Positions 1 through 64,000 of a stretch of DNA of 64,000 nucleotides are shown one piece after another. Within the stretch, counting starts at the first letter, position 1. Each line of letters opens with the position of its first letter. The position numbers were made by a program, and so were the translations under genes. The stretch lies in NCBI RefSeq assembly GCF_018873765.1, contig NC_057919.1, forward strand, positions 23,042,698 through 23,106,697, read 5' to 3'. Origin of the DNA: Telopea speciosissima (Eukaryota; Streptophyta; Magnoliopsida; Proteales; Proteaceae). The notes below the pieces were generated by a model. It was given only the letters and a program-made list of their open reading frames with translations, ran no database searches and had not been told where the DNA came from.

Positions 1-2754
1 AGCTGGATCCATTGATAAATAAGCCAGGGGTTCCCTCGCTCTTCTGGTTAGCCACTTTTCCCGAAAAATGTCGAGTTAACCATTTGCGATTCTGAAAAAA
101 CAAGGCAAGCAATTGTACTCCTGTAGTACATCTCTCTCTCTCTCTCTCTCTCTCTGTATGTTTGCTTTGTGTCTGCAATTGTGAATTCTTCGGTCAAATG
201 CAAGCCTGTCGTCAAGATCTTTGCGTTTGAGGCCTAGATTTCATCAGTGCCAGTGTTTGAGATTAACGGAGGTTTCTTCTTGTTGTTTACTGCTCATTTA
301 ACTGTGCTGGTTAGTCATTCATGCATCTATCTATTTTTTTTTCTTTCCCTTTTTTATTCTTTGTTTTTGATGATACTTAAATTGCGCGTCGGGAATTTAA
401 TTTAATGAATCGATAGATTACTTTGATCATTCTTTTTTTGCTTTACGAATGTTAGAAAATTGTTCTGTTCTTGGGCATTTCCTGTTGTTCTTTCGATTGA
501 AAGTATTTTGATATCTACTGGATCCGAAATCTTAGATTGCCATGAGATTTGCATTGTTTTAATGTTAGATGTGTGTTCGGAATCGGATTAAAGGAAGAGG
601 GATCATCTATCTGAAGAAATAGAAAATATTTGTTAAACAGCAGGTTTAAATGGATCCAATCTTATTGAAACCTTTCAGCAGATATAACTGCTAAGAATTG
701 TAGGGTCAGTGTTAATGCAAATGTAAAGGAGAAAATGTTGTAGACCAGCAATTAGGAACAAGATTTTGGGTTTTTTTGCACCTTTCCATAAATTCTTCAT
801 GAAAGCAAAAGGGGGGAGAAGGAAAAGAACATATAGGATACTTAGGTTAGGGAAATGAAATTGAATAGGGGAGAAGAATTGGAAATATTAGGGAATAATG
901 GGGGAGAATATAAGATATTGATGGGAAGTACATGGAGGATTGTTGAGGTCAAAGAAGAGGAAGAGAAAAAGATATCGATTGAAGTTAAATTCTACAAGGG
1001 ACCTTGTTCTGGTCTGCCAAGCCTTCTGTTACAATGATTTTGCAATATCAATTATCAATTTGTATACCAAAAACATGCAGACCTTGGATTAAATATACAT
1101 TTACAAGGCGCTAGAGAGAGCATTTGTGTGGGAGCAAGAGCATGAGGGCTCCAAATTGTAATTTAATGTAAAGTTGGTCTCGGCCCTTGAGTTTATCTTT
1201 GCATACATATGCATGTATGTATAATTTTAAGTTTCATAAAGCTTAAAATAAGATATAAGGAACAAGGAAGCACTTAACCCAGTACAGATTTTAAGCTTAG
1301 AGGTGTCCAAATAAATTAAGATATCTTCAAATGCATTCCCTAACCATGGGGTGTAAGTGTCTCTCTCAGGCACTTGAATTCAAGGACTTATTAAGTCCTT
1401 TAAACTAGCATAATGTGAATACAAAGATTGAGAACAAAGAGTGCCTCGGTGGATTAATTGGGTCACTAGGGGTTATGCAAGTGTATAGTAAAACACTTGG
1501 GAGGCTATTACATCCTCTCTTAGGGTTTCTTGAAAACCTCCAAAGGGAGGAGAGAATATTATAATGCTAGCAAAGCTAAAAACATCAAACATTATCATAC
1601 CTAACCCCCCCCCAACCCCCAAAAAAATTAAAAAATTAAAATAAAAATGTCTTATGGAAGCCTGAGCCTGTAAATCCTTTTCTGGGACCCTTTGATGGGT
1701 GGCCCGTGATGCGCACATTCAAAATTCTTAAACTTTGGAAGGAGAGGTTGCGTCTTTAATATGTGGAAATCCTTATTTTGCCAAAAAATGTTCAGGAAAT
1801 ATTGCTTTCTTGCATTAACATTGAGTTCTGCGTGGAAATTAGTTTTTTTCTAATTTACAAATTGTAATTTCCATTAAAGAAAGAATTGAAATCTTCTGAT
1901 TTTAGGCATTCACCATTTAATCTGTTTTGTCATTAAATTATGTTCCAGTCATCAACATACTGGACCTGTACATAAGTAATGGCATTAATAACTAAAAATA
2001 ATATCTGCCGAGATCCTATAACTAGCTAATCTTCAAATCCATGAACTGTTATGATGACATGTCAGCACCACCAAAGCAAGAATTCTTAAAGATTTTTTTT
2101 TTCTGGTAAGTAGAATTCTAATGGGTTTATGAGTACCTGCATTGGCTTGCGTTTGCTTCTGCTTCTTGTGCTTGTAACAGTGCAAAAGTTAGAAAGATAG
2201 TCAAGAGCTCCCATTTTTCTTCTCTTTTGGCAGTACCCAACCAATTAGATTCAAACTACAGAGAGAGAGAGAGAGAGAGATGTTTGGTTGGTGTGGGAAG
2301 AGAGGAATGGGTTTATGGAGATACATGTAGTGTGATTTGGTATTTATATAAGAAGGGAATGATGGGTTTAGAGGAGCTAGAGGAGAGAAGTGTGAACTGT
2401 GAACAAGTTGTGTTTCAATTAATTAGTTTTTTTTTTCAATTAAAAATAAAATAAAATTTTATGAACCCAAATTTTGCCAAGTGTCCAGGCCAAGGGGTCA
2501 TGAGGGAGCAGTAAGGCCAAGGCTTTTGGGTCTATTATTTGTTTATAATTATTATATTTGGTGGCTTAATGGGTAACTGTTGTAAAGTACTTTTATGTTT
2601 GCTTTGATTATATTCAAATATGGGTGCCCTGCTTTCCTTTTCCTGACTGACTAAATGACCATAATGTCCTCCCACTTTCATCATTTTTTTTTTTAAAATT
2701 TTCTTGGGTTCGTTGAGCCTTTCATTATCTATACCCATCGGTATTGGAGAGCTA
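1..2754. other. Intergenic stretch, no gene recognised
   Basis: No recognisable gene. There is a TC dinucleotide run near 129-156 and a GA run near 2262-2280. A 60-codon open frame at 855-1037 is rich in Lys and Glu but resembles nothing I know. The pyrimidine run followed by T-rich DNA at the left edge could be a 5' untranslated region and intron of a gene outside the window, but nothing in the sequence proves this. Confidence 0.5.
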
Positions 2755-3297
2755 GCACCCTCTGTGTCTGTATGGGGTGGGGGTGAGTGTCAGTGTGTCA
2801 GTGTGTGTGGGGGCCGCAAGGGGTGGGTGAGTGTGTGAGTGTGTGTGTATAGGGGCAGCATGGGGTGGGGGTGAGTGAGTGTGTGTAGGGGCAGCAAGGG
2901 TGGCCTGGGTGAGTGAGAGTGTGTGAGTGTGTGTGGGGGCAGCATGGGGTGGGGGTGAGTGTGTGAGTGTGTGTAGGGGCAGCAAGGATGGCCTGGGTGA
3001 GTGTGAGCGTGTGAGTGTGTGGGGGGGCAGCATGGGGTGGGGGTGAGTGTGTGAGTGTGTGTAGGGGCAGCAAGGGTGGCCTGGGGGTGTGTGAGTGTGG
3101 GGGGGGGGGGGCAGCATGTGGGGGTGAGTGTGAGTGTGTGAGTGTGTAGGGGCAGTAAGGGGTTAGTGAGTGTGAGTGTGTGTGTGGGGGGGGGGGGGGG
3201 CAGCATGGGGTGGGGGTGAGTGTGTGTGAGAGTGTGTATAGGGGCAGCATGGGGTGGAGGCGAGTGTGAGTGTACGAGTGTGTGTAGGGGCAGCAAG
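2755..3297. repeat. G-rich GT minisatellite
   Basis: Tandem array of GTGAGTGTGT-type blocks alternating with GGGGCAGCATGGGGTGGGGG and GGGGCAGCAAGG blocks. The larger period is about 85-90 bp and is clear in the middle of the array, decaying at both ends. The plus strand is very G-rich with many runs of three to twelve G, so G-quadruplexes are possible. The long open frames rich in His, Pro and Thr on the minus strand come from the repeat and are not genes. The array runs directly into the tRNA-like sequence that follows. Confidence 0.9.
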
Positions 3298-3375
3298 GGG
3301 TCTTTAGCTCAAATCGGTAGAGCACTTGGAACATGAGCATGTTCCAGGGATGGTGGTTCAAATCCACCAAGGCCC
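3298..3375 (+). tRNA. tRNA-like sequence with extended anticodon arm (probable pseudogene)
   Basis: Acceptor arms GGGTCTT and AAGGCCC pair over 7 bp with one G-U. The D arm is GCTC/GAGC and the T arm is GGTGG-TTCAAAT-CCACC, with a B-box-like GGTTCAAATCC and an A-box-like TAGCTCAAATCGG. A T run (a pol III terminator signal) follows directly. The anticodon arm is abnormal: a CTTGG/CCAGG stem encloses 14 nt that can extend the hairpin, so no standard 7-nt loop exists and no amino acid can be assigned. It belongs to the same family as the copy at 20343-20414. It could be a tRNA relic, the head of a SINE or a plant tRNA-like repeat. Confidence 0.6.
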
Positions 3376-4849
3376 TTTTTATTCAACTGTTCATAACATA
3401 GTTATGACAATAATCTAGACAATTTCAAGTGGTGTTTTCCATTATCTTTGTCTCTCCCTCACATTAATTTCTTTCTTTGGGATATGTGGATCACAAAATG
3501 ATGTCATTGACTCTGTTCAAAACCTTAACTTCAATTAGAAGTAAGAATTAAGTGATTGTGGTACACTATATTCATATTTTTTTTTATGTTGGATTGCAAG
3601 GTAATGACATCATATAGAAGTCATTGTTTTGTTTCAAATGGATCTGTTTCTGCCATTTCAATTCTACCATTGTTCACTGTAAGAGAACCCAGTTACTGCA
3701 CCCTGGCTTACCAACCAATCAAAAAAGCGATTAACAAACCCATCTGTGTGCACAGCACAATGGAACACATGGGTCACTTACATGGGTCACGTACAAGGCT
3801 GACCAAGGATTAAGAAGGGGAAAAAGGTCCAACCTTATTCTTTCTCTGTTTATCAGATAAGGAACTTACCATCCATTTGTAACAGTTGTGAATTACTATT
3901 AGATAGAAATTTTGATCTCTCAAGTCTCTCATTGAGATTGAGAGCCTTTCAACTGAATATCTTTGCTTTACAGTTACTTGAACATCAGTCTGAGATCTTC
4001 CTCACTATAAATGCATTTCAATTCAGCAAGATGGGGTCATATTTGTTTCAACTTGTATAAATAAAGAACTTCTGCAAAAATGAGAAGCAAAATCTGCACT
4101 GAACTACAGATTTGGTGTTACAGCACCAAGGTTTGAACTTTAACCCATAAGTGAACCAAACTCTAGGTACTCAACCAAGTTTAACCAAAATTAAACACAA
4201 GTCTAACCCTACCCAAGCTTCCAAATTAGCTTCCCACATTTCGAAACATAACTCATACTCTTTCCTCAGCCAGTGTTTTTTTTCTTTTTAACTTCAAAAA
4301 CTAAAACTTCTGTAGGCTTCTTTCATGGGAAAGAATTTTTCAAAAGTATGGTATGTGACTGGGTTTTGGTCTACAGCCATGCTCTGTCTACAGTTGACAA
4401 TCACATATTTTAGGATTGAGCCCTGGCATTGCATTATCCCCCACAAGAATGAAAAGAAAAGTAAAATTAGACAAATTTAAGTACCTGGGAAGCTTGTAGA
4501 GGAGCAGTTACAACCAGGGACTAGAATCTGTTGGCTTGTTTTTGCAATTGAGATTTCCATATTATATATGTTTGCTTGTATAAGATGAAAAATCCAAGAT
4601 GATATGGGAAAAGAAGATGTAAAAAACGGTTATTTAGATAGCTTTAGGATAAATCCAAATCACAGACTCAAGGTAACTAAACGATTATTCATATAGATTC
4701 AAAAGAATCCACCTGACAGACTCAGGGTAATCAAATAGTTATTCATAAAGAATCATGTTACAGAATCAGGGTAACCAAACAGTTAAATTTTAAAATTACG
4801 AATCCACAAAATCTGATTTTAGAGAACCTGATCCAGAATCACAATCTAA
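3376..4849. other. Intergenic stretch, nothing recognised
   Basis: AT-rich DNA without a recognisable gene or a mobile element that I can bound. A short degenerate repeat, roughly an 'AATC-ACAGA-TCA-GGTAA-CAAA' phrase, recurs between 4650 and 4800, just before the hAT element. Confidence 0.4.
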
Positions 4850-4857
4850 TTCTTCAA

Positions 4858-6069
4858 CATAGTTGTCATGGCGTCGCCATGGCAGTCCTGGCGCTGCCAT
4901 GGCGTCCTGGCGCTGGGAGAGATGGCATGTCGAGCTACGCCATGGTGGATGTAAATATATCGTTCAATATGGCTTCCATGGCGTCGCCATGGACGCCATA
5001 CCACAATATGTTGGCATATCGTTCGATATTTATACATATAAAAGTTAGATTTAAAATTTTTTTTTAAACCATTTAATAGCTTAGATGTTTTTTTATTAAT
5101 GTCTATTGGAGGTGTAACTTAATAGTATACACCTATAATACACATTATCAATTTATCACAAAGTTTAAAAACAATAAACATATTACCCTAATAATTGGGG
5201 GAAAATAGAAATTGCAAAAGGCTAAACAGTTCGAGACTTCGAGGTTGAGAGCAGAGAGTCGAGACAAAGGAAGTGAGGAAGATTTCGTGAAACAAGATTC
5301 CGACAAGCTTCCTGCAACTCTCAACAGCAATTCTTCACTCTTTCGAAGTTGCAAACATCTCCGACAACCTCCAAGACTCCATTCCGGTAAGTTTTTATTA
5401 TTTTGTAATTTGTATTTTTGTTTAATATGGTTCTCTTCCTCCTCCCAATCCTCTGCAACTCGATTTTTGAGTTCAATTCTTCTCCTCCCAGCCTCCAATA
5501 ATACACACAAAGACAAAGAGAGAGTTGAGAGACAGAAGGGGGAGGAGATTTATTTCAATTAGTACTTAGTAGTCCTCTCAGTTTTTTTTTTTTTTTCTCT
5601 TTTCTTCTTCGCTACTGCTTGTACAGTGGGAGATAGTCGAGAGACAGAGGGGGGCCTCTCAATTTTTTTTTTCATCTTCGCAACCTCTTTGTTCAGTCTC
5701 TATGAACAGGGACTCAGGGAGATAGTCGAGACTCGAGAGACAGAGGAGAGCCTCTCGGTTAGCTTATCATTTGAGTTTTACTATTGCTTTCAATTATTTG
5801 ATATGTTAATTTATATTTTCAATTTTTCATACTTTCATATACACTAATGGATATTAGTTACACTTTCATGAATTAAACCATAGTGTCATAGTATATTAGT
5901 AGTAGTAGTATAATACACTTTCATGTTCATTTTTTTATGTAATAGAACATATATTATAACATATTAAATGACATTACAAAATAGCGAAAATAAAAAATTA
6001 AACATGATCGATATATCGACGTGATACCCTTCCACCGACTTGGATCGCCATGACGCCATGACAACTATG
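4858..6069. mobile_element. Non-autonomous hAT element, CATAGTT family
   Basis: The left end CATAGTTGTCATGGCG and right end CGCCATGACAACTATG are inverted repeats. They are flanked by a perfect 8-bp duplication TTCTTCAA (4850-4857 and 6070-6077), the hAT signature. The terminal 11 bp match the 5.3-kb hAT at 35111-40413. The subterminal region repeats GGCG/CGCC blocks. The interior holds no transposase; it has a 5'-UTR-like pyrimidine-rich stretch with imperfect direct repeats of 'gagacagagg' near 5528-5760. The right end plus its target site is tandemly duplicated (see 6010-6137). Confidence 0.9.
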
Positions 6070-6137
6070 TTCTTCAAAACGATATACCTTTCCACCGACT
6101 TGGATCGCCGTGACGCCGGGACAACTATGTTCTTCAA
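6010..6137. repeat. 60-bp tandem duplication of the hAT right end plus target site
   Basis: Two copies of about 60 bp, each running from TTCCACCGACTTGGATCGCC through the terminal GACAACTATG and the 8-bp target site TTCTTCAA. The second element-like end is at 6129 and its target-site copy is at 6130-6137. The copies differ at a few bases, so the duplication is not brand new. Confidence 0.85.
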
Positions 6138-7872
6138 AACAACCGAACCAAACACTTCCTACTATGATGTAGATGCCTCAGCCTCCTTAGAAAGTAGCAT
6201 GATTTTCTTGTTCAGTTTATCAGCATTAAGATCCATAAATTCAGGAAACTTTCGTACCCCATTCTTAACAAACATTACAGATGGAACTTCCTTCACTATA
6301 AAATCTTTGCGCTTAGGCTGCAAGGGATACATTCCAATGACTCAGTTAACAAAAGAGACCAAATTTAACACATTTAATTGAAAGAAGAATGGTGAGACAG
6401 AGATGGGAATGGGATCTTTTTTCACCTTAAAGTTGTTCACATCCACCTGGAGGAATTTAAAAGTAGCTTGTTCCACTGCCTTGACAGTAGCTTGTTCCGC
6501 TTGCTTGACAGTAGCCTGTTTCGCAACTTTGCCAGGAGCGTGTTCTGCTGCCAGGCCTTTCATGATCTGGATAAGGTCCCTAGATGGAGAGTTAGAAGTG
6601 ATAAAGCAAACCATCACCTGCATATAATTAACAAGTTGTTGAGAAAGTAAATTAGATATAGAGAAATAATCATGATATAGATGTTATAAATCTGGAAATA
6701 TATATAATAAAGTCTCTCCGTCTTACTGGAAAGGAAAGTTCCTTGTTCTGAGGCTATTTCCTGCCACATGAAAGGTCAATTTGGATCTGATGACCATTTT
6801 ATTGATGCGGTTACCTCTGGTTTACCCACAGGCCAAATTAGCTGCCATCTCAATTCTATGGTACACCACGTGTTAAGAACTTTCCCAGTGTATTTTAAAT
6901 GGATCAAACTCAAAAACAAAAAAAAAAAGGGGTCTCTTTCAAACCTTTGATCTAACACTAGTTAATGTTCAATTGAGCTATAAATCACTTGACACCTGAG
7001 TATTAAATGTATACTTGAACAAGGAACAGATTCCTTGTGTGCTGACCTAGGAAATTTCTCTGTTAGATAAGACAAACCCTTGGCTGTCTGAGCACTAAAA
7101 GAAGAAAGAAATTCTCTGTTAGATAAGGAAGCCATTCCTTAGACTACCACCTTCAATCGCCTATGTAACAAAATTTTGTGGCCAATTTCATCCATATGGC
7201 GACCATCTAGTGGATTTTCTTCTATGTATTTCAGCATCAAATCATTAGAGGATTACTGTGGCAATCTGAAAAAAATTCAAAGCCAAATTCAATAATATGG
7301 TCTACCAAGTATTAAACCATTTCTTAGTCGTCTAAATCTTAACCTAAACTGATCTTTAATTGTGCCATGTGCTATAATACTTTAAGGTTGGAACTACCAG
7401 CCGAGTGAAGGGGAACAATGTGACATGGACAACAGGTCCATAAAATTTTGAGTGCCAACAAAGCTTCCAGTTGGCAGATATTTTAAGTATCAGTAGTATG
7501 GATTAGGGGGAATGCTTTTCCTCACCTGGTAGACACAGTATGACTTTCTTATCCATTGATACAGCTGCTGCATGGCAGCCTAGTTGGTGCTTCATTCTAT
7601 TGTGTGTGCACACACTGTCCTCATATTTTTCAGCCCAATTGGAATTCCATCATTTCACAGACTAATGGATTAAAAATTAATTCAAAAGTAGTTTTTATCC
7701 TTTCATTTTTAAATAATTCTGACCACCGAGAATACAAAGGGAGGAGCATTATCAAGGAGTTCAAATCATAAAAAGCGCAACTAGAATAATAATAAATCGA
7801 ACTAATGACAACAAACAAGGCTTAACTAACGCAATAAAGTGAGATATAAAGGTTTCTAATTTATGCCAGTAG
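6138..7872. other. Intergenic stretch, no gene recognised
   Basis: AT-rich. A stretch at about 6440-6550 repeats 'gtagcttgttcc-ctt-ttgacagtag' three to four times (about 24-bp spacing), giving an open frame with repeated Ala/Cys/Thr residues on either strand. It resembles no family known to me. The rest shows no genes. Confidence 0.4.
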
Positions 7873-8179
7873 TAAACAAAAGGGTAAATTACACGACACC
7901 CCCTGAAAATTGAACGAAACTCAACTCACCCCCTCTTTTTTAAAAATATTCAACTGTCCCCCTGTATTAGAGCCCTATATTACAAATTAGTCCCCACCGA
8001 CAATTCTATGTGGTTAACTTATGATGTCAGCAAGTTAAATAAATTCAAATCCCTAAACTAACCTTGACCAGTGTAGCGTTACTATTTTACCCTTGAATCT
8101 AAAAACCCCAAAATCAAGTGTGATGAAGGAATGAAGCATTTCACCTTCTCTAGCACCAGCATTGGAGTAGTAATGCCCA

Positions 8180-8326
8180 AATCTAGGGTTTGGGCTTGAG
8201 TATTCATACTGCATTTCAAGGGTTATGGCATTAGGGCAGAATCTGGCCAGATGGTAATCTAGGGTTCGGGCTTGAGTATTCATACTGCATTTCAAGGGTT
8301 ATGGCATTAGGGCAGAATCTGGCCGG
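8180..8326. repeat. 76-bp tandem duplication inside the first MULE
   Basis: Two near-identical units beginning AATCTAGGGTT and ending GAATCTGGCC follow each other head to tail at 8180 and 8256, differing at about three positions. This is a recent local duplication. Confidence 0.9.
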
Positions 8327-8917
8327 AACCATCCGAATGATCCTGATTCCACTCTTTAATACCCTGATCTGAAATCCCTCTGCATTTTATCTTCTTCTCT
8401 AATGGCGAACTCAACTGAAAATCTTTCATTTCCCTTAGACCCTCAGCTGTAATCCTAGAAAAATAATTAATGGGTTCACTTCCGAACCCTTTTCTTCCTA
8501 CTTGTAAAGAGCTTCTTTTGATTTTCTTCAGTAAATCAAACCGTGGTTTTGATTCACTTAAGTTCTTTTCTTTTTTATTTTCTGAAGGGGATGTGGTGGT
8601 CGTGGCAGTGTGAGTGGATGACAGGGAGAGGAAGGAGAGACTCATGAGAGAGAGAGAGAGAGAGAGAAAGAAATACATGACGAGAGTGGAAGAAGCAGAA
8701 GCGGCAGTGGTAGCAAAATCTGCTTCCCTCTTCACACTTGCTGGCTTGCTGCCGCCTGACCACACTCATCTTTGCCTTTTGTCTTTGCTGTTGCAGAGAG
8801 TTAGAGACTTATATAGTTAAAAAAGAGGGGTTTTTTTTTGTTTTTTTGTTTTTTAGTTATTTGATTTTCGTAGTTGTTGTTTGAGAGCGAGAGCGAGCAA
8901 GCGGAAGCCAAGCAAAC

Positions 8918-9058
8918 ATGAAGGAGAACAGTAATGTGTTCATTAGGGCAGATCAGATCAATCTGAAGAGTTTGGATGAACAGCTGGAGCGGCTAACCAT
9001 GGAGAAGGAGGAGAATAAGGAGAAGAGCAATAGAGAAGAGTTGGGAGATCAATCCTAG
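8918..9058 (+). pseudogene. Captured N-terminus of a Raf-like protein kinase (gene fragment)
   Basis: A 46-residue open frame starts MKENSNVFIRADQINLKSLD and continues with EQLERLTMEKEEN before a stop. From memory, the pattern 'RADQIxLKSLDxQLER' is typical of the N-terminus of plant Raf-like (MAPKKK group C) Ser/Thr kinases; no kinase domain follows. A TATATAG box lies near 8811, about 105 bp before the ATG, with a GA/AG-rich leader between, so promoter, leader and first exon may have been picked up together. It sits wholly inside a MULE with 9-bp duplications. The kinase assignment is moderately sure; that it is only a fragment is clear. Confidence 0.55.
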
Positions 9059-9470
9059 TAAGCTTTTAATAAAGAGTGTTAATGGTGGTAATGGATGGGG
9101 CTGCACGACGGTAATGGTGGGTGGCGATGGTGGCTGCGGCAATGGTAGTTGTAGCAGTGGTGATGATTTGGGGTATAATTGGAAATATCAAAATTGGTAT
9201 CCTAAATATAATTTACAAATCCATTGGGTATCTAAAGTACATTTTCTACAAACGTTGGGTACCTCAATTATCATTGTTTATCTTATTTTGGTTGAGGTTA
9301 AATATGTCATTTCACTTTTTGGTTTGATTTTAAGTTAACACCGTTACTTTAGATGGGGACGATTGAGTATTTTCAAAAAACAGGGGGTGAGTTGAGTTTC
9401 GTTCGATTTTCAGGGGGTGTCGTATAATTTACCCTAAACAAAATGATAGATTACAAAATGTATAGAACTC

Positions 9471-10840
9471 TGATGTAGATTCTGGCCAGAGGAAGAGACA
9501 AAAGACCCAAGTCCCTTTTTGGGCCAGAGATAGACCAGCTCGAGCCATCCTAGCAGGACCAACTCGAGCCAGCCAAGCAGGGATCAATTTTATCCCACGA
9601 TTATGATAGGATTCTCCCCTTGACCAATCAAAGATGCTCCACGATTTTGAGAGAATCCTCCTTTGACCAGTCAGCTAGGATTGGTGCACTAAAGTAGTTT
9701 CCATATTTATTAGTTTCAAGTTTGTTCCTTGCATATGCTATAAAGCCAAGTAGTTTTAATTTAGTTACTTTCTATTTTAGTTAGGATTTAGTAGTTTCTA
9801 TTTTAGATTAGTTTTTATTTTGGAAAGTTTCTATTCTATTGTAAGCTTGCCTAAGCTATTAATAGGCATCACATCTTAATGAAGACAATTTTGGAGAAAA
9901 GAATCTTCTGGCCAAATTAGCCATAAGAGCAAGGGAGTTCCTCCTTTGCTGCAACAGCTGAGATAGCTGTGGGTGTGAGACCCAGGCTGAGACAGCAGTT
10001 CCCCCTACTCCCCTTCTTCTATCTTCTCTTCTCCTTCTGTTCATTATGCTGCCCGAGCTCCCTTAGTGCTGCTACCATTGATCTGTGACTGCAACAGTTG
10101 CTGCTATTCCCCCTTGGATCAATACAGGTGCTAAGAAGCTCCATCGAGCCAAGGCTGCTGTGAACATCCCTGTGCCCAGAAGGGCATTCGAGTGCTGCTG
10201 CTGTTATCCCAGGTTGCTGCTACCATTGCTGGAGATCCCCTTTCAAGGCTGGAGTCATCTGTCATCTTTCCTCTTTGTGGTTGTGCTGCTGAGAAAACCA
10301 TAGATTGAAGCTGCTGTTCACCTCTGCAACTCTTCTGATTGAACTTTCTATTTCCATATCACCTTTAAATACCACCCACCTTGCTAGGTTTTGAAACTCA
10401 GATCCCCCTCTCCATTACCTCCACTCGATTGACACTTCCACCCCATCCCACTGCCGGAAACTTCCATAATTTCCATACTTTCTATTTTCATTCTCACCCT
10501 TCCATCTCCAATTCTAACGATCAAAATTGACCCAAAGTTGCAGACCAGACTTCATTCACCAAGCCTTGCACTCGGTTGCTGCTGGAAGCCCAAAACAGCA
10601 TTGTATTGGAAGTTTTCTTCAAACCTTCTATTTTGGTAATTCTTTGGTATCTCTACATCAGACCATCAGAATTGAACCAACTTTGGAGACAAGCTTGCCC
10701 CTACTGCTCTCTGCACTCGATCCAAGTGGGGTGACCATCACTTGGCTGGTTTGATCATAAACCCTAAGTTTCTAATTCTGGTTCTGTTCCTGTTCGGATT
10801 TTTTGTGAGTTTTTAGGACTGGTAATCCAGTCTTACATTA
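9471..10840 (+). mobile_element. Solo LTR-like fossil, TG...TA type
   Basis: Starts TGATGTAGAT and ends TTACATTA, flanked by the 5-bp duplication AACTC (9466-9470 and 10841-10845). A TATAAAGCC box and the phrase TAAGCTTGCCTAAGCTATTA near 9843 are shared with the insert at 45195-46052, which has its own 5-bp duplication. Nothing protein-coding of a retroelement is seen inside. TG...TA ends are a known non-canonical LTR type. Strand is inferred from the promoter-like motifs. It could also be a longer composite. Confidence 0.6.
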
Positions 10841-10845
10841 AACTC

Positions 10846-13402
10846 AGAAACTTAACCCCGGGGGGGGGGGAAAGAGGGAGGAAAGCGTAACCTGTATTGA
10901 TCGCTAATTCACTGGTCAAAACAAGATTTTATCTATGTAGCAAACACAGCTAATTGATTAATGATCACTCTGATAGAAATATTATGAATTAGATAATCAT
11001 GTCAAATTTAGGTCTAGAAATTTATCAAGTTTCAAGCACCAATGGGGTGGTATTGAATGTTAGAGTTTAATCCATAACCATATTAAGGAAAAAGATATTT
11101 TGCAAATTGTCTCAAAAATAGGGGTTTCTGAAAGTTAGAATCTAGGTTAGAACCATGAGGTAAAAAAATGTGAATTCTAATTCATTGGATGCAACAGGGG
11201 AAATCCTGGTCTGGTAATTAGATTAGTGGCCAATCGAATATGTCTTCTCCTTGTTTCTTCAATGGTCCAAATGTTTCAAACTAACAGGACTCGATAAACT
11301 AAGTACTTCAACAGAAATGGCTTTAGCTCATGAACCCACTCACGAAAGACTAACTCAATGTCACTCCTCATCCTATCTTGAGGCTCATGCCAAGCTTCGT
11401 CAAATCCCTAATATGAATATGAGCTAGCTCACTCATATGACAAAATTGAGATACGCAATTGAGATTGCTGGACCAATGCTAGCGGGATGTGAGCTTACCT
11501 CTGCCCTTCACCTCCTGTGCTTGAAAGGGACCTACAGCTCCAGGAAAAAAAAAAAACTGCTATTTGTGTATTTGGATTGACCTATCGTACATTGAGAAGA
11601 CCCTGTAACTCACGTATAAGCATGAAAAGAGGCCTTTCAAAATGGAAAACACAGCTGGATGGGCTTTTACTGCCTGTGAGCGGTGGAGATGGACTCAGAA
11701 AGTACAGGCAGAGCAGGAAGGGATGGGAGTGCAAAAAAAATGTTGCAATAGCCCTCGAACTGATGAACAACATTGTCCACAGAATTTGAGACTTAAAGAA
11801 GCTGCTCTGTGGAAGCCATAAACCAGCCCCTATTCTTATTGAACACAGAAATCAAGCAGGAGCTATCTTCCAATCTCAATAAAGATTATTCTTCCAGATG
11901 AAACACAGGGCATTATGGGTTTGGCAGATCATTAGACATCTTGCGATAAAACCAACATGGTCTCTGCTGGTTTAATTTTCTTTACAGAACTAAGGTGGAG
12001 CCTGACTCCCTTGTTTTAGTTTACATGTCCTCGGGTTGTAAGATAAGACATTTGGCCCATGCAGCAATAACTGACACAAGGACAGATAATTCGGCATTCT
12101 AAAGTTATAAATATGGGGAATTACCCAGATTGGTCACATGTCAAATTTGTAAGCCCATCTCAACTTATTCCCACCATTGTATGGAATTTTCCCCATCCCC
12201 CCCTTTTTTTCATTATAGTCAAACAAAATTTACCTTTTCAAACAATCCCCTTTTTTTTTTTTTGGTATGCTTTTTAAACAATTCCTAAAGCACCTTTCTG
12301 TTATAGTGCTTTACCCAATCAGGAATTCAAATCCTCTACATAAGTCCCCCAGCATCAACCAACCACTACTGGGGCTGCAAGCCCCATTACTTATTGCCTT
12401 TACACCCTTGACTTAATTAGTCAACAGAGCACAGATGACTTGGATGATTAGATTCCAAACTGGGCATTTCTTGGGTTTTACTCTGCTGATTGTAGGGAAC
12501 TGATTCAAACCCAGAGGCAGCTTTAGTAATGGTGCAGACAGTCAGGAATCCGCATCTTTTAAATCAAGCTTCAAGCCTCAATCAATATAAGGGCTCCATG
12601 ACCAGTTTGACTAGGGTTTTATAACGACCTAAATTATTTGAAAATTTTAGATTGACCCACAAAAAATCAGATCCTGGACTAGCAGGCAAGTTGGAGCTTC
12701 CTTAAGATTTTGAGGGCTTCATAGAATTCAGGTTTAAAATGATTTGGGATCTAAATGCGATCCCCTTTTACCTCTTTCAAAAATGGAAATTGCTTACACA
12801 TAGTAAGCACAGAAAACCTAAGAGGTTACAGAAATAACACTAAAAACAGAAAAGTAAAACAGAGAACAGGGGAAACTCATCAATCAGACATGGAAACCCC
12901 CCATAAAACCCAAAAGGAGAAACACCAATCACGGAAAACATAATTGAATTCAAAGCCACACAAAAGCAAAAACACCCAGTGAAAAAACAAAAAACCCAGA
13001 TCAGTTGAACCTGCAACAAACTTAATAGTAAAACACGAATCCTACAATCAAATCAGAATCATTAATCAAGCAATCAAACGGGGAAGGGGGGGAAAGGAAT
13101 TAATTCACGAAACATAATTTAGAAAAGTAATAGAAAAAGGATAGGGTAGTCGAAACGTTAACCAGAGGGTTCTTCTCTAAGTGTTCATCCCACTCCTCTT
13201 GGCTGTCGCAGCTGACTAGCACTTCTTCTCCCATCTTGCTTTTTGATCTCAGGCGACGATGATTCAGGAAAATGTCTCCTTCCTTTCGTTGTACTTCTGT
13301 AAGTTAAAGACGAGCAAACGTTCGATTCACACACCCTTGTATCCTAGGGTTACGAGAATACTTCGACATCGAAGAAGAAATTTGCCCGAGCGAAGAAAGC
13401 GT
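10846..13402. other. Intergenic stretch, no gene recognised
   Basis: A poly-G run lies at about 10858-10870 and a poly-T stretch near 12250. An open frame at 11517-11789 (90 codons) has no recognisable motif. The end of the stretch (13190-13400) looks like ordinary single-copy DNA into which the next MULE inserted. The 26-bp phrase around 13326 (CACACCCTTGTATCCTAGGG) recurs near 15058. Confidence 0.4.
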
Positions 13403-13884
13403 TTTTATATAGGGAAAATTACATATCTCTCTCCTGTACTTTGTCTTAATTACACGTTCTTTCCCTTGGTTTTCCCACCTTACATTTTGACCTCTTATAA
13501 CTAACGGTGTTAGTTTGTTGTAAGTTAATAATTTGAAAAGACAATATTGACTTGTTTTAGAATTACAATGATACCCTTCTTATCATCTTCAACCTTAAAA
13601 CACTCATTTCTTTTCTCGTCCACAGTCGCCGTCGCCGCCACCACCACCATAGCCGCTGCTTCCTCCTCCACCGCCACCACTGCCGCTGCCGCCTCCTCAT
13701 CCTCGGACTCTTATTCCCTAAAACTTTAAATTCACGCATTGCAAAGACTGAATAGTAGATGGGTTCATCATCAATGCTTTCATTACCGCATGAAGAGCAC
13801 AGCAGAATGTGTTGATTTCAATCTTCCAGTGCTGCTGCTCTGCTTCAACATGCTAGAGCATCTCTTGTGGAATCACAGAACTCT

Positions 13885-14033
13885 TTAGGATCGATCAAAC
13901 CGAGCTTTCTCCTCTACGATCTTCACTCTGAGCTCAGCATCCCTCACTGGCCCCACCTGTGCAAGCATTCCAAAACGACCAAGAAGTTGTGGCCTATCAA
14001 ACTTCTCTTCTTCTTTTTCATTTCGATCTGTGT
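13885..14033 (-). pseudogene. Unidentified exon-like open frame inside the second MULE
   Basis: The minus-strand frame contains FDRPQLLGRFGMLAQVGPVR followed by DAELRVKIVEEKARF before a stop. The regular charged composition and lack of low complexity suggest a real protein segment, probably another captured exon, but I do not recognise the family. It is in the same orientation as the arabinogalactan-peptide piece upstream. Confidence 0.35.
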
Positions 14034-14265
14034 TCTTCCCTCATTTGATGAACACCAAATGAATCGAATGTGGATAACCTGTTCTTTCAAAGTTCCAACC
14101 CATCCAATGCTTCCCCCAATTGGAATGGGATAAAGTAGAATTAAACAAATCCAAAAACATACAGCCGTGTGCAATTAGGAGAGAGAGAGAGAGTAATTTA
14201 ACAAAGGATATAAGGAAGTAATGAGAAGTAGAAAAAGAAGAAAAACCATGGATTGGGCATACAAA

Positions 14266-14384
14266 CCATCGCTTGAAGGAGACATTGCAGGTGCAGGGCC
14301 CTGAGCATAAATGGCAGGTAAAACAAGAGCAAGGAGAGGAGTCACAACAGCCATTGTTGTAAAAGAAACTCTCAGCAACTCCAT
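14266..14384 (-). pseudogene. Captured first exon of an arabinogalactan (AG) peptide
   Basis: The frame opens MELLRVSFTTMAVVTPLLAL (a signal peptide) and then LPAIYAQGPAPAMSPSSDG. This matches the AG-peptide layout: signal peptide, a very short mature peptide with Ala-Pro/Ser-Pro sites for arabinogalactan attachment, then an 'SSDG' joint. Intact AG peptides continue into a hydrophobic tail that is replaced by a GPI anchor. Here the frame runs instead into hydrophobic intron-like sequence directly after a GT, so only the first exon seems to be present. A TC run lies just upstream of the ATG. The piece lies inside a MULE. Confidence 0.6.
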
Positions 14385-14943
14385 TCTCTCTCTCTCTCTC
14401 TCTCTCTCTCGCCTGCGTTAACAAGTCACAAATACAAGAATGGGGGCTGGCTGCCTTGAAACTTAAAACTTGAAACTGAATCCTATAATACAAGAATGGG
14501 GAAGGGCTTCTAATAATTATAAAAGAAACCGGTTTGGGAAGGAATCTGTTTTAGAACCCAGAAACAGTCTGGATGACAGCGATGGTCACTGTGAGCATGA
14601 ATACTCAGGCAATGGTAGGGGTATCGTTGCCGACGATTACAAGGTTCAGAGATTGAAGATGAAGTTGGGAGAGGAGAAAGTGCAAATTTTCCTTTCTTAT
14701 TTTGGTTTTTTTATCAAAAGGGTAAATGGGTAATCTCACAATGACCAAGGGTTAGTTTGGGTCCTATAAAAAATCTAACTACGTCACGTCAGCACTTAAC
14801 AAACCGATGCTAACAGCAAGGGAGGAATTAGTAATTTTTCGAACACTACAGGGAAATCGTATGTAAAGTGGGAAAACCAAGGGGAGGAACATGTAATTAG
14901 GGTAAAGTACAAGGGAGGGATATGTAATTTTCCCTTTTATATA

Positions 14944-15719
14944 TAATTCTTCTGAAAGAGACCGCCACTAGGTCGCGCAGCGACTGCGCCTTGACATAGA
15001 GGCGCCACCCAGTCACTGAAACTCCAGAAATAATCAGGGATGTGGTGGTCATTTCACACACCCTTGTATCCTAGGGTGCAAGGATGGTGTATCTGACACG
15101 ACCTGGTGAGGTCCTATCTCCCATAATTTTGATTCATTTCTTTAGTATTTATTTGCGTCTTCATTTGTCGACCAAATCTCGGACCTTTATCCCCCAAGGT
15201 TCAATGGCTAGTATGGTTATGCGGTTCCTCTCATAGGGAGGGGCTGAAATGACCATTCCACCCCTTGACCGAACACACTGCCTCGTACCGGGCAGGGAAA
15301 CCGTAGGTGATAGAAATGGTCCCTCGTTCATCTCCAACTTCAGGCAGAAGAAATTTCGTGTCCTCTCATTTTTTCACTCCTCGCAGGCTTGCAGCTCAGT
15401 GGCCAGGTTCACCATTTGGTTATCATGACCCAGCAGGTGATGGCAAGAAATTAATGAAAAAATAGAGGGCATGAAAGTTAGCTGTGAGTAGGCATGACAC
15501 CACCTTTTCTTAGTGTTATCCTTCACAAGTCCGAGAATGGATCGTCTACACCCATAGGTGAACGTACATCTCAGAGCCAATCACATTTTAATTTTGTTTT
15601 TATAAAAACCCCTCCTCCCTTTGTAAATGGCAAAAATAGGACAGGTGTTTGGCTCTTGCATGTAAGTTCACCTATTGATATGTGCAGTAAAACCAAATTC
15701 TCGAATCCATAAGAGGGTT
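14944..15719. repeat. MITE relic and unclassified DNA
   Basis: About 14965-15085 resembles the TIR element family at 26425-26600 and 27400-27570: it shares 'GGTCGCGC', 'GTGGTGGTCATTTC' and a following 'CCCTTGT'. Only one degraded copy is visible and its ends are unclear. From 15180 to 15719 I see no gene. Confidence 0.4.
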
Positions 15720-18475
15720 ATGAAAATTAACTGTAATAAACATTTTGTATATTTTCATGTATCTTTTTTCTTGCATTGAATTTTTTTTGTTTAGATATTG
15801 TCATGTTAGATGACACTCTTGTGTATTTGTACCCTTCGATGTAATGAGACATTTTCAACAAAAAAAAAATGTAAAGACATTGATATAGTTTTATTAAATG
15901 TTAGAGAAGACTCAGGCAATACGTCTTCAAGGTTTTCATTTTTATATTTCCTACTATTGTTTTTTTTATATTAACCTTCTCTTGTGAAGCTTCTATTAAT
16001 TATCATTGGTAGATAGCAAAGACAAATGAGCTTGATGCCCTTCACAAGACTCATACGTAGGATTTGATTGTTTTACCATTTGAGAAAACTGCAGTTGGAT
16101 ATAAGTGAGTGTACAAGATCAGGACTTGATCAGATGGTGTAATTAAGCGGTACAAAGCTTGTATAGTTGCAAAATGATACAATTAAGAATATGGTGTTGA
16201 CTATGAAGAAACTTTTGCCCCTGTTGCTCGATTGACTTTTGGCCAATCTCATTGTTGTGGCATATGTTTGCAAATGATCTCTTTTTTAGATGGAAGTGAA
16301 AATGTCTTCCTAAATGGTGACTATAAATAAATCAGCACCCATTAGGGTGTTACCTGAATGGGGATGGAAACATAGCGGCAGGATCTCGTACCGAAATGGT
16401 TACAAGTTTTACGAACTTGAACAATTTTCTACAATCTCTAGATATCTTGAAAGGCTTTCCACAAAGAACTCCACACAACAAATCCTTGGGAATAGATGGA
16501 ATCCCACAAAGAACACACTAGTTACTTGGTGAACAAGATTGAAAGTGAGAGAGAGATCTCAATGGTGCAAGAATGCAATTAGGTTTTGAAGTGACTTGAT
16601 TATATTTATATATAATCAGTCCTCACGTCCTTACAGTGTTCCATTCTAAATAGGACAAACAGAGGGAAGACACCCAAACAGGGAAGGCCACCTTCTTAAG
16701 TGACCAACCCAATTGGTCCAAATCGGCTGCCCCAAGGGTGGGTGCCAAACCCAAATCTGCCCAAGTTCGATTGACAATGACCTTCAGGAAGAGGTGTACA
16801 TGACCATCACTAGGATATCCTTATCGTCCTAATTAAGTGTGTAGTTTAAGGTGTATGTTGAAGTACTGTTCATGTGACACTGTTCACGTGAACAGTGATT
16901 TGGTTGATATGTGTATCTTCTATTTTCCTAGTCCTAGTTGGAGTCCTAGTTTCTAATTATGTCAAGTCCTAATTCTACTGTGAGTTGTTAGTCTTAGTTT
17001 CAATTTGAGTTGTTAGTTCTAGTTCTTTTCCTATTGTAACTTGGAATCCTATCATGATTAGGAATTCCTATTCTGATTAGGAGTTCCCCTTTCTATTGTA
17101 ATTTGAGATTATAAATACAAGCATTATGAGGGAGACTGAGTAGTTTAACAGTTCTCTCCTCTTCCTCATCTTCGTCTCTTTCTCTCTTCTTCCTCCATTC
17201 TCGGTTCTGGTTTTCTTCATCTATATTCTCTAACAGTGTACATTATATGTTCTTAAACAAGCTCTTCAAACCTGGTTTACTAAGTTCAATTCCACAATAT
17301 TTGAGTTTGGTTTCTCATCAAGCCGCATGATAATGTTCTTTTTATTTGTCGTACAACTTTAGAGACTATACTGCTTTATGTGGATAATATGCTTATTACA
17401 TGAGGTGATATTGCCGACATACAATCCTTAAAACTATTTCTCCATCAGCATTTTGAGATGGAAGATCTTAGTTTGTTACAATATTTTTTTGGCCTTGAAA
17501 TTTCCTTTGCCACTGATGGATATTTCTTGTCTCAAGCCAAGTATGTATCTGATCTATTGTCTCAAACACGAATCACCGATAACACAACAGTTAGAGTCCT
17601 CTTGAATTAAACACCAAGCTATGAGCAACTGATGGAGAACCTTTGGTTGACGCTACCCCCTACCGTCAGCTTGTTGGTAGTCTAGTTTACTTGACAATCA
17701 CTTGTCCTGACATCACTTATGTTTTCCATCTTATCAGTCAGTCCATAGTTATCCCTTAATCCACTCATTTTGTTATTGTTCTTCAGATTCTTCACTACTT
17801 CAAGGGCACTCTCCATGGCTTACTATACTCCTCCAGCTCTTCTCTTGAGTTGAGAACCTATTCTGATGTTGTCTGGGCAGGTGGTTTTATTGATGGACAT
17901 TCCGCAATAATCTACTATTTTTTTCTTGGTGATTCTCGTCTCTTAGGCATAGTAAGAAAAAAAGTGTTGTTGCTTATTCTAATACCGGAAGTTGAATATC
18001 GTGTTCTTTCTGATGCAATTTCTGAACTTATTGGCTACGTTAGCTTCTTCATGATATAAGTGTCACCTTCTTAACTCTGACCCTATATATTGTAACATGA
18101 AAAGTGCAGCTCAAATTGCTCACAATGATGTCTTTCACAAATTCACCAAGTATATTGAGATAGATTTTTATTTTGTTCGTCATGATTTGATTTGTGGTGT
18201 TCTCACTCTTCCTTTGTTCTGTCAGTGCATCAACCTGAAGACTTATTTACCAAAATACATCCTCTTGATTGTTTTCATTCATTGGTGTCCAAACTCGTTG
18301 ATTTTCTCCAATCCACCTTGAGTTTGAGGGCGTGTTAGCTGTAACATTGTGTAAAGATTCTATAAAATTTTCAAGTATCTTTCTTTCCTTGAATTGAGTT
18401 TCCTTATTTAGATATTGCCATGTTAGATGACACTCTTGTGTATATTTCCCCCTCAATCTAATGAAACATTGACAT
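15720..18475 (+). mobile_element. Ty1/copia LTR retrotransposon fossil, broken
   Basis: Two diverged LTRs lie near 15720-15890 and 18333-18475, sharing the phrase GTTAGATGACACTCTTGTGT. A purine-rich GAGGGCG tract precedes the right one. Between them are copia reverse-transcriptase-like and RNase-H-like segments (conserved 'EETFAPVARL'-type and 'LLYVDNM'-type wording), so the order is that of the copia family and the orientation is plus. The element is clearly broken, with many breaks and a shortened internal region; the strong difference between its LTRs points to great age. A younger solo LTR (16856-17235) and another unclassified piece (about 16320-16850) are inserted in it. Confidence 0.75.
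16856..17235 (+). mobile_element. Solo LTR (copia-like), nested
   Basis: A 380-bp sequence starts TGTTGAAGTACTG and ends TCTCTAACA, flanked by a perfect 5-bp duplication GTGTA (16851-16855 and 17236-17240). It contains a palindrome-rich stretch CTGTTCACGTGAACAGTG and a TATAAATA box. It sits inside the older copia fossil. A similar CTGTTCAC/GTGAACAG stretch occurs at 45390-45420 in another LTR-like insert. Confidence 0.8.
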
Positions 18476-20342
18476 AGTTTTACCAAAGTGAACAATGAAG
18501 ACCATCATGTCCGTCCTTCTTTGGACCTGTCTTCTAATATCTCACCTATTTCTTCACCTTCTGTTGTTGGAACCTCTTCCAATGAGCTTGCAGAGAGATT
18601 AGTTGCGGACTTCTTTACTAAACTTCCTATACTGACATTTTTAAAGATTATGAATTGCATAATTTAGTGAGGCTTTCATTAGCTTCAACTTCATTGGAGA
18701 TGTTAAATTAAATGATGTGATGATTCTCATTTTGTCTCACAGCCAGAGCCCCTTGACCACTGTAATTCCATTATGTGTTCCCCTTCTCTTAGGGAACCTT
18801 GCCTCTTAATTTTTCAAGGAAGAGAAAAGAGATTGACATAAGATTTTAATGTGAACAAGCTACCTGGTTTGCAACTCCCACACAAATAGGGGAAACAGTG
18901 CTCTGATAGGCTCACACTGCTAGTGAGAGTTGTTACAAATTGAAGTGAAGGCTATATATGTTGAGTCTGATATCAAACCCTGTGACCGGAAAAACATAGC
19001 CACTGAATTGAAGTCAGTATTGTATTCCAAAATTTGATTTCACCAAGAAGTTCTAAATTTGAAGCTATCTACAACTAAAATTACTTGACCAGCATCAAGA
19101 AACAATTAAATTCACTCTTTATTGATATTCCTTGGTCCCTATTGTATACATTGTTGATGTGTCATGCATGGAGTTCCCTAGAAAACACAAACATTCCCTA
19201 CAATATAGTACAATGATATAACTTGATCAATCAAACTACTAGATACACTGAAATATGAGCATCGATTTTACCAATTAACTTGGTAACAATTTCAGTTCAT
19301 AATGATTGATCTTTTTGAAAATAATAGTTCTAGTGAGAAGAGCCTTTGAGATTAAAAAAGAGAAAAACACATGAACCTAAATTTGCCAGAACAAAAATGC
19401 AAACAAAATATCCATGATAATGGCATACTGACAATGACAACTAAAAAACATCAATAGATCTGTTCCCATATATAAGAAACACAGAAAGAAGTGAAATCAA
19501 GTTTGGACACCAAAACAACCAAAAAGGGAAAGTTTTCTCCTACATAGAGGGATTTCATAACACATGAAATGATGAGAAGTAAAACGATCACAGAATCTGA
19601 ATCAACAGTCAAGCAATTGAAGTACAGGAATAGAGATAAGATACCAGTTACAAAATCATAAAATCCCCAGTATCAAATTAGTGCATGAAGTAATTACACA
19701 GTACAGGGAAGTATCTGACTCCGTAAGTTCACCTTTTATGGCAGTGAATTTTCTAGTCTTCTATAAGGAGGGGGGGTTGGAGTGCATGAAAGAAAATTAA
19801 AAGGCCACAGAAAATGGACAATGCATGCATAACTGGAGTATAAAATAATCGTTTGTCAAATAACAGAGCAATATAAAATGCTAATTTGCCAACTTAGTAT
19901 CGCGAATGCAAGGTCATTCGAAGGCTCTGAGGCTCTCTGATCTCTTGAAGATGGAAACATAGAAGAACAAGAATGAAGAGAAGACGCATTGGCGTTTTAA
20001 ACTCGTTTTGACTATGGGCAGGATTTCCATTGTTTTCTCTGATTTTCATGTTCTATTTTGAATGCCAAAAAATATGAAAATTAGTAGTCACCATACTGGA
20101 CTTATCATGACATTAACATAGACTTGGCTTATGAACTGTTAACATTACAACAGAAGGAGCTGAAATTGTTTAATCTGACAAAGATCACATTCTAAAATAT
20201 TCAATGTCTGTTTTTTTTACTTGTCACATGCACTGATGTGTTGACAAGGGGAAAGTCTGAATGCTCGATCCGAATGGAATACAAATTTAGACACAACCCG
20301 ACCCAAATAGATTAAAAAAAAAAAGACACAAGAAAATTCAAT
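18476..20342. other. Intergenic stretch, no gene recognised
   Basis: At about 18500-18720 a short segment reads like the end of a copia polyprotein ('LADFFTK'-type wording) and may be a further fossil scrap. The rest to 20342 is AT-rich without recognisable genes. The stretch GCATTGGCGTTTTAAACTCG near 19987 has no match that I know. Confidence 0.35.
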
Positions 20343-20414
20343 GGGTTTTGATGGATTCGAACCATCATCTCTTGGGGAATCCCCAAGTGCTCTACCTATT
20401 TGAGCTAAAGACTC
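20343..20414 (-). tRNA. tRNA-like sequence (probable pseudogene), same family as 3298-3375
   Basis: The minus strand gives a 72-nt cloverleaf: D arm GCTC/GAGC, anticodon stem CTTGG/CCAAG with 7-nt loop GGATTCC, and T arm GATGG-TTCGAAT-CCATC with a perfect B box GGTTCGAATCC. The acceptor GAGTCTT/AAAACCC has two mismatches, and the base before the anticodon position is G instead of the universal U, so a working tRNA is unlikely. It shares CTTTAGCTCAAAT and GGTAGAGCACTTGG with the copy at 3298. Confidence 0.55.
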
Positions 20415-22999
20415 ACATAGAAAAGCAAATGAGTGCAGTTTTGATTGAATAAGAACAACATAATTTATATGGTCTTGTCTATCTGAATGGTCCTTAAGCC
20501 TTTTTTATAGAAAAGGCTGTAAAGATGAACATATGACCAGTCATAATAATAATCTGTCACTAATATGGTTTCCATATACTATTGCTCAGATTAAAATTGC
20601 AGCAAGAAATGGGTAATTCCCGAGCTGTGGTATTAAGATAGTCCTAAGGTATTTTCATATCCTAAGGATGTTAGCCTATAATCGTGGTTTTATTTAAAAA
20701 AATTGAATCTCTTCTCACACAAAACCTTACCAGCCCTTAAAAGCCCTGATGTCATGAATACTTAATTCCTCACAAGAACTTACAGCATTCTTGGTCCTCC
20801 GGAAATCTTAGAAGTAAAGAAATTCTCCTACTAGCAGAAATTTATAGTAACAAATAGACTAATAGACAAAGACAAAGCACAAGTGATAAGATTAGAGTTA
20901 GCTTTCATTATTAACCATGATAAAAGATAAAAAAGTTGAATCATCAGAAAATATATCAATTAGATGCATAGAATTCAGAAGCATAACCTTCACCAAAAAA
21001 AAAAAAATTCAGAAGCATAACACCTCTGGGAAAACTGTGACCAATGCTATAAGCTGTTTAGGCACTCCATCAAATGCAGTCTTCAATCAGTCAAGAATCT
21101 ACACCATAACATTAAATGAACAGAAAACAGCTTAGCAGTGAGCAGATATTAAAGAAATCATCGAAGGGGAAAAAAAGGAATCTATGTTACCAATTGGGCA
21201 GATCATAAAGAGAGCCTACAGAACCAGTTCCCTCAGCATACATGCAGTGTGGAACTCACACTTGATGGTATCGCCAAGAAGATCCCCATATAAAAGTTGA
21301 CCTCTTTGGATGGCAACAGGTGTTCATTCTAAGACATCGATATGGACAAGGTCAACATGGAATGGATGGTTACTACAACTAAACAGTACCAATTTGCAGC
21401 AGGAGATATTCCATGTGAAACCCACAAAGTGATTACAACTTTCACATGTTCGGCATTTGACACCAGTATGCCCATGGTAGAACATCCATATGGTACATGA
21501 TGAAGGTAGATTTTCTCCAACTTGAAGTCTGTCAACTGCATCTCTCAAGAACTTACACTAATGCAACAGTTCTTGCCAAATGCATGCTATTTGGAACTAG
21601 CAACCTCATCCATTTAGGAAATGGTTTCTGCCTCACAGAGCTGCAACAACTGCATGAAAGCGAAATGGAGTTGACCAATTCAGTTGAGTTTTTTCATAGA
21701 GGTTCCACCAAATACAAAATGTAAGTGGTTCATACATGTGCTTGATGTGCAGCTACTAAATGTTAAGGGAAAGATGACTTGCAATTGACAGGATTTTAGA
21801 CTCCAGCCTAGATACAGCAGCCATGATAGTAGAAGACTCCAAGGAATGTGGGATGTGTTCAAGACATCTCGGGCCAGAAACAGAATGCCACCATTTTTAC
21901 ATAATTCCTAGAATAGCAATAAAGCTGGATATTTCAGCAAATGAGACACAAAAAAATCAAGAAATATTAACATAAGAAAAATCTAAGGTACCCATCTAAC
22001 TATCTATAAAAATGTCTACCACTGCATTCAGAAGAGGGTGGGGGTGGGTTGTTCTCAACCAAGTCTACACAGGAACTCCCTCAATTCAACAGTCCCAAGT
22101 TTCTGCATATTTTTCCTTGGTGGCTGACCATGACTATTGTGTCCAATCAGGCCATCAAGCCTGATCAATTTTAGCCAAAATGGCTTGCACTTAGGTGCCA
22201 TCAAATGCTGAAGACTACCTAGCCCCCAAATATCAACCAGCTACACTGGTGCTAATACTGGCTTAGATTTCCCAGTGTCTCACTATACGCTGGTAGTGAC
22301 AATCATACAGAAGGGCTAATCGAAAATTTTTTCTCCGGATTATTAACTTGTTCTCAAACTTAAGTATGAGGCCCTTAAATGGAAAACCTTATTCCTTAGT
22401 AGGCGCTCTTGGAACAACTTTTGTTGGCACAACAACTGAAGAAACTGTATTGAAGACTCACATTGATGGCAAAATATAGTGCAATGTTCGTTCAGCATCT
22501 GAAAGACTAGATTTCTTGCAGGAAAAATCAGCATTCAATCATGAGGGTTTGATGTGGAAGAACTTAAATGTCCATACAAACAGCACTGGAAGCTACACCT
22601 ATAAACGCATCAACCTGTCACAGAAAGGTCAAGGATCCAAATGAAGATGTAAGCATAAAATGTTAAACCACCCATCCCCTAACAAAAATCAGTGGCCGAT
22701 AATAAAAGCAAGCCTGAATTTCAATGGATGAGAGAATCAGAACATTAGAATATACAAGCCTGCATAAAGAATCTATGGATAACTCCTGGCATTACCAGAA
22801 AATAAGGTTTCCCTGGATGACCCAGTGAGAGTCTCAGAGATAAAATTTGTAAAATCAAATCCAAAGATAGACACTAGTTTTGATGTTCCAGGAAAATGGA
22901 TGTCTTGTTTCAAATTATGAGTTGATTCAAACCACATAGCTTAGAGCACAGATATAAATCAGTTCTTTCGTGGCATTCTTTCAATGGAGCTCAGGTGAG
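20415..22999. other. Intergenic or intronic stretch, no gene recognised
   Basis: AT-rich. Several short open frames occur on both strands (for example 21324-21548 and 21497-21724), overlapping each other and without motifs. If the candidate exons at 23-24 kb belong to a real minus-strand gene, this stretch could hold its later exons, but I could not identify any. Confidence 0.35.
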
Positions 23000-23059
23000 T
23001 CCTCCACAAACTTCTAAAATCAAAGAGGAATACTAGCAAATGATAAGAAGCAAGTGGAA

Positions 23060-24170
23060 TACATGCCTGAAGCAAGAGCGAGAGTCCACCAATTCCAGCT
23101 CTCCATCGTTCTCTTCTCGTGCAAGCTTCAGCATATCACTGTGCATGAGCAATTCTCGCTCAAATCCATTCACCTCTTTCATCTTTCCCAAGAGTGAATC
23201 ATGCTCGCGGCTAATCTTTTCCCAGTATGAACTGGATCATCCCAAAGGTCAGCCTCACCAGCTATGCAGATAGAATTTCCAACCTAACTACCATTTTCTT
23301 CCACTGCTACCATATAATCATGAAATAAGGGGGAAAAAATTCGTGAAATTTAAATTCTGGGTCTTAAGAAAATATAATAAGGTGAATCTATCAGAAGAAA
23401 CAATATGAGTTCTCCATTGAACAGAACTTAAAATTTGCAAACATGGGTAGCTTTGAGTTGCACCTGTAACCGCTTCTTAATTAACTGAATCGATTGAGAG
23501 ATGGCTGCTGCATGACTCTTCTAATCTCCTTCTTTCTTATTGAGCATTGGCCATTGACTAACGATAATGCCATCGACCATTAGGCCATCAGAAGTCCTGG
23601 GTATGGTAGTGGCCTGAGAAATGAACCGGCAGTGAACACCAGTTGAAGGAACAAGGAGGCCATGCAAAGAAGCTGGGATTTTTATGTTTTGGATCTTGGG
23701 AGAAGAAAAGGCCAAAATATGCAGCAAAACCCTAAACCCAGAAGGAATTGTGGACTGGGAATTCGCTATTTGGACAATAGAAGTTTTCTTTGAGTCAGGG
23801 AGACAGGAGATGAGAAGGGATAGCTTCTGAGTTCTACTTCTAGAATTTTGATGGACAAATAATGATCTATTATATGATCCTTTCATCAAATTTGGAAAAA
23901 CAAAAAAAAGAAAGCCCATTTTGCAACCAATGACAGGGCGAAGAATCTCCTCTAATTCTTCACCCAAAACGATCAAATTCAGGAGGACTTGATTAAGTAA
24001 GAACAGTAAAATTCTGAAGAAATAAATCTAAAGATTCTGCTTCAGCAGCAGATCATACTTTCTCACAAAAGGAACAAATAAAATAAAAATCCGCTCTAAT
24101 GTGGAAATGAATTAAAGATGAGTAAGAACTGAGAAATGAAGCTGACCTTGTAAGAAAAACTGCAGCTCTC
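23060..24170 (-). other. Possible exons of an unrecognised minus-strand gene or relic
   Basis: Three minus-strand pieces look exon-like. At about 24143-24172 MERAAVFLT is followed by AAG|GTCAGC, a plausible donor. At 23465-23521 AAAISQSIQLIKKRLQ precedes CAG|GTGCAA. At 23060-23223 a charged helical segment contains REHDSLLGKMKEVNGFERE and then LMHSDMLKLAREEN, following a possible CAG acceptor. Frames do not join perfectly between the second and third pieces as I placed them, so the model is uncertain or the locus is decayed. A 151-codon open frame (23521-23976) fills the gap between the first two pieces. The family is unknown; a coiled-coil protein is the best description. Confidence 0.3.
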
Positions 24171-24835
24171 TCCATCTCAAGCACAAAACCCAGTTTCTCT
24201 GAATCTGTTGGAGATAGAAAACAGCATCCCAATACCCCAAACCAAGAGGTATAATTTTGTATTCAATGAGAACCCAGATCAGAAATATGTTAACAGTCGA
24301 AGAGGTTACTCCCTACCTACCCACATAGCAAAGAAACAGAGAAGAGAAGAGAAGACTGTAAGGGAAAGAAAGAAAGAGATAGATTCATAGGAGAGTTTTG
24401 CGGTTAGAAACAGGGGAGAATCGTAGGTCGAAACAGAACAAAGCCGTATTTGGGAAAAAATATTTTATTGGGATCGTATTTTGCTCACAATACGGTTAGC
24501 TGGTCAAAGATATTGTCAGGAAAGATCAAAGAACAATATCCTAAAATAGACAAAACGATGAAGAAGCAAAAAAGAGTGAAAAAACACCGATCGACTCCAA
24601 TAAAATTGTGCCCACACGATCGCTAAACGCAAGGGGAGCCTTAGGCGAAGGTTGGTTTCACTTTGAGCCGTTTCGATGCCCACAAAGCTACCTGCTCTGC
24701 CCCTTTCCCCCATTAGAAGAGCTTAGACACATAGGGAATGTGGCCTTTTCCCAAGGCTCATTCTTCTTCCCTCTTTGTCTCTCTACCTTTTCCTCCTCCT
24801 CCTCCTCCTTCTTCTTTCTCCCATCACTATTCCAT

Positions 24836-26250
24836 ATGAGGAAACTGTGCCCAAATTTCGACCGTGAGGATGGCCTAGAGACCGTTCTTGAGGTCCCCAT
24901 TCCAGAAGAGATGTTCACATGCATGAGCATGGGCGGCGGCAACAACAACAATAACACCAACAATAGCGCCCTCCGCTGGCAGAACATGCGCACCTGGATG
25001 AAGTCCCAATGTGCAGACAAGTTGAACTCTGCCCCTCCCCTCGCTGGCCGCAACGCCGATCTTCAATTTCTTCTCAACGTTGTGGGCTCTCCTCTCATCC
25101 CTCTGCAAGTCCAGCATGATTCCACCATCATTCGCCCAATCAAAGATTGTTCGATTGTAAGCAACAACAACAAAAACCCATCTTCTTAATTTCTTATTCT
25201 TCAATTCCATTTTGATTTCATATAATTTAATACGACATGAAATGAATGTGACTGGTTTCTGATAGGAAGCTTCCACAGCCAAATATATCGTTCAGCAATA
25301 CATTGCGGCCACCGGAGGATTAGCGGCATTGAATGCCGTCCATAGCATGTATGCCATTGGACAGGTAAAGATGACCTCTTCAGAATTTCACCTAAGTGAG
25401 GGCGATGAGAGCGTGAAAGCCAAAGGCAATGCTGAAATAGGCGGCTTTGTCCTTTGGCAAAAGAACCCTGACTTGTGGTACCTTGAGCTGGTGGTTTCTG
25501 GCTGCAAGGTCAGCGCCGGCAGCGACGGCAAGGTTGCCTGGAGGCAATACGCAGCCCAACAATCACATGCCTCCAAAGGTCCCCCAAGACCCTTGCGCCG
25601 CTTCATACAGGTATCATTCCATGATCTATGGACATTAAATTGGATAGGTTAAAACGGTTTGATTTAACGTGTTCTATAGCTCTGGAGCTTTTACAGTTTT
25701 TTGACATATGGGTATAGTACCTACAATTTGCAGGTTGAACTAAATACTTTTTCGTTTACTTGTGAAGGGATTGGATCCAAGGTCAACAGCGAATTTGTTT
25801 TCGGATGCGGTGTGCATAGGAGAGAAGATCATCAACAATGAAGACTGCTTCATATTGAAGTTGGAAGCGAGTGCATCAACCTTAAGAGCCAGAAACACAA
25901 ACAACTTCGAGAACATCCACCACACCATATGGGGATACTTCAGCCAGAGAACTGGGCTTCTCATGAAGTTTGAGGACTCACATTTACTGAGCATGAAGAA
26001 GGGTAGAGGAGATGACAGTATCTTCTGGGAGACAAGCATGGAATCAGTGATTGAAGATTATAGATACATTGATGGTCTCAACATTGCTCACAGTGGAAAG
26101 ACTGTTGTCACATTGTTTAGATATGGAGAGGGCTCAACTAATCACAAGAGAAAGATGGAGGAGACTTGGGCAATTGAGGAGGTTGATTTTAACATCTGTG
26201 GACTCACCATGGATTGCTTTCTACCTCCTGCAGACCTTAAAAGGGAATAA
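24836..26250 (+). CDS. DUF620 family protein
   Basis: Three exons, 24836..25156, 25266..25610 and 25768..26250, all phase 0 with GT-AG introns of 109 and 157 bp, giving 382 residues. The protein opens MRKLCPNFDREDGLETVLEV, has an Asn run near residue 35 and a WQNMRTWMKSQ segment, and then shows the conserved DUF620 blocks: TAKYIVQQYIAATGG, GGFVLWQKNPDLWYLELVVS, KGPPRPLRRF, GLDPRSTANLFSDAVCIGEK, HTIWGYFSQRTGLL and the C-terminal EEVDFNICGLTMDCFLPPAD. The length fits this plant-specific family. Its biochemical role is not established, so no function is claimed. The start is the first ATG in frame after a TC-rich leader with a CCT repeat (24790-24812). All conserved blocks are intact, so the gene looks functional. 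Confidence 0.95.
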
Positions 26251-26424
26251 GAAGGTGGTGAGAAAGGCATTTAAATTTGAATGAATGTGAGTGAAACCTT
26301 AGAAGCTTAAGACAGGGGAAAAAATTTGTATATACCTTTTTATGTAACTGAATTGATAACTCATATCATTACTTAATGAAATTAAAAACAAACTTTCCCC
26401 ACCTTAATCTTATCTTATTTATAG

Positions 26425-26603
26425 GGAAAAGAATACTACCTGTTCGCGCGTAGCACGTGGTTCTGTGCCTAGACACATGGTCGTGCTTGTGCCCCTATGG
26501 AAAGGTGAAAATTTTCGAGAATGTGGTGGTCATTTTGTGCGACCCTGTGTCTAGTCGCAGGAGCCACACGCCTGCACGCGACCATGAAGTATTCTCTTTC
26601 CCT
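26425..26603. repeat. MITE with GGGAAAAGAATACTACC ends
   Basis: Left end GGGAAAAGAATACTACCTG and right end AGTATTCTCTTTCCC are inverted repeats around a GC-rich palindromic core containing the ACATGGTCG and CGCGACCATG arms. The same family recurs at 27398-27576 and as a relic near 14965-15085. The target duplication is not clear. Confidence 0.65.
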
Positions 26604-27397
26604 TTATTTGTTTATTTATTGAGAAATTTTTTATTCATTGGGATCATGGTGGAGCAGGCCTGTAAAGTTGAGTTGGGCCTCACACAATAATCTATCAATC
26701 CTTTTCCATTCTAAAAAATTTATCAGTACTAAGGATTGAAGGCCAAGACTAGCTCAGTGACCTAACTCAAGCCCATTCACAATCTACCTAATTGTCTTGT
26801 AATTGAAATATCAAATATTGTGGAGTATATCATATAAATATATTTACATAAAAAAAAAAGGGGAAAATCTTGTTGTAACTAAGGTTCGTTATAACAAGAT
26901 TGTAATCTTACATTTTTGCTATTTTAGTATGACATGTTTTATTTTTTAATGAGGGTAAATCTTGTTATTTCACATAAAAACTGCATTAAATAACTTTAGT
27001 TCTTCGAAAATACTTTTTTACCTTTGCATTAAATAACTCTTTGAAATAAGAGAAAGGGGCAATTAAAACACACTCGCCCATGACCTGGATCTATTATAGA
27101 TTCAAACACGCTCAACTAGTCGTGTAGCCTTTGCACGGCTGCACCAACGCAATGGCCAATGAGAGTGCACACAAAAGCATTTGTTTGAATGGGGTTTTCG
27201 ATGTCACTGGGGGCTGAGCAATCTTTTTACAAGCTTTTGTGTTTGGGCACAGGAACCACACAACCGATTAGACACAACACTCTTTCTTCTCTCTATTCAT
27301 TCTTACGTAGATCTCCCTATAATCTCTCATATCCAGTTTTCCACAATTCATTAGCTTCTTCAATTATTCTATCATGCATCCTAATATTAGTTTTTGG
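26604..27397. other. Intergenic stretch, nothing recognised
   Basis: AT-rich DNA between two copies of the same MITE family, with no gene and no other element that I can bound. Confidence 0.4.
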
Positions 27398-27576
27398 GAA
27401 AGAGAACACTACCTGATCGTGTGCGATGAACAAATCCTGCGCCTACACACATGGTCGCGTAAAATGACCTCCACACCCTCAAGATTTATGCTTTTCTATA
27501 GGGGTGTGGTAGTCATTTCGCGTGGCCTTTTGTGTAGGTGCACACATGCGACCAGGTAGTGTTTTTTTCCCCTCTA
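27398..27576. repeat. MITE, second copy of the 26425 family
   Basis: Left GGGAAAGAGAACACTACCTG and right CCAGGTAGTGTTTTTTTCCC are inverted repeats. The core shares GTGGTAGTCATTTCGCG with the first copy. TAGTTTTT occurs next to both ends and may be an 8-bp duplication, but three extra bases on the right make this uncertain. Confidence 0.65.
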
Positions 27577-28061
27577 GTTTTTTTTTTTTGGTATTATATT
27601 AGTTAGATTCGGATCTAATGCACTCTCTCCCATCTCTAATTTATGGTGCTTACATTGGACAAAATTTTTCTGCTACACTAGTTGGCAAGCTAAGGAATGG
27701 GATCTTAATGGGTATTTTAGAAAATACTAAAACCTAGGAGGGTATTTATGAACCCAAAGGGGAAGTAAATTATTCCATTTCGTTGGTTGCTAACCTTGTA
27801 GCAGCAGAACTTTTTCTGCTTACATTAGGCTTGGGTCGTGTGTGTCATCCAATAGTCGTGTGAGGGAGATTGTCAGCGTGGAGAATTAAGAATGTCTCAA
27901 CCACTTTGGAAGTTGCTTTTCCATTCGCAAGTGTTTATTGTTGTTCCATCCCTTCACTAAGTGTTAATTATTAGATGCTAAGTTAGCCCAAAAATTATTG
28001 AATGGATTGGTCCTTTGGTTCTTTCCTTATTTGAATATTCCACCTGATGCTTGATGTGGGG

Positions 28062-28183
28062 TTTGGGGATGGTCATAATGTATGCAGTCTTAACCCTCAC
28101 TTCGTAGAGAGGTTGTTTCTCGATTTGAACTTATGACTACTAAATCGCTATAGAACAACCTTACCATTGTACCGAGGCCCACT
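28062..28183 (-). mobile_element. tRNA-derived SINE
   Basis: On the minus strand the sequence begins GGGCCTCGGTACAATGGTAAGG (an A-box-like motif), then has AAGTTCAAATCGAG (B-box-like) and ends in the wording 'CTCTACGAAGTGAGG ... CTGCATACATTATGACC'. From memory this is the head and body of a common angiosperm SINE. Bases differ from a consensus throughout, so it is an old copy. Confidence 0.7.
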
Positions 28184-28462
28184 TCAAATATTTCTTTGTT
28201 AAGAAAAAGCTTTCTTAACTGCCCTAATAGCTGCCACAAGGCAATTGTAGGTGCTCACTTTCATGGGCTTGTTTTCCACTATCATACTCTACCTATCTAG
28301 TAAGTTTCACCTTAATCCCATTTCAAATGAAAAGATATAAGACTTTCAAAAATTTAACTTGAATACCGGTGTTGTAGACCCGACATGGTAGACCATATGG
28401 TGGAGATGGATCAATTGAAACTTGAAATGTGGCTGATCCATTGTGAAACTTTCCCATCCATG

Positions 28463-28919
28463 TGTTAAGAAAAACAACGCCCATAATGGCGATTTGCAGA
28501 AGAAAAAAAGAATAGAGAAAACACACACAACGCACAACACAAAGATTTATGTGGTTCACCCCCAAGGTGGGAAGCTACATCCATGGCCGAGCAATAGAAC
28601 AGAGTTCACTATTTTTTGGAATGTTACAAACCCTCTTAACCCCATCTGAAAGAGATGAGAACATTATATAGAGAAGCCCTAACCCCAGAAAGTACAAAAG
28701 TGCCCCTTGACCAAAATTGCCAAAAAAAAGAGCCGGACCAAAACATAACATATGGCTCAAAAGTACTCATTTCAAAGATCTCGATAAGCCCACCACAACT
28801 CCCGCCTCTAGTGAGGATGTTCGCCATTTTTTGCCATTCCGAGGTCGTTTCAAGGCCGAAAAAGCCCTCCGAAGATCTCAACCGCACTTTCTGGCCAAAA
28901 TCAGGCTTCACCAACAACA
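28463..28919 (+). mobile_element. Solo LTR (copia-like)
   Basis: A 457-bp sequence starts TGTTAAGAAAAAC and ends CACCAACAACA, flanked by a perfect 5-bp duplication CCATG (28458-28462 and 28920-28924). It contains ACACAAAGATTTATGTGGTT, wording common to copia LTRs, with a TTATATAGAG box near 28663. No internal region accompanies it. The overlapping open frames here are not genes. Confidence 0.75.
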
Positions 28920-29148
28920 CCATGGGCCATGCAAAAATGATTTTTTGCCAATACAAAGTCATCGTTATATAAGGATATATAGTTATATTTGTCAATCTAC
29001 GGCCAGGTTGGGCCAGGGTTGGGCTTCCACTCAAGGATTAGAGTACATTAAGCTCATGATGGCGGATGGGGATCAGGATCGTCTCTAGGGAGCAGGGAAC
29101 GCCCAGGGCACTGCCAGCCGTTGGGTTGTGCTGCACACATCCCTAGGT

Positions 29149-29356
29149 GTGCGCCGAGATGTGTGCGGCATAGCTCAACCGTTGGATGCCCCCTGGCAGC
29201 ACCCTGGGCACATGCCTCCCTGGAGACGAGCTAAATTCCATGATGGCTTAGAGTGCGCCGAGATGTGTGCGGCACAACTCAACCGTTGGATGCCCCTGGT
29301 AACACCCTAGGCGCACGCCTCCCTGGAGACTAGCTAAAGTCCATGATGGCTTAGAG
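29149..29356. repeat. 104-bp tandem duplication
   Basis: Two head-to-tail units start GTGCGCCGAGATGTGTGCGG at 29149 and 29253 and end GATGGCTTAGA, with about eight differences. The unit is GC-richer than its surroundings, and the stretch at 29105-29148 may be a decayed third unit. Confidence 0.85.
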
Positions 29357-29665
29357 TCAACCGAAAACTCTTTAAATAAAAAAGGACTTTGGCCACTTGA
29401 TCTGTCAGGTAAAAAATGATAAAGGAGAAATACTCTTTGTTAGTTCTAGAGCAAGACTTTTTGATTTTGAAATGCTTCGACATCCCCTAAGTGGAATGAT
29501 TGTACTGAAATTGGAATCATAAATTACATAATGCAAATAACACTCCCCACTTATGAACTCAAAAAAGAAAGGAACAAAAATGCAAAAAGAGAAAGGTGCT
29601 TCATCTACTAAGTAACTTGATACTATAGGAATAATGAGTCACGAGTGATTATGTATTTGATTAAA

Positions 29666-29841
29666 GGGAGAGGGATAAGCACACCGTTTGAGTATCGTAA
29701 GCTAGCAAGTGGCACTAATGGGAGTGTGTGATGGGGCATGATATAGTAGGGGCAGAAGATTCATTTCAAAGGGAAAAGAAAGAGAGAGACACACAATGAG
29801 TGCTAGCTTGTGATATAAGGGGGTGTGCCCAGCCTTTTCCC
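29666..29841. repeat. MITE, 'GGGAGAGG...CACACCG' family
   Basis: Left end GGGAGAGGGATAAGCACACC and right end GGGTGTGCCCAGCCTTTTCC are inverted repeats, with ATCGTAAGCTAGCA mirrored as GCTAGCTTGTGAT inside. A related copy lies at 60705-60860. The flanks have TGATTAAA on the left and TAATTAAA on the right, a possible decayed 8-bp duplication. Confidence 0.65.
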
Positions 29842-29856
29842 TTAATTAAATAATCA

Positions 29857-31136
29857 AAAAGTGGTGTTAAAAGTTTCCATTTTATAAACTCTAAAATAGG
29901 CAAAGCCAAACGAACCTTCAAAGTTCAAAAGGTAAAATAAAAGGAGAAAGGAGGAAGAAAGTGCGAGCCACCTGTGAGGCATAGCTGGCTCCTTACCCTT
30001 CTTGAGTTGTGTTAGTATATGCCAAGAGGGTATGCAAATTCCATTCTATTTTCATATCTAGCAAATGAGATGGGCAAAAAGTTGAACAATTATATTTTTT
30101 TGTCCCTTGCAATAATGGATTTAGTTTTCCTTCATTCATGGTGAAAATTAGGCGTGCAAGTTTGGTCCTATCGGCCCGAATCTGCCTTGGCCTGTCTTGA
30201 GCCTACAAAGGCTTGGGCTGAGATACCTTGGCTCTGAGGGCGGGTCAGGATTGGAAATTTCTGGCCCTGAGTTAGGGTCGGGCCAGGCAAACTAGTATTA
30301 ATGCCAATTTAACTGCATTTAATGTAGAGTCGTGTACATGCGTGGCCGTGTATGAAAACTTTTGCCTTAATTTTTCAAGGAAATAAAATAGTTACCATGA
30401 CCGATGGGGTAACCTTTCACATGGGTTTTGATGTTAGGCTTTGTGCTCAAACCTTAAACACAATTTGTTCGCATCACTCTGTACTCTTATCTTAAAAGAC
30501 TTTTTTGATTTTAGAATGAAGGTTGGAAAATTGATGGAGGTTCATACCCAAGGCTTTATATCAAGTATGATGTCAAATAGAGCTGCTTAAAAATGGAAAA
30601 CAAGAATCTATGTAGCCAACTCCATTTAGTTAGATAAGGCTGAGTTGTTATTGTAAGCTCTACAAAAATAGTGTGGTAGGCCTAAGTTCAATTCCCATTG
30701 GACATGAGGCTTGTTGTTGAACTCTTTAGTAGATATGTACTTTTCAGCTTGGGGTGTCAAAAAAACCCGGCCATCTCGACCCGACCCTAACCCTCATTGA
30801 GTTTGGACAGAGCTAGGCCGAGCCTAGGGATAAGGAAGGGTCAGGCTGGGTTTCACAATTGCTAGGCCTTGGCAGGGCCAGGCTTGGGTTGAGGCCTCGG
30901 CCCTAGCAAGGCCAGCTCGACCCTGTATTAATGTATATATATTATTTATATTTTCACCAAAAAAAAGGTATATATATTATTTATATTAATATAATACTAA
31001 TATATTATATAATACATAAAAATTTGGGCTGGGGCTTTGATATGCATTAACATATATTAAGTGGGATGTGGTCGTCAGGGCCAATTAGGGCCCGATCGGG
31101 CTTGGGAAAACCTTGCCAGGATCGGTCTGGATTGAG
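29857..31136. other. Intergenic repeat-rich stretch
   Basis: From about 30150 to 31136 there are GC-rich phrases of the type 'GGGCCAGGCTTGGG' and 'GGCCCGATCGGGC', interrupted by AT-rich microsatellite DNA (30930-31010). This looks like an old dispersed repeat with no clear ends. No gene is seen. Confidence 0.4.
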
Positions 31137-31144
31137 GGTATACT

Positions 31145-31402
31145 TAGGGGTGTAAATGAATAGCCGAAATCCGTTTCCGTATCCGTTTAGCACTATCCGA
31201 ATCCGTCCGAAAGCTAAACGGATGCGGATATGGATAGGCTATAGCTATCCGAAAAGCTATATTTACATGTAAACAGATAAAATATCCGATCCGTATCCGT
31301 GTTCGTATCCGTTTAGCATTATTCGAATCCGTCCAATATCTAATCGGATGCGGATGTGGATATAGCACTATCCGAGCCGAATCCGATCTGTTTACAGCCC
31401 TA
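31145..31402. mobile_element. hAT-type MITE, TAGGG ends
   Basis: A 258-bp element starts TAGGGGTGTAAATG and ends CTGTTTACAGCCCTA (inverted repeats), with a perfect 8-bp duplication GGTATACT (31137-31144 and 31403-31410). The interior is built of repeated 'ATCCGT/CGGAT' words on both strands and can fold back on itself. It inserted into an older GC-rich dispersed repeat. Confidence 0.85.
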
Positions 31403-31880
31403 GGTATACTTGGCCCTAGTAGGGTTGGGATGGGCTTGGATTTAGGTTAAGGCTCCTGGGGTTGGGTTAGGGTTAAGGCCAACCCCAGCCCAGCCCAGCC
31501 CAAATGCTTGACATAAGTTTTTCAGTTGGATTGATCGGACCAATTCCTGAAATTCCAACCCCGATTCCATTTTCACCCCAAAATTTCTTAGTATAATAGT
31601 ATCAGTTGGTTAGACCGATTCACGACGATTACGATCCGATTCCCCGATTCTGGTTTTTAAAACCCTGCACTGCCCTCAGTGCTTCAACCGAGGTCGTTGA
31701 AGGCAGCACTTGTGGAGTTGTAGCCGACGCTGAGAGAGCCGTTGGACACCGGCGGGATGAAGTCGACCAAAATGTACGGTTTAAAGGATCTGTAGGTATT
31801 TCCTCTTCGTTGGTTCTTCTTTGTCCCCTCCAAGAACAGCTGTCTAAGGTGCTCCGAATTTCTAACAATTACATGAGCCT

Positions 31881-33551
31881 ATGAGCTTGACCAGTCGTTG
31901 TTCTGATGCATTATCGAAATGCGGAACACCTGATCCGTCTCTCTTCATCTCAACCCTCTTGAAAGCTTGCAGAACAATCCGAAACCTCGAACAAGTTCAC
32001 GCACAGATTATCCAGAAGGGAACTGAACAAGATAACTTCCTAATTTCCCAGTTCGTTTGTCGCTGCAACTCATTTTCCAACGTAGGTTACGGTATAAGTG
32101 TTTTCAATCGCGTTTGTAAACCAAATATCTATCTATGGAACTCTATCATTAAAGGGTATTGCGATAATTCTTCTGTGAGTGAAACCATTTCTATTTTCAA
32201 TCGTATGAAGTTGTCTGAAGTGGTTCCCGATAAATTCACTTTTCCTTCTTTAATTAAAGCGTTCTCTAGTGTGTCTGCGATAAGGGAAGGCAGGGTACTT
32301 CACGGCTCAATAGTGAGATACGGAGCAGAGACGGATATTTTTGTTAGTACCGGTTTGATTGATTTCTATGGGAAGTGTCATGAGATTGATTGTGCTCGGA
32401 AGATCTTTGCTGGGATGTCTCGCAGGAATGAGTTTTCTTGGACAGCTATGATTGTTGGGTACTTAGCTTTGGGGAATTTGGCGTCAGCGGTAAAGCTTTT
32501 CAATGAAATGCCATGCCGGAATCCTGCATCCTGGAATGCGATGATTAGCGGGTATGTGAAGTCTGGTGATCTGACGACTGCACGGAAGCTGTTTGATCAA
32601 ATGCCAGAGAGGAATGTGGTTTCCTTCACATCATTAATATGTGGGTATGCCAAGGCAGGTGACATGGCATCAGCACGTTTTCTTTTTGATCAATCTCCAG
32701 TTAGAGATATTGTGTCTTGGTCGGCCCTGATATCGGGCTATGCCCAGAATGGTCAACCCAATGAGGCTGTGAAGATCTTCCTTGAGATGCATTCCAAAAA
32801 CGTTAGACCTGATGAATTTGTAATGGTGAGCTTAATGTCCGCATGTTCCCAACTTGGTAATTTGGAGCTAGCCAAATGGGTTGATTCTTTTGTGGTCCAG
32901 AACTCAATGGATCTTTGTCGAGCTCATGTTACTGCGGCTCTCATTGACATGAACGCTAAATGTGGGAATCTAAAAAGGGCTTTTTGTTTGTTTGAGGAGA
33001 TGCCAAAACGAGACCTGTTCTCATATTGTTCAATGATTCAGGGCCTGTCAATTCATGGACTTGGGGGCCAGGGTGTCAGGCTCTTTACTCAAATGCTTGA
33101 TGAAGGCCTGACTCCTGATGATGTAGCCTTCACGGTTGTCCTTAATGCTTGCAGCCATGCAGGCCTTGTTGAGGAGGGTTGCTTGTACTTTAATTCCATG
33201 AAGAATGACTACTCCATAATTCCTTCTCCAGATCATTATGCCTGTATGGTTGATCTTCTTGGAAGAGCTGGGAAGTTAAAAGCAGCCTATGAACTCATAA
33301 AATCAATGCCTGTGGAGCCACATGCTGGTGCCTGGGGTGCATTGCTTGGTGCATGTAGGATACACTGTGATATTGAGCTTGGGGAGGTGGTTGCTAGTCG
33401 GATTTTTGAGCTTGAGCCTCACAGTGCAGGTAGTTATGTGTTATTGTCAAACATTTATGCTGCTGCGGATAGGTGGTTGGATGTTTCTAATGTGAGGAAC
33501 ATGATGCGAGAGAAGGGGATCAAAAAGATACCTGGTGTCAGTTGGATTTAG
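31881..33551 (+). CDS. Pentatricopeptide repeat protein, PLS class, E subgroup
   Basis: A single-exon gene of 556 residues. PPR proteins bind organelle transcripts sequence-specifically and act in RNA editing, splicing or stability. After MSLTSRCSDALSKC comes a run of P, L and S motifs from about residue 20 to 470, recognisable by recurring phrases such as SWNAMISGYVKSGD, ARKLFDQMPERNVVSFTSLI and IVSWSALISGYAQNGQPNEA. The E region follows (WGALLGACRIHCDIELGE, SYVLLSNIYAAADRW) and ends GIKKIPGVSWI, without a DYW domain. From memory the closest Arabidopsis relative is At5g37570, an E-type protein; the match is strong across the length. Lacking DYW, an editing role would require a DYW partner; this is inference. 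No clear targeting peptide is visible at this start. All motifs are intact. Confidence 0.95.
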   Translation: MSLTSRCSDALSKCGTPDPSLFISTLLKACRTIRNLEQVHAQIIQKGTEQDNFLISQFVCRCNSFSNVGYGISVFNRVCKPNIYLWNSIIKGYCDNSSVSETISIFNRMKLSEVVPDKFTFPSLIKAFSSVSAIREGRVLHGSIVRYGAETDIFVSTGLIDFYGKCHEIDCARKIFAGMSRRNEFSWTAMIVGYLALGNLASAVKLFNEMPCRNPASWNAMISGYVKSGDLTTARKLFDQMPERNVVSFTSLICGYAKAGDMASARFLFDQSPVRDIVSWSALISGYAQNGQPNEAVKIFLEMHSKNVRPDEFVMVSLMSACSQLGNLELAKWVDSFVVQNSMDLCRAHVTAALIDMNAKCGNLKRAFCLFEEMPKRDLFSYCSMIQGLSIHGLGGQGVRLFTQMLDEGLTPDDVAFTVVLNACSHAGLVEEGCLYFNSMKNDYSIIPSPDHYACMVDLLGRAGKLKAAYELIKSMPVEPHAGAWGALLGACRIHCDIELGEVVASRIFELEPHSAGSYVLLSNIYAAADRWLDVSNVRNMMREKGIKKIPGVSWI

Positions 33552-33906
33552 TATTCGGTGTTGTGTTATGAAGAGTAATAAAATGTCATCCAGACACCTT
33601 TGGACATTGGGTTTTGATTCAGGTCATTGTTAGCCTGGTGAATATTTTGCTCGCAGGCTTTGCAAAGATCATCACCTTCTTAGGACAGTAGCTCATTGTC
33701 ACTCTCTTAGTGATTGGCTAATGATGGATGGCTGAGCGAATCATCTGGATAGTTGATTTGGGGGTTCATCACGTAAGGTATTCCATACACTTTCGCAACT
33801 TATGCACACTCGAAATATGGAGATGGTTATGGGAATCGTGTATCTTTTCTCTATCTTTACTTTTACATGGTGCATGATGCGTTTACTTTATGCTAAAATT
33901 TGTGAC

Positions 33907-34063
33907 CATGGTGAACAGGCTGTCCATGTCGAGCATATAAAATGCAAGTTCGTCTGTTTATGCCGTTATTTGGTTTTCAATTAACACATGGTGAGCAGGT
34001 TGTCCATTTTAAGCATATAAATGCAAGTTCGTCTGATTATGCCATTATATGGTTTTCAATTAT
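33907..34063. repeat. 80-bp tandem duplication downstream of the PPR gene
   Basis: Two units start CATGGTGAACAGGCTGTCCA at 33907 and CATGGTGAGCAGGTTGTCCA at 33987, both ending GGTTTTCAATTA. It lies about 350 bp beyond the PPR stop codon, so it may be in the 3' untranslated region. Confidence 0.85.
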
Positions 34064-35102
34064 TTCTCCTTTGTAGCTTTTCTAAAAGGCTTAAGTGCTG
34101 AAAATGCTGATGGCACCATTAACGCAGTGAAATTCTCTAGGTCTTCTGTTCTGCTACGATGATCTATTAAACATCAGTTTTACTTGGAGAGGAAATCAAG
34201 ACATGAAAGTCACAGGTATTCCTCATCCCATTTCTCAATATATCCATCGTTACAATAGAGTCAGAATCATTTGATATTAAAGAATGATTAATAACTTTTG
34301 GTTTTTTTTATTTTTTATTTCTTATTATCTACTCTGGCTATATTATTGTTGCTGAGACCCAAAAATAAAGATTCAGGTGTCTATGTAGTGGGGATCCTGG
34401 GCCGTCCAATGTGTTAGGTTAGGATTCCAAGATAAACCAGAATCGCAGGGAAGATATAGAACCAGAACAGAAGACTTTAATATCTCAGATTTGATCAGTC
34501 TGATGGGGCTGATATTCTGGTCAGGGTAGCAGTAAGGAGGTGAAGATTAAGTCCTCAAAATCTGTTTTCCATCCAACAGTTAGACCTGAAGACATAAGAC
34601 TGACACAGAAATAGAAAGTAGACAAACACAGAATTAGGATCTGATTGGGATTAGCAACTAGTTCCAGAGATTAAAAACCAATCAAAATAGGAGCATTCGA
34701 GAAATAGAAACTGATTTTGGAAGCCTGCAGAAGCAGAACTGAAGAATGGAATTTGAACAAGGCTGATCAGAAATAGTACCTAGAAGTATTTAGTAGCAGG
34801 TGAGGAATCCAAGCAGTAACTGAAGTCGTTCAAGTTCAGTACCTCAGAACCTTCGACCAGCTTATGCAGGATACTTTAGGAAAAGGTAACTGAGATCAGA
34901 GGTAGGTATCAAGGTTTGTGTGTAATCAATATCAGAAGTCAGACCTGAGGTATGAACCGAATACAGAAAACAGCAGTAACGATTGAAAGGAACCAATGGA
35001 TTAAAACCTGATCAATGCTATTATTCGATAGATGGAAACAGTGAAAGAACTCTTTACCAACAGTGGATCTGAAACTATAAAAAGGACCTGTTATAGTTGA
35101 AG
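34064..35102. other. Unclassified repeat-like DNA flanking the hAT
   Basis: From about 34350 the sequence looks like one older element split by the hAT; its other half would continue after 40421. It has no recognisable coding capacity and I could not find its ends. Confidence 0.35.
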
Positions 35103-35110
35103 AAGAAAAG

Positions 35111-38100
35111 CATAGTTGTCACGGCGGCATGGCGGTCCAAGGCGGTGGAGGCCTGTCTAAGCGCTTAGGCGGTAGAGCGGCCGCCTAAGCGGAGCTTAAG
35201 CGGTAAAGGCGGTCTAGTGTTAGTTTTCTCCCTCCCCCCCCCCCAAACACTCAATAGTCAATACATGATGGCATGATGCATCATAGTATCATATCTTATA
35301 TCATTAAAAATTAAATTTAAGCCATCTCAAGTCATCAAAATGAAAAATCATACATGACACATAAAAATTCAAAATAATCAAACATCATAAATTAGTTAAA
35401 AAACTAAAAGACATAGCACAAAATCACAAATGACTAATCAACATTCTCTTATTTAGTAATCACTAATCAGTTAATCACTAATCAATAATCACTAAGTCCT
35501 AGATAAAAAATGTGTTATTATCATCATTTCATAAAAGACATAGTTGCATAGCATACCTTAACCAGGATGCTACCAAGAAAATGAAAAAATTGAAGAGATG
35601 TCAACTGTCAAGACTCAAGACTAAAGAATCAGGATGTTCATGTTGTCCATGACTCCATGTATCAATCCTGAAAATTAACAATGCAAGCGCATGCTAATTG
35701 TTAAAAACAATTAATAGAGAAGAAAGAAGAAATAAATCAAATGAAGGAGGGGAAAAGGAAATAAGACGAAGAAATGAAGAATATGAAAGACTCAAATATC
35801 CTAGTTTAAGCAGTCAAATACTCAAATACTCAAGACTTCAAGAGTCAAGTTAAGTGTCAATGTCAAAGACTCAAAATATCCAAATACATATGTCAAATGA
35901 TTTAATCAAAATCATCATCAAGTAAATTAGCAGCTGGTAGATGATCATGATCTTCTTGTTGTTGTTCCATGGAACCACGTGCCCTTTCTCCAAAATTATC
36001 TATGACATCCTCGTCGTCATTCACATCTTCCTCTTCTACCGTATCTCCATCTGATCCTGAATCATCTTCAACAATAGCCGTTTGGGCTATCCCTCGATTA
36101 CGACGCGCGTAAGAGTTGATTGCTCCAGAGGTTGATGGTTGAGCTCTCCTTGCTCGGTTTTGGCCTTCAAATGATGTAGATGCCCCCATTGCTCTATCAG
36201 CAGCGCCCCATGTGAGATCATCCTGGGGATGGACTAAATCATCCATTGGTTGGCTAACCATCCACTCACTAGTCCAGTCTAACTCATCAAGCAATAGGGG
36301 ATCATAATTTCTATTCTCCTCACGCCTTTGTCGAAACCTTTCTTGAAGGCGGCGATTATATTGAACATAGACTAGATCATTCAAACGTTCATGTTCTAGT
36401 CTATTCCTCTTCTTGGTGTGAATCTGAATTCAATAGAGGATCCCAAGTCATTCTTCTATAAACTAAATAACAAAATTAAAAGTCTAAAAATAAAAAAAAT
36501 AAATGTAATCACAAAATACTTACAAAATCAAATGTGCTCCAGTTGCGCTCACAACCAGAAGAGGTACAACAAAGGCCCAGTAAACGCCGTGCAATCCTTG
36601 AAAGCTCAAAAGCATCACCTCCATGTGTATCCCACCAAAGAACTATAAAGTATAAATATAATAAAAAAAAATTGGATTAATATATCATACAAAGTAGGTA
36701 CAAACTACAAACAAAATAACTAAATAATATAAAATAATTAGGCAATTAGCTACTTACTAGGATTCATAGTTGTTCGTTGTCTAATGGCCATATTGCTCGA
36801 AAAAAGACCTCGAGCATTTCTATATTCATCAGCTTGATGTAATATCTTGTCTTGTAAAGATGGATCAGGCACTAATCTTGAGGTGACTTGATTAAAAGCC
36901 GTTTGTAAAGTTTGTCTCATTTGATAATCCTCAGCTTCTGAATACTGAAAAAATTTCCCAGGATTAAGAAACAATGCAGCAGCATACAATGGGCGCTCCA
37001 TCTGACACTCCCATCGCCTATTAACAATATTTATGACTTTCTTCCACAACCTCTCTTTATCCCCAAAATTTTTCTTAATCATCTTTTTAGCCTCTACCAT
37101 GGCAACATAGACTTCAGGCAAGGCAGGCTTCTCATCAGCATCTACAATCCTCAAAACAACAATAAGTGGTTTTGATGCTCTGATACAGTCTTCCACACCA
37201 TTCCAAAATGTAATAGCAAAGACCGTTTCGGCCACTTTCTTTCCTGTCTCTGTCTTTGCCAAATTAGAATGCTTCCAATCATCAGAAATAAATAAATGCC
37301 TCAAGTCATCCTTATGCCTCAATAAGCTCTGGAGTGTTAGAAATGAAGTTGCAAATCTTGTTACAGCAGCCCTCACAAGATCTCTCCCATTTGTTTTAGC
37401 TCTCATGGCATCTAGAAGGCGTGTGTGTCTGTAAATGAATGTTGTTATTTTCCTAGCCTTCACTATCACCTCCTTGTATGCCTTTAAGTTACCAATATCT
37501 TCCAACATAAGATCAATGCAGTGGGCTGCACAAGAAGTCCAATAGAGCCTTGTCCTCTTCTCCATCAACAATGCACCAGCTGCTTTATAATTGGCAGCAT
37601 TATCTGTAACAACTTGCACAACATAGTCTTCCCCAATTTCTTCTACCTTGCTATCAAGTAATTGAAACAAGGTATTTGCATCTTGTACATAACTTGATGC
37701 ATCAACAGAACCCATAAAATAAGTCCCCTCTGGACAGTTGACAAGGAAGTTGATCAAATGTCTTCCCTTTTTATCTGTCCACCCATCAGACATGAGTGTA
37801 CATCCAAACTGCTTCCAATACCCTTCATAGGTCTTTTTCATCTCTACAGTTCTCTCCTTTGCTGACTTTAATAAAGGCACCCTCGCTTCATGATAAGTAG
37901 GGGGCCTATATCCTGACCCATATTGTGCAACGGATTCAATCATCACTTCAAAGCTTCTTGACTTTAGTGCATTAAATGGAATCCAACACTCATAAAGCCA
38001 ATCCACAATATGATTATCAACTCTCTTTTTCTCTTCAGTTGATCTCATCCGGTTCTCTACTGTAGTTTGGTTACGGCCTTTAAGCCTCCTATCGGCAACC

Positions 38101-40413
38101 ACTTGTTCAGGTGTCCGTCTCACATGAGCATCCATGGGACCCCTTACTTGTGGCTGAATTATGACATTCCTCTTTCTCTTTGCAGCTGTACCAGAGCTTG
38201 GAATCACTTTGGAAGAAGATTGAGACCTACCAGTATTAGGACCAGATTGAGACTGTATCTGCTCAACCTGTAGAGATGTCTCTTCTCCTCCTCCTCCTCC
38301 CTCATGATGATGATGATCATCATCATCATCCAATATATCTGCTGCCTTCTTCTTCCTATTGCGCATTAAAGCTTCATTCATCTCTTGAGCAATTGCTGTA
38401 GTTGTCTTGGTGCACTTCGCAACATCTCCATAGCCACCCACCAAATGTTGCTTTATCCTTTTAATCCCACCTCTGAGATCTTTTTTGCACAGATTGCATT
38501 TGACAAGATTTTTGTCTGTAAGGTCAGGCCAATACCCATACTTCCACCCTGGGTCATTTGATTTGGCCTTCCTCTTTGGGTCTTTGAATGGATCATACCC
38601 CGCAGTACTGCCATTATCAGCCCCACTACTAGCAACGCCAACATTACCACCCTCGCCGTTGCTATCCATTGTGTAATGAATCAATATTCAATACTTTGCA
38701 GGTTTGCAATGTGCCAACTGCCAAGGGATAAAAGTAACTATTGAATCTCTGATTCATACTTTCAAAGAAAAAAATGTTGCAAAGAAAAAAAGAAAAGAAT
38801 CAGCATCAGCATCCATTGCTCTAACATCAATTCATCATCACATCATGTCATTGCAAAGGGGACAAAAAAAATAGAGAAGCAGGGAAGCTACATCAGTATC
38901 TAATATTCTAGATTTCTAGTATCTGACTAATCTATTTTAGTGATTCAGGTACTCTCCATTACAAAGAGAACATCAAAACAGAGAAGAAGAAGCAGCAGCA
39001 AGTGTTAGACTGTTAGTACTTAGTACAACAGAGAAGAAGAAGAAACAGCAGTAAGCAGTTAACCAATAAAAAAAACAGAGAAGACACAGCAGCAGTTAGA
39101 GGCTTAGAGCGTTACAGAGAAGCAGCAGGCAGCAGTTTACCAAGTTACTATAAGTCTATAATACCATTACCAAGCCAAAAAAAAAAAAAAAAGCAGCAGA
39201 GAAGAAGTAGCAGAACCAAATCTCTTGAGCAATTTCTGTAGTTGTTAGTACTACAGAAGAAGAAGAAGAAGAAGAAGAAGAAGCAGCAGTCAACCAATAA
39301 AAAAACAAAAACAGAGAAGAAGCGCAGCACAGCAGAGGATGTTAGTGTGTTACGAGAAGCAGCAGACGAGTAGTTAACCATGTTACCAAGCCAAAAAGAA
39401 AAAAGCAACATAGAAGAACCAGAAGAAGCTTAGAAGTTGCGATTCTGGACTTAAAAAAAAAAAAAAAAAGCAAGAGCGAGCATTACATGCTAGAGAAGAA
39501 GAAGCGGAAGAAGTAAAGAAGTTACCAAGCAAAAAAAAAAGGAGAGTTACCGACTTACCGTTACAGACTACAGAGAAGAAGCATCGATAGAAGCTATCAA
39601 ACAAAAAAAAAAAAAAAAACAGAGAAGAACTTACCGTTACTCTACAGAGAAGAAGAAACATAGAAGTAGAACTATAGAAGTTGCAAAGCAATGAAGCAAA
39701 AAAAAAAAAGACAAGAAGTTACCGTTCTGGATACGAGAGAAGAAGCATCATAGAACCATAGAAGTTACCAAAAAAAAAAAAAAAAAAGAGAAGATCAGAA
39801 GTTACCGTTACAGAGAAGAAGCATAGGGAGTAGAGACTTACCTTGCCGTAAACGTAGGAGGAGCCGAGGAGGAGGAAGCTTCAACTTTTGCGCAGAGGAC
39901 TCGAGAGGTAGGAGGAAACTTTGCCTTTGCCTGAGTCGAGTTGCCGTTGCCGGAGCTGGAAAGGAAGGAGGAAGGTTGCAGTGTTGCACAACCTCTTGCG
40001 TAGAGGAGTCGAGGGTTTTACTTTTAATTTCTTAGAGAAGAAGTGTAAAGGCTAAAAGCCTTTTACAGATTTACGTTTTGACCTTTAGGAATTTAGGGAT
40101 TTTAGATTTTTAGTTGTAAAGGCTATTTATCCCATGTAGCAGCGTACGTGAGATAATTATGCACCAACCATTACCAATTAAACATAAAGAATAATATATA
40201 ATTGCATGAAAAAAATAAAAAACAAACACACACTCCATATTGGCGTCCGCCTTGCCCTCATGGCGTCCCAAGGCGTCGCTTTAACCGCCTTGGCGACGCC
40301 TAGATGGTCAAGTCGGCCGCCATTCACGAGTCTTGTTAAGCGTAGGCTCGCTTAGTACCTGGGTTTCCGCCTGGACGCCAAGGCGGCGCCTAGGCGACGC
40401 CTTGACAACTATG
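35111..40413 (-). mobile_element. Complete hAT DNA transposon, 5.3 kb
   Basis: Ends CATAGTTGTCACGGCG (left) and CGCCTTGACAACTATG (right) are inverted repeats, with the perfect 8-bp duplication AAGAAAAG on both sides (35103-35110 and 40414-40421). Both subterminal regions (35120-35215 and 40240-40400) are packed with GGCGG/CCGCC and AGGCG/CGCCT words, as expected of transposase-binding arrays. A three-exon transposase gene on the minus strand reads through without interruption. About 1.7 kb between the right end and the transposase start is an A/G-rich leader with GAAGAA and poly-A blocks (on the coding strand CTTCTT and poly-T). Undamaged ends, target site and coding frame suggest a recent insertion that may still be autonomous. 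Confidence 0.93.
35902..38669 (-). CDS. hAT transposase (BED zinc finger, DUF659, hAT C-terminal dimerisation)
   Basis: Exons 36758..38669, 36524..36642 and 35902..36423 give 850 residues; phases fit and all introns are GT-AG. An upstream in-frame ATG at 38684 would add five residues. Near residue 50 a BED-type finger is visible (WKYGYWPDL, CNLCKKDL, H and C ligands after KRIKQ), followed by an acidic/His linker. The DUF659/RNase-H-like core shows SDGWTD and VVTDNAANYKAAG, which supply the two catalytic Asp, and CAAHCIDLMLEDIG. Exon 2 encodes DTHGGDAFELSRIARRLLGL and CERNWSTFDF, supplying the catalytic Glu and the dimerisation helix; exon 3 continues HTKKRNRLEHERLNDLVYVQ and ends in an acidic tail. 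It would cut and paste its own element and perhaps the shorter CATAGTT relatives. The family assignment and intactness are firm; activity is not shown. Confidence 0.92.
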
Positions 40414-40421
40414 AAGAAAAG

Positions 40422-41849
40422 AGAAAAAGAAGTGGAAGATATGTTAGGCCTCTCACCTAACTGTGCAGAAATGAATCCCACCAACTCCAGCCTTGGCATC
40501 CCATCAATGTTTCAGTACTGAATCCCACAGAATCATGCCCTTTCTCTCACAGAACTCACAAGCTCAAGGCTAAATTATTTCTCAAATCGTTCAGGTGGGT
40601 ATGATCCCCTCCTCCTTGTTTATAACTTCATGGAAATAAGCAAAATGGGAAAACCCCTATGTATGGTGGAAAGAATCCCTTACAACTTGAGTCTTCTTCA
40701 AAATAGAAACTATTCTGGAACTTTAACAGAATAGAAACTAGGGGCTGTAATGTAAGACATCTGTCAAGCCTTCTAGAAACACTACTAAAATAAAGAATAC
40801 AACTTACTAAAATATAAACTAACACTAATCCTGTATAGAGTTTAAATCCATCATATTTGGGTCTATAGAATTGGCCCATTACAGTTGTAAACACAAAAAT
40901 GCTAAGCTCCATGGCCCATATAACCCATTAGACACTCGAAATTAAACATATTGGACCATTCCCATGAGCTGGTTTGCTGCTGGCCTTCTTGTTCTTCTGA
41001 ACTGCGTCACTACTTTTTGAAATTCATTGCTGATCATTTCGTATATCTTAGACAAACTCCTACATTCGTATTGTGGTTCTGATTCTGTAATCTGTCTCCC
41101 AAAATTTTGATCTATAGGTTAGTTCTGGAGAACCAAATTCAGAGAGCCAAATGCATGTTTCAAAAAGCTTTTATACTATCTTCACTCTTGGTCATGATGA
41201 GTTCCAAGTCATACTTTGATAGTTTTATCTTTTAGCAGTTGATTAATGTGATATTCTTGTTATAGAAACAATCATAGAAGATGGAGATTCCTGCTTTGAG
41301 AACTTTTCCCCATGTTGGTCCATTTCCTGCCAATGGGTTCTTATTTCAGTAATGCTGTTCTAGGAAAAGAATTGGTGTTTGCTTTTGGTTTTGAAATTTG
41401 AGCCAGAAGAACATTATCTATTTCGGCTTGATGTAAAAAGATGGGAAATATTACCATGTTTGTTTTTCTTGTTTCTTCTACACAATACTATATTTATTGC
41501 TCATTCTTTGTCGATTTGTTTTAGTTCCGTGTTGCCTTCTATGTTCTTCAGTGTTGGAAGCAGATGCTGGTGCGCACTCTTAACTCTATCGAGGAATGGA
41601 CATGGATCTCAAGGGAGCTACTATTGAGGATCACTTCTAGAGAGGTTAGTCATATTTTTGCAACCAACTCATAAGCTCTTTTGCAATGAAGTGAGTGTTG
41701 AAAGCTTGGCATATTCTTTTACATTTTTCTTTCCTCTGCACTTCCTGATTATAGAATTATTTGAACAAGACAATGTTCATTCTCCAATTGTGGGGCTTCT
41801 TTCTGGTAAAGCCTGAAATAATTTATGAATTATCTATCAAATTTTACAA
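40422..41849. other. Intergenic stretch, no gene recognised
   Basis: It begins with the right half of whatever the hAT interrupted. At 41281 a short frame MEIPALRTFPHVGPFPANGF and at about 41593 MDMDLKGATIEDHF look protein-like but are isolated and unrecognised; they might be exon relics. Confidence 0.35.
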
Positions 41850-42940
41850 TTTTATTTTGGTGAAGTGGTGGGTCGGTAAGAGATAAAATCAGGCAAGTCT
41901 CCAACTATGTTACGCAGACATAGTTTGAAGTATCCAGGTGATAAAGTTGACATTCCCAAGCTGATACTGAGAGAGGGTGAATTAGTGTCTGCAAATTTTT
42001 CTTCCAACTGAACCCCGATGATCACCACACTCACTGTACTGGCTTCAAGTACAGTCACACATATTGGCTGGGGCAATCCCAATTTCACCAGTCACACATA
42101 GTTGTGTGCACACCCACCTTGCAACCACTATGTGGCTAGGTATACCAGATAGTGCACACCCATCCTGTGACAACCACTCTAATTGTTGACTGTGGTGAAA
42201 CCATCTTTATCAACTTTCTTCTTAGCATCCTTTTCAGTATGTGAGTTTATCTGTTTCTCCCTGACAAATCTCACTGGATTTTCTAGTAGTGCTCTTTCCT
42301 TTTGTTTTCACAACTCCTGATGATCCTCCTTTTTCAAAACCAAGACCAGATTTAATATGATATGACTTTTTGAAAGCTGAGAATTTCATCCAATATATTA
42401 CTTTCTGTGTCAGATGAAGGTTGGTCTTCCTCAGTCACTTGAGTGCTCATTGCTTTGTCGTTTGATCTCAATATAGTAACTGATGGAGTTGAGGTTGCAG
42501 CTGATAGATAATCTTTCTTCTTTAGCTTCTCCAGTTCTACTTTCAACATCACAATCTCCTCTTCAAGTTTGGTGCACTCATTTGTCTTTGAAGATAGACA
42601 GTTGCTAATATCATCAGTTGTTTTCTCCGTCTCTTTAATTGTGAGTTTCAACTGACTAATCAACTCTTCTGCCTCTTCAGGCTGTTTTTCAATTTTTATA
42701 TTCTTCTTCCTTTCAACCTTGAGATCTTTTTGAGCTAACAGTAGTTCTGCCTCAGATTCCTTCTCTTCATCAGATTTTTCGTCATCCTTATGTTGGATAT
42801 TAGTTGCAAAAGCCATAAATAGTGTTTCAGATGGTTCATCATCTGATTCTTCTTATGAAGAAGTGCTGCCCCTCTTTGAAATCACACTCATTTTCTTGAA
42901 GTTGTTTCTATTTCTAGGAACAAATGTTTATATTGTATTT
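41850..42940 (-). mobile_element. Ty1/copia gag-like fossil fragment, broken
   Basis: The minus strand holds a Lys/Glu-rich coiled-coil segment beginning MAFATNIQHKDDEKSDEEKE and ending near ILDEILSFQ, preceded by a basic stretch. This is the layout of the linker after the gag domain of some plant copia elements. No LTRs or pol parts accompany it, so it is a broken remnant and its outer ends are guesses. A host coiled-coil relic is the alternative. Confidence 0.4.
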
Positions 42941-45194
42941 GAATAAAATAGGTTTGGATTTCTACAACAACAACAACAACAACAATAACATAGCCCTATC
43001 CCAACTAATGGGGTCGGTTACATGGATCCTTGCTCTCCAATCAGCCCAATTTGAAGGCATACATGATACAAGGTCTAAGCTAGCTTGTCTGTCCTCATCA
43101 CTTGTCTTATCGTTATTTTAGGCCTGCCCTTGGCTCTTTTAGTTCCTTCACTCCTTCTTACTGGACAATCCCAAGGCCTCTATTGAACATGTCCATGCCA
43201 CCTCAAACGACTCTCTTGTAGCTTATCATGTATCGGAGCAACTCCCAACTCAGCTCTAATATGGTCATACCCTACTTTATCCTTCCTAGTTTTGCCACAC
43301 ATCCGTCTCAACATCCTCATCTCTGCTACACTTAGTTTATCTATATGACGTTTCTTAACTGCCCAACATTCCGTGCTAAACATCATCACATCATAGCTTG
43401 TCGTATGACAATCCTATAAAATTTTTCTTTTTTTAAAGTTTAAAGGAATGCACCGATCACATAGCACTCTGGACGCACCTTTCCACTTCATCTATCCTAT
43501 TTGAATTCTCTTGACAACATCATCCTCTATATCACCTTCTTTATTTACGATTGAGCCCAGATATCTAAAATAATTACTTCATGAAATCTCCCTCTCATCA
43601 ATATTCACCACCTCATTAACCGTCCTAGTGTGGCTAAAGTTACACACTATATATTCCGTCTTCATCTTAAGACCTTTTTATTCCAAGGTTGATCTTCATA
43701 GCTCCAACTTGGTGTTAATCCCCGCTTTTGTCTCATCCACCAAAACAGTATCATCATCAAAAAGCATTGATGTAACCCGCGGTAATTGGGAATTTACTAC
43801 CTTAACCCCCCATTGTTCTTACGCTGATCGCACAACATCAGACATATCCTTAATTATGTCGACATATTTATTTGACACCCTTCTCTTCTCTAGTATATGT
43901 CAGATTCTCTCTCTAGGGACTCTGTCATATGCTTTTTCTAGGTCAAGAAAGTCCATATAGAGGTCCTTCTTGCCCTCTCTATATCTTTCCATGAGTCTCA
44001 TAACTTATAAGTAAGAAAATAGATTCCACCATGGATCTTTCGGCATATAACCAAATTGGCTCTTCGAAATAGTAGTTTTTTTCTTAGGTGTTTTTTAATA
44101 ACCCTCTCCCATAAGTTCATTGTATAACTCATTAGTTTTATGCCTCTATAGTTATTGCAACTTTGAATATCACTTCTATTTTTGTAAATTGGGACCACAA
44201 TGCTTCTCCTCCATTCATCTGACATTTTCTGTGTTTAGAATCTTGTTAAACAACTTGGTTAGCCAAGATAAACCACAGATTTCTAAGTTCTTCCACACTT
44301 CTATTGGGACCCCGTCTGGGCCTAGTGCTTTGTCTACTTCAAACACCCTAATTTTGTGTATATATCTACGACATGTGGTGTCTAGATGAGTAATGCAGCC
44401 CTACAGGGAACTATTACTCGAAATGTCTTCATTTAGTAGGCTATAGAAATACCCTTTCCATCTCTCCTTAATGTCCTCATCCATTATTAGTACTCTACCA
44501 TCTTCACTTTTAATACATCTAACATGGTTGAAATCTCTACTCTTCCTTTCTCTCATTTTAACTATCTTATAGTTAGCTTTTTCCCCTTCCTTTTGTGGTC
44601 AGATTGTTATAAAGATTGTCATATTTCTTTGCCCTTGCTTTCTTCACAATCTTTTTAGCTTCATTTTTGGCAAATTTATACCTTTTTAGATCCTCTATCC
44701 CTATAGTCCTTTGCCATGTCTTAAAACTAGCTTTCTTAGTCTTAATGGTTGCTTGGACCTCATCATCCCATCACCAAGTCTCCCTAGAGGCATGACATTT
44801 ATCTTTTGATTCCCTTAGAACCTCTTTAGTAACCTTTTTAATAGAAGCCGTCATGTCATTCCACATCGTATTAATTTCACCCTCAAAAGTCCCACTTTCC
44901 TTGTTTGATCACTTTATTAGTAAATGAATTCAAAGAATCTCAGTTTAAGCTCCACTATTTATCTTAGGGCAAATAGGCTCCCTTATCTACGATTTTGCAT
45001 AATGAGGCACATATCCAAGACCACCAATCTATGTTGAATGGTTAGGCTCTCCCTAGGTATAACTTTACAGTCCTTACAAAACAATCTGTTGCACCTTCTT
45101 GTTAGGAAGAAATCTATTTGGTTGATATGATGCCCACTTTTGTAGGTAACTAAATGCTCCTCTCTCCTTTTCAAAAATGTTCACAATGGATAAA

Positions 45195-46052
45195 TGATAT
45201 AGATCACAAGTCCATATGTACCCGCAAGAACAAGCCCCAAAACCAGCCCAGCAAGGTTGTGGGATTCGACTGTTGTGAGAGGCAGCCTGGTCTGATATTG
45301 TGGCAAGTTTTTGTTGGTTTGATGGAGCATCATCCAAGGCAGCCTCAACCTAGAGTGAAGCATGAAGAAGCTAAAAAACCAGAATACTGTTCACGTCACT
45401 GTTCACATGAACAGTGTCACAGTCCATATTTGCCTTGTGTGGGGATTCTTTTTAGAAGATCTTGTGGGCCCATCAAGTGGAGAAAGATTCTCTCCTATTG
45501 CTGCCTTAGTTTAGTTTCTATTTTCAGTTTTAGAAAGTATATTAGGTAGCTTCTAATTTCAGTTTGTTTCTATTTTTGTTTCCTTGCTTGTTTAGAAGGC
45601 GATCTATAAAGCCTTATTAGTTTCTATTTTTCAGTAGTTGCTATTTTCCTACCTTCTATTTTGGTTTTCGGAAGTTTCTATTTTCTACCTTCTATTTTGT
45701 AAGCTTGCCTAAGCTATTAATAGGCCCCCTATTGTATGAAAGGATCAGATTTGGAGAATAGAATTTGTGGCTAAGCTTGCCATTGGTTATGGGAGAAATT
45801 CCATGTTTCAACAGCTGGGATAGATGTGGGTGAGAGACCCAGGCTGAGATAGCCATTCTGCTGCCCCCTTTCTTCTCTTCTTTATCTTCTTCTCCTTTCT
45901 TCTTATCCTTTATGTTCTCCATTCATATGTAATAGAAAAGAAACAGCAATAAAAAAAGAGTTTTAGTTATTTAATTTGCTCCTTATCGTGTTGATCTTGG
46001 CTGCAATTGATCTCCCACTGGTTTCCTTGGTTCGAGGTCGACTATTGCATTA
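45195..46052 (+). mobile_element. Solo LTR-like insert in the LINE, TG...TA type
   Basis: Starts TGATATAGAT and ends TTGCATTA, with a 5-bp duplication ATAAA (45190-45194 and 46053-46057). Removing it would bring the two halves of the LINE endonuclease back next to each other, which confirms the borders. It shares GTAAGCTTGCCTAAGCTATT and neighbouring sequence with 9471-10840. Strand is inferred from that shared segment. No retroelement coding part is present. Confidence 0.7.
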
Positions 46053-46212
46053 ATAAATCATAAGCTACAACAAAGTCTAAAACTAAGATCCCTCCTTACT
46101 CCTCTCTCTCAAAATCCATAGCCTCTATGCATTCCTTCATAGCCTCTATGATCTCTCCCAATATTTCCATTCAGATCACCCCCTCTAATAAGTTTTTCTC
46201 CTTGATTAAAAC

Positions 46213-46509
46213 CAAGGTTTAAAATCTCGTTTCGTTTCGGTGTTTCGGTCTGACTGAAATTTCTGAGATACCGTTTAAATATGGTATTTTTTCTATGAGT
46301 TTTTCTTGGCCATTTGTGGTGTAAAATGCCAAAATGACCGAGATTTCCAAAATTTCCGAAACGAAATGACCATAATTATCGAGATTTCCGAAATTTCCTG
46401 ACCAAACTTTTGTATTTTTTCAATTCGATGTTGCATTTTGCTTCGACTCGACCGAAATACTCGAAATATTCAAAATTTCGACCGAAACGAAACGAGTTTT
46501 TGAACTATG
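46213..46509. mobile_element. hAT-type MITE in the LINE
   Basis: A 297-bp element starts CAAGGTTTAAAATCTCGTTT and ends AACGAGTTTTTGAACTATG (imperfect inverted repeats), with a perfect 8-bp duplication ATTAAAAC (46205-46212 and 46510-46517). The interior is made of short CCGAAA/TTTCGG words on both strands. Its right end, read inward as CATAGTT, links it to the hAT group at 35111, 4858, 47837 and 54519. Confidence 0.8.
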
Positions 46510-47341
46510 ATTAAAACCTTGCACTAATCCATCCATGCGTCCCAAAATTGTTGGTTACTACTTTCATGCTCCTACTTGGGATGCATAAACGCTAATTATA
46601 TTGAGAACCTCTTTCTCCAACACAAGTTTGATAGATATAATCCTATCTCCAAATCTTTTAACATCCACCACATCATTCTTAAGATCTTTATCCACTACTA
46701 TGCCCACTCGATTGATCTCCTGCATACCAAAGTTTAAATTTGTTGAACACTTTTGATTTTTTACCCTGCCATCTAGTGTCTTGAACATAGTCAATATTAA
46801 TCCTTCTTCTCTTTATAACATCTATTAACTCTAGACTCTTAGTCATTTAGGATCCAATGTTCCAAGATGCTAATCTAATCCTATGTTTTTGGATTAGTTT
46901 CTTTACTCACACTTGTCCATTGTACAAGAACCCTTGCTTAATTGTCACCATATCTGAGTGTCGACCCGGCGCGTCGCTTACAGGGGACGCCCTAGCAAAA
47001 GGTTGGCAACCCAATACATTCTCTTTCGTTTGTATGCAGTTACTGCAAAATATTTTCTATTGCAACAAATGGATCCAATTCCAGATTGAACTTGGATCCA
47101 GAAAGAACTAGTACATAACAGAATTGCAGAACAAAGAAATATAGGCCAGAAATAGGAGAAATTTTGTAACTCACAACAGGTAGATCAGAATTGGTTAGAA
47201 CTCAAGTCGAGTGGTCTATTCTAATAGAAAAACAAACCTGCAGAATTTAAAGAAATTTTGACAATAGCATATGAAATTATTCAGAATTCCTATTGCTACT
47301 TGGAAAACTGATGGCAGAACCAAGAAAACATTATTTACCAG

Positions 47342-47525
47342 TGTTAAGGCCCGAGAGGAGTGTTGTGTCCATGTGATATTGTCCGCTTTGGGCTGAGGCC
47401 CGCATGGTTTTAAAACTCGTCTACATGGAAGGGGTTGGTCCTTGTTTATAAGCCACAAGCTCTCTCGATACCCAAACGATGTGGGACTATCTTTTAGTTG
47501 CCCCCTCCATATTTTTACCACAACA
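47342..47525 (+). mobile_element. Small solo LTR (TRIM-like)
   Basis: A 184-bp sequence starts TGTTAAGGCCCGAG and ends ACCACAACA, with a perfect 5-bp duplication ACCAG (47337-47341 and 47526-47530). The phrase ATATTGTCCGCTTTGGGC and, near the end, GATGTGGGACT belong to a repeat found widely in flowering plants (known from general knowledge). Its size fits the LTR of a terminal-repeat retrotransposon in miniature. Confidence 0.75.
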
Positions 47526-47836
47526 ACCAGTATTCTTCAAGAATTAGAACTAAAATTTCAGAGTGAACAAGAAGTTTAGAAACTAGCATATGAAATTTGT
47601 AGAGAGATATTGAAGAAGAATACAATCCAAAAATTGATCTAGAACAGGGGTACCACTCAGGGTGTCAATTTAGAACCGGAACCGAAACCGTCTGTTCAAA
47701 ACTGACTGAATTTCTTTTCAGTTTTGGTTTTGTAAAGTGAAATTTCATTTGGTTCAATCCGGTTTCGGTTTGGGCTAAAAAACCATCGATTTGAACCGAA
47801 CCGACGGAAGTGAAACCCGTATAAACTGAACCGAAC

Positions 47837-47988
47837 CATAGTTATCAAGGTGTCGCCATGGCGTCCAGGCTCCTTGGTCACCTTGGACACCTTGGGCGCC
47901 ATGGCGGGCTCCTTGCCGCCATGGCTGTGTTGCCTTGATTTTTGCCCCTCTAAAACGCCATGGTTGCCTTCCCGCCTTGATAACTATG
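47837..47988. mobile_element. Miniature hAT element, CATAGTT family
   Basis: A 152-bp element, left CATAGTTATCAAGGTGTCGC and right CCCGCCTTGATAACTATG, with the perfect 8-bp duplication AACCGAAC (47829-47836 and 47989-47996). It is full of CCATGGCG-type words, like the subterminal regions of the 5.3-kb hAT. It inserted in an older AACCGAAC-rich dispersed repeat (about 47655-48010). Confidence 0.9.
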
Positions 47989-48899
47989 AACCGAACCGAA
48001 CTAAACCCTAAAAGGATAAAACACGAGTTCTAAGATTTTCAGTTTCACTTTGTCTCTTCTGCCTCCATATTTGACTATTAATTCTCCTCACTTCTCTTTT
48101 TTTGCTCGTTTTCTTTTTCGTGCCTTGCTTCTTCAAGGTCAGTACGAGACATTCCCAAGTCTCGTACGAACTGAATACAAAAAACCGAATAATTTTCATA
48201 ACTTTGAAACCGAAATCTAGCCTTCCTAAGCCCAATCAGGCAGTCTTGACTGCATCATAGAGAATGTAGATTGATGGGGGAGGGAAAGAAGCAAGAGGAG
48301 AGTGAAAAAAGCTGTTGTGAGGAGGGAGAGAGAAGGAGAAGAAATAGGAGGGAAGAAACCAGATTAATAGAGGGGAAGGAGTGAGAGATCAATCTGTTAG
48401 GATGGAGAAGAAGAGACAAAAAGAGAGAAGAAAGGAGCCTTCACTTTGCAAACACTTTTAATTCAAATTTCTTCAGTCAATATATGGTGAGAATATTCTC
48501 GGATTCTCTTGCTTCCTAAACCATTAAAACCCAAAAGAGAAACTAAATCGAATGAAGAGACCAAAAATAAATAAAATTTCTAGACTAAATTACTTAGGGT
48601 TTTTTTGGTATCATTTTTTAAACTTGTTTTTATTTAAAGGGAAATTTACGTTTACCACCCCTGTGGTTTCAAACTATTGTCTACAACCCCTGAAAATTTC
48701 CAAATTACGTCCATACCCCAGAGGGCTAACTCTGTTAGTTTTAATTTGAAAAGACAGTTTTGCCCTTCCCTATTTGTTATTAATAAACTAACCCCACCCC
48801 ACCCTTCTTACCGTTGCATACCCACCTGCTGCTCCGGCGAGGCGACCACCTGCTGCTTCGACGATCACCTCCTGCTCCGGCGACGACCACCTGCTGCTC

Positions 48900-49203
48900 C
48901 CCTCTTATGCACATCGTCATCGTCCTTCTTACTATCCTTATCAGATTTAGATTTTGCAGGAAGAATGGCATGGATAATGGTGAAAAGAGTGCGAACAAAG
49001 TAATCAGGCATCTCAGCACCATTCTCCTTTAGACTGGAGTCAAATCCATCCACACTTTCGCTTTTAATACCCATATCAGTGATGAACTCAGCCAGTACTT
49101 TGTCACCAAACCCAAGATGGGATTCGAGCTCGGTGCAGACCTTTGAGACAGGGGACAGATACTCTAGTTTCTTCAACTCCTCATCTAGGATCTCAGTGCC
49201 CAT
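48900..49203 (-). pseudogene. Captured N-terminus of splicing helicase PRP22/DHX8
   Basis: The frame starts MGTEILDEELKKLEYLSPVS, continues KVCTELESHLGFGDKVLAEF and NGAEMPDYFVRTLFTIIHAI, then becomes Lys/Asp-rich before running into unrelated sequence. This is the helical N-terminal domain of the DEAH-box RNA helicase PRP22 (DHX8), which releases spliced mRNA; the intact enzyme exceeds 1,000 residues and has an S1 domain and a helicase core, all missing here. About 100 residues stay in frame, so capture is fairly recent or the piece is under some constraint. It lies inside a MULE with exact target duplications. Family assignment is confident. Confidence 0.8.
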
Positions 49204-49730
49204 GACTGGAATTGCAGTGAAGAAACGAAATAATGGGGCAAATCGCAGGAGATTAGGGTAAGAATCAGAGATCGAATCAATGAATAGAAACTAAAAGCTT
49301 TAAGAAATTTGAAACCAGGCAACGAGTAATAGAAGATGAAATCAAAAATCAAATAACAAACTTGAAGGATAGAATTAGAATATAAGAACTAATACAAACA
49401 GAAATCAGATTTAGAGAATTAGAAGAAATCAATAATTATCAACCAGAAGTAGAAAACCAATAAAGGTAAGAGGAAGAAAAATAGATACTCACAAAAATAA
49501 CAATCCTGAGAAACGAAAAAGTTAACCTAGGGAAAGCAACAGAGAACGATGAAGAGTACCCATCTCACAGAAATAATAGCAAGAAGGATGCTTCCAGTGA
49601 TAAGATGACTATGTTTTTGAGTCTTGCAATTGCAGACAATAGGGAGAGGGCCAAGGAAATCGAGAAGGATTGGAGTTGGAGGAGTGCAGGAGGATGCTTG
49701 CAGCCTTTGACACCAGAAAGGTGTGGGACC

Positions 49731-49863
49731 TTTATCCGCTCCAGTACAGCAGCTGCTGCTGTACGCATTGTGTGGCGCAGCCACGGCCATGTCTGCACAG
49801 TGGGGCCTGCTGTGCACACATGGCCACTGTGCGCCGCACAATGCGTATAGCAGCGGATTAAAA
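49731..49863. repeat. GC-rich foldback element inside the third MULE
   Basis: TTTATCCGCT on the left mirrors AGCGGATTAAA on the right, and CGCATTGTGTGGCGC mirrors GCGCCGCACAATGCG, so nearly the whole 133 bp folds into one hairpin. It looks like a MITE nested in the MULE; its target duplication is not clear. Confidence 0.7.
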
Positions 49864-50295
49864 TTCAAAGGTGTGGCCATGTCGGAAAAGAGGGGAATGG
49901 CGATGCCGGTGCTCGGCGATGGTGATGGCGACGTCGTCGATGGAGGTTGTCGGTTGTTCAGCAGCGATGGAGGTTTTTGTTTTCTTCCCTGAGTTTTCGT
50001 TTTCTTCAGTTTGAGAAGATGAAGTTTCATCCCTAGTGGGGGTAAAAATGTAATAGCACTTCATCCCAAATGGGGGTAAATATGGAATGAAGCGCTATTA
50101 AGGGTATTATGGGTATTTAGGTTAAATTTGGATGATGACATCATCACTTAACTATTCTAATCTAATGGTAGGGGTACGGTTGTAAGAATATTTCAATATA
50201 CAGGGGAGGTTTTTGAAAGAGATCAAATTTCAGGGGTGGTAGACGTAATAGTTTGAAACGACACAAGTGGTTAACGTAAATTTCCCTTATTTAAA

Positions 50296-52159
50296 ATAAA
50301 TGAAAACACCCCCAAAATGATAATAGACTCAAGTGTCTATTATGGATTATGGGCACAAACCATTTTTTGTCAATTTTTCGCTGAACTTAAGTAGGACGTG
50401 CTTCTAACGGTACTTTTTGAGGGTAAAATGGTAAAACAACCCTTATTTTAGAAAACCTACTTCTTACCTCCGTCATCCAATGGCTTTTTGCGTCTCAAAC
50501 TCATTCCGCTGCTCTGTACTCACAAACCCTCATCCCGCGGCTCTCTCCCTCTCTTGTTCCCTGATCCCGCGGCTCATTATTTCGGCGATCTGCAACTCCC
50601 TTCAGTTAACTCTCTCTCTCACTTTAGAAGGGAAAGCACAGTAGATGCTTGATTTTCATTTGAAATGTTTCACACTTCTCCACTTCTTGAGACATCAGAA
50701 TAGAGATGTCCATCTCATAGGGAGGAGTGTTTACGGATGTCCCAAATCTTGTGGTAGTTGTTTTTTTATTACTTCTTGTGCTTGTGGTCTCTCTCTCTCT
50801 CTCTTTATTTCCTTCGGCTGTAGAAGGGAAAACACAGCAAATGCTTGATTTTCATTTGAAATGTTTCAAACTTTCTTCCTCTTTCCTGTTTGTTTGATCT
50901 TTCCAAATTTATTTCTTTTGTTTTAGCATTATTACCCCTTCAGATCATCATATATAATAGGTAGTTTGGTGTTTAGATAGTTGACAATGGTGGCTGCAGT
51001 GTTACAGATTGATGGATTTTGCTTCAAGAATTGAGTCTTAAATTGCCCTTTGACATAGATAGTGTGAGGGGAAAAGATTGAACATGGGAGTACTCTCACA
51101 TTGAACTGCACTTGATTATAGTTGGATTAGAATGACTGTACTGGTGGCTCCATCACTTGGTAAAAACAAAGAGTGTTCAATGGGCAGTTCCATATCAAGG
51201 TACTCCAGTTGGATCAACCATTCTGAAAGAGACTTGTCTGAATGGTTATTTAATGGACATATTCTCAGAGAAAGCTTTACTTTCAAGGCTCATGGACATA
51301 TATTACTCTTAAGTAAAGAACTCACATGGTCGAATTGGAGAAAGCAAATGTAAATAAAAAAGAAATTGAGAAATCCAAGGGAAGGATTCATTCATGAAGC
51401 CATTTCTTCACCTACCACTAAAATATATATGGGCTTTGGGCCAATTTTTTTAAAAAAAAACCTAATTTCAATGCTGAATTTCCGTGACTTGGGTCCATTT
51501 GTTAAAAAATGTTATAAAAATTATTTACACATAGGTAGTTACCAAACTCATTTTTCATTCTACAATCTATTGTGTTTAGTAGTTACCAAACAGTTTTTAT
51601 TTTTTGATGAAAATGGTTTTCAGTAATGATTTTTTTTTTTAAATAGGTCAAAAACAAAATAAAAAATGACACCAAAAAGACCCTTAGCTCCCAAGACTGC
51701 CTAAAGATATATCTAAAAGAGGACCCCACATGCTAGAATACTAAATTAAAATACTATGGATCAACAATTTAGGCCTTATAATTGGATGCATTTTAACAAA
51801 TAAAAACACTTGAAACAAAAAGACCATAAACAAGTAATATCAAAACAGACCCTTATGTTGCACCGTGAATGCACTAGAGACATTTAGGGATTTCACCAAG
51901 GCAGGATCTGGCTTGTCTAGTCCAATCCTGACCAAATTCTTAAACTAGACCTGATATTATGATCAAAACCTGAATTAAATGGATTCAATTTGGAGAGAAT
52001 TTCGGATCTGGTCCATTGCATTTTACGACCTAATTGGAGCCATTCGTGGGGATGATATGGCCATCCCTATCATTATAGGGTACCTTCTCAATTGGTAACA
52101 TATCGAATTTCACAGCTCATCTCAACGGTATGGCATGATGCTTTGTATTGGACTTCTCT
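50296..52159. other. Intergenic stretch with a possible lost first exon
   Basis: At 50480-50643 an ATG frame MAFCVSNSFRCSVLTNPHPA continues with a Ser/Leu-rich stretch like a plastid transit peptide before a stop; no downstream exon is recognised. A 55-bp direct repeat follows (50626-50680 and 50822-50876, starting AGAAGGGAAA and containing ATGCTTGATTTTCATTTGAA). The rest is AT-rich with no gene seen. Confidence 0.35.
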
Positions 52160-52385
52160 TGTATAATTTGACTTTTCCACCATTTTCCAAAATATTGAAT
52201 TTTCCAAGAGAGGGTGGCCTGCCTGGCTATATAATATAAACTGTGTTTGGCTTGTCTAATTTGACTTTTCTACCATCTTCCAAAATTTTTTTTTGGCATG
52301 CCTGGCTATATATAGACAGAATTCGACTTGCCTTCTTGTCTAATTTGACTTTTCTACCATCTTCCAAAATATTGAATTTTCCGTG
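52160..52385. repeat. Threefold imperfect tandem repeat
   Basis: The phrase TTTGACTTTTCTACCATCTT followed by CCAAAAT occurs at about 52167, 52260 and 52343 (spacing 93 and 83 bp), each preceded by CTTGTCTAA-like sequence. The first two units also share GCCTGGCTATATA. Confidence 0.8.
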
Positions 52386-53810
52386 AGGAGAGAGAGTTGC
52401 ATCCTGGTTGTATTTAAACGAATTCATACGCATCTATTCATTATCCCTACTACTTGGTGCTGGCTACACAAATCCTGCTTTGTCATGTGATGTAAAAAAA
52501 TAAAAAGAGGCAAAGAAATAAGGGGAAAAAAGAGTCCTTCCAGTCCATGTATTGTTTTAGATTACAAGTGCTCCAGTCATTCATTTTCAATTAGACAGAG
52601 AGCAACGATAGGAAGAATAATTATTCCTATAGTGATCTATTCCCAAAGTATATATAATATTAGGAAACCTACTATGAGTAGGAAAGTTATTAAGAGTCAA
52701 ATTACAATTGAAAGTAAATAACGATAACAGAAAGTAAACTCAATCAAACTACTCTAACAATGACTAAAACAACCGCTCAGCGCTCGAGTTTGCATATGAT
52801 TGAATCATATCATTTAGTCTCTCATCTTGTTACTCATTGTGCAACCCCTGCATTCTCCTCTTCTAGTTTTGCCACTCTTTCCCAATTTTCTGCATCTAAG
52901 TACTCTTATTTTATGTATATGTGTATCATTGCTTGGTTGTACAACATTCTGTTCAATAAAGCATGGCTGGTCTTACAAGTGTTTTATATTGTCTTGTTTC
53001 TTTTTTAATGGCATGTGCTGATCACGCAGCATCTCGTGGAAGACACTTTGTGTTGTTGGCCTTAACCACATTGGCTTAGTAAGTTACTATTTAAACTATG
53101 AACGAACTGAGCTTATTGAAAATCTGAGACACGATGTGTTAGTCTGAAAGCTTATCGATTATCGATTATGGATCTTGTGGGAGATAGGATATTTACTGTT
53201 TGTTATCTAACTATTTATCCAATTGTAATTATCTGGAATTTGGAAAGCTTCCAATCGTAATATTTTACATAATTCTAACTTCTTTAATGCTAACTACTGT
53301 TCTTAATAGCTACTAATACTGTAAGTCTGTGACCTACTGCCAGACAATTGGGCTTGTTTGTAAAGGCTTATCATATAGATATAGTTGCATACCTAGAATG
53401 TTTGTTATGGATTTTACAGATATAAAATGATTTCATCAAGTATAAGTAGTAACAGTTACATGCAAGTAAATTGCAAATTTTGGGTGAAGTTTGACATCAA
53501 ATGTAGTCAGTGGATTAAAAATTTATCATTCTAGTGATAGTTGGCTCTACAAGCCTCTACTTTGGTTGTCTGTTGAGTGACTGAAGTTTTTGGATTAGAT
53601 TTAGATAGATTTTGTTCTATATATTGGTAGTAGACATTGGCCTTTTTATACCCCAGTTACAGATTTTCTTTACTTGCAGAATCAAAAGACTGATTTTGAA
53701 GCAATGGAGATCTCTGGCTGGTTGGACGTCATTCGATAAGAAAGTGATTGTAGTGTGGTTATATATTTTTCTGGAAACAAGTAATTGCCTATCGTATTTG
53801 CAAGGAACAT
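52386..53810. other. Intergenic stretch, nothing recognised
   Basis: AT-rich DNA. Short open frames at 52760-53021 overlap in two frames and have no recognisable motif. Confidence 0.4.
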
Positions 53811-53813
53811 TTA

Positions 53814-53934
53814 GGCTGCGTTTGGTATGGATTCTAGGTTGATTTTGCATTCTCGGATAGTAAAAATAGTTGTTTTAATCGAGAATGCGAAATCGACCTT
53901 GAATGCATTCCAAAAATGCATACCAAACACAGCC
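53814..53934. mobile_element. PIF/Harbinger (Tourist-like) MITE
   Basis: A 121-bp element with inverted ends GGCTGCGTTTGGTATG and CATACCAAACACAGCC, flanked by the target duplication TTA (53811-53813 and 53935-53937). GGCTGCGTTTGG-type ends with a TTA/TAA target are diagnostic of Tourist-like MITEs. The arms pair almost fully (for example TCGAGAATGCG against GCATTCTCGGA). Confidence 0.85.
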
Positions 53935-54264
53935 TTAATATCTCCTAGGTTTTAGGTTGGCTTGGAAACACATTGTAATGAACTTAAGAAGACTTGAAGA
54001 TCTCAGATGTATGTGGAGAAGCCTTCCCAAATTTATCCACTTGGACCACTTCTACAAATGGGTAGATTCTCACTTAATTATGTAGTTTCGCTTTGTTTCA
54101 CTAATTGATTACCGTAAAGCTTTACTTGTCCATTTGTTATGCACAATCTCAATATCTGAAGGTGACTAATTGCTAGATTACTAATTTAATTTAAACTGGG
54201 TAATGTAATTTTAATACCAAATTAGAGCATTGCAACTTTTATTTTGAAAAAAAAGAAAAAAAAA

Positions 54265-54518
54265 GAAAAATTGTTATGCCCTAATTACACCCCTACATGA
54301 TGTTTTCAAAAATTACACGAACCTCCCTCCCCTACAGTTCACAATGTGTTACAAACGGCCCCTGTCCATTATTGTGTCTCCAGTAAGTGATGACGTCAGT
54401 AAATGCCAACTCATTTAATCCACAAAATACCCTTGTGTGTTGTAAAATTACTTTTTTAACTCTTGATTTAAAAACTTCCTCCGCATTACATGCTGAACTT
54501 CATCTTCTTCATCCTAAC
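54265..54518. repeat. Single MULE-like terminal repeat, partner not found
   Basis: The stretch beginning TGCCCTAATTACACCCCTAC, with AAAATTACACGAACC and a trailing 'AAAATACCC' end, has the wording of the long terminal repeats seen at the three MULEs. No mirrored right end is visible before 57700, so this is a truncated element, with the hAT at 54519 inserted next to or in it. Confidence 0.45.
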
Positions 54519-55017
54519 CATAGTTGGAAAATCAGGTTTTGATTGGAGTGAGTCACTGGAGTTGAATCAAGATTTCAGAGTCGCGTAGACTAGGAGGTCA
54601 GAGTATAAAATTGATGAGACTGGGTCATAAATCGTTCGAGTCAAATAAGACTTGGTATTAACGTATTGTTACCCAAGTCATGACAAACTCGGTGAGGGTA
54701 ATCGTTTTTAAAAAAATCATAAATCCTAGAGTAAAAATACAAATCCATATTCTAAAACATAAATTCAAAATGCATAAACAACAATAGTGTAAACTCAAAA
54801 TGCATTAATACATGGTGACCTTTTTCCCCCTTTAGGTTTTCCATAATTTTTTGTGTTTTTTTTTTATTTTTTACTAATTTATACATATTTGTTGCATTTA
54901 AAAAAAAAAAAAAAAAGAAAAAAAAAAGTGACTCGTCTTTATCAGGTTTGTCAATACTGAGTCACCAGATTTTTCTGAAAACCTTGTATAGTCGCAAAAC
55001 TTGGTTTTCCAACTATG
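54519..55017. mobile_element. Older non-autonomous hAT element, CATAGTT family
   Basis: Left CATAGTTGGAAAATCAGG and right TTGGTTTTCCAACTATG are inverted repeats. The flanking octamers ATCCTAAC and CTCTTAAC match at 6 of 8 positions, a decayed target duplication. The interior is AT-rich with poly-A/T and no coding capacity. Age is greater than that of 4858-6069 or 47837-47988, judged by the eroded duplication. Confidence 0.65.
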
Positions 55018-55722
55018 CTCTTAACTTCCATTCAACGACAATGAAAGCTTTTCTGGTCGGTAATTAAAAGATTGTTCTCTGGATTGATCTACCCAGTTAG
55101 TCAGATCGCTCAAGTCTTGGTTGGTATTGGTTGATTCAAAAATGGTTTGTACTGAACGTTTCTAAAACGGCTTGTAATCTCGAGATTGGATCGGTATCGG
55201 CCGTGAATTTTTGATTTACTTTTAATTTTCATAATTTTTTAATACTTCTGACCGGCACTGATCCATTCCAAGACCTATCCAACAGAATCGACTTTCTGGC
55301 CATTTTTAATCAATTCGTATCGATAAAAAATCAATTCGATTTGTATCGGATTATCGGCTTTGACCGATCCTGCGATTACGAACCAAGGGAGCCACGAGTC
55401 CAGATAGCTTTCTATTTACGTAAAACGAGTCCAAAGAGGACAAGAGATTCAGATAATTATTTTCCTCGAAATTTTGACTACTAATGGAATTGTGATTTTG
55501 ATTACCTAGGGTTCCTCTAACAATTCAAGTCTTAAAACCTTTGATTCTTCCTCTTTTTAGGGCTATTCGTGGTTCTCTGAGCGAGAGTGAATTTCCCTGA
55601 GTCTTGTGATTCTGATTTTCTAGGGTTTCGTGGATGGTTCAATCTTCCTCTTTGCAGGGTTATTCGTAGCTCCTAAGCCTTCGAAACTCACACTTCTCTC
55701 AGGTCTTCTGCGGAATTCAACC
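55018..55722. other. Dispersed-repeat relic, then WNK leader
   Basis: Up to about 55390 the sequence is made of GATCGG/ATCGGTATCGG words like an old inverted-repeat element. From 55480 it reads like a 5' untranslated region (TTCTAGGGTTTCGTGGATGG) of the WNK copy that follows. Confidence 0.4.
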
Positions 55723-56584
55723 ATGAGTTCTGTGGAAGGCGAAGATCCAAAGTCTCCAGACCCTGAAGCCGTGGAAACAGACCCAATAGGTCGGTACATA
55801 CGCTACAACGACATCCTTGGCAGAGGTGCTTTCAAAACGATATACAGGGGATTCAACGAAATCGATGGAATTGAAATTGCTTGGAGCCAAATCGAACTCG
55901 ATGCGTGTTGCAGAAGCCACAAGATATTGAAATGCTTCACTCCGAGGTTCATCTTCTCAAATCCCTGAAACATTAAAACATAATCAAGTTCTATAGTTCA
56001 TGGATCGATGAGAGAAAAAACACCATCAACGTCATCACCGAATTGTTTACTTCTGGTAGCTTAAGACAGTACAGTAAGAAGCATAAGAAGGTGGATATGA
56101 AGGCCGCGAAGGATTGGGTGAGGCAGATCTTCATGGGTCTTCATAGTCCTCCTATCATTCATAGAGATCTAAAGTGTGATAACATCTTCATCAATGGAAC
56201 CACGGCGAAGTTCGGATCGGAGATCTTGGATTGGCGACGGTTTTACGTGGGACGAGAGCTCAGACTGTGGTGGGCACACCGGCGTTCATGGCACCAGAGT
56301 TGTACGAGGAGGATTACAGTGAGTTTGTGGATGTATATTCATTTGGAATGTGTATTCTAGAGATGGTGACTTTTGAATTGCCTTATTGTGAATGTAAGAA
56401 CCCAGCTCAGATATTTAAGAATGTCATGGATGGAGTAAGGCCAGTTTCCTTATCTAGGGTGAAGGATCTTGAAGTAAAGAGCTTCATTGAGAAGTGTCTT
56501 GTTGCAGCAGAGGAAAAGTTGTCTGCCAAGGATCTCTTGAAGGATCCCTTTTTCCAAGTTACCCTTTTAATTGTCTTTCTTTGA
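55723..56584 (+). pseudogene. WNK (with-no-lysine) protein kinase, intronless broken copy
   Basis: It starts [20 protein letters not shown] and then reads [20 protein letters not shown] (glycine loop), [33 protein letters not shown] (catalytic loop), [38 protein letters not shown] and [20 protein letters not shown]. This is the WNK kinase domain almost end to end. Reading it needs several frame changes (about 55900 and 56200); there is a stop after LLKSLKH (about 55973), the YLHSHD segment is missing, and the DFG region is unrecognisable. Exons that are separate in functional WNK genes run together without introns, suggesting a retrocopy; the missing C-terminal region fits either retroposition or truncation. 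It cannot encode an active kinase. Host gene family, confident. Confidence 0.85.
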
Positions 56585-56829
56585 AATATGATGTGAAGAA
56601 CCTCATATGTATCCAAACATTGCGAATATTGCAATTCAAATAGGGAATATTTGTTTCTATTTTTTTTTGGTTCTTGGTAAGCATGTCAGGTTAACATGGA
56701 TTTTCTTTGGTAAGAATGTTAACCTAGATTGATGTATGAATCCATCTAAAGTGAACCATTTTTTTTCACTAAATTAAGACTTGTATAAACTCTTGGTCTG
56801 TAATTCAGTGTATTTAGTAGATGCAACTA

Positions 56830-57050
56830 TTTTGGGATGATGAAATTTCCATGTCTCCCCCTATTAAAAGATATCTCTACTCCTTGTCTTGGGTAGGATA
56901 GAGAGAGAGGCACAAGGAAACTGCACAGTGCACCCCGCACTTGAGAGGATGAAAATCCACCTACCATCCTTGTTTTGAAATTCCACCCCATGGGATTAAC
57001 ACACCGCATTTTGCACTGGTTCAAGGAAACCATAGGAATTCCCTGAACCA
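56830..57050. repeat. MITE-like repeat related to 61157-61315
   Basis: Shares 'CCCCCTATTAAAAGATATCT...CTACTCC' and 'GGATAGAGAGAG' with the intronic copy at 61157-61315. Ends are not clear. Confidence 0.45.
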
Positions 57051-57685
57051 ATGTGTTTCCACTCTATACGGATTACATCAAGCCTATTCGAATCAATATC
57101 AAGACCCACCATAACCCTTGTGAAGTGACCAACCATTGCCCCCTGGTTTGGAGATCTAACAACACTGTTCTATCACTGCTTTCGCCATAGAAAGAAGAAT
57201 CTCTTTGTGCCAATATTCAAATGGTAAGTCAAGAAGCGGATACAAACCAATTTCCGGGTAAGATGATTAGAATTAATATCAAAATCTGACTCCCATCTCT
57301 GCAACCGGAGAAGCTGCCCAAGAACCCTAATCGGGCTATGTTTTCATATCATGGCCATGTCTGCTTCTGAAGATTTTCATAAATTTTGTTCCAGATGCTT
57401 GTTTACTCAATGATTATCATCATCTTTGATGCCGACATACTCATGAGATTGATTTATGTGAAGAACCTATATAGATGATACATTTTTCATGACACCCATT
57501 GATGTAGCGTGCAGATTTTTCCCCACACTGGCAGCATGAGGAACCCTTTCCTTGTTTTAACAAGCAAAATGGATGGGTAATCTTCTATAATAGGAAACTT
57601 TCTTAGGGTGGGTGGGGGAAGAAGAAAAACTGTACAGAGGTTCTATTAAGAGCAACTATACCAGGGTAAATGCCCCCATAAAGGC

Positions 57686-60600
57686 TTACATAATATATGC
57701 CCTATTATAGACATAGGATCTAGAAAAATACAAATAAATAGGCAATCCTATGACACTTAGACCAGCAAGAAGCCAATAGAAGTAATCAAGATGAGCTCTA
57801 TTAAGGTTGTTTGAGAACCAACTGTCATGGCCATTCTCACTAGTTAACTTCGCAATAGCAGAGACAAGGAAGCTACTTAGAAAGCTTCCTACACCAAAGA
57901 TGCTGAGGTAAAGGGCAAGACCAACACTCCTCAAAGCTTTGGGCATCTGATCATAGAAAAATTCTTGCAGACCAACCATAGTGAAGGCTTCAGCAATTCC
58001 AAACAAGATGTATTGAGGAACCAACCACCAAACACTCATAGGAACTGTTGCTTTTGGTATATCCACTATCTTGGCCTCAATTGCAGTTTGAAGCCTTTTC
58101 CTCTCAACTAATGCTGCTACCACCATGGCGATCATAGATAAAAATATTCCAGTACCTATTCTTTGTAGCACTGTTATGCCAGAGTGTTTCTTGGTAAAAG
58201 CTCGGGCAATTGGAATGAGGACGCGATCATAGAAGGGCATGAAAAGAACAATGGAGAGACTAGTACATGTTTGAAGGGCGGCAGGTGGTATCTGAAACCC
58301 TGATGACCCTATTTTTCTGTCCATGGTGGCCCCTTGCTTGGTGAAGAATGTGGAGGATTGTGAGCTCGCAATTGCAAATACTAAACATGCAGCCCATATA
58401 GGAGCCAACCTTAGTAATGCCTTTGCTTCTTCCACCTGATTGACACTACATACTACCCAACCTTTATTGGAATTTTCAGATTCAGTAGCCATTAATGCCT
58501 TGTCAAGAAACCTGGAAAAAATGAGGAACATGAAAATAAGTGTCTATTGGGTACATGCTTTCCTGCCCCCATTCCCCATCCCTTGTTTAGTGAGATAAGT
58601 AAGGAGAAATGTTCTCTGTGGGGGGAGTGTACCCGGCCCCTACACCCAGATAGGGGAGGGGCAATGACCGCCATGCCCCAATGAAATGCAAAATAACCCT
58701 CTGTTGATGCTTCTTTGTACGCTCCTATTGGCCCCTGCACAGGCATAGGAGCGGCACTCCTGGGTAGAGAACACTTCTCCAATAAGTAAAGAGCTTGGTA
58801 GATCACTCATTGTTATCGGGAGGAGAACTCTGTAGTAGCAAAGAAAGGAGCTTCTTTGCAATCTTCTTTCTTTTGGGATGCTCATCCTCCTTTTGTCAGG
58901 AAATATATTGTATGGGATTCTTTAGGACGATCGAGATATGGTTTCATCTCTTAATTATATAATCTTTAGGGCTAAGTTTCCCTCCATCCATAGAGGACGG
59001 TTCACAAACCCCGTCTAGGGTTTTAGTATGTTCCAAATACCCTCTTGATATCCTCTCTGGACCCCACGATGAATGAGATTGCATTTACCGTGGGTAGAGG
59101 GAAACTAGGTGCTAATCTTTATTTTGACCTTCTATCTTTGTTTATTGGCTAGAGGTTTCTTTGCTGATGACATTGCCGAAGATGGGTCCTTTAGTTAAAT
59201 CGGTTGTCAAATGCTCTGCCAATGGCCATGCCTCTAATATATTCTTTTGCTGATCTTTAGAAGAAAAAAAAAAAAAATCAATAAATAGCTATTTCATCAC
59301 TTACCGGAATTGGTTAGCACCATCTAGGAGAAGAGTCTCACTACCTTCCTCATCAACAGGGGATGCTGGTGGAGTAGCTCTCCAATTCCTTGCTGCTGTA
59401 ACAAACACTTGTGCAATTCTTCTGAATGGATTATCATTATCAACATTGAAATTGTATCGATAACTGCTGGTTCCAAGCAAGAAAACTGCAAGTGCGACCA
59501 TCATACAAACACATGGAATGCCAAATCCAAGACCCCAATTCAGGTTGTCCTGAATGTATGTTAAGATCAAGTGGGTACACACAATACCACTACACATTCC
59601 AAAATACCACCAATTAAAGAAAGAACTCTTAGACTTGCATTCCTCTGGATGTTGCCCATCAAATTGATCCGCACCAAAAGCTTGTACACATGGCTTGTGC
59701 CCACCTTGTGCAAGTGCCACTAAATATAGAGAGCAGAAGAAGAAGATGATTTGGTATTGAGGAGGATGACATGATGTGGTGCTAGTGTTGTTGCTGTTGT
59801 CGCAACTAGGTGGAATCAAAGAAGGAAGCACTGCTGATAATGTTAAGAAGCTCAATCCCTACAAAACATAATCTCTCTTTAATTAGTAGGTGTTGTAGTC
59901 TTCTTCTTCTTCTCTCTTGGAATATTTTTTCTTGCTTGGCAATCTTTTAAGAAGTGCCTTAAAACTGCCCAAAATACATAGCTGAGAGCAAAAAATTAAT
60001 TAGTAGGTGTTATAGTCTTCTTCTCTCTTGGAATATTTTTTCTTGTTTGGCAATCTTGTAAGTAGTGTTTTAAGTGCCCAAAATACAGAGCAAGAGCAAA
60101 AATTACATACAATCTAAAGTTGAGAATGGGCTTTCGAGCCTATCAATGTGTGTACATACAACAACAATTCAGCCTTATCCCAACTAAATGGGGTTGGCTG
60201 CATGGATCCCTTCCAAACAAAGTAGGAAAAACTGAGATTCTCAAAAAGGAAAAGGAAAGTAAAAGGAATGAAGAATAAAAATAAAGAAATGAGACAAGAA
60301 AAGTGAAATAAAAAATGAAAAACGTAAAATGAAAGTAATAGAAAATAGGATAGCCTAGGAAATCAGGAAAATCTTAGCTACATGGTATCGACAACGTGGA
60401 TCCTTGCCCTCCAATAGGCTCTATCGGAGGTCATACTTGGCACAAGGTCCACACTGTGTACATATATACATATATATGGACCTCAAGACTTCATTTAATT
60501 GAAAAATAAAGATGTTGAACGATAGAAACACCTTCAATGGTTTTCCAAAATTTGACAAGTTGTGCACGTCATCTTCACTCCCACACCCTTAGATGCGCAC

Positions 60601-63483
60601 AATGAATATGACCGTCAAACTTGGATGAAGGAAGGGACTAATGGAAAAGGCTCGCTACATGGTTAAGGTGGGTCACCTTTTTTTAGATTTAATAAATACT
60701 TTATGAGAAAAGGTTGGGTACACCGCCTATGTACCATAAGCTAGCACCGACTATATCTATTTTTCTTCCCCTTTCCCCTTCTATATGATATCCCATCCTG
60801 CACTCCATTGGCGCTACCCGCTAGTTAACTGCACATAGACGGTGTGTCTATTCCTCTCCCATATTTTATATACATCATTAAAAATCATAAAAATGAAACA
60901 AAAAAATAAAAACAAAAAAATCAAAAGATCACAAATCCATGAATTGAGGTTGTTTAGTCCATGGGGAAGACAAGAGTTACAATACAAACAAGTGATTATA
61001 GACCATAAAATGTCCAAGGACAAAATATAAAGAAAAGGGGAAATGGAGAAACTGAATGAGTTTTGGTCGAATTGTGTAAAAGTATTGAAAACAATGTCTT
61101 TTCACTTTTTTTATACTAGGCAAAATTTTCAACAATCTTGACGTATTTTTGTTTGGAAAAAAGATCTCTGTCTGGGAGTGTGGCTTACGCCAGTACTCCC
61201 ATGAGTCTATCTCCCTCCTCCCCATGTAAAAAGACACCTCTACTCCCTTGTTTTGAGAAGGAGAGAGATAGACATAAAGGAATACTAACGTACGCCACAC
61301 TCCCCTAGAGAAAACTGCTTCCCTTTTATTTTTTATATTTGACTTGGATTCAAGCCTTGGTTTTCCATCAATGATTTAGAAGCCATAAAAAACAACGTTT
61401 TAAAAATCAGACTGAAATTGATAGAATCAGTTGATTATTTGTAACCGATCGACACCAGTACGGCCAAGTTAGGATGATTCCAATGTAGCGTAATGGATTT
61501 TGGGATGATTTGGATTAAATTCAAATTTAAATCAAATCAATATAAGACCAATCCAACATTGGATTCCAAGTTTTTAAAACTTATTGAAAAGGGCCAAGTC
61601 TGAGTTTCCCTACATCCACGATGAATGAGATCTCTTTCACAGAGGTGCAGGAGAAGGCGAGAATAGGTATCAAGAGGATATTTTGGAACATACTATTAGG
61701 TATTTGACTGTTACATCAAAAGTTCTAAAGTTGATGAAATACGTTAAATCAAGTTTTTTAACCTATCTCATATTAAACTGATCCAATTTAACGTCCATAC
61801 ACTAGAGTGGATCCCAATAAACACATAACACATACTAAAACCTTAGGATATTCAGATCCTCTACGGCTCGTTACCGTAGAGACCATAGCAGAACACACAC
61901 AAGGTGTGGCACAATGACTGCCTTACCCCTGCCTTAGCGCCTTGCCCGAGCAGGAGTAAGACGATCATTGTGCCACGCCTTGTATGTGCGTTGCTATGGC
62001 CGCTATAGACAGCACGCCATAGAGAATCACGATCCAACCTTAGGATGGTGGGTGAACCACCTTTATGGATGGAGAAAAACTTTATCCATAAAACTTAGCT
62101 ACCAACAGGAGAAAGAAGTCGAGTATTCTCTCATGTGGTAGGAGAAAAAAAAGGTGATCCGGACTAAACTTGTTTTAGCGTGCAATCCTCCTATTGCTTC
62201 TATTTTAATTCAGTGATGTTATTGTCGTCGAGATAAAGTCTGTAAGTCTACATAAAATACGTAAGAGCTAGCGAAAGGGATAGGCCAGGGAGTTCTAGAA
62301 TGGGAAGTCGTTTTGTGCTAGAATGACCGGTGGGAGGACAAAATTCTTACATTTTTTTTTTCCCTTAAAAACGATTATTGAAAGATTAGAAGACGGTTGA
62401 AGACAGAATTTGATTCTATGGCTTTTGGCGTTGCATATGCCATCACTCCATTAAATGGTAAAAAGAAATTTGGAGTTCCATCCTCCCACCAATTATCCTA
62501 TATGTATTGCTGTTATACATTTAATGGGGTCCACTCCAGTGTAAGGGTGTTAGATTGAGCCAACCTAGTATGAGATAAGTTAAATGACTTGATTTAATGC
62601 AGTCCATCAACTCTGGAGTTTCTGACATATTGATTAAGTACCTAACATTTGATATCAGAGCCAGTCACCACGTCACAGGTTCGGGTCACAGAAAGGACTA
62701 CTTAAGAGAAGGGCTACGACTACCTAGAATAGAGTAAAAGACTTCAAGAAATGACTACCTGCTATCAGGCAAAAATCCTGGAGCAGAGTGGAGCCGCTTG
62801 GAAAGAGTTACCTACTGCCAGAGTGAGAGCTGCCTAAAGTGAGAGCTGCCACAGACGATGACTACTAAAGCGTGGTGGTCTGCTATGTGCCTAATGGGGC
62901 TCACTCTAATGTATAGACGCATTGGGCCAGCCTAGTATGGGATAGGTAACAAGAGCTGGATTTAACGCATTCCATCAACTCTAAAGCTTTTGACGCATCA
63001 GTCAAATACATGGTCTAATCAAGAAATTAATTAACAAGAGAGAGAGAGAAAGAGAGAGAGAGAAAGACGAACCAAAACATAGAGGAGAGAAGCAAGGAGA
63101 ATAGTCCGATAACGCCCAAGATACGCATCAGCAACAAAAGCTCCCAAGAGAGGGAGCATGGAAGCCACCCCTGACCAAGTATTCACGTTCACGGCGGCGG
63201 TTACCGTCGACTGCTGTAGTGGTCCGGTCAAGTAGGTTATGAGGTTACCACCAATTCCATAATAAGAAAATCTCTCTGCTATCTCCACTCCTGCATCATT
63301 TTTTCGATGTCACAACTTTGAATATCCATTAAGCCATGAAAGAATTGAATTGGGTAAATTTTGTAATTACATACCAATAATGAAAACAGCAGATCTCCAT
63401 CTACCCGTCTTTGATCGAATCGCTGACCGGCCTTTGTGGTCGACGGCACCTTCAACGGTGTCACTTAGCAGAGGAGCTTCCAT
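57686..63483 (-). CDS. NRT1/PTR family (NPF5-like) transporter
   Basis: Exons 63375..63483, 63073..63290, 59305..59858 and 57686..58511 join with correct phases and GT-AG borders into 568 residues, the usual NPF length. NPF proteins are proton-coupled membrane carriers of nitrate, di/tripeptides or plant metabolites. The protein opens [20 protein letters not shown]; the proton-coupling ExxER motif is present as [11 protein letters not shown], followed by [68 protein letters not shown] at the exon 3/4 joint and [20 protein letters not shown]. About twelve hydrophobic segments are seen. From memory it is closest to the NPF5.10-5.16 group; the substrate cannot be told. Intron 2 (3.2 kb) and intron 3 (0.8 kb) hold several mobile elements, yet the frame is intact. 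Confidence 0.95.
58603..58781. mobile_element. MITE in NPF intron 3
   Basis: Inverted ends GGAGAAATGTTCTCT and AGAGAACACTTCTCC, flanked by ATAAGTAA on both sides (58595-58602 and 58782-58789), an 8-bp duplication typical of hAT-type MITEs. The interior is GC-rich compared with the intron. Confidence 0.75.
59881..60110. repeat. 117-bp tandem duplication in NPF intron 2
   Basis: Units starting AATTAGTAGGTGTTGTAGTC at 59881 and AATTAGTAGGTGTTATAGTC at 59998 share TCTCTTGGAATATTTTTTCT and GCCCAAAATACA. It starts about 20 bp upstream of the exon 3 acceptor, which is not disturbed. Confidence 0.88.
60150..60460 (-). mobile_element. Fragment of RTE LINE 3' end in NPF intron 2
   Basis: Contains ACAACAACAATTCAGCCTTA, TCCCAACTAAATGGGGTTGG and, 200 bp later, GGATCCTTGCCCTCCAATAG with GGCACAAGGTCC, the same wording as the LINE end at 42966-43090. 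An A-rich 190-bp stretch separates the two halves, so it is either an insertion or a SINE-like derivative. Confidence 0.65.
60705..60860. repeat. MITE in NPF intron 2, same family as 29666
   Basis: Left GAGAAAAGGTTGGGTACACC and right GGTGTGTCTATTCCTCTCCC are inverted repeats, and CCATAAGCTAGCAC matches the inner part of the copy at 29666-29841. Confidence 0.65.
61157..61315. repeat. Foldback MITE in NPF intron 2
   Basis: GGGAGTGTGGCTTACGCCAG and CGTACGCCACACTCCCC mirror each other, as do TCTATCTCCCTC and GAGAGAGATAGA further in, so most of the element forms one hairpin. A diverged relative lies at 56830-57050. Confidence 0.65.
61694..61830 (-). mobile_element. Solo LTR of a TRIM, in NPF intron 2
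   Basis: The minus strand starts TGTTATGTGTTTATTGGGAT and then contains GGTTAAAAAACTTGATTTAA and CATCAACTTTAGAACTTTTG, matching the two LTRs of the TRIM at 62511-63010 along its length but in the opposite direction. The match is imperfect, so it is an old copy. Confidence 0.7.
61850..62035. mobile_element. Long-inverted-repeat MITE in NPF intron 2
   Basis: The two arms (about 72 bp) pair over CCATAGCAGAACACACACAA and GGTGTGGCACAATGA-type sequence with few mismatches. The direct repeat AACCTTAGGAT flanks it (61839-61849 and 62036-62046), long enough to include a 9-bp MULE-type duplication. Confidence 0.75.
62511..63010 (+). mobile_element. TRIM (terminal-repeat retrotransposon in miniature) in NPF intron 2
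   Basis: About 500 bp with two LTRs of 137 and 130 bp (62511-62647 and 62881-63010). They share TAATGGGG, CCTAGTATG, GATTTAA and CCATCAACTCT. Two bases after the left LTR comes TTGATATCAGAGCC, close to the usual initiator-Met-tRNA primer site. There is no protein-coding capacity, as expected of TRIMs. The layout is whole but the LTRs differ at many positions and no 5-bp duplication is visible, so it is old. It ends only about 60 bp before the exon 2 donor at 63072. Confidence 0.75.
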
Positions 63484-64000
63484 TGTTGATGATGAATACT
63501 GCAAATAAAGCTTTCTATATATTTTCTTCCTCAGGCTCCTTGGCCCTCCCTCCCTATGTAAGGCACTTCTACAACAATTCATATATAAGGTAATGTTAGG
63601 CAAGTCCATGATGGCAAGATGGGGACCACTGAACTCAATTAACCCATTTTGTGGCTCCCACATGTGATAGGGGCTTTGTAGAAAATTACATACTTTGTTA
63701 CCTTATTATTTGGGCCTTTGATACGTAAGCACAAGTTTTAGAAAAAACAATGAAGATTAATTTCCAGTGTAATTGGGGCCAAATGCCATCCCATAGGTTT
63801 CACTTTTGATATAGAAAATATCTCAAGTGGGGTCCCTCTCCTAAGGCTGATTATATGCCACTGAATATTAATTTTTTAGAATTAAATACCACTGACAATT
63901 CTCTTAGATACTTTGGACAAATATTTGGATAAGCTATATGTCTATTTTCATGTTAGTAATTAAATATGAGAAAAGATTCTCTGAGCTGTCAGGGGAGGGT
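63484..64000. promoter_or_regulatory. Upstream region of the NPF gene
   Basis: This is the DNA upstream of the minus-strand NPF start codon. I see AT-rich sequence and short TATA-like stretches (for example GGTATATAAATT-like words mirrored near 63580) but no motif specific enough to assign a regulator. The transcription start cannot be fixed. Confidence 0.35.

Follow-up and report, generated by a model that had tools for sequence, protein, structure and literature searches.

The segment at positions 35111-40413 of the window (the whole 64-kb stretch of DNA that was analyzed) is a 5303-bp hAT element with its gene on the minus strand. Judged by its structure, coding capacity and family, it is very probably a plant hAT transposon of the DUF659 type, complete in structure and potentially autonomous. 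It is an ordinary member of a known plant kind, and its anatomy provides a clean example of that kind. Two further elements with ends of the same type lie within the same window, an observation that goes beyond the preliminary description of this DNA. A stronger proposal, that this copy is currently active, autonomous and the source of transposase for a supposed genome-wide set of short elements of the CATAGTTGTCA type, is put forward only tentatively and seems rather unlikely.

Boundaries and Termini of the Element

The preliminary description had proposed a complete hAT transposon bounded by a perfect 8-bp target duplication, and the ends, duplication, gene structure and domains all agree with this proposal. 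Two features by which hAT elements are known were found, namely an 8-bp target-site duplication and short terminal inverted repeats that begin with CA, which is described as the hAT terminal consensus (PMC4423477). The inverted repeats, CATAGTTGTCA(C/A)GGCG, are identical at 15 of 16 positions between the left and right ends. The terminal features are as follows.

35103..35110: left target-site duplication AAGAAAAG, direct reading
35111..35126, plus strand: left terminal inverted repeat CATAGTTGTCACGGCG
35111..35220: GGCG-rich subterminal segment of the left end, with a CpG observed/expected ratio of 1.13
40244..40413: GGCG-rich subterminal segment of the right end, with a CpG observed/expected ratio of 1.18
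40398..40413, minus strand: right terminal inverted repeat CATAGTTGTCAAGGCG
40414..40421: right target-site duplication AAGAAAAG, 8/8 against the left copy

The dense subterminal GGCG arrays noted earlier were also recovered by counting on either strand: the left 110 bp contain 6 GGCG and the right 170 bp contain 14, where the frequency in the remainder of the window predicts 0.16 and 0.24, respectively. Shuffles that keep the base composition of each end give means of 1.9 (left) and 3.0 (right), with 9 of 2000 reaching 6 and none of 2000 reaching 14. The flanks and target of the element are purine-rich; when the joined flanks were compared with the window, the only match apart from the flanks was a purine run of 22 bp at 5589-5610. 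In the open-access literature, judged by titles, the terminal sequence (CATAGTTGTCA, TTGTCAAGGCG, AAGGCG, CAAGGCG) was not found for a plant hAT element. The exact terminal inverted repeat occurs in 10 stretches of viral contigs, with one match each, and these are taken as chance.

The Transposase Gene and Its Predicted Product

The three-exon, in-frame transposase of the preliminary description holds, with 850 residues and a stop codon encoded over three exons and two introns without an internal stop. In the direction of reading, the gene is organized as follows.

38670..40243: leader and presumed promoter region (the promoter role being putative), purine-rich on the plus strand
36758..38669, minus strand: transposase exon 1, with the ATG, the BED-like finger, DUF659 with D295 and D356, and TSCAAHC
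36643..36757, minus strand: intron 1, 115 bp, GTAAGT...ATAG, 18% G+C, identical in 5/5 open combinations
36524..36642, minus strand: transposase exon 2, with the presumed catalytic Glu (CERNWS, E669)
36424..36523, minus strand: intron 2, 100 bp, GTAAGT...TTCAG, 22% G+C
35902..36423, minus strand: transposase exon 3, beginning IHTKKRNR, with an acidic tail and the stop codon at its end

When ranges of splice sites were searched, five combinations proved free of internal stops; the longest retains IHTKKRNR after the Glu segment, and the other four differ in the donor or acceptor of intron 2. The exon junctions fall at residues about 637 and 677, both inside the match to the hAT dimerization domain (Pfam Dimer_Tnp_hAT, PF05699; residues 630-700, 3e-12, 46.6 bits against a cut-off of 21.4), which supports the splice model independently of RNA. 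Upstream of the coding region, the leader carries loose, irregularly spaced repeats (self-matches of 69-74% identity), in which Tandem Repeats Finder reported an AGA run only. The CpG observed/expected ratio is 0.39 in the coding region and 0.52 in the leader, and both CpG-poor segments resemble the rest of the window (0.44).

Pfam DUF659 (PF04937) matches residues 257-408 at 3.1e-56, covering profile positions 1-152 of 152. Both aspartates and the Glu segment claimed earlier are in place: D295 lies in SDGWTD, D356 in VVTDNAA and E669 in CERNWS, motifs that we take to be the holders of the hAT catalytic D, D and E; these three residues are the presumed catalytic set. A TSCAAHC motif (C-x2-H) starts at residue 378. 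The BED finger, which had been listed among the parts of the protein, is marginal by Pfam score; the finger-like residues C58, C61, H75 and C86 are present, but the match to PF02892 (residues 42-77) reaches 19.4 bits and lies under the Pfam cut-off of 20.6.

Other searches with the protein added little. Pfam also listed Inv-AAD (0.22) and DUF5956 (0.68) for the transposase, but both fall well short of their cut-offs and were set aside, and exon 1 matched no family of the prokaryote library NCBIfam at E up to 0.1. A sequence search of solved structures with exon 1 and two intron codons returned four matches up to E 10, none of them a transposase by name and the best (0.059) a ribosomal protein, and a single-sequence fold of exon 1 alone was uninformative (mean pLDDT 36, pTM 0.21). 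Among possible protein relatives, 4 stretches in viral contigs and 51 in genome contigs fit the search pattern and none was confirmed, as expected for a eukaryotic element.

Two Short Relatives in the Window

The two additional elements, each of which has its own perfect 8-bp duplication, are the following.

4858..6069: 1212-bp relative with TIR CATAGTTGTCATGGCG at each end, flanked on either side by the duplication TTCTTCAA
47837..47988: 152-bp MITE whose two ends share their first 14 bases, CATAGTTATCAAGG, flanked on either side by the duplication AACCGAAC

The right end of the 1212-bp relative and the left end of the complete element are identical at 35 of 39 bp. By blast, both relatives match the complete element at the ends only, with 73-90% identity, so this particular copy need not be their mobilizer. 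No transposase coding sequence was detected in either: tblastn with the transposase gave only short matches (E 0.37 to 5) in the 1212-bp element and in a 258-bp element, and no match in the 152-bp element, while Pfam found no family at E up to 1 in the stop-to-stop frames 4717-5067, 5148-5549 and 5209-5562, which are three of the longer ones among the 12 frames of at least 50 codons (the longest of 133) that overlap the 1212-bp element. It is plausible that the complete copy is the autonomous partner of these two relatives.

Alternative Explanations and Present Activity

Readings in which the segment is not a transposon were weighed against its ends, its duplications and the controls, and were rejected on these grounds. 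The purine-rich flanks and target make an 8-bp A/G match easier than average, and the repeats and duplication could on this account be chance matches around an unrelated gene; however, three elements with like ends, each with a perfect duplication, are present. When the window was searched for exact 8-bp duplications next to 12-bp inverted repeats (no more than 1 mismatch), four matches emerged, including the complete element, against none in any of five first-order Markov sequences. The terminal repeat itself, allowing up to 3 mismatches, occurs 7 times in the window against 0.97 expected, a count reached in 0 of 100 shuffles, and coincidence of this kind is extremely improbable. A host gene domesticated from a hAT element would likewise retain an open reading frame, as the domesticated DAYSLEEPER does (PMC2528002), but domesticated copies are described in the same source as generally lacking terminal repeats and duplications; the present element has both and has short relatives besides, which leaves domestication very unlikely.

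More serious is the explanation that this copy looks whole and is nonetheless dead, being silenced or damaged by missense changes while another copy drives the movement of the family. Given the structure described, we consider this slightly better than an even chance, a share that overlaps the best explanation. Grapevine offers a precedent, in that hAT copies retaining the transposase region are mostly not potentially functional: 96 are potentially functional among 594 with >90% TPase, by our own sum over the eight multi-copy families in Table 2 of PMC2528002, in agreement with the earlier statement that most plant hAT copies are broken. Full-size polymorphic elements in rice are also described as having mostly defective open reading frames (PMC4423477), and the coding CpG ratio, close to that of the window, fits past methylation in the lineage as well as it fits coding bias. 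Against a dead copy stand the intact ends and duplication and the 2550 coding bases, which contain no stop or frameshift. Because the frame is intact, neutral decay is bounded at about 1% divergence since loss of constraint (about 0.8-1.6%, 95%), assuming an indel:substitution ratio of 0.15-0.05, two thirds of indels frame-breaking and a transition:transversion ratio of 2:1. The CpG ratios at the ends of the element also speak against a dead copy, although those at the ends of the 1212-bp relative (0.94 and 1.85) are likewise not depleted.

For a complete and potentially autonomous hAT transposon, movement at present or until recently would be by cut-and-paste. The minus strand would give rise to a spliced transposase. 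Its BED-like finger may bind the terminal repeat as well as the subterminal repeats rich in GGCG, and dimers or higher assemblies would bring both ends together for cutting by the RNase H-like core. Staggered reinsertion over 8 bp would then produce the target duplication, and the same or a similar protein could act in trans to mobilize the copies of 1212 bp and 152 bp. If active, the element would add to the native plant transposons that have short partners; it would be useful for the study of hAT MITE mobilization and might serve as a tagging tool. Were it an active source of transposase, it would allow a native two-component transposon system to come from one locus, and the two short like-ended elements inside 64 kb offer a ready test of cross-mobilization.

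Comparison With Known Systems

Plant DUF659 hAT transposases (PF04937 and PF05699) have the same domains in the same order and the same catalytic-type residues (PMC3985635); at the level of domains and motifs, no feature was found that distinguishes the present copy from them. According to the same source, the DUF659 family takes in hAT transposases, conserves the active-site residues of an RNase H-like fold and occurs mostly in green plants (PMC3985635). By description, in length class and in TIR and TSD lengths, the element resembles Hatvine-1 (5.5 kb, 18-bp TIR, 8-bp TSD) and Hatvine-10 (5.5 kb, 11-bp TIR, 8-bp TSD) of grapevine, and Hatvine families also include some copies with potentially functional open reading frames, as in the present element (PMC2528002). 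The preliminary description had considered one whole copy notable, a view that the grapevine data do not support: potentially functional open reading frames occur there in 7 of the 8 hAT families with multiple copies (PMC2528002), and the 96 such copies mean that intact hAT elements are not rare.

Rice Dart/nDart is comparable by description, in that it pairs a putative autonomous hAT element with a non-autonomous one whose ends are identical and whose subterminal sequence is similar; nDart, unlike the present element, is tied to an albino phenotype (PMC4423477). A fungal hAT element with DUF659 is also on record (PMC6710886). Among fungi, MarorhAT-10 of the mushroom Marasmius oreades shares with the present element DUF659, a hAT dimerization region and short families with similar ends (PMC9674265). 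It differs in being fungal, in its length of 3396 bp and in having been directly observed to move, and the short families with MarorhAT-10-like ends moved along with it (PMC9674265).

Ends of the Element and Its Transposase Gene

The hAT transposon described here spans 5303 bp and is bounded by terminal inverted repeats, CATAGTTGTCACGGCG at one end and, read on the opposite strand, CATAGTTGTCAAGGCG at the other, that are identical at 15 of 16 positions.

Features of the element and its short relatives
35111-40413, main hAT element
35103-35110 and 40414-40421, its target duplication, AAGAAAAG
38669-36758, minus strand, transposase exon 1
36642-36524, minus strand, transposase exon 2
36423-35902, minus strand, transposase exon 3
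4858-6069, 1212-bp element, paired terminal repeats, duplication TTCTTCAA
47837-47988, 152-bp element, paired terminal repeats, duplication AACCGAAC

The window was scanned for exact 8-bp duplications lying 80-7000 bp apart and adjoining a 12-bp inverted repeat with at most one mismatch; four elements were recovered, the main element among them, and five Markov-1 sequences of equal length yielded none. The motif GGCG occurs 6 times in the 110 bp of the main element's left end and 14 times in the 170 bp of its right end, where the remainder of the window predicts 0.16 and 0.24; these counts were reached by 9 of 2000 and by none of 2000 plain base shuffles of the ends, respectively. The inverted repeats, duplication and GGCG concentration having all been checked, the preliminary description of the ends therefore holds.

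The in-frame transposase of that description was also reproduced: the three exons join into 850 residues, with a stop only at the end. The introns are 115 bp (18% G+C) and 100 bp (22% G+C) long. Of the splice combinations in the ranges searched, five lack an internal stop; all five share intron 1 and differ in intron 2, and the longest uses a GTAAGT donor at both introns. Independently of RNA, the predicted splice model is supported by the match to the hAT dimerisation region, which covers both junctions because exon 1 ends near residue 637 and exon 2 near residue 677. The leader (38670-40243) is pyrimidine-rich in the sense of the gene and contains loose, irregularly spaced repeats, 69-74% alike, with A-runs on the plus strand.

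Pfam matches of the transposase
Residues 42-77, BED finger, 19.4 bits (Pfam cut-off 20.6)
Residues 257-408, DUF659, 3.1e-56, whole profile
Residues 630-700, hAT dimerisation region, 3e-12, profile positions 12-83 of 84

Both aspartates and the glutamate segment reported earlier are present, as D295 in SDGWTD, D356 in VVTDNAA and E669 in CERNWS, which we take to be the catalytic positions of hAT transposases; the BED finger claimed alongside them is marginal, falling below the Pfam cut-off. With that one exception, the main element has the testable features of the hAT superfamily. DUF659 is described as including hAT transposases, with conserved RNase H-like active-site residues, and as occurring mostly in green plants (PMC3985635). 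Two further Pfam names (E 0.22 and 0.68) lay far under the cut-off and were rejected.

Short Relatives in the Window

Allowing up to three mismatches, the terminal repeat occurs seven times in the window, against 0.97 expected, and none of 100 shuffles reached seven. The 1212-bp element matches the main element at both ends: its right end agrees with the main element's left end (35 of 39 positions) and its left end with the main element's right end (42 of 55 aligned columns). By blast, the interiors of the short relatives share nothing with the main element beyond pyrimidine/purine runs; tblastn with the transposase gave nothing convincing in the 1212-bp element (best E 1.5), where the longest overlapping stop-to-stop frame has 133 codons, and returned no match to the 152-bp element at E values up to 10. 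Both resemble non-autonomous members, either of the same family or of a sister family.

At 6024-6140, the 1212-bp element's right end and its TTCTTCAA flank are tandemly duplicated, 60 bp apart (57 bp at 93%); the element therefore has two possible right ends (6069 and 6129) with the same duplication, and the seventh terminal repeat (6114-6129) is part of this array.

Age and Activity

No stop or frameshift interrupts the 2550 coding bases of the main element. If decay is neutral, this places a 95% upper bound of ~0.8% to 1.6% on divergence since loss of constraint, assuming indel:substitution ratios of 0.15 to 0.05. At the main element's two ends CpG observed/expected reaches 1.13 and 1.18, compared with 0.44 for the window, and the ends of the 1212-bp element are likewise undepleted (0.94 and 1.85, from 11 and 6 CpG); the 152-bp element stands at 0.58, with TpG at 1.51. 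CpG is roughly as scarce in the main element's coding region (0.39) and leader (0.52) as it is in the window. GGCG relates to GGTG plus GGCA as 20:3 at the main element's ends, 11:5 at those of the 1212-bp element and 8:7 in the 152-bp element. Counts this small are compatible with a younger age of the main element without demonstrating it; the same pattern would arise from selection on binding sites or from founding sequences that differed.

Within the window, the joined flanks of the main element match only themselves and a 22-bp purine run at 5589-5610, which spans the flank junction (21/22); as a candidate empty site this run was set aside and read as low complexity.

Other Features of the Window

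Further features
2752-3382, minus strand, overlapping open frames rich in proline/histidine/threonine, more suggestive of a short-period repeat array than of genes
3297-3377, doubtful tRNA of unknown type (ARAGORN)
20341-20415, minus strand, tRNA-Asn, anticodon ATT (ARAGORN)
25266-26250, two frames, probably exons of a single gene, matching consecutive DUF620 parts (profile 1-89 and 85-243)
31145-31402, 258-bp element with an exact 8-bp duplication, GGTATACT, and a different 12-bp inverted repeat, TAGGGGTGTAAA / TAGGGCTGTAAA
31866-33551, PPR frame, open over 561 codons (stop to stop), that has an E motif
56183-56584, protein kinase match (profile 133-263); the adjoining frame 55624-55968 matches no Pfam family
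57686-59858, minus strand, two frames, probably exons of a single gene, matching POT/PTR2 transporters

The 258-bp element lies ~460 bp upstream of the PPR frame, contains no convincing transposase sequence and is probably another hAT-type MITE.

Proposed Mechanism and Comparison With Known Systems

In the most likely scheme, which beyond the sequence features is drawn from the hAT superfamily, a spliced minus-strand transcript would give rise to the transposase, whose BED-like finger would bind the GGCG-rich ends, whose dimerisation region would pair two element ends and whose D-D-E core would cut, with insertion at an 8-bp stagger. The 1212-bp and 152-bp relatives may be mobilised in trans, as we propose by analogy with MarorhAT-10 of a mushroom, for which the authors conclude that its short relatives are mobilised in this way (PMC9674265).

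One whole copy had been called notable, a view that the grapevine figures do not bear out. Among copies with >90% of the transposase, Table 2 of that survey gives potentially functional ORFs in 7/125 for Hatvine-1, 19/90 for Hatvine-2, 28/82 for Hatvine-3, 17/35 for Hatvine-6, 10/88 for Hatvine-7, 6/76 for Hatvine-9, 9/67 for Hatvine-10 and 0/31 for Hatvine-11 (PMC2528002). By our own sum over these eight multi-copy families, which omits the single-copy Vinesleeper-1, Vinesleeper-2, Hatvine-4, -5 and -8, 96 of 594 copies are potentially functional; hAT copies with an intact frame are thus not unusual (PMC2528002). For rice, defective ORFs are reported in most polymorphic full-size elements, the exceptions including the hAT insertion DTA_Coraline (PMC4423477). 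Searches of the open-access literature, a scope that does not extend to Repbase, turned up no publication with the main element's terminal sequence. The element is of low interest unless activity is shown, and is a clean further example of a known hAT kind.
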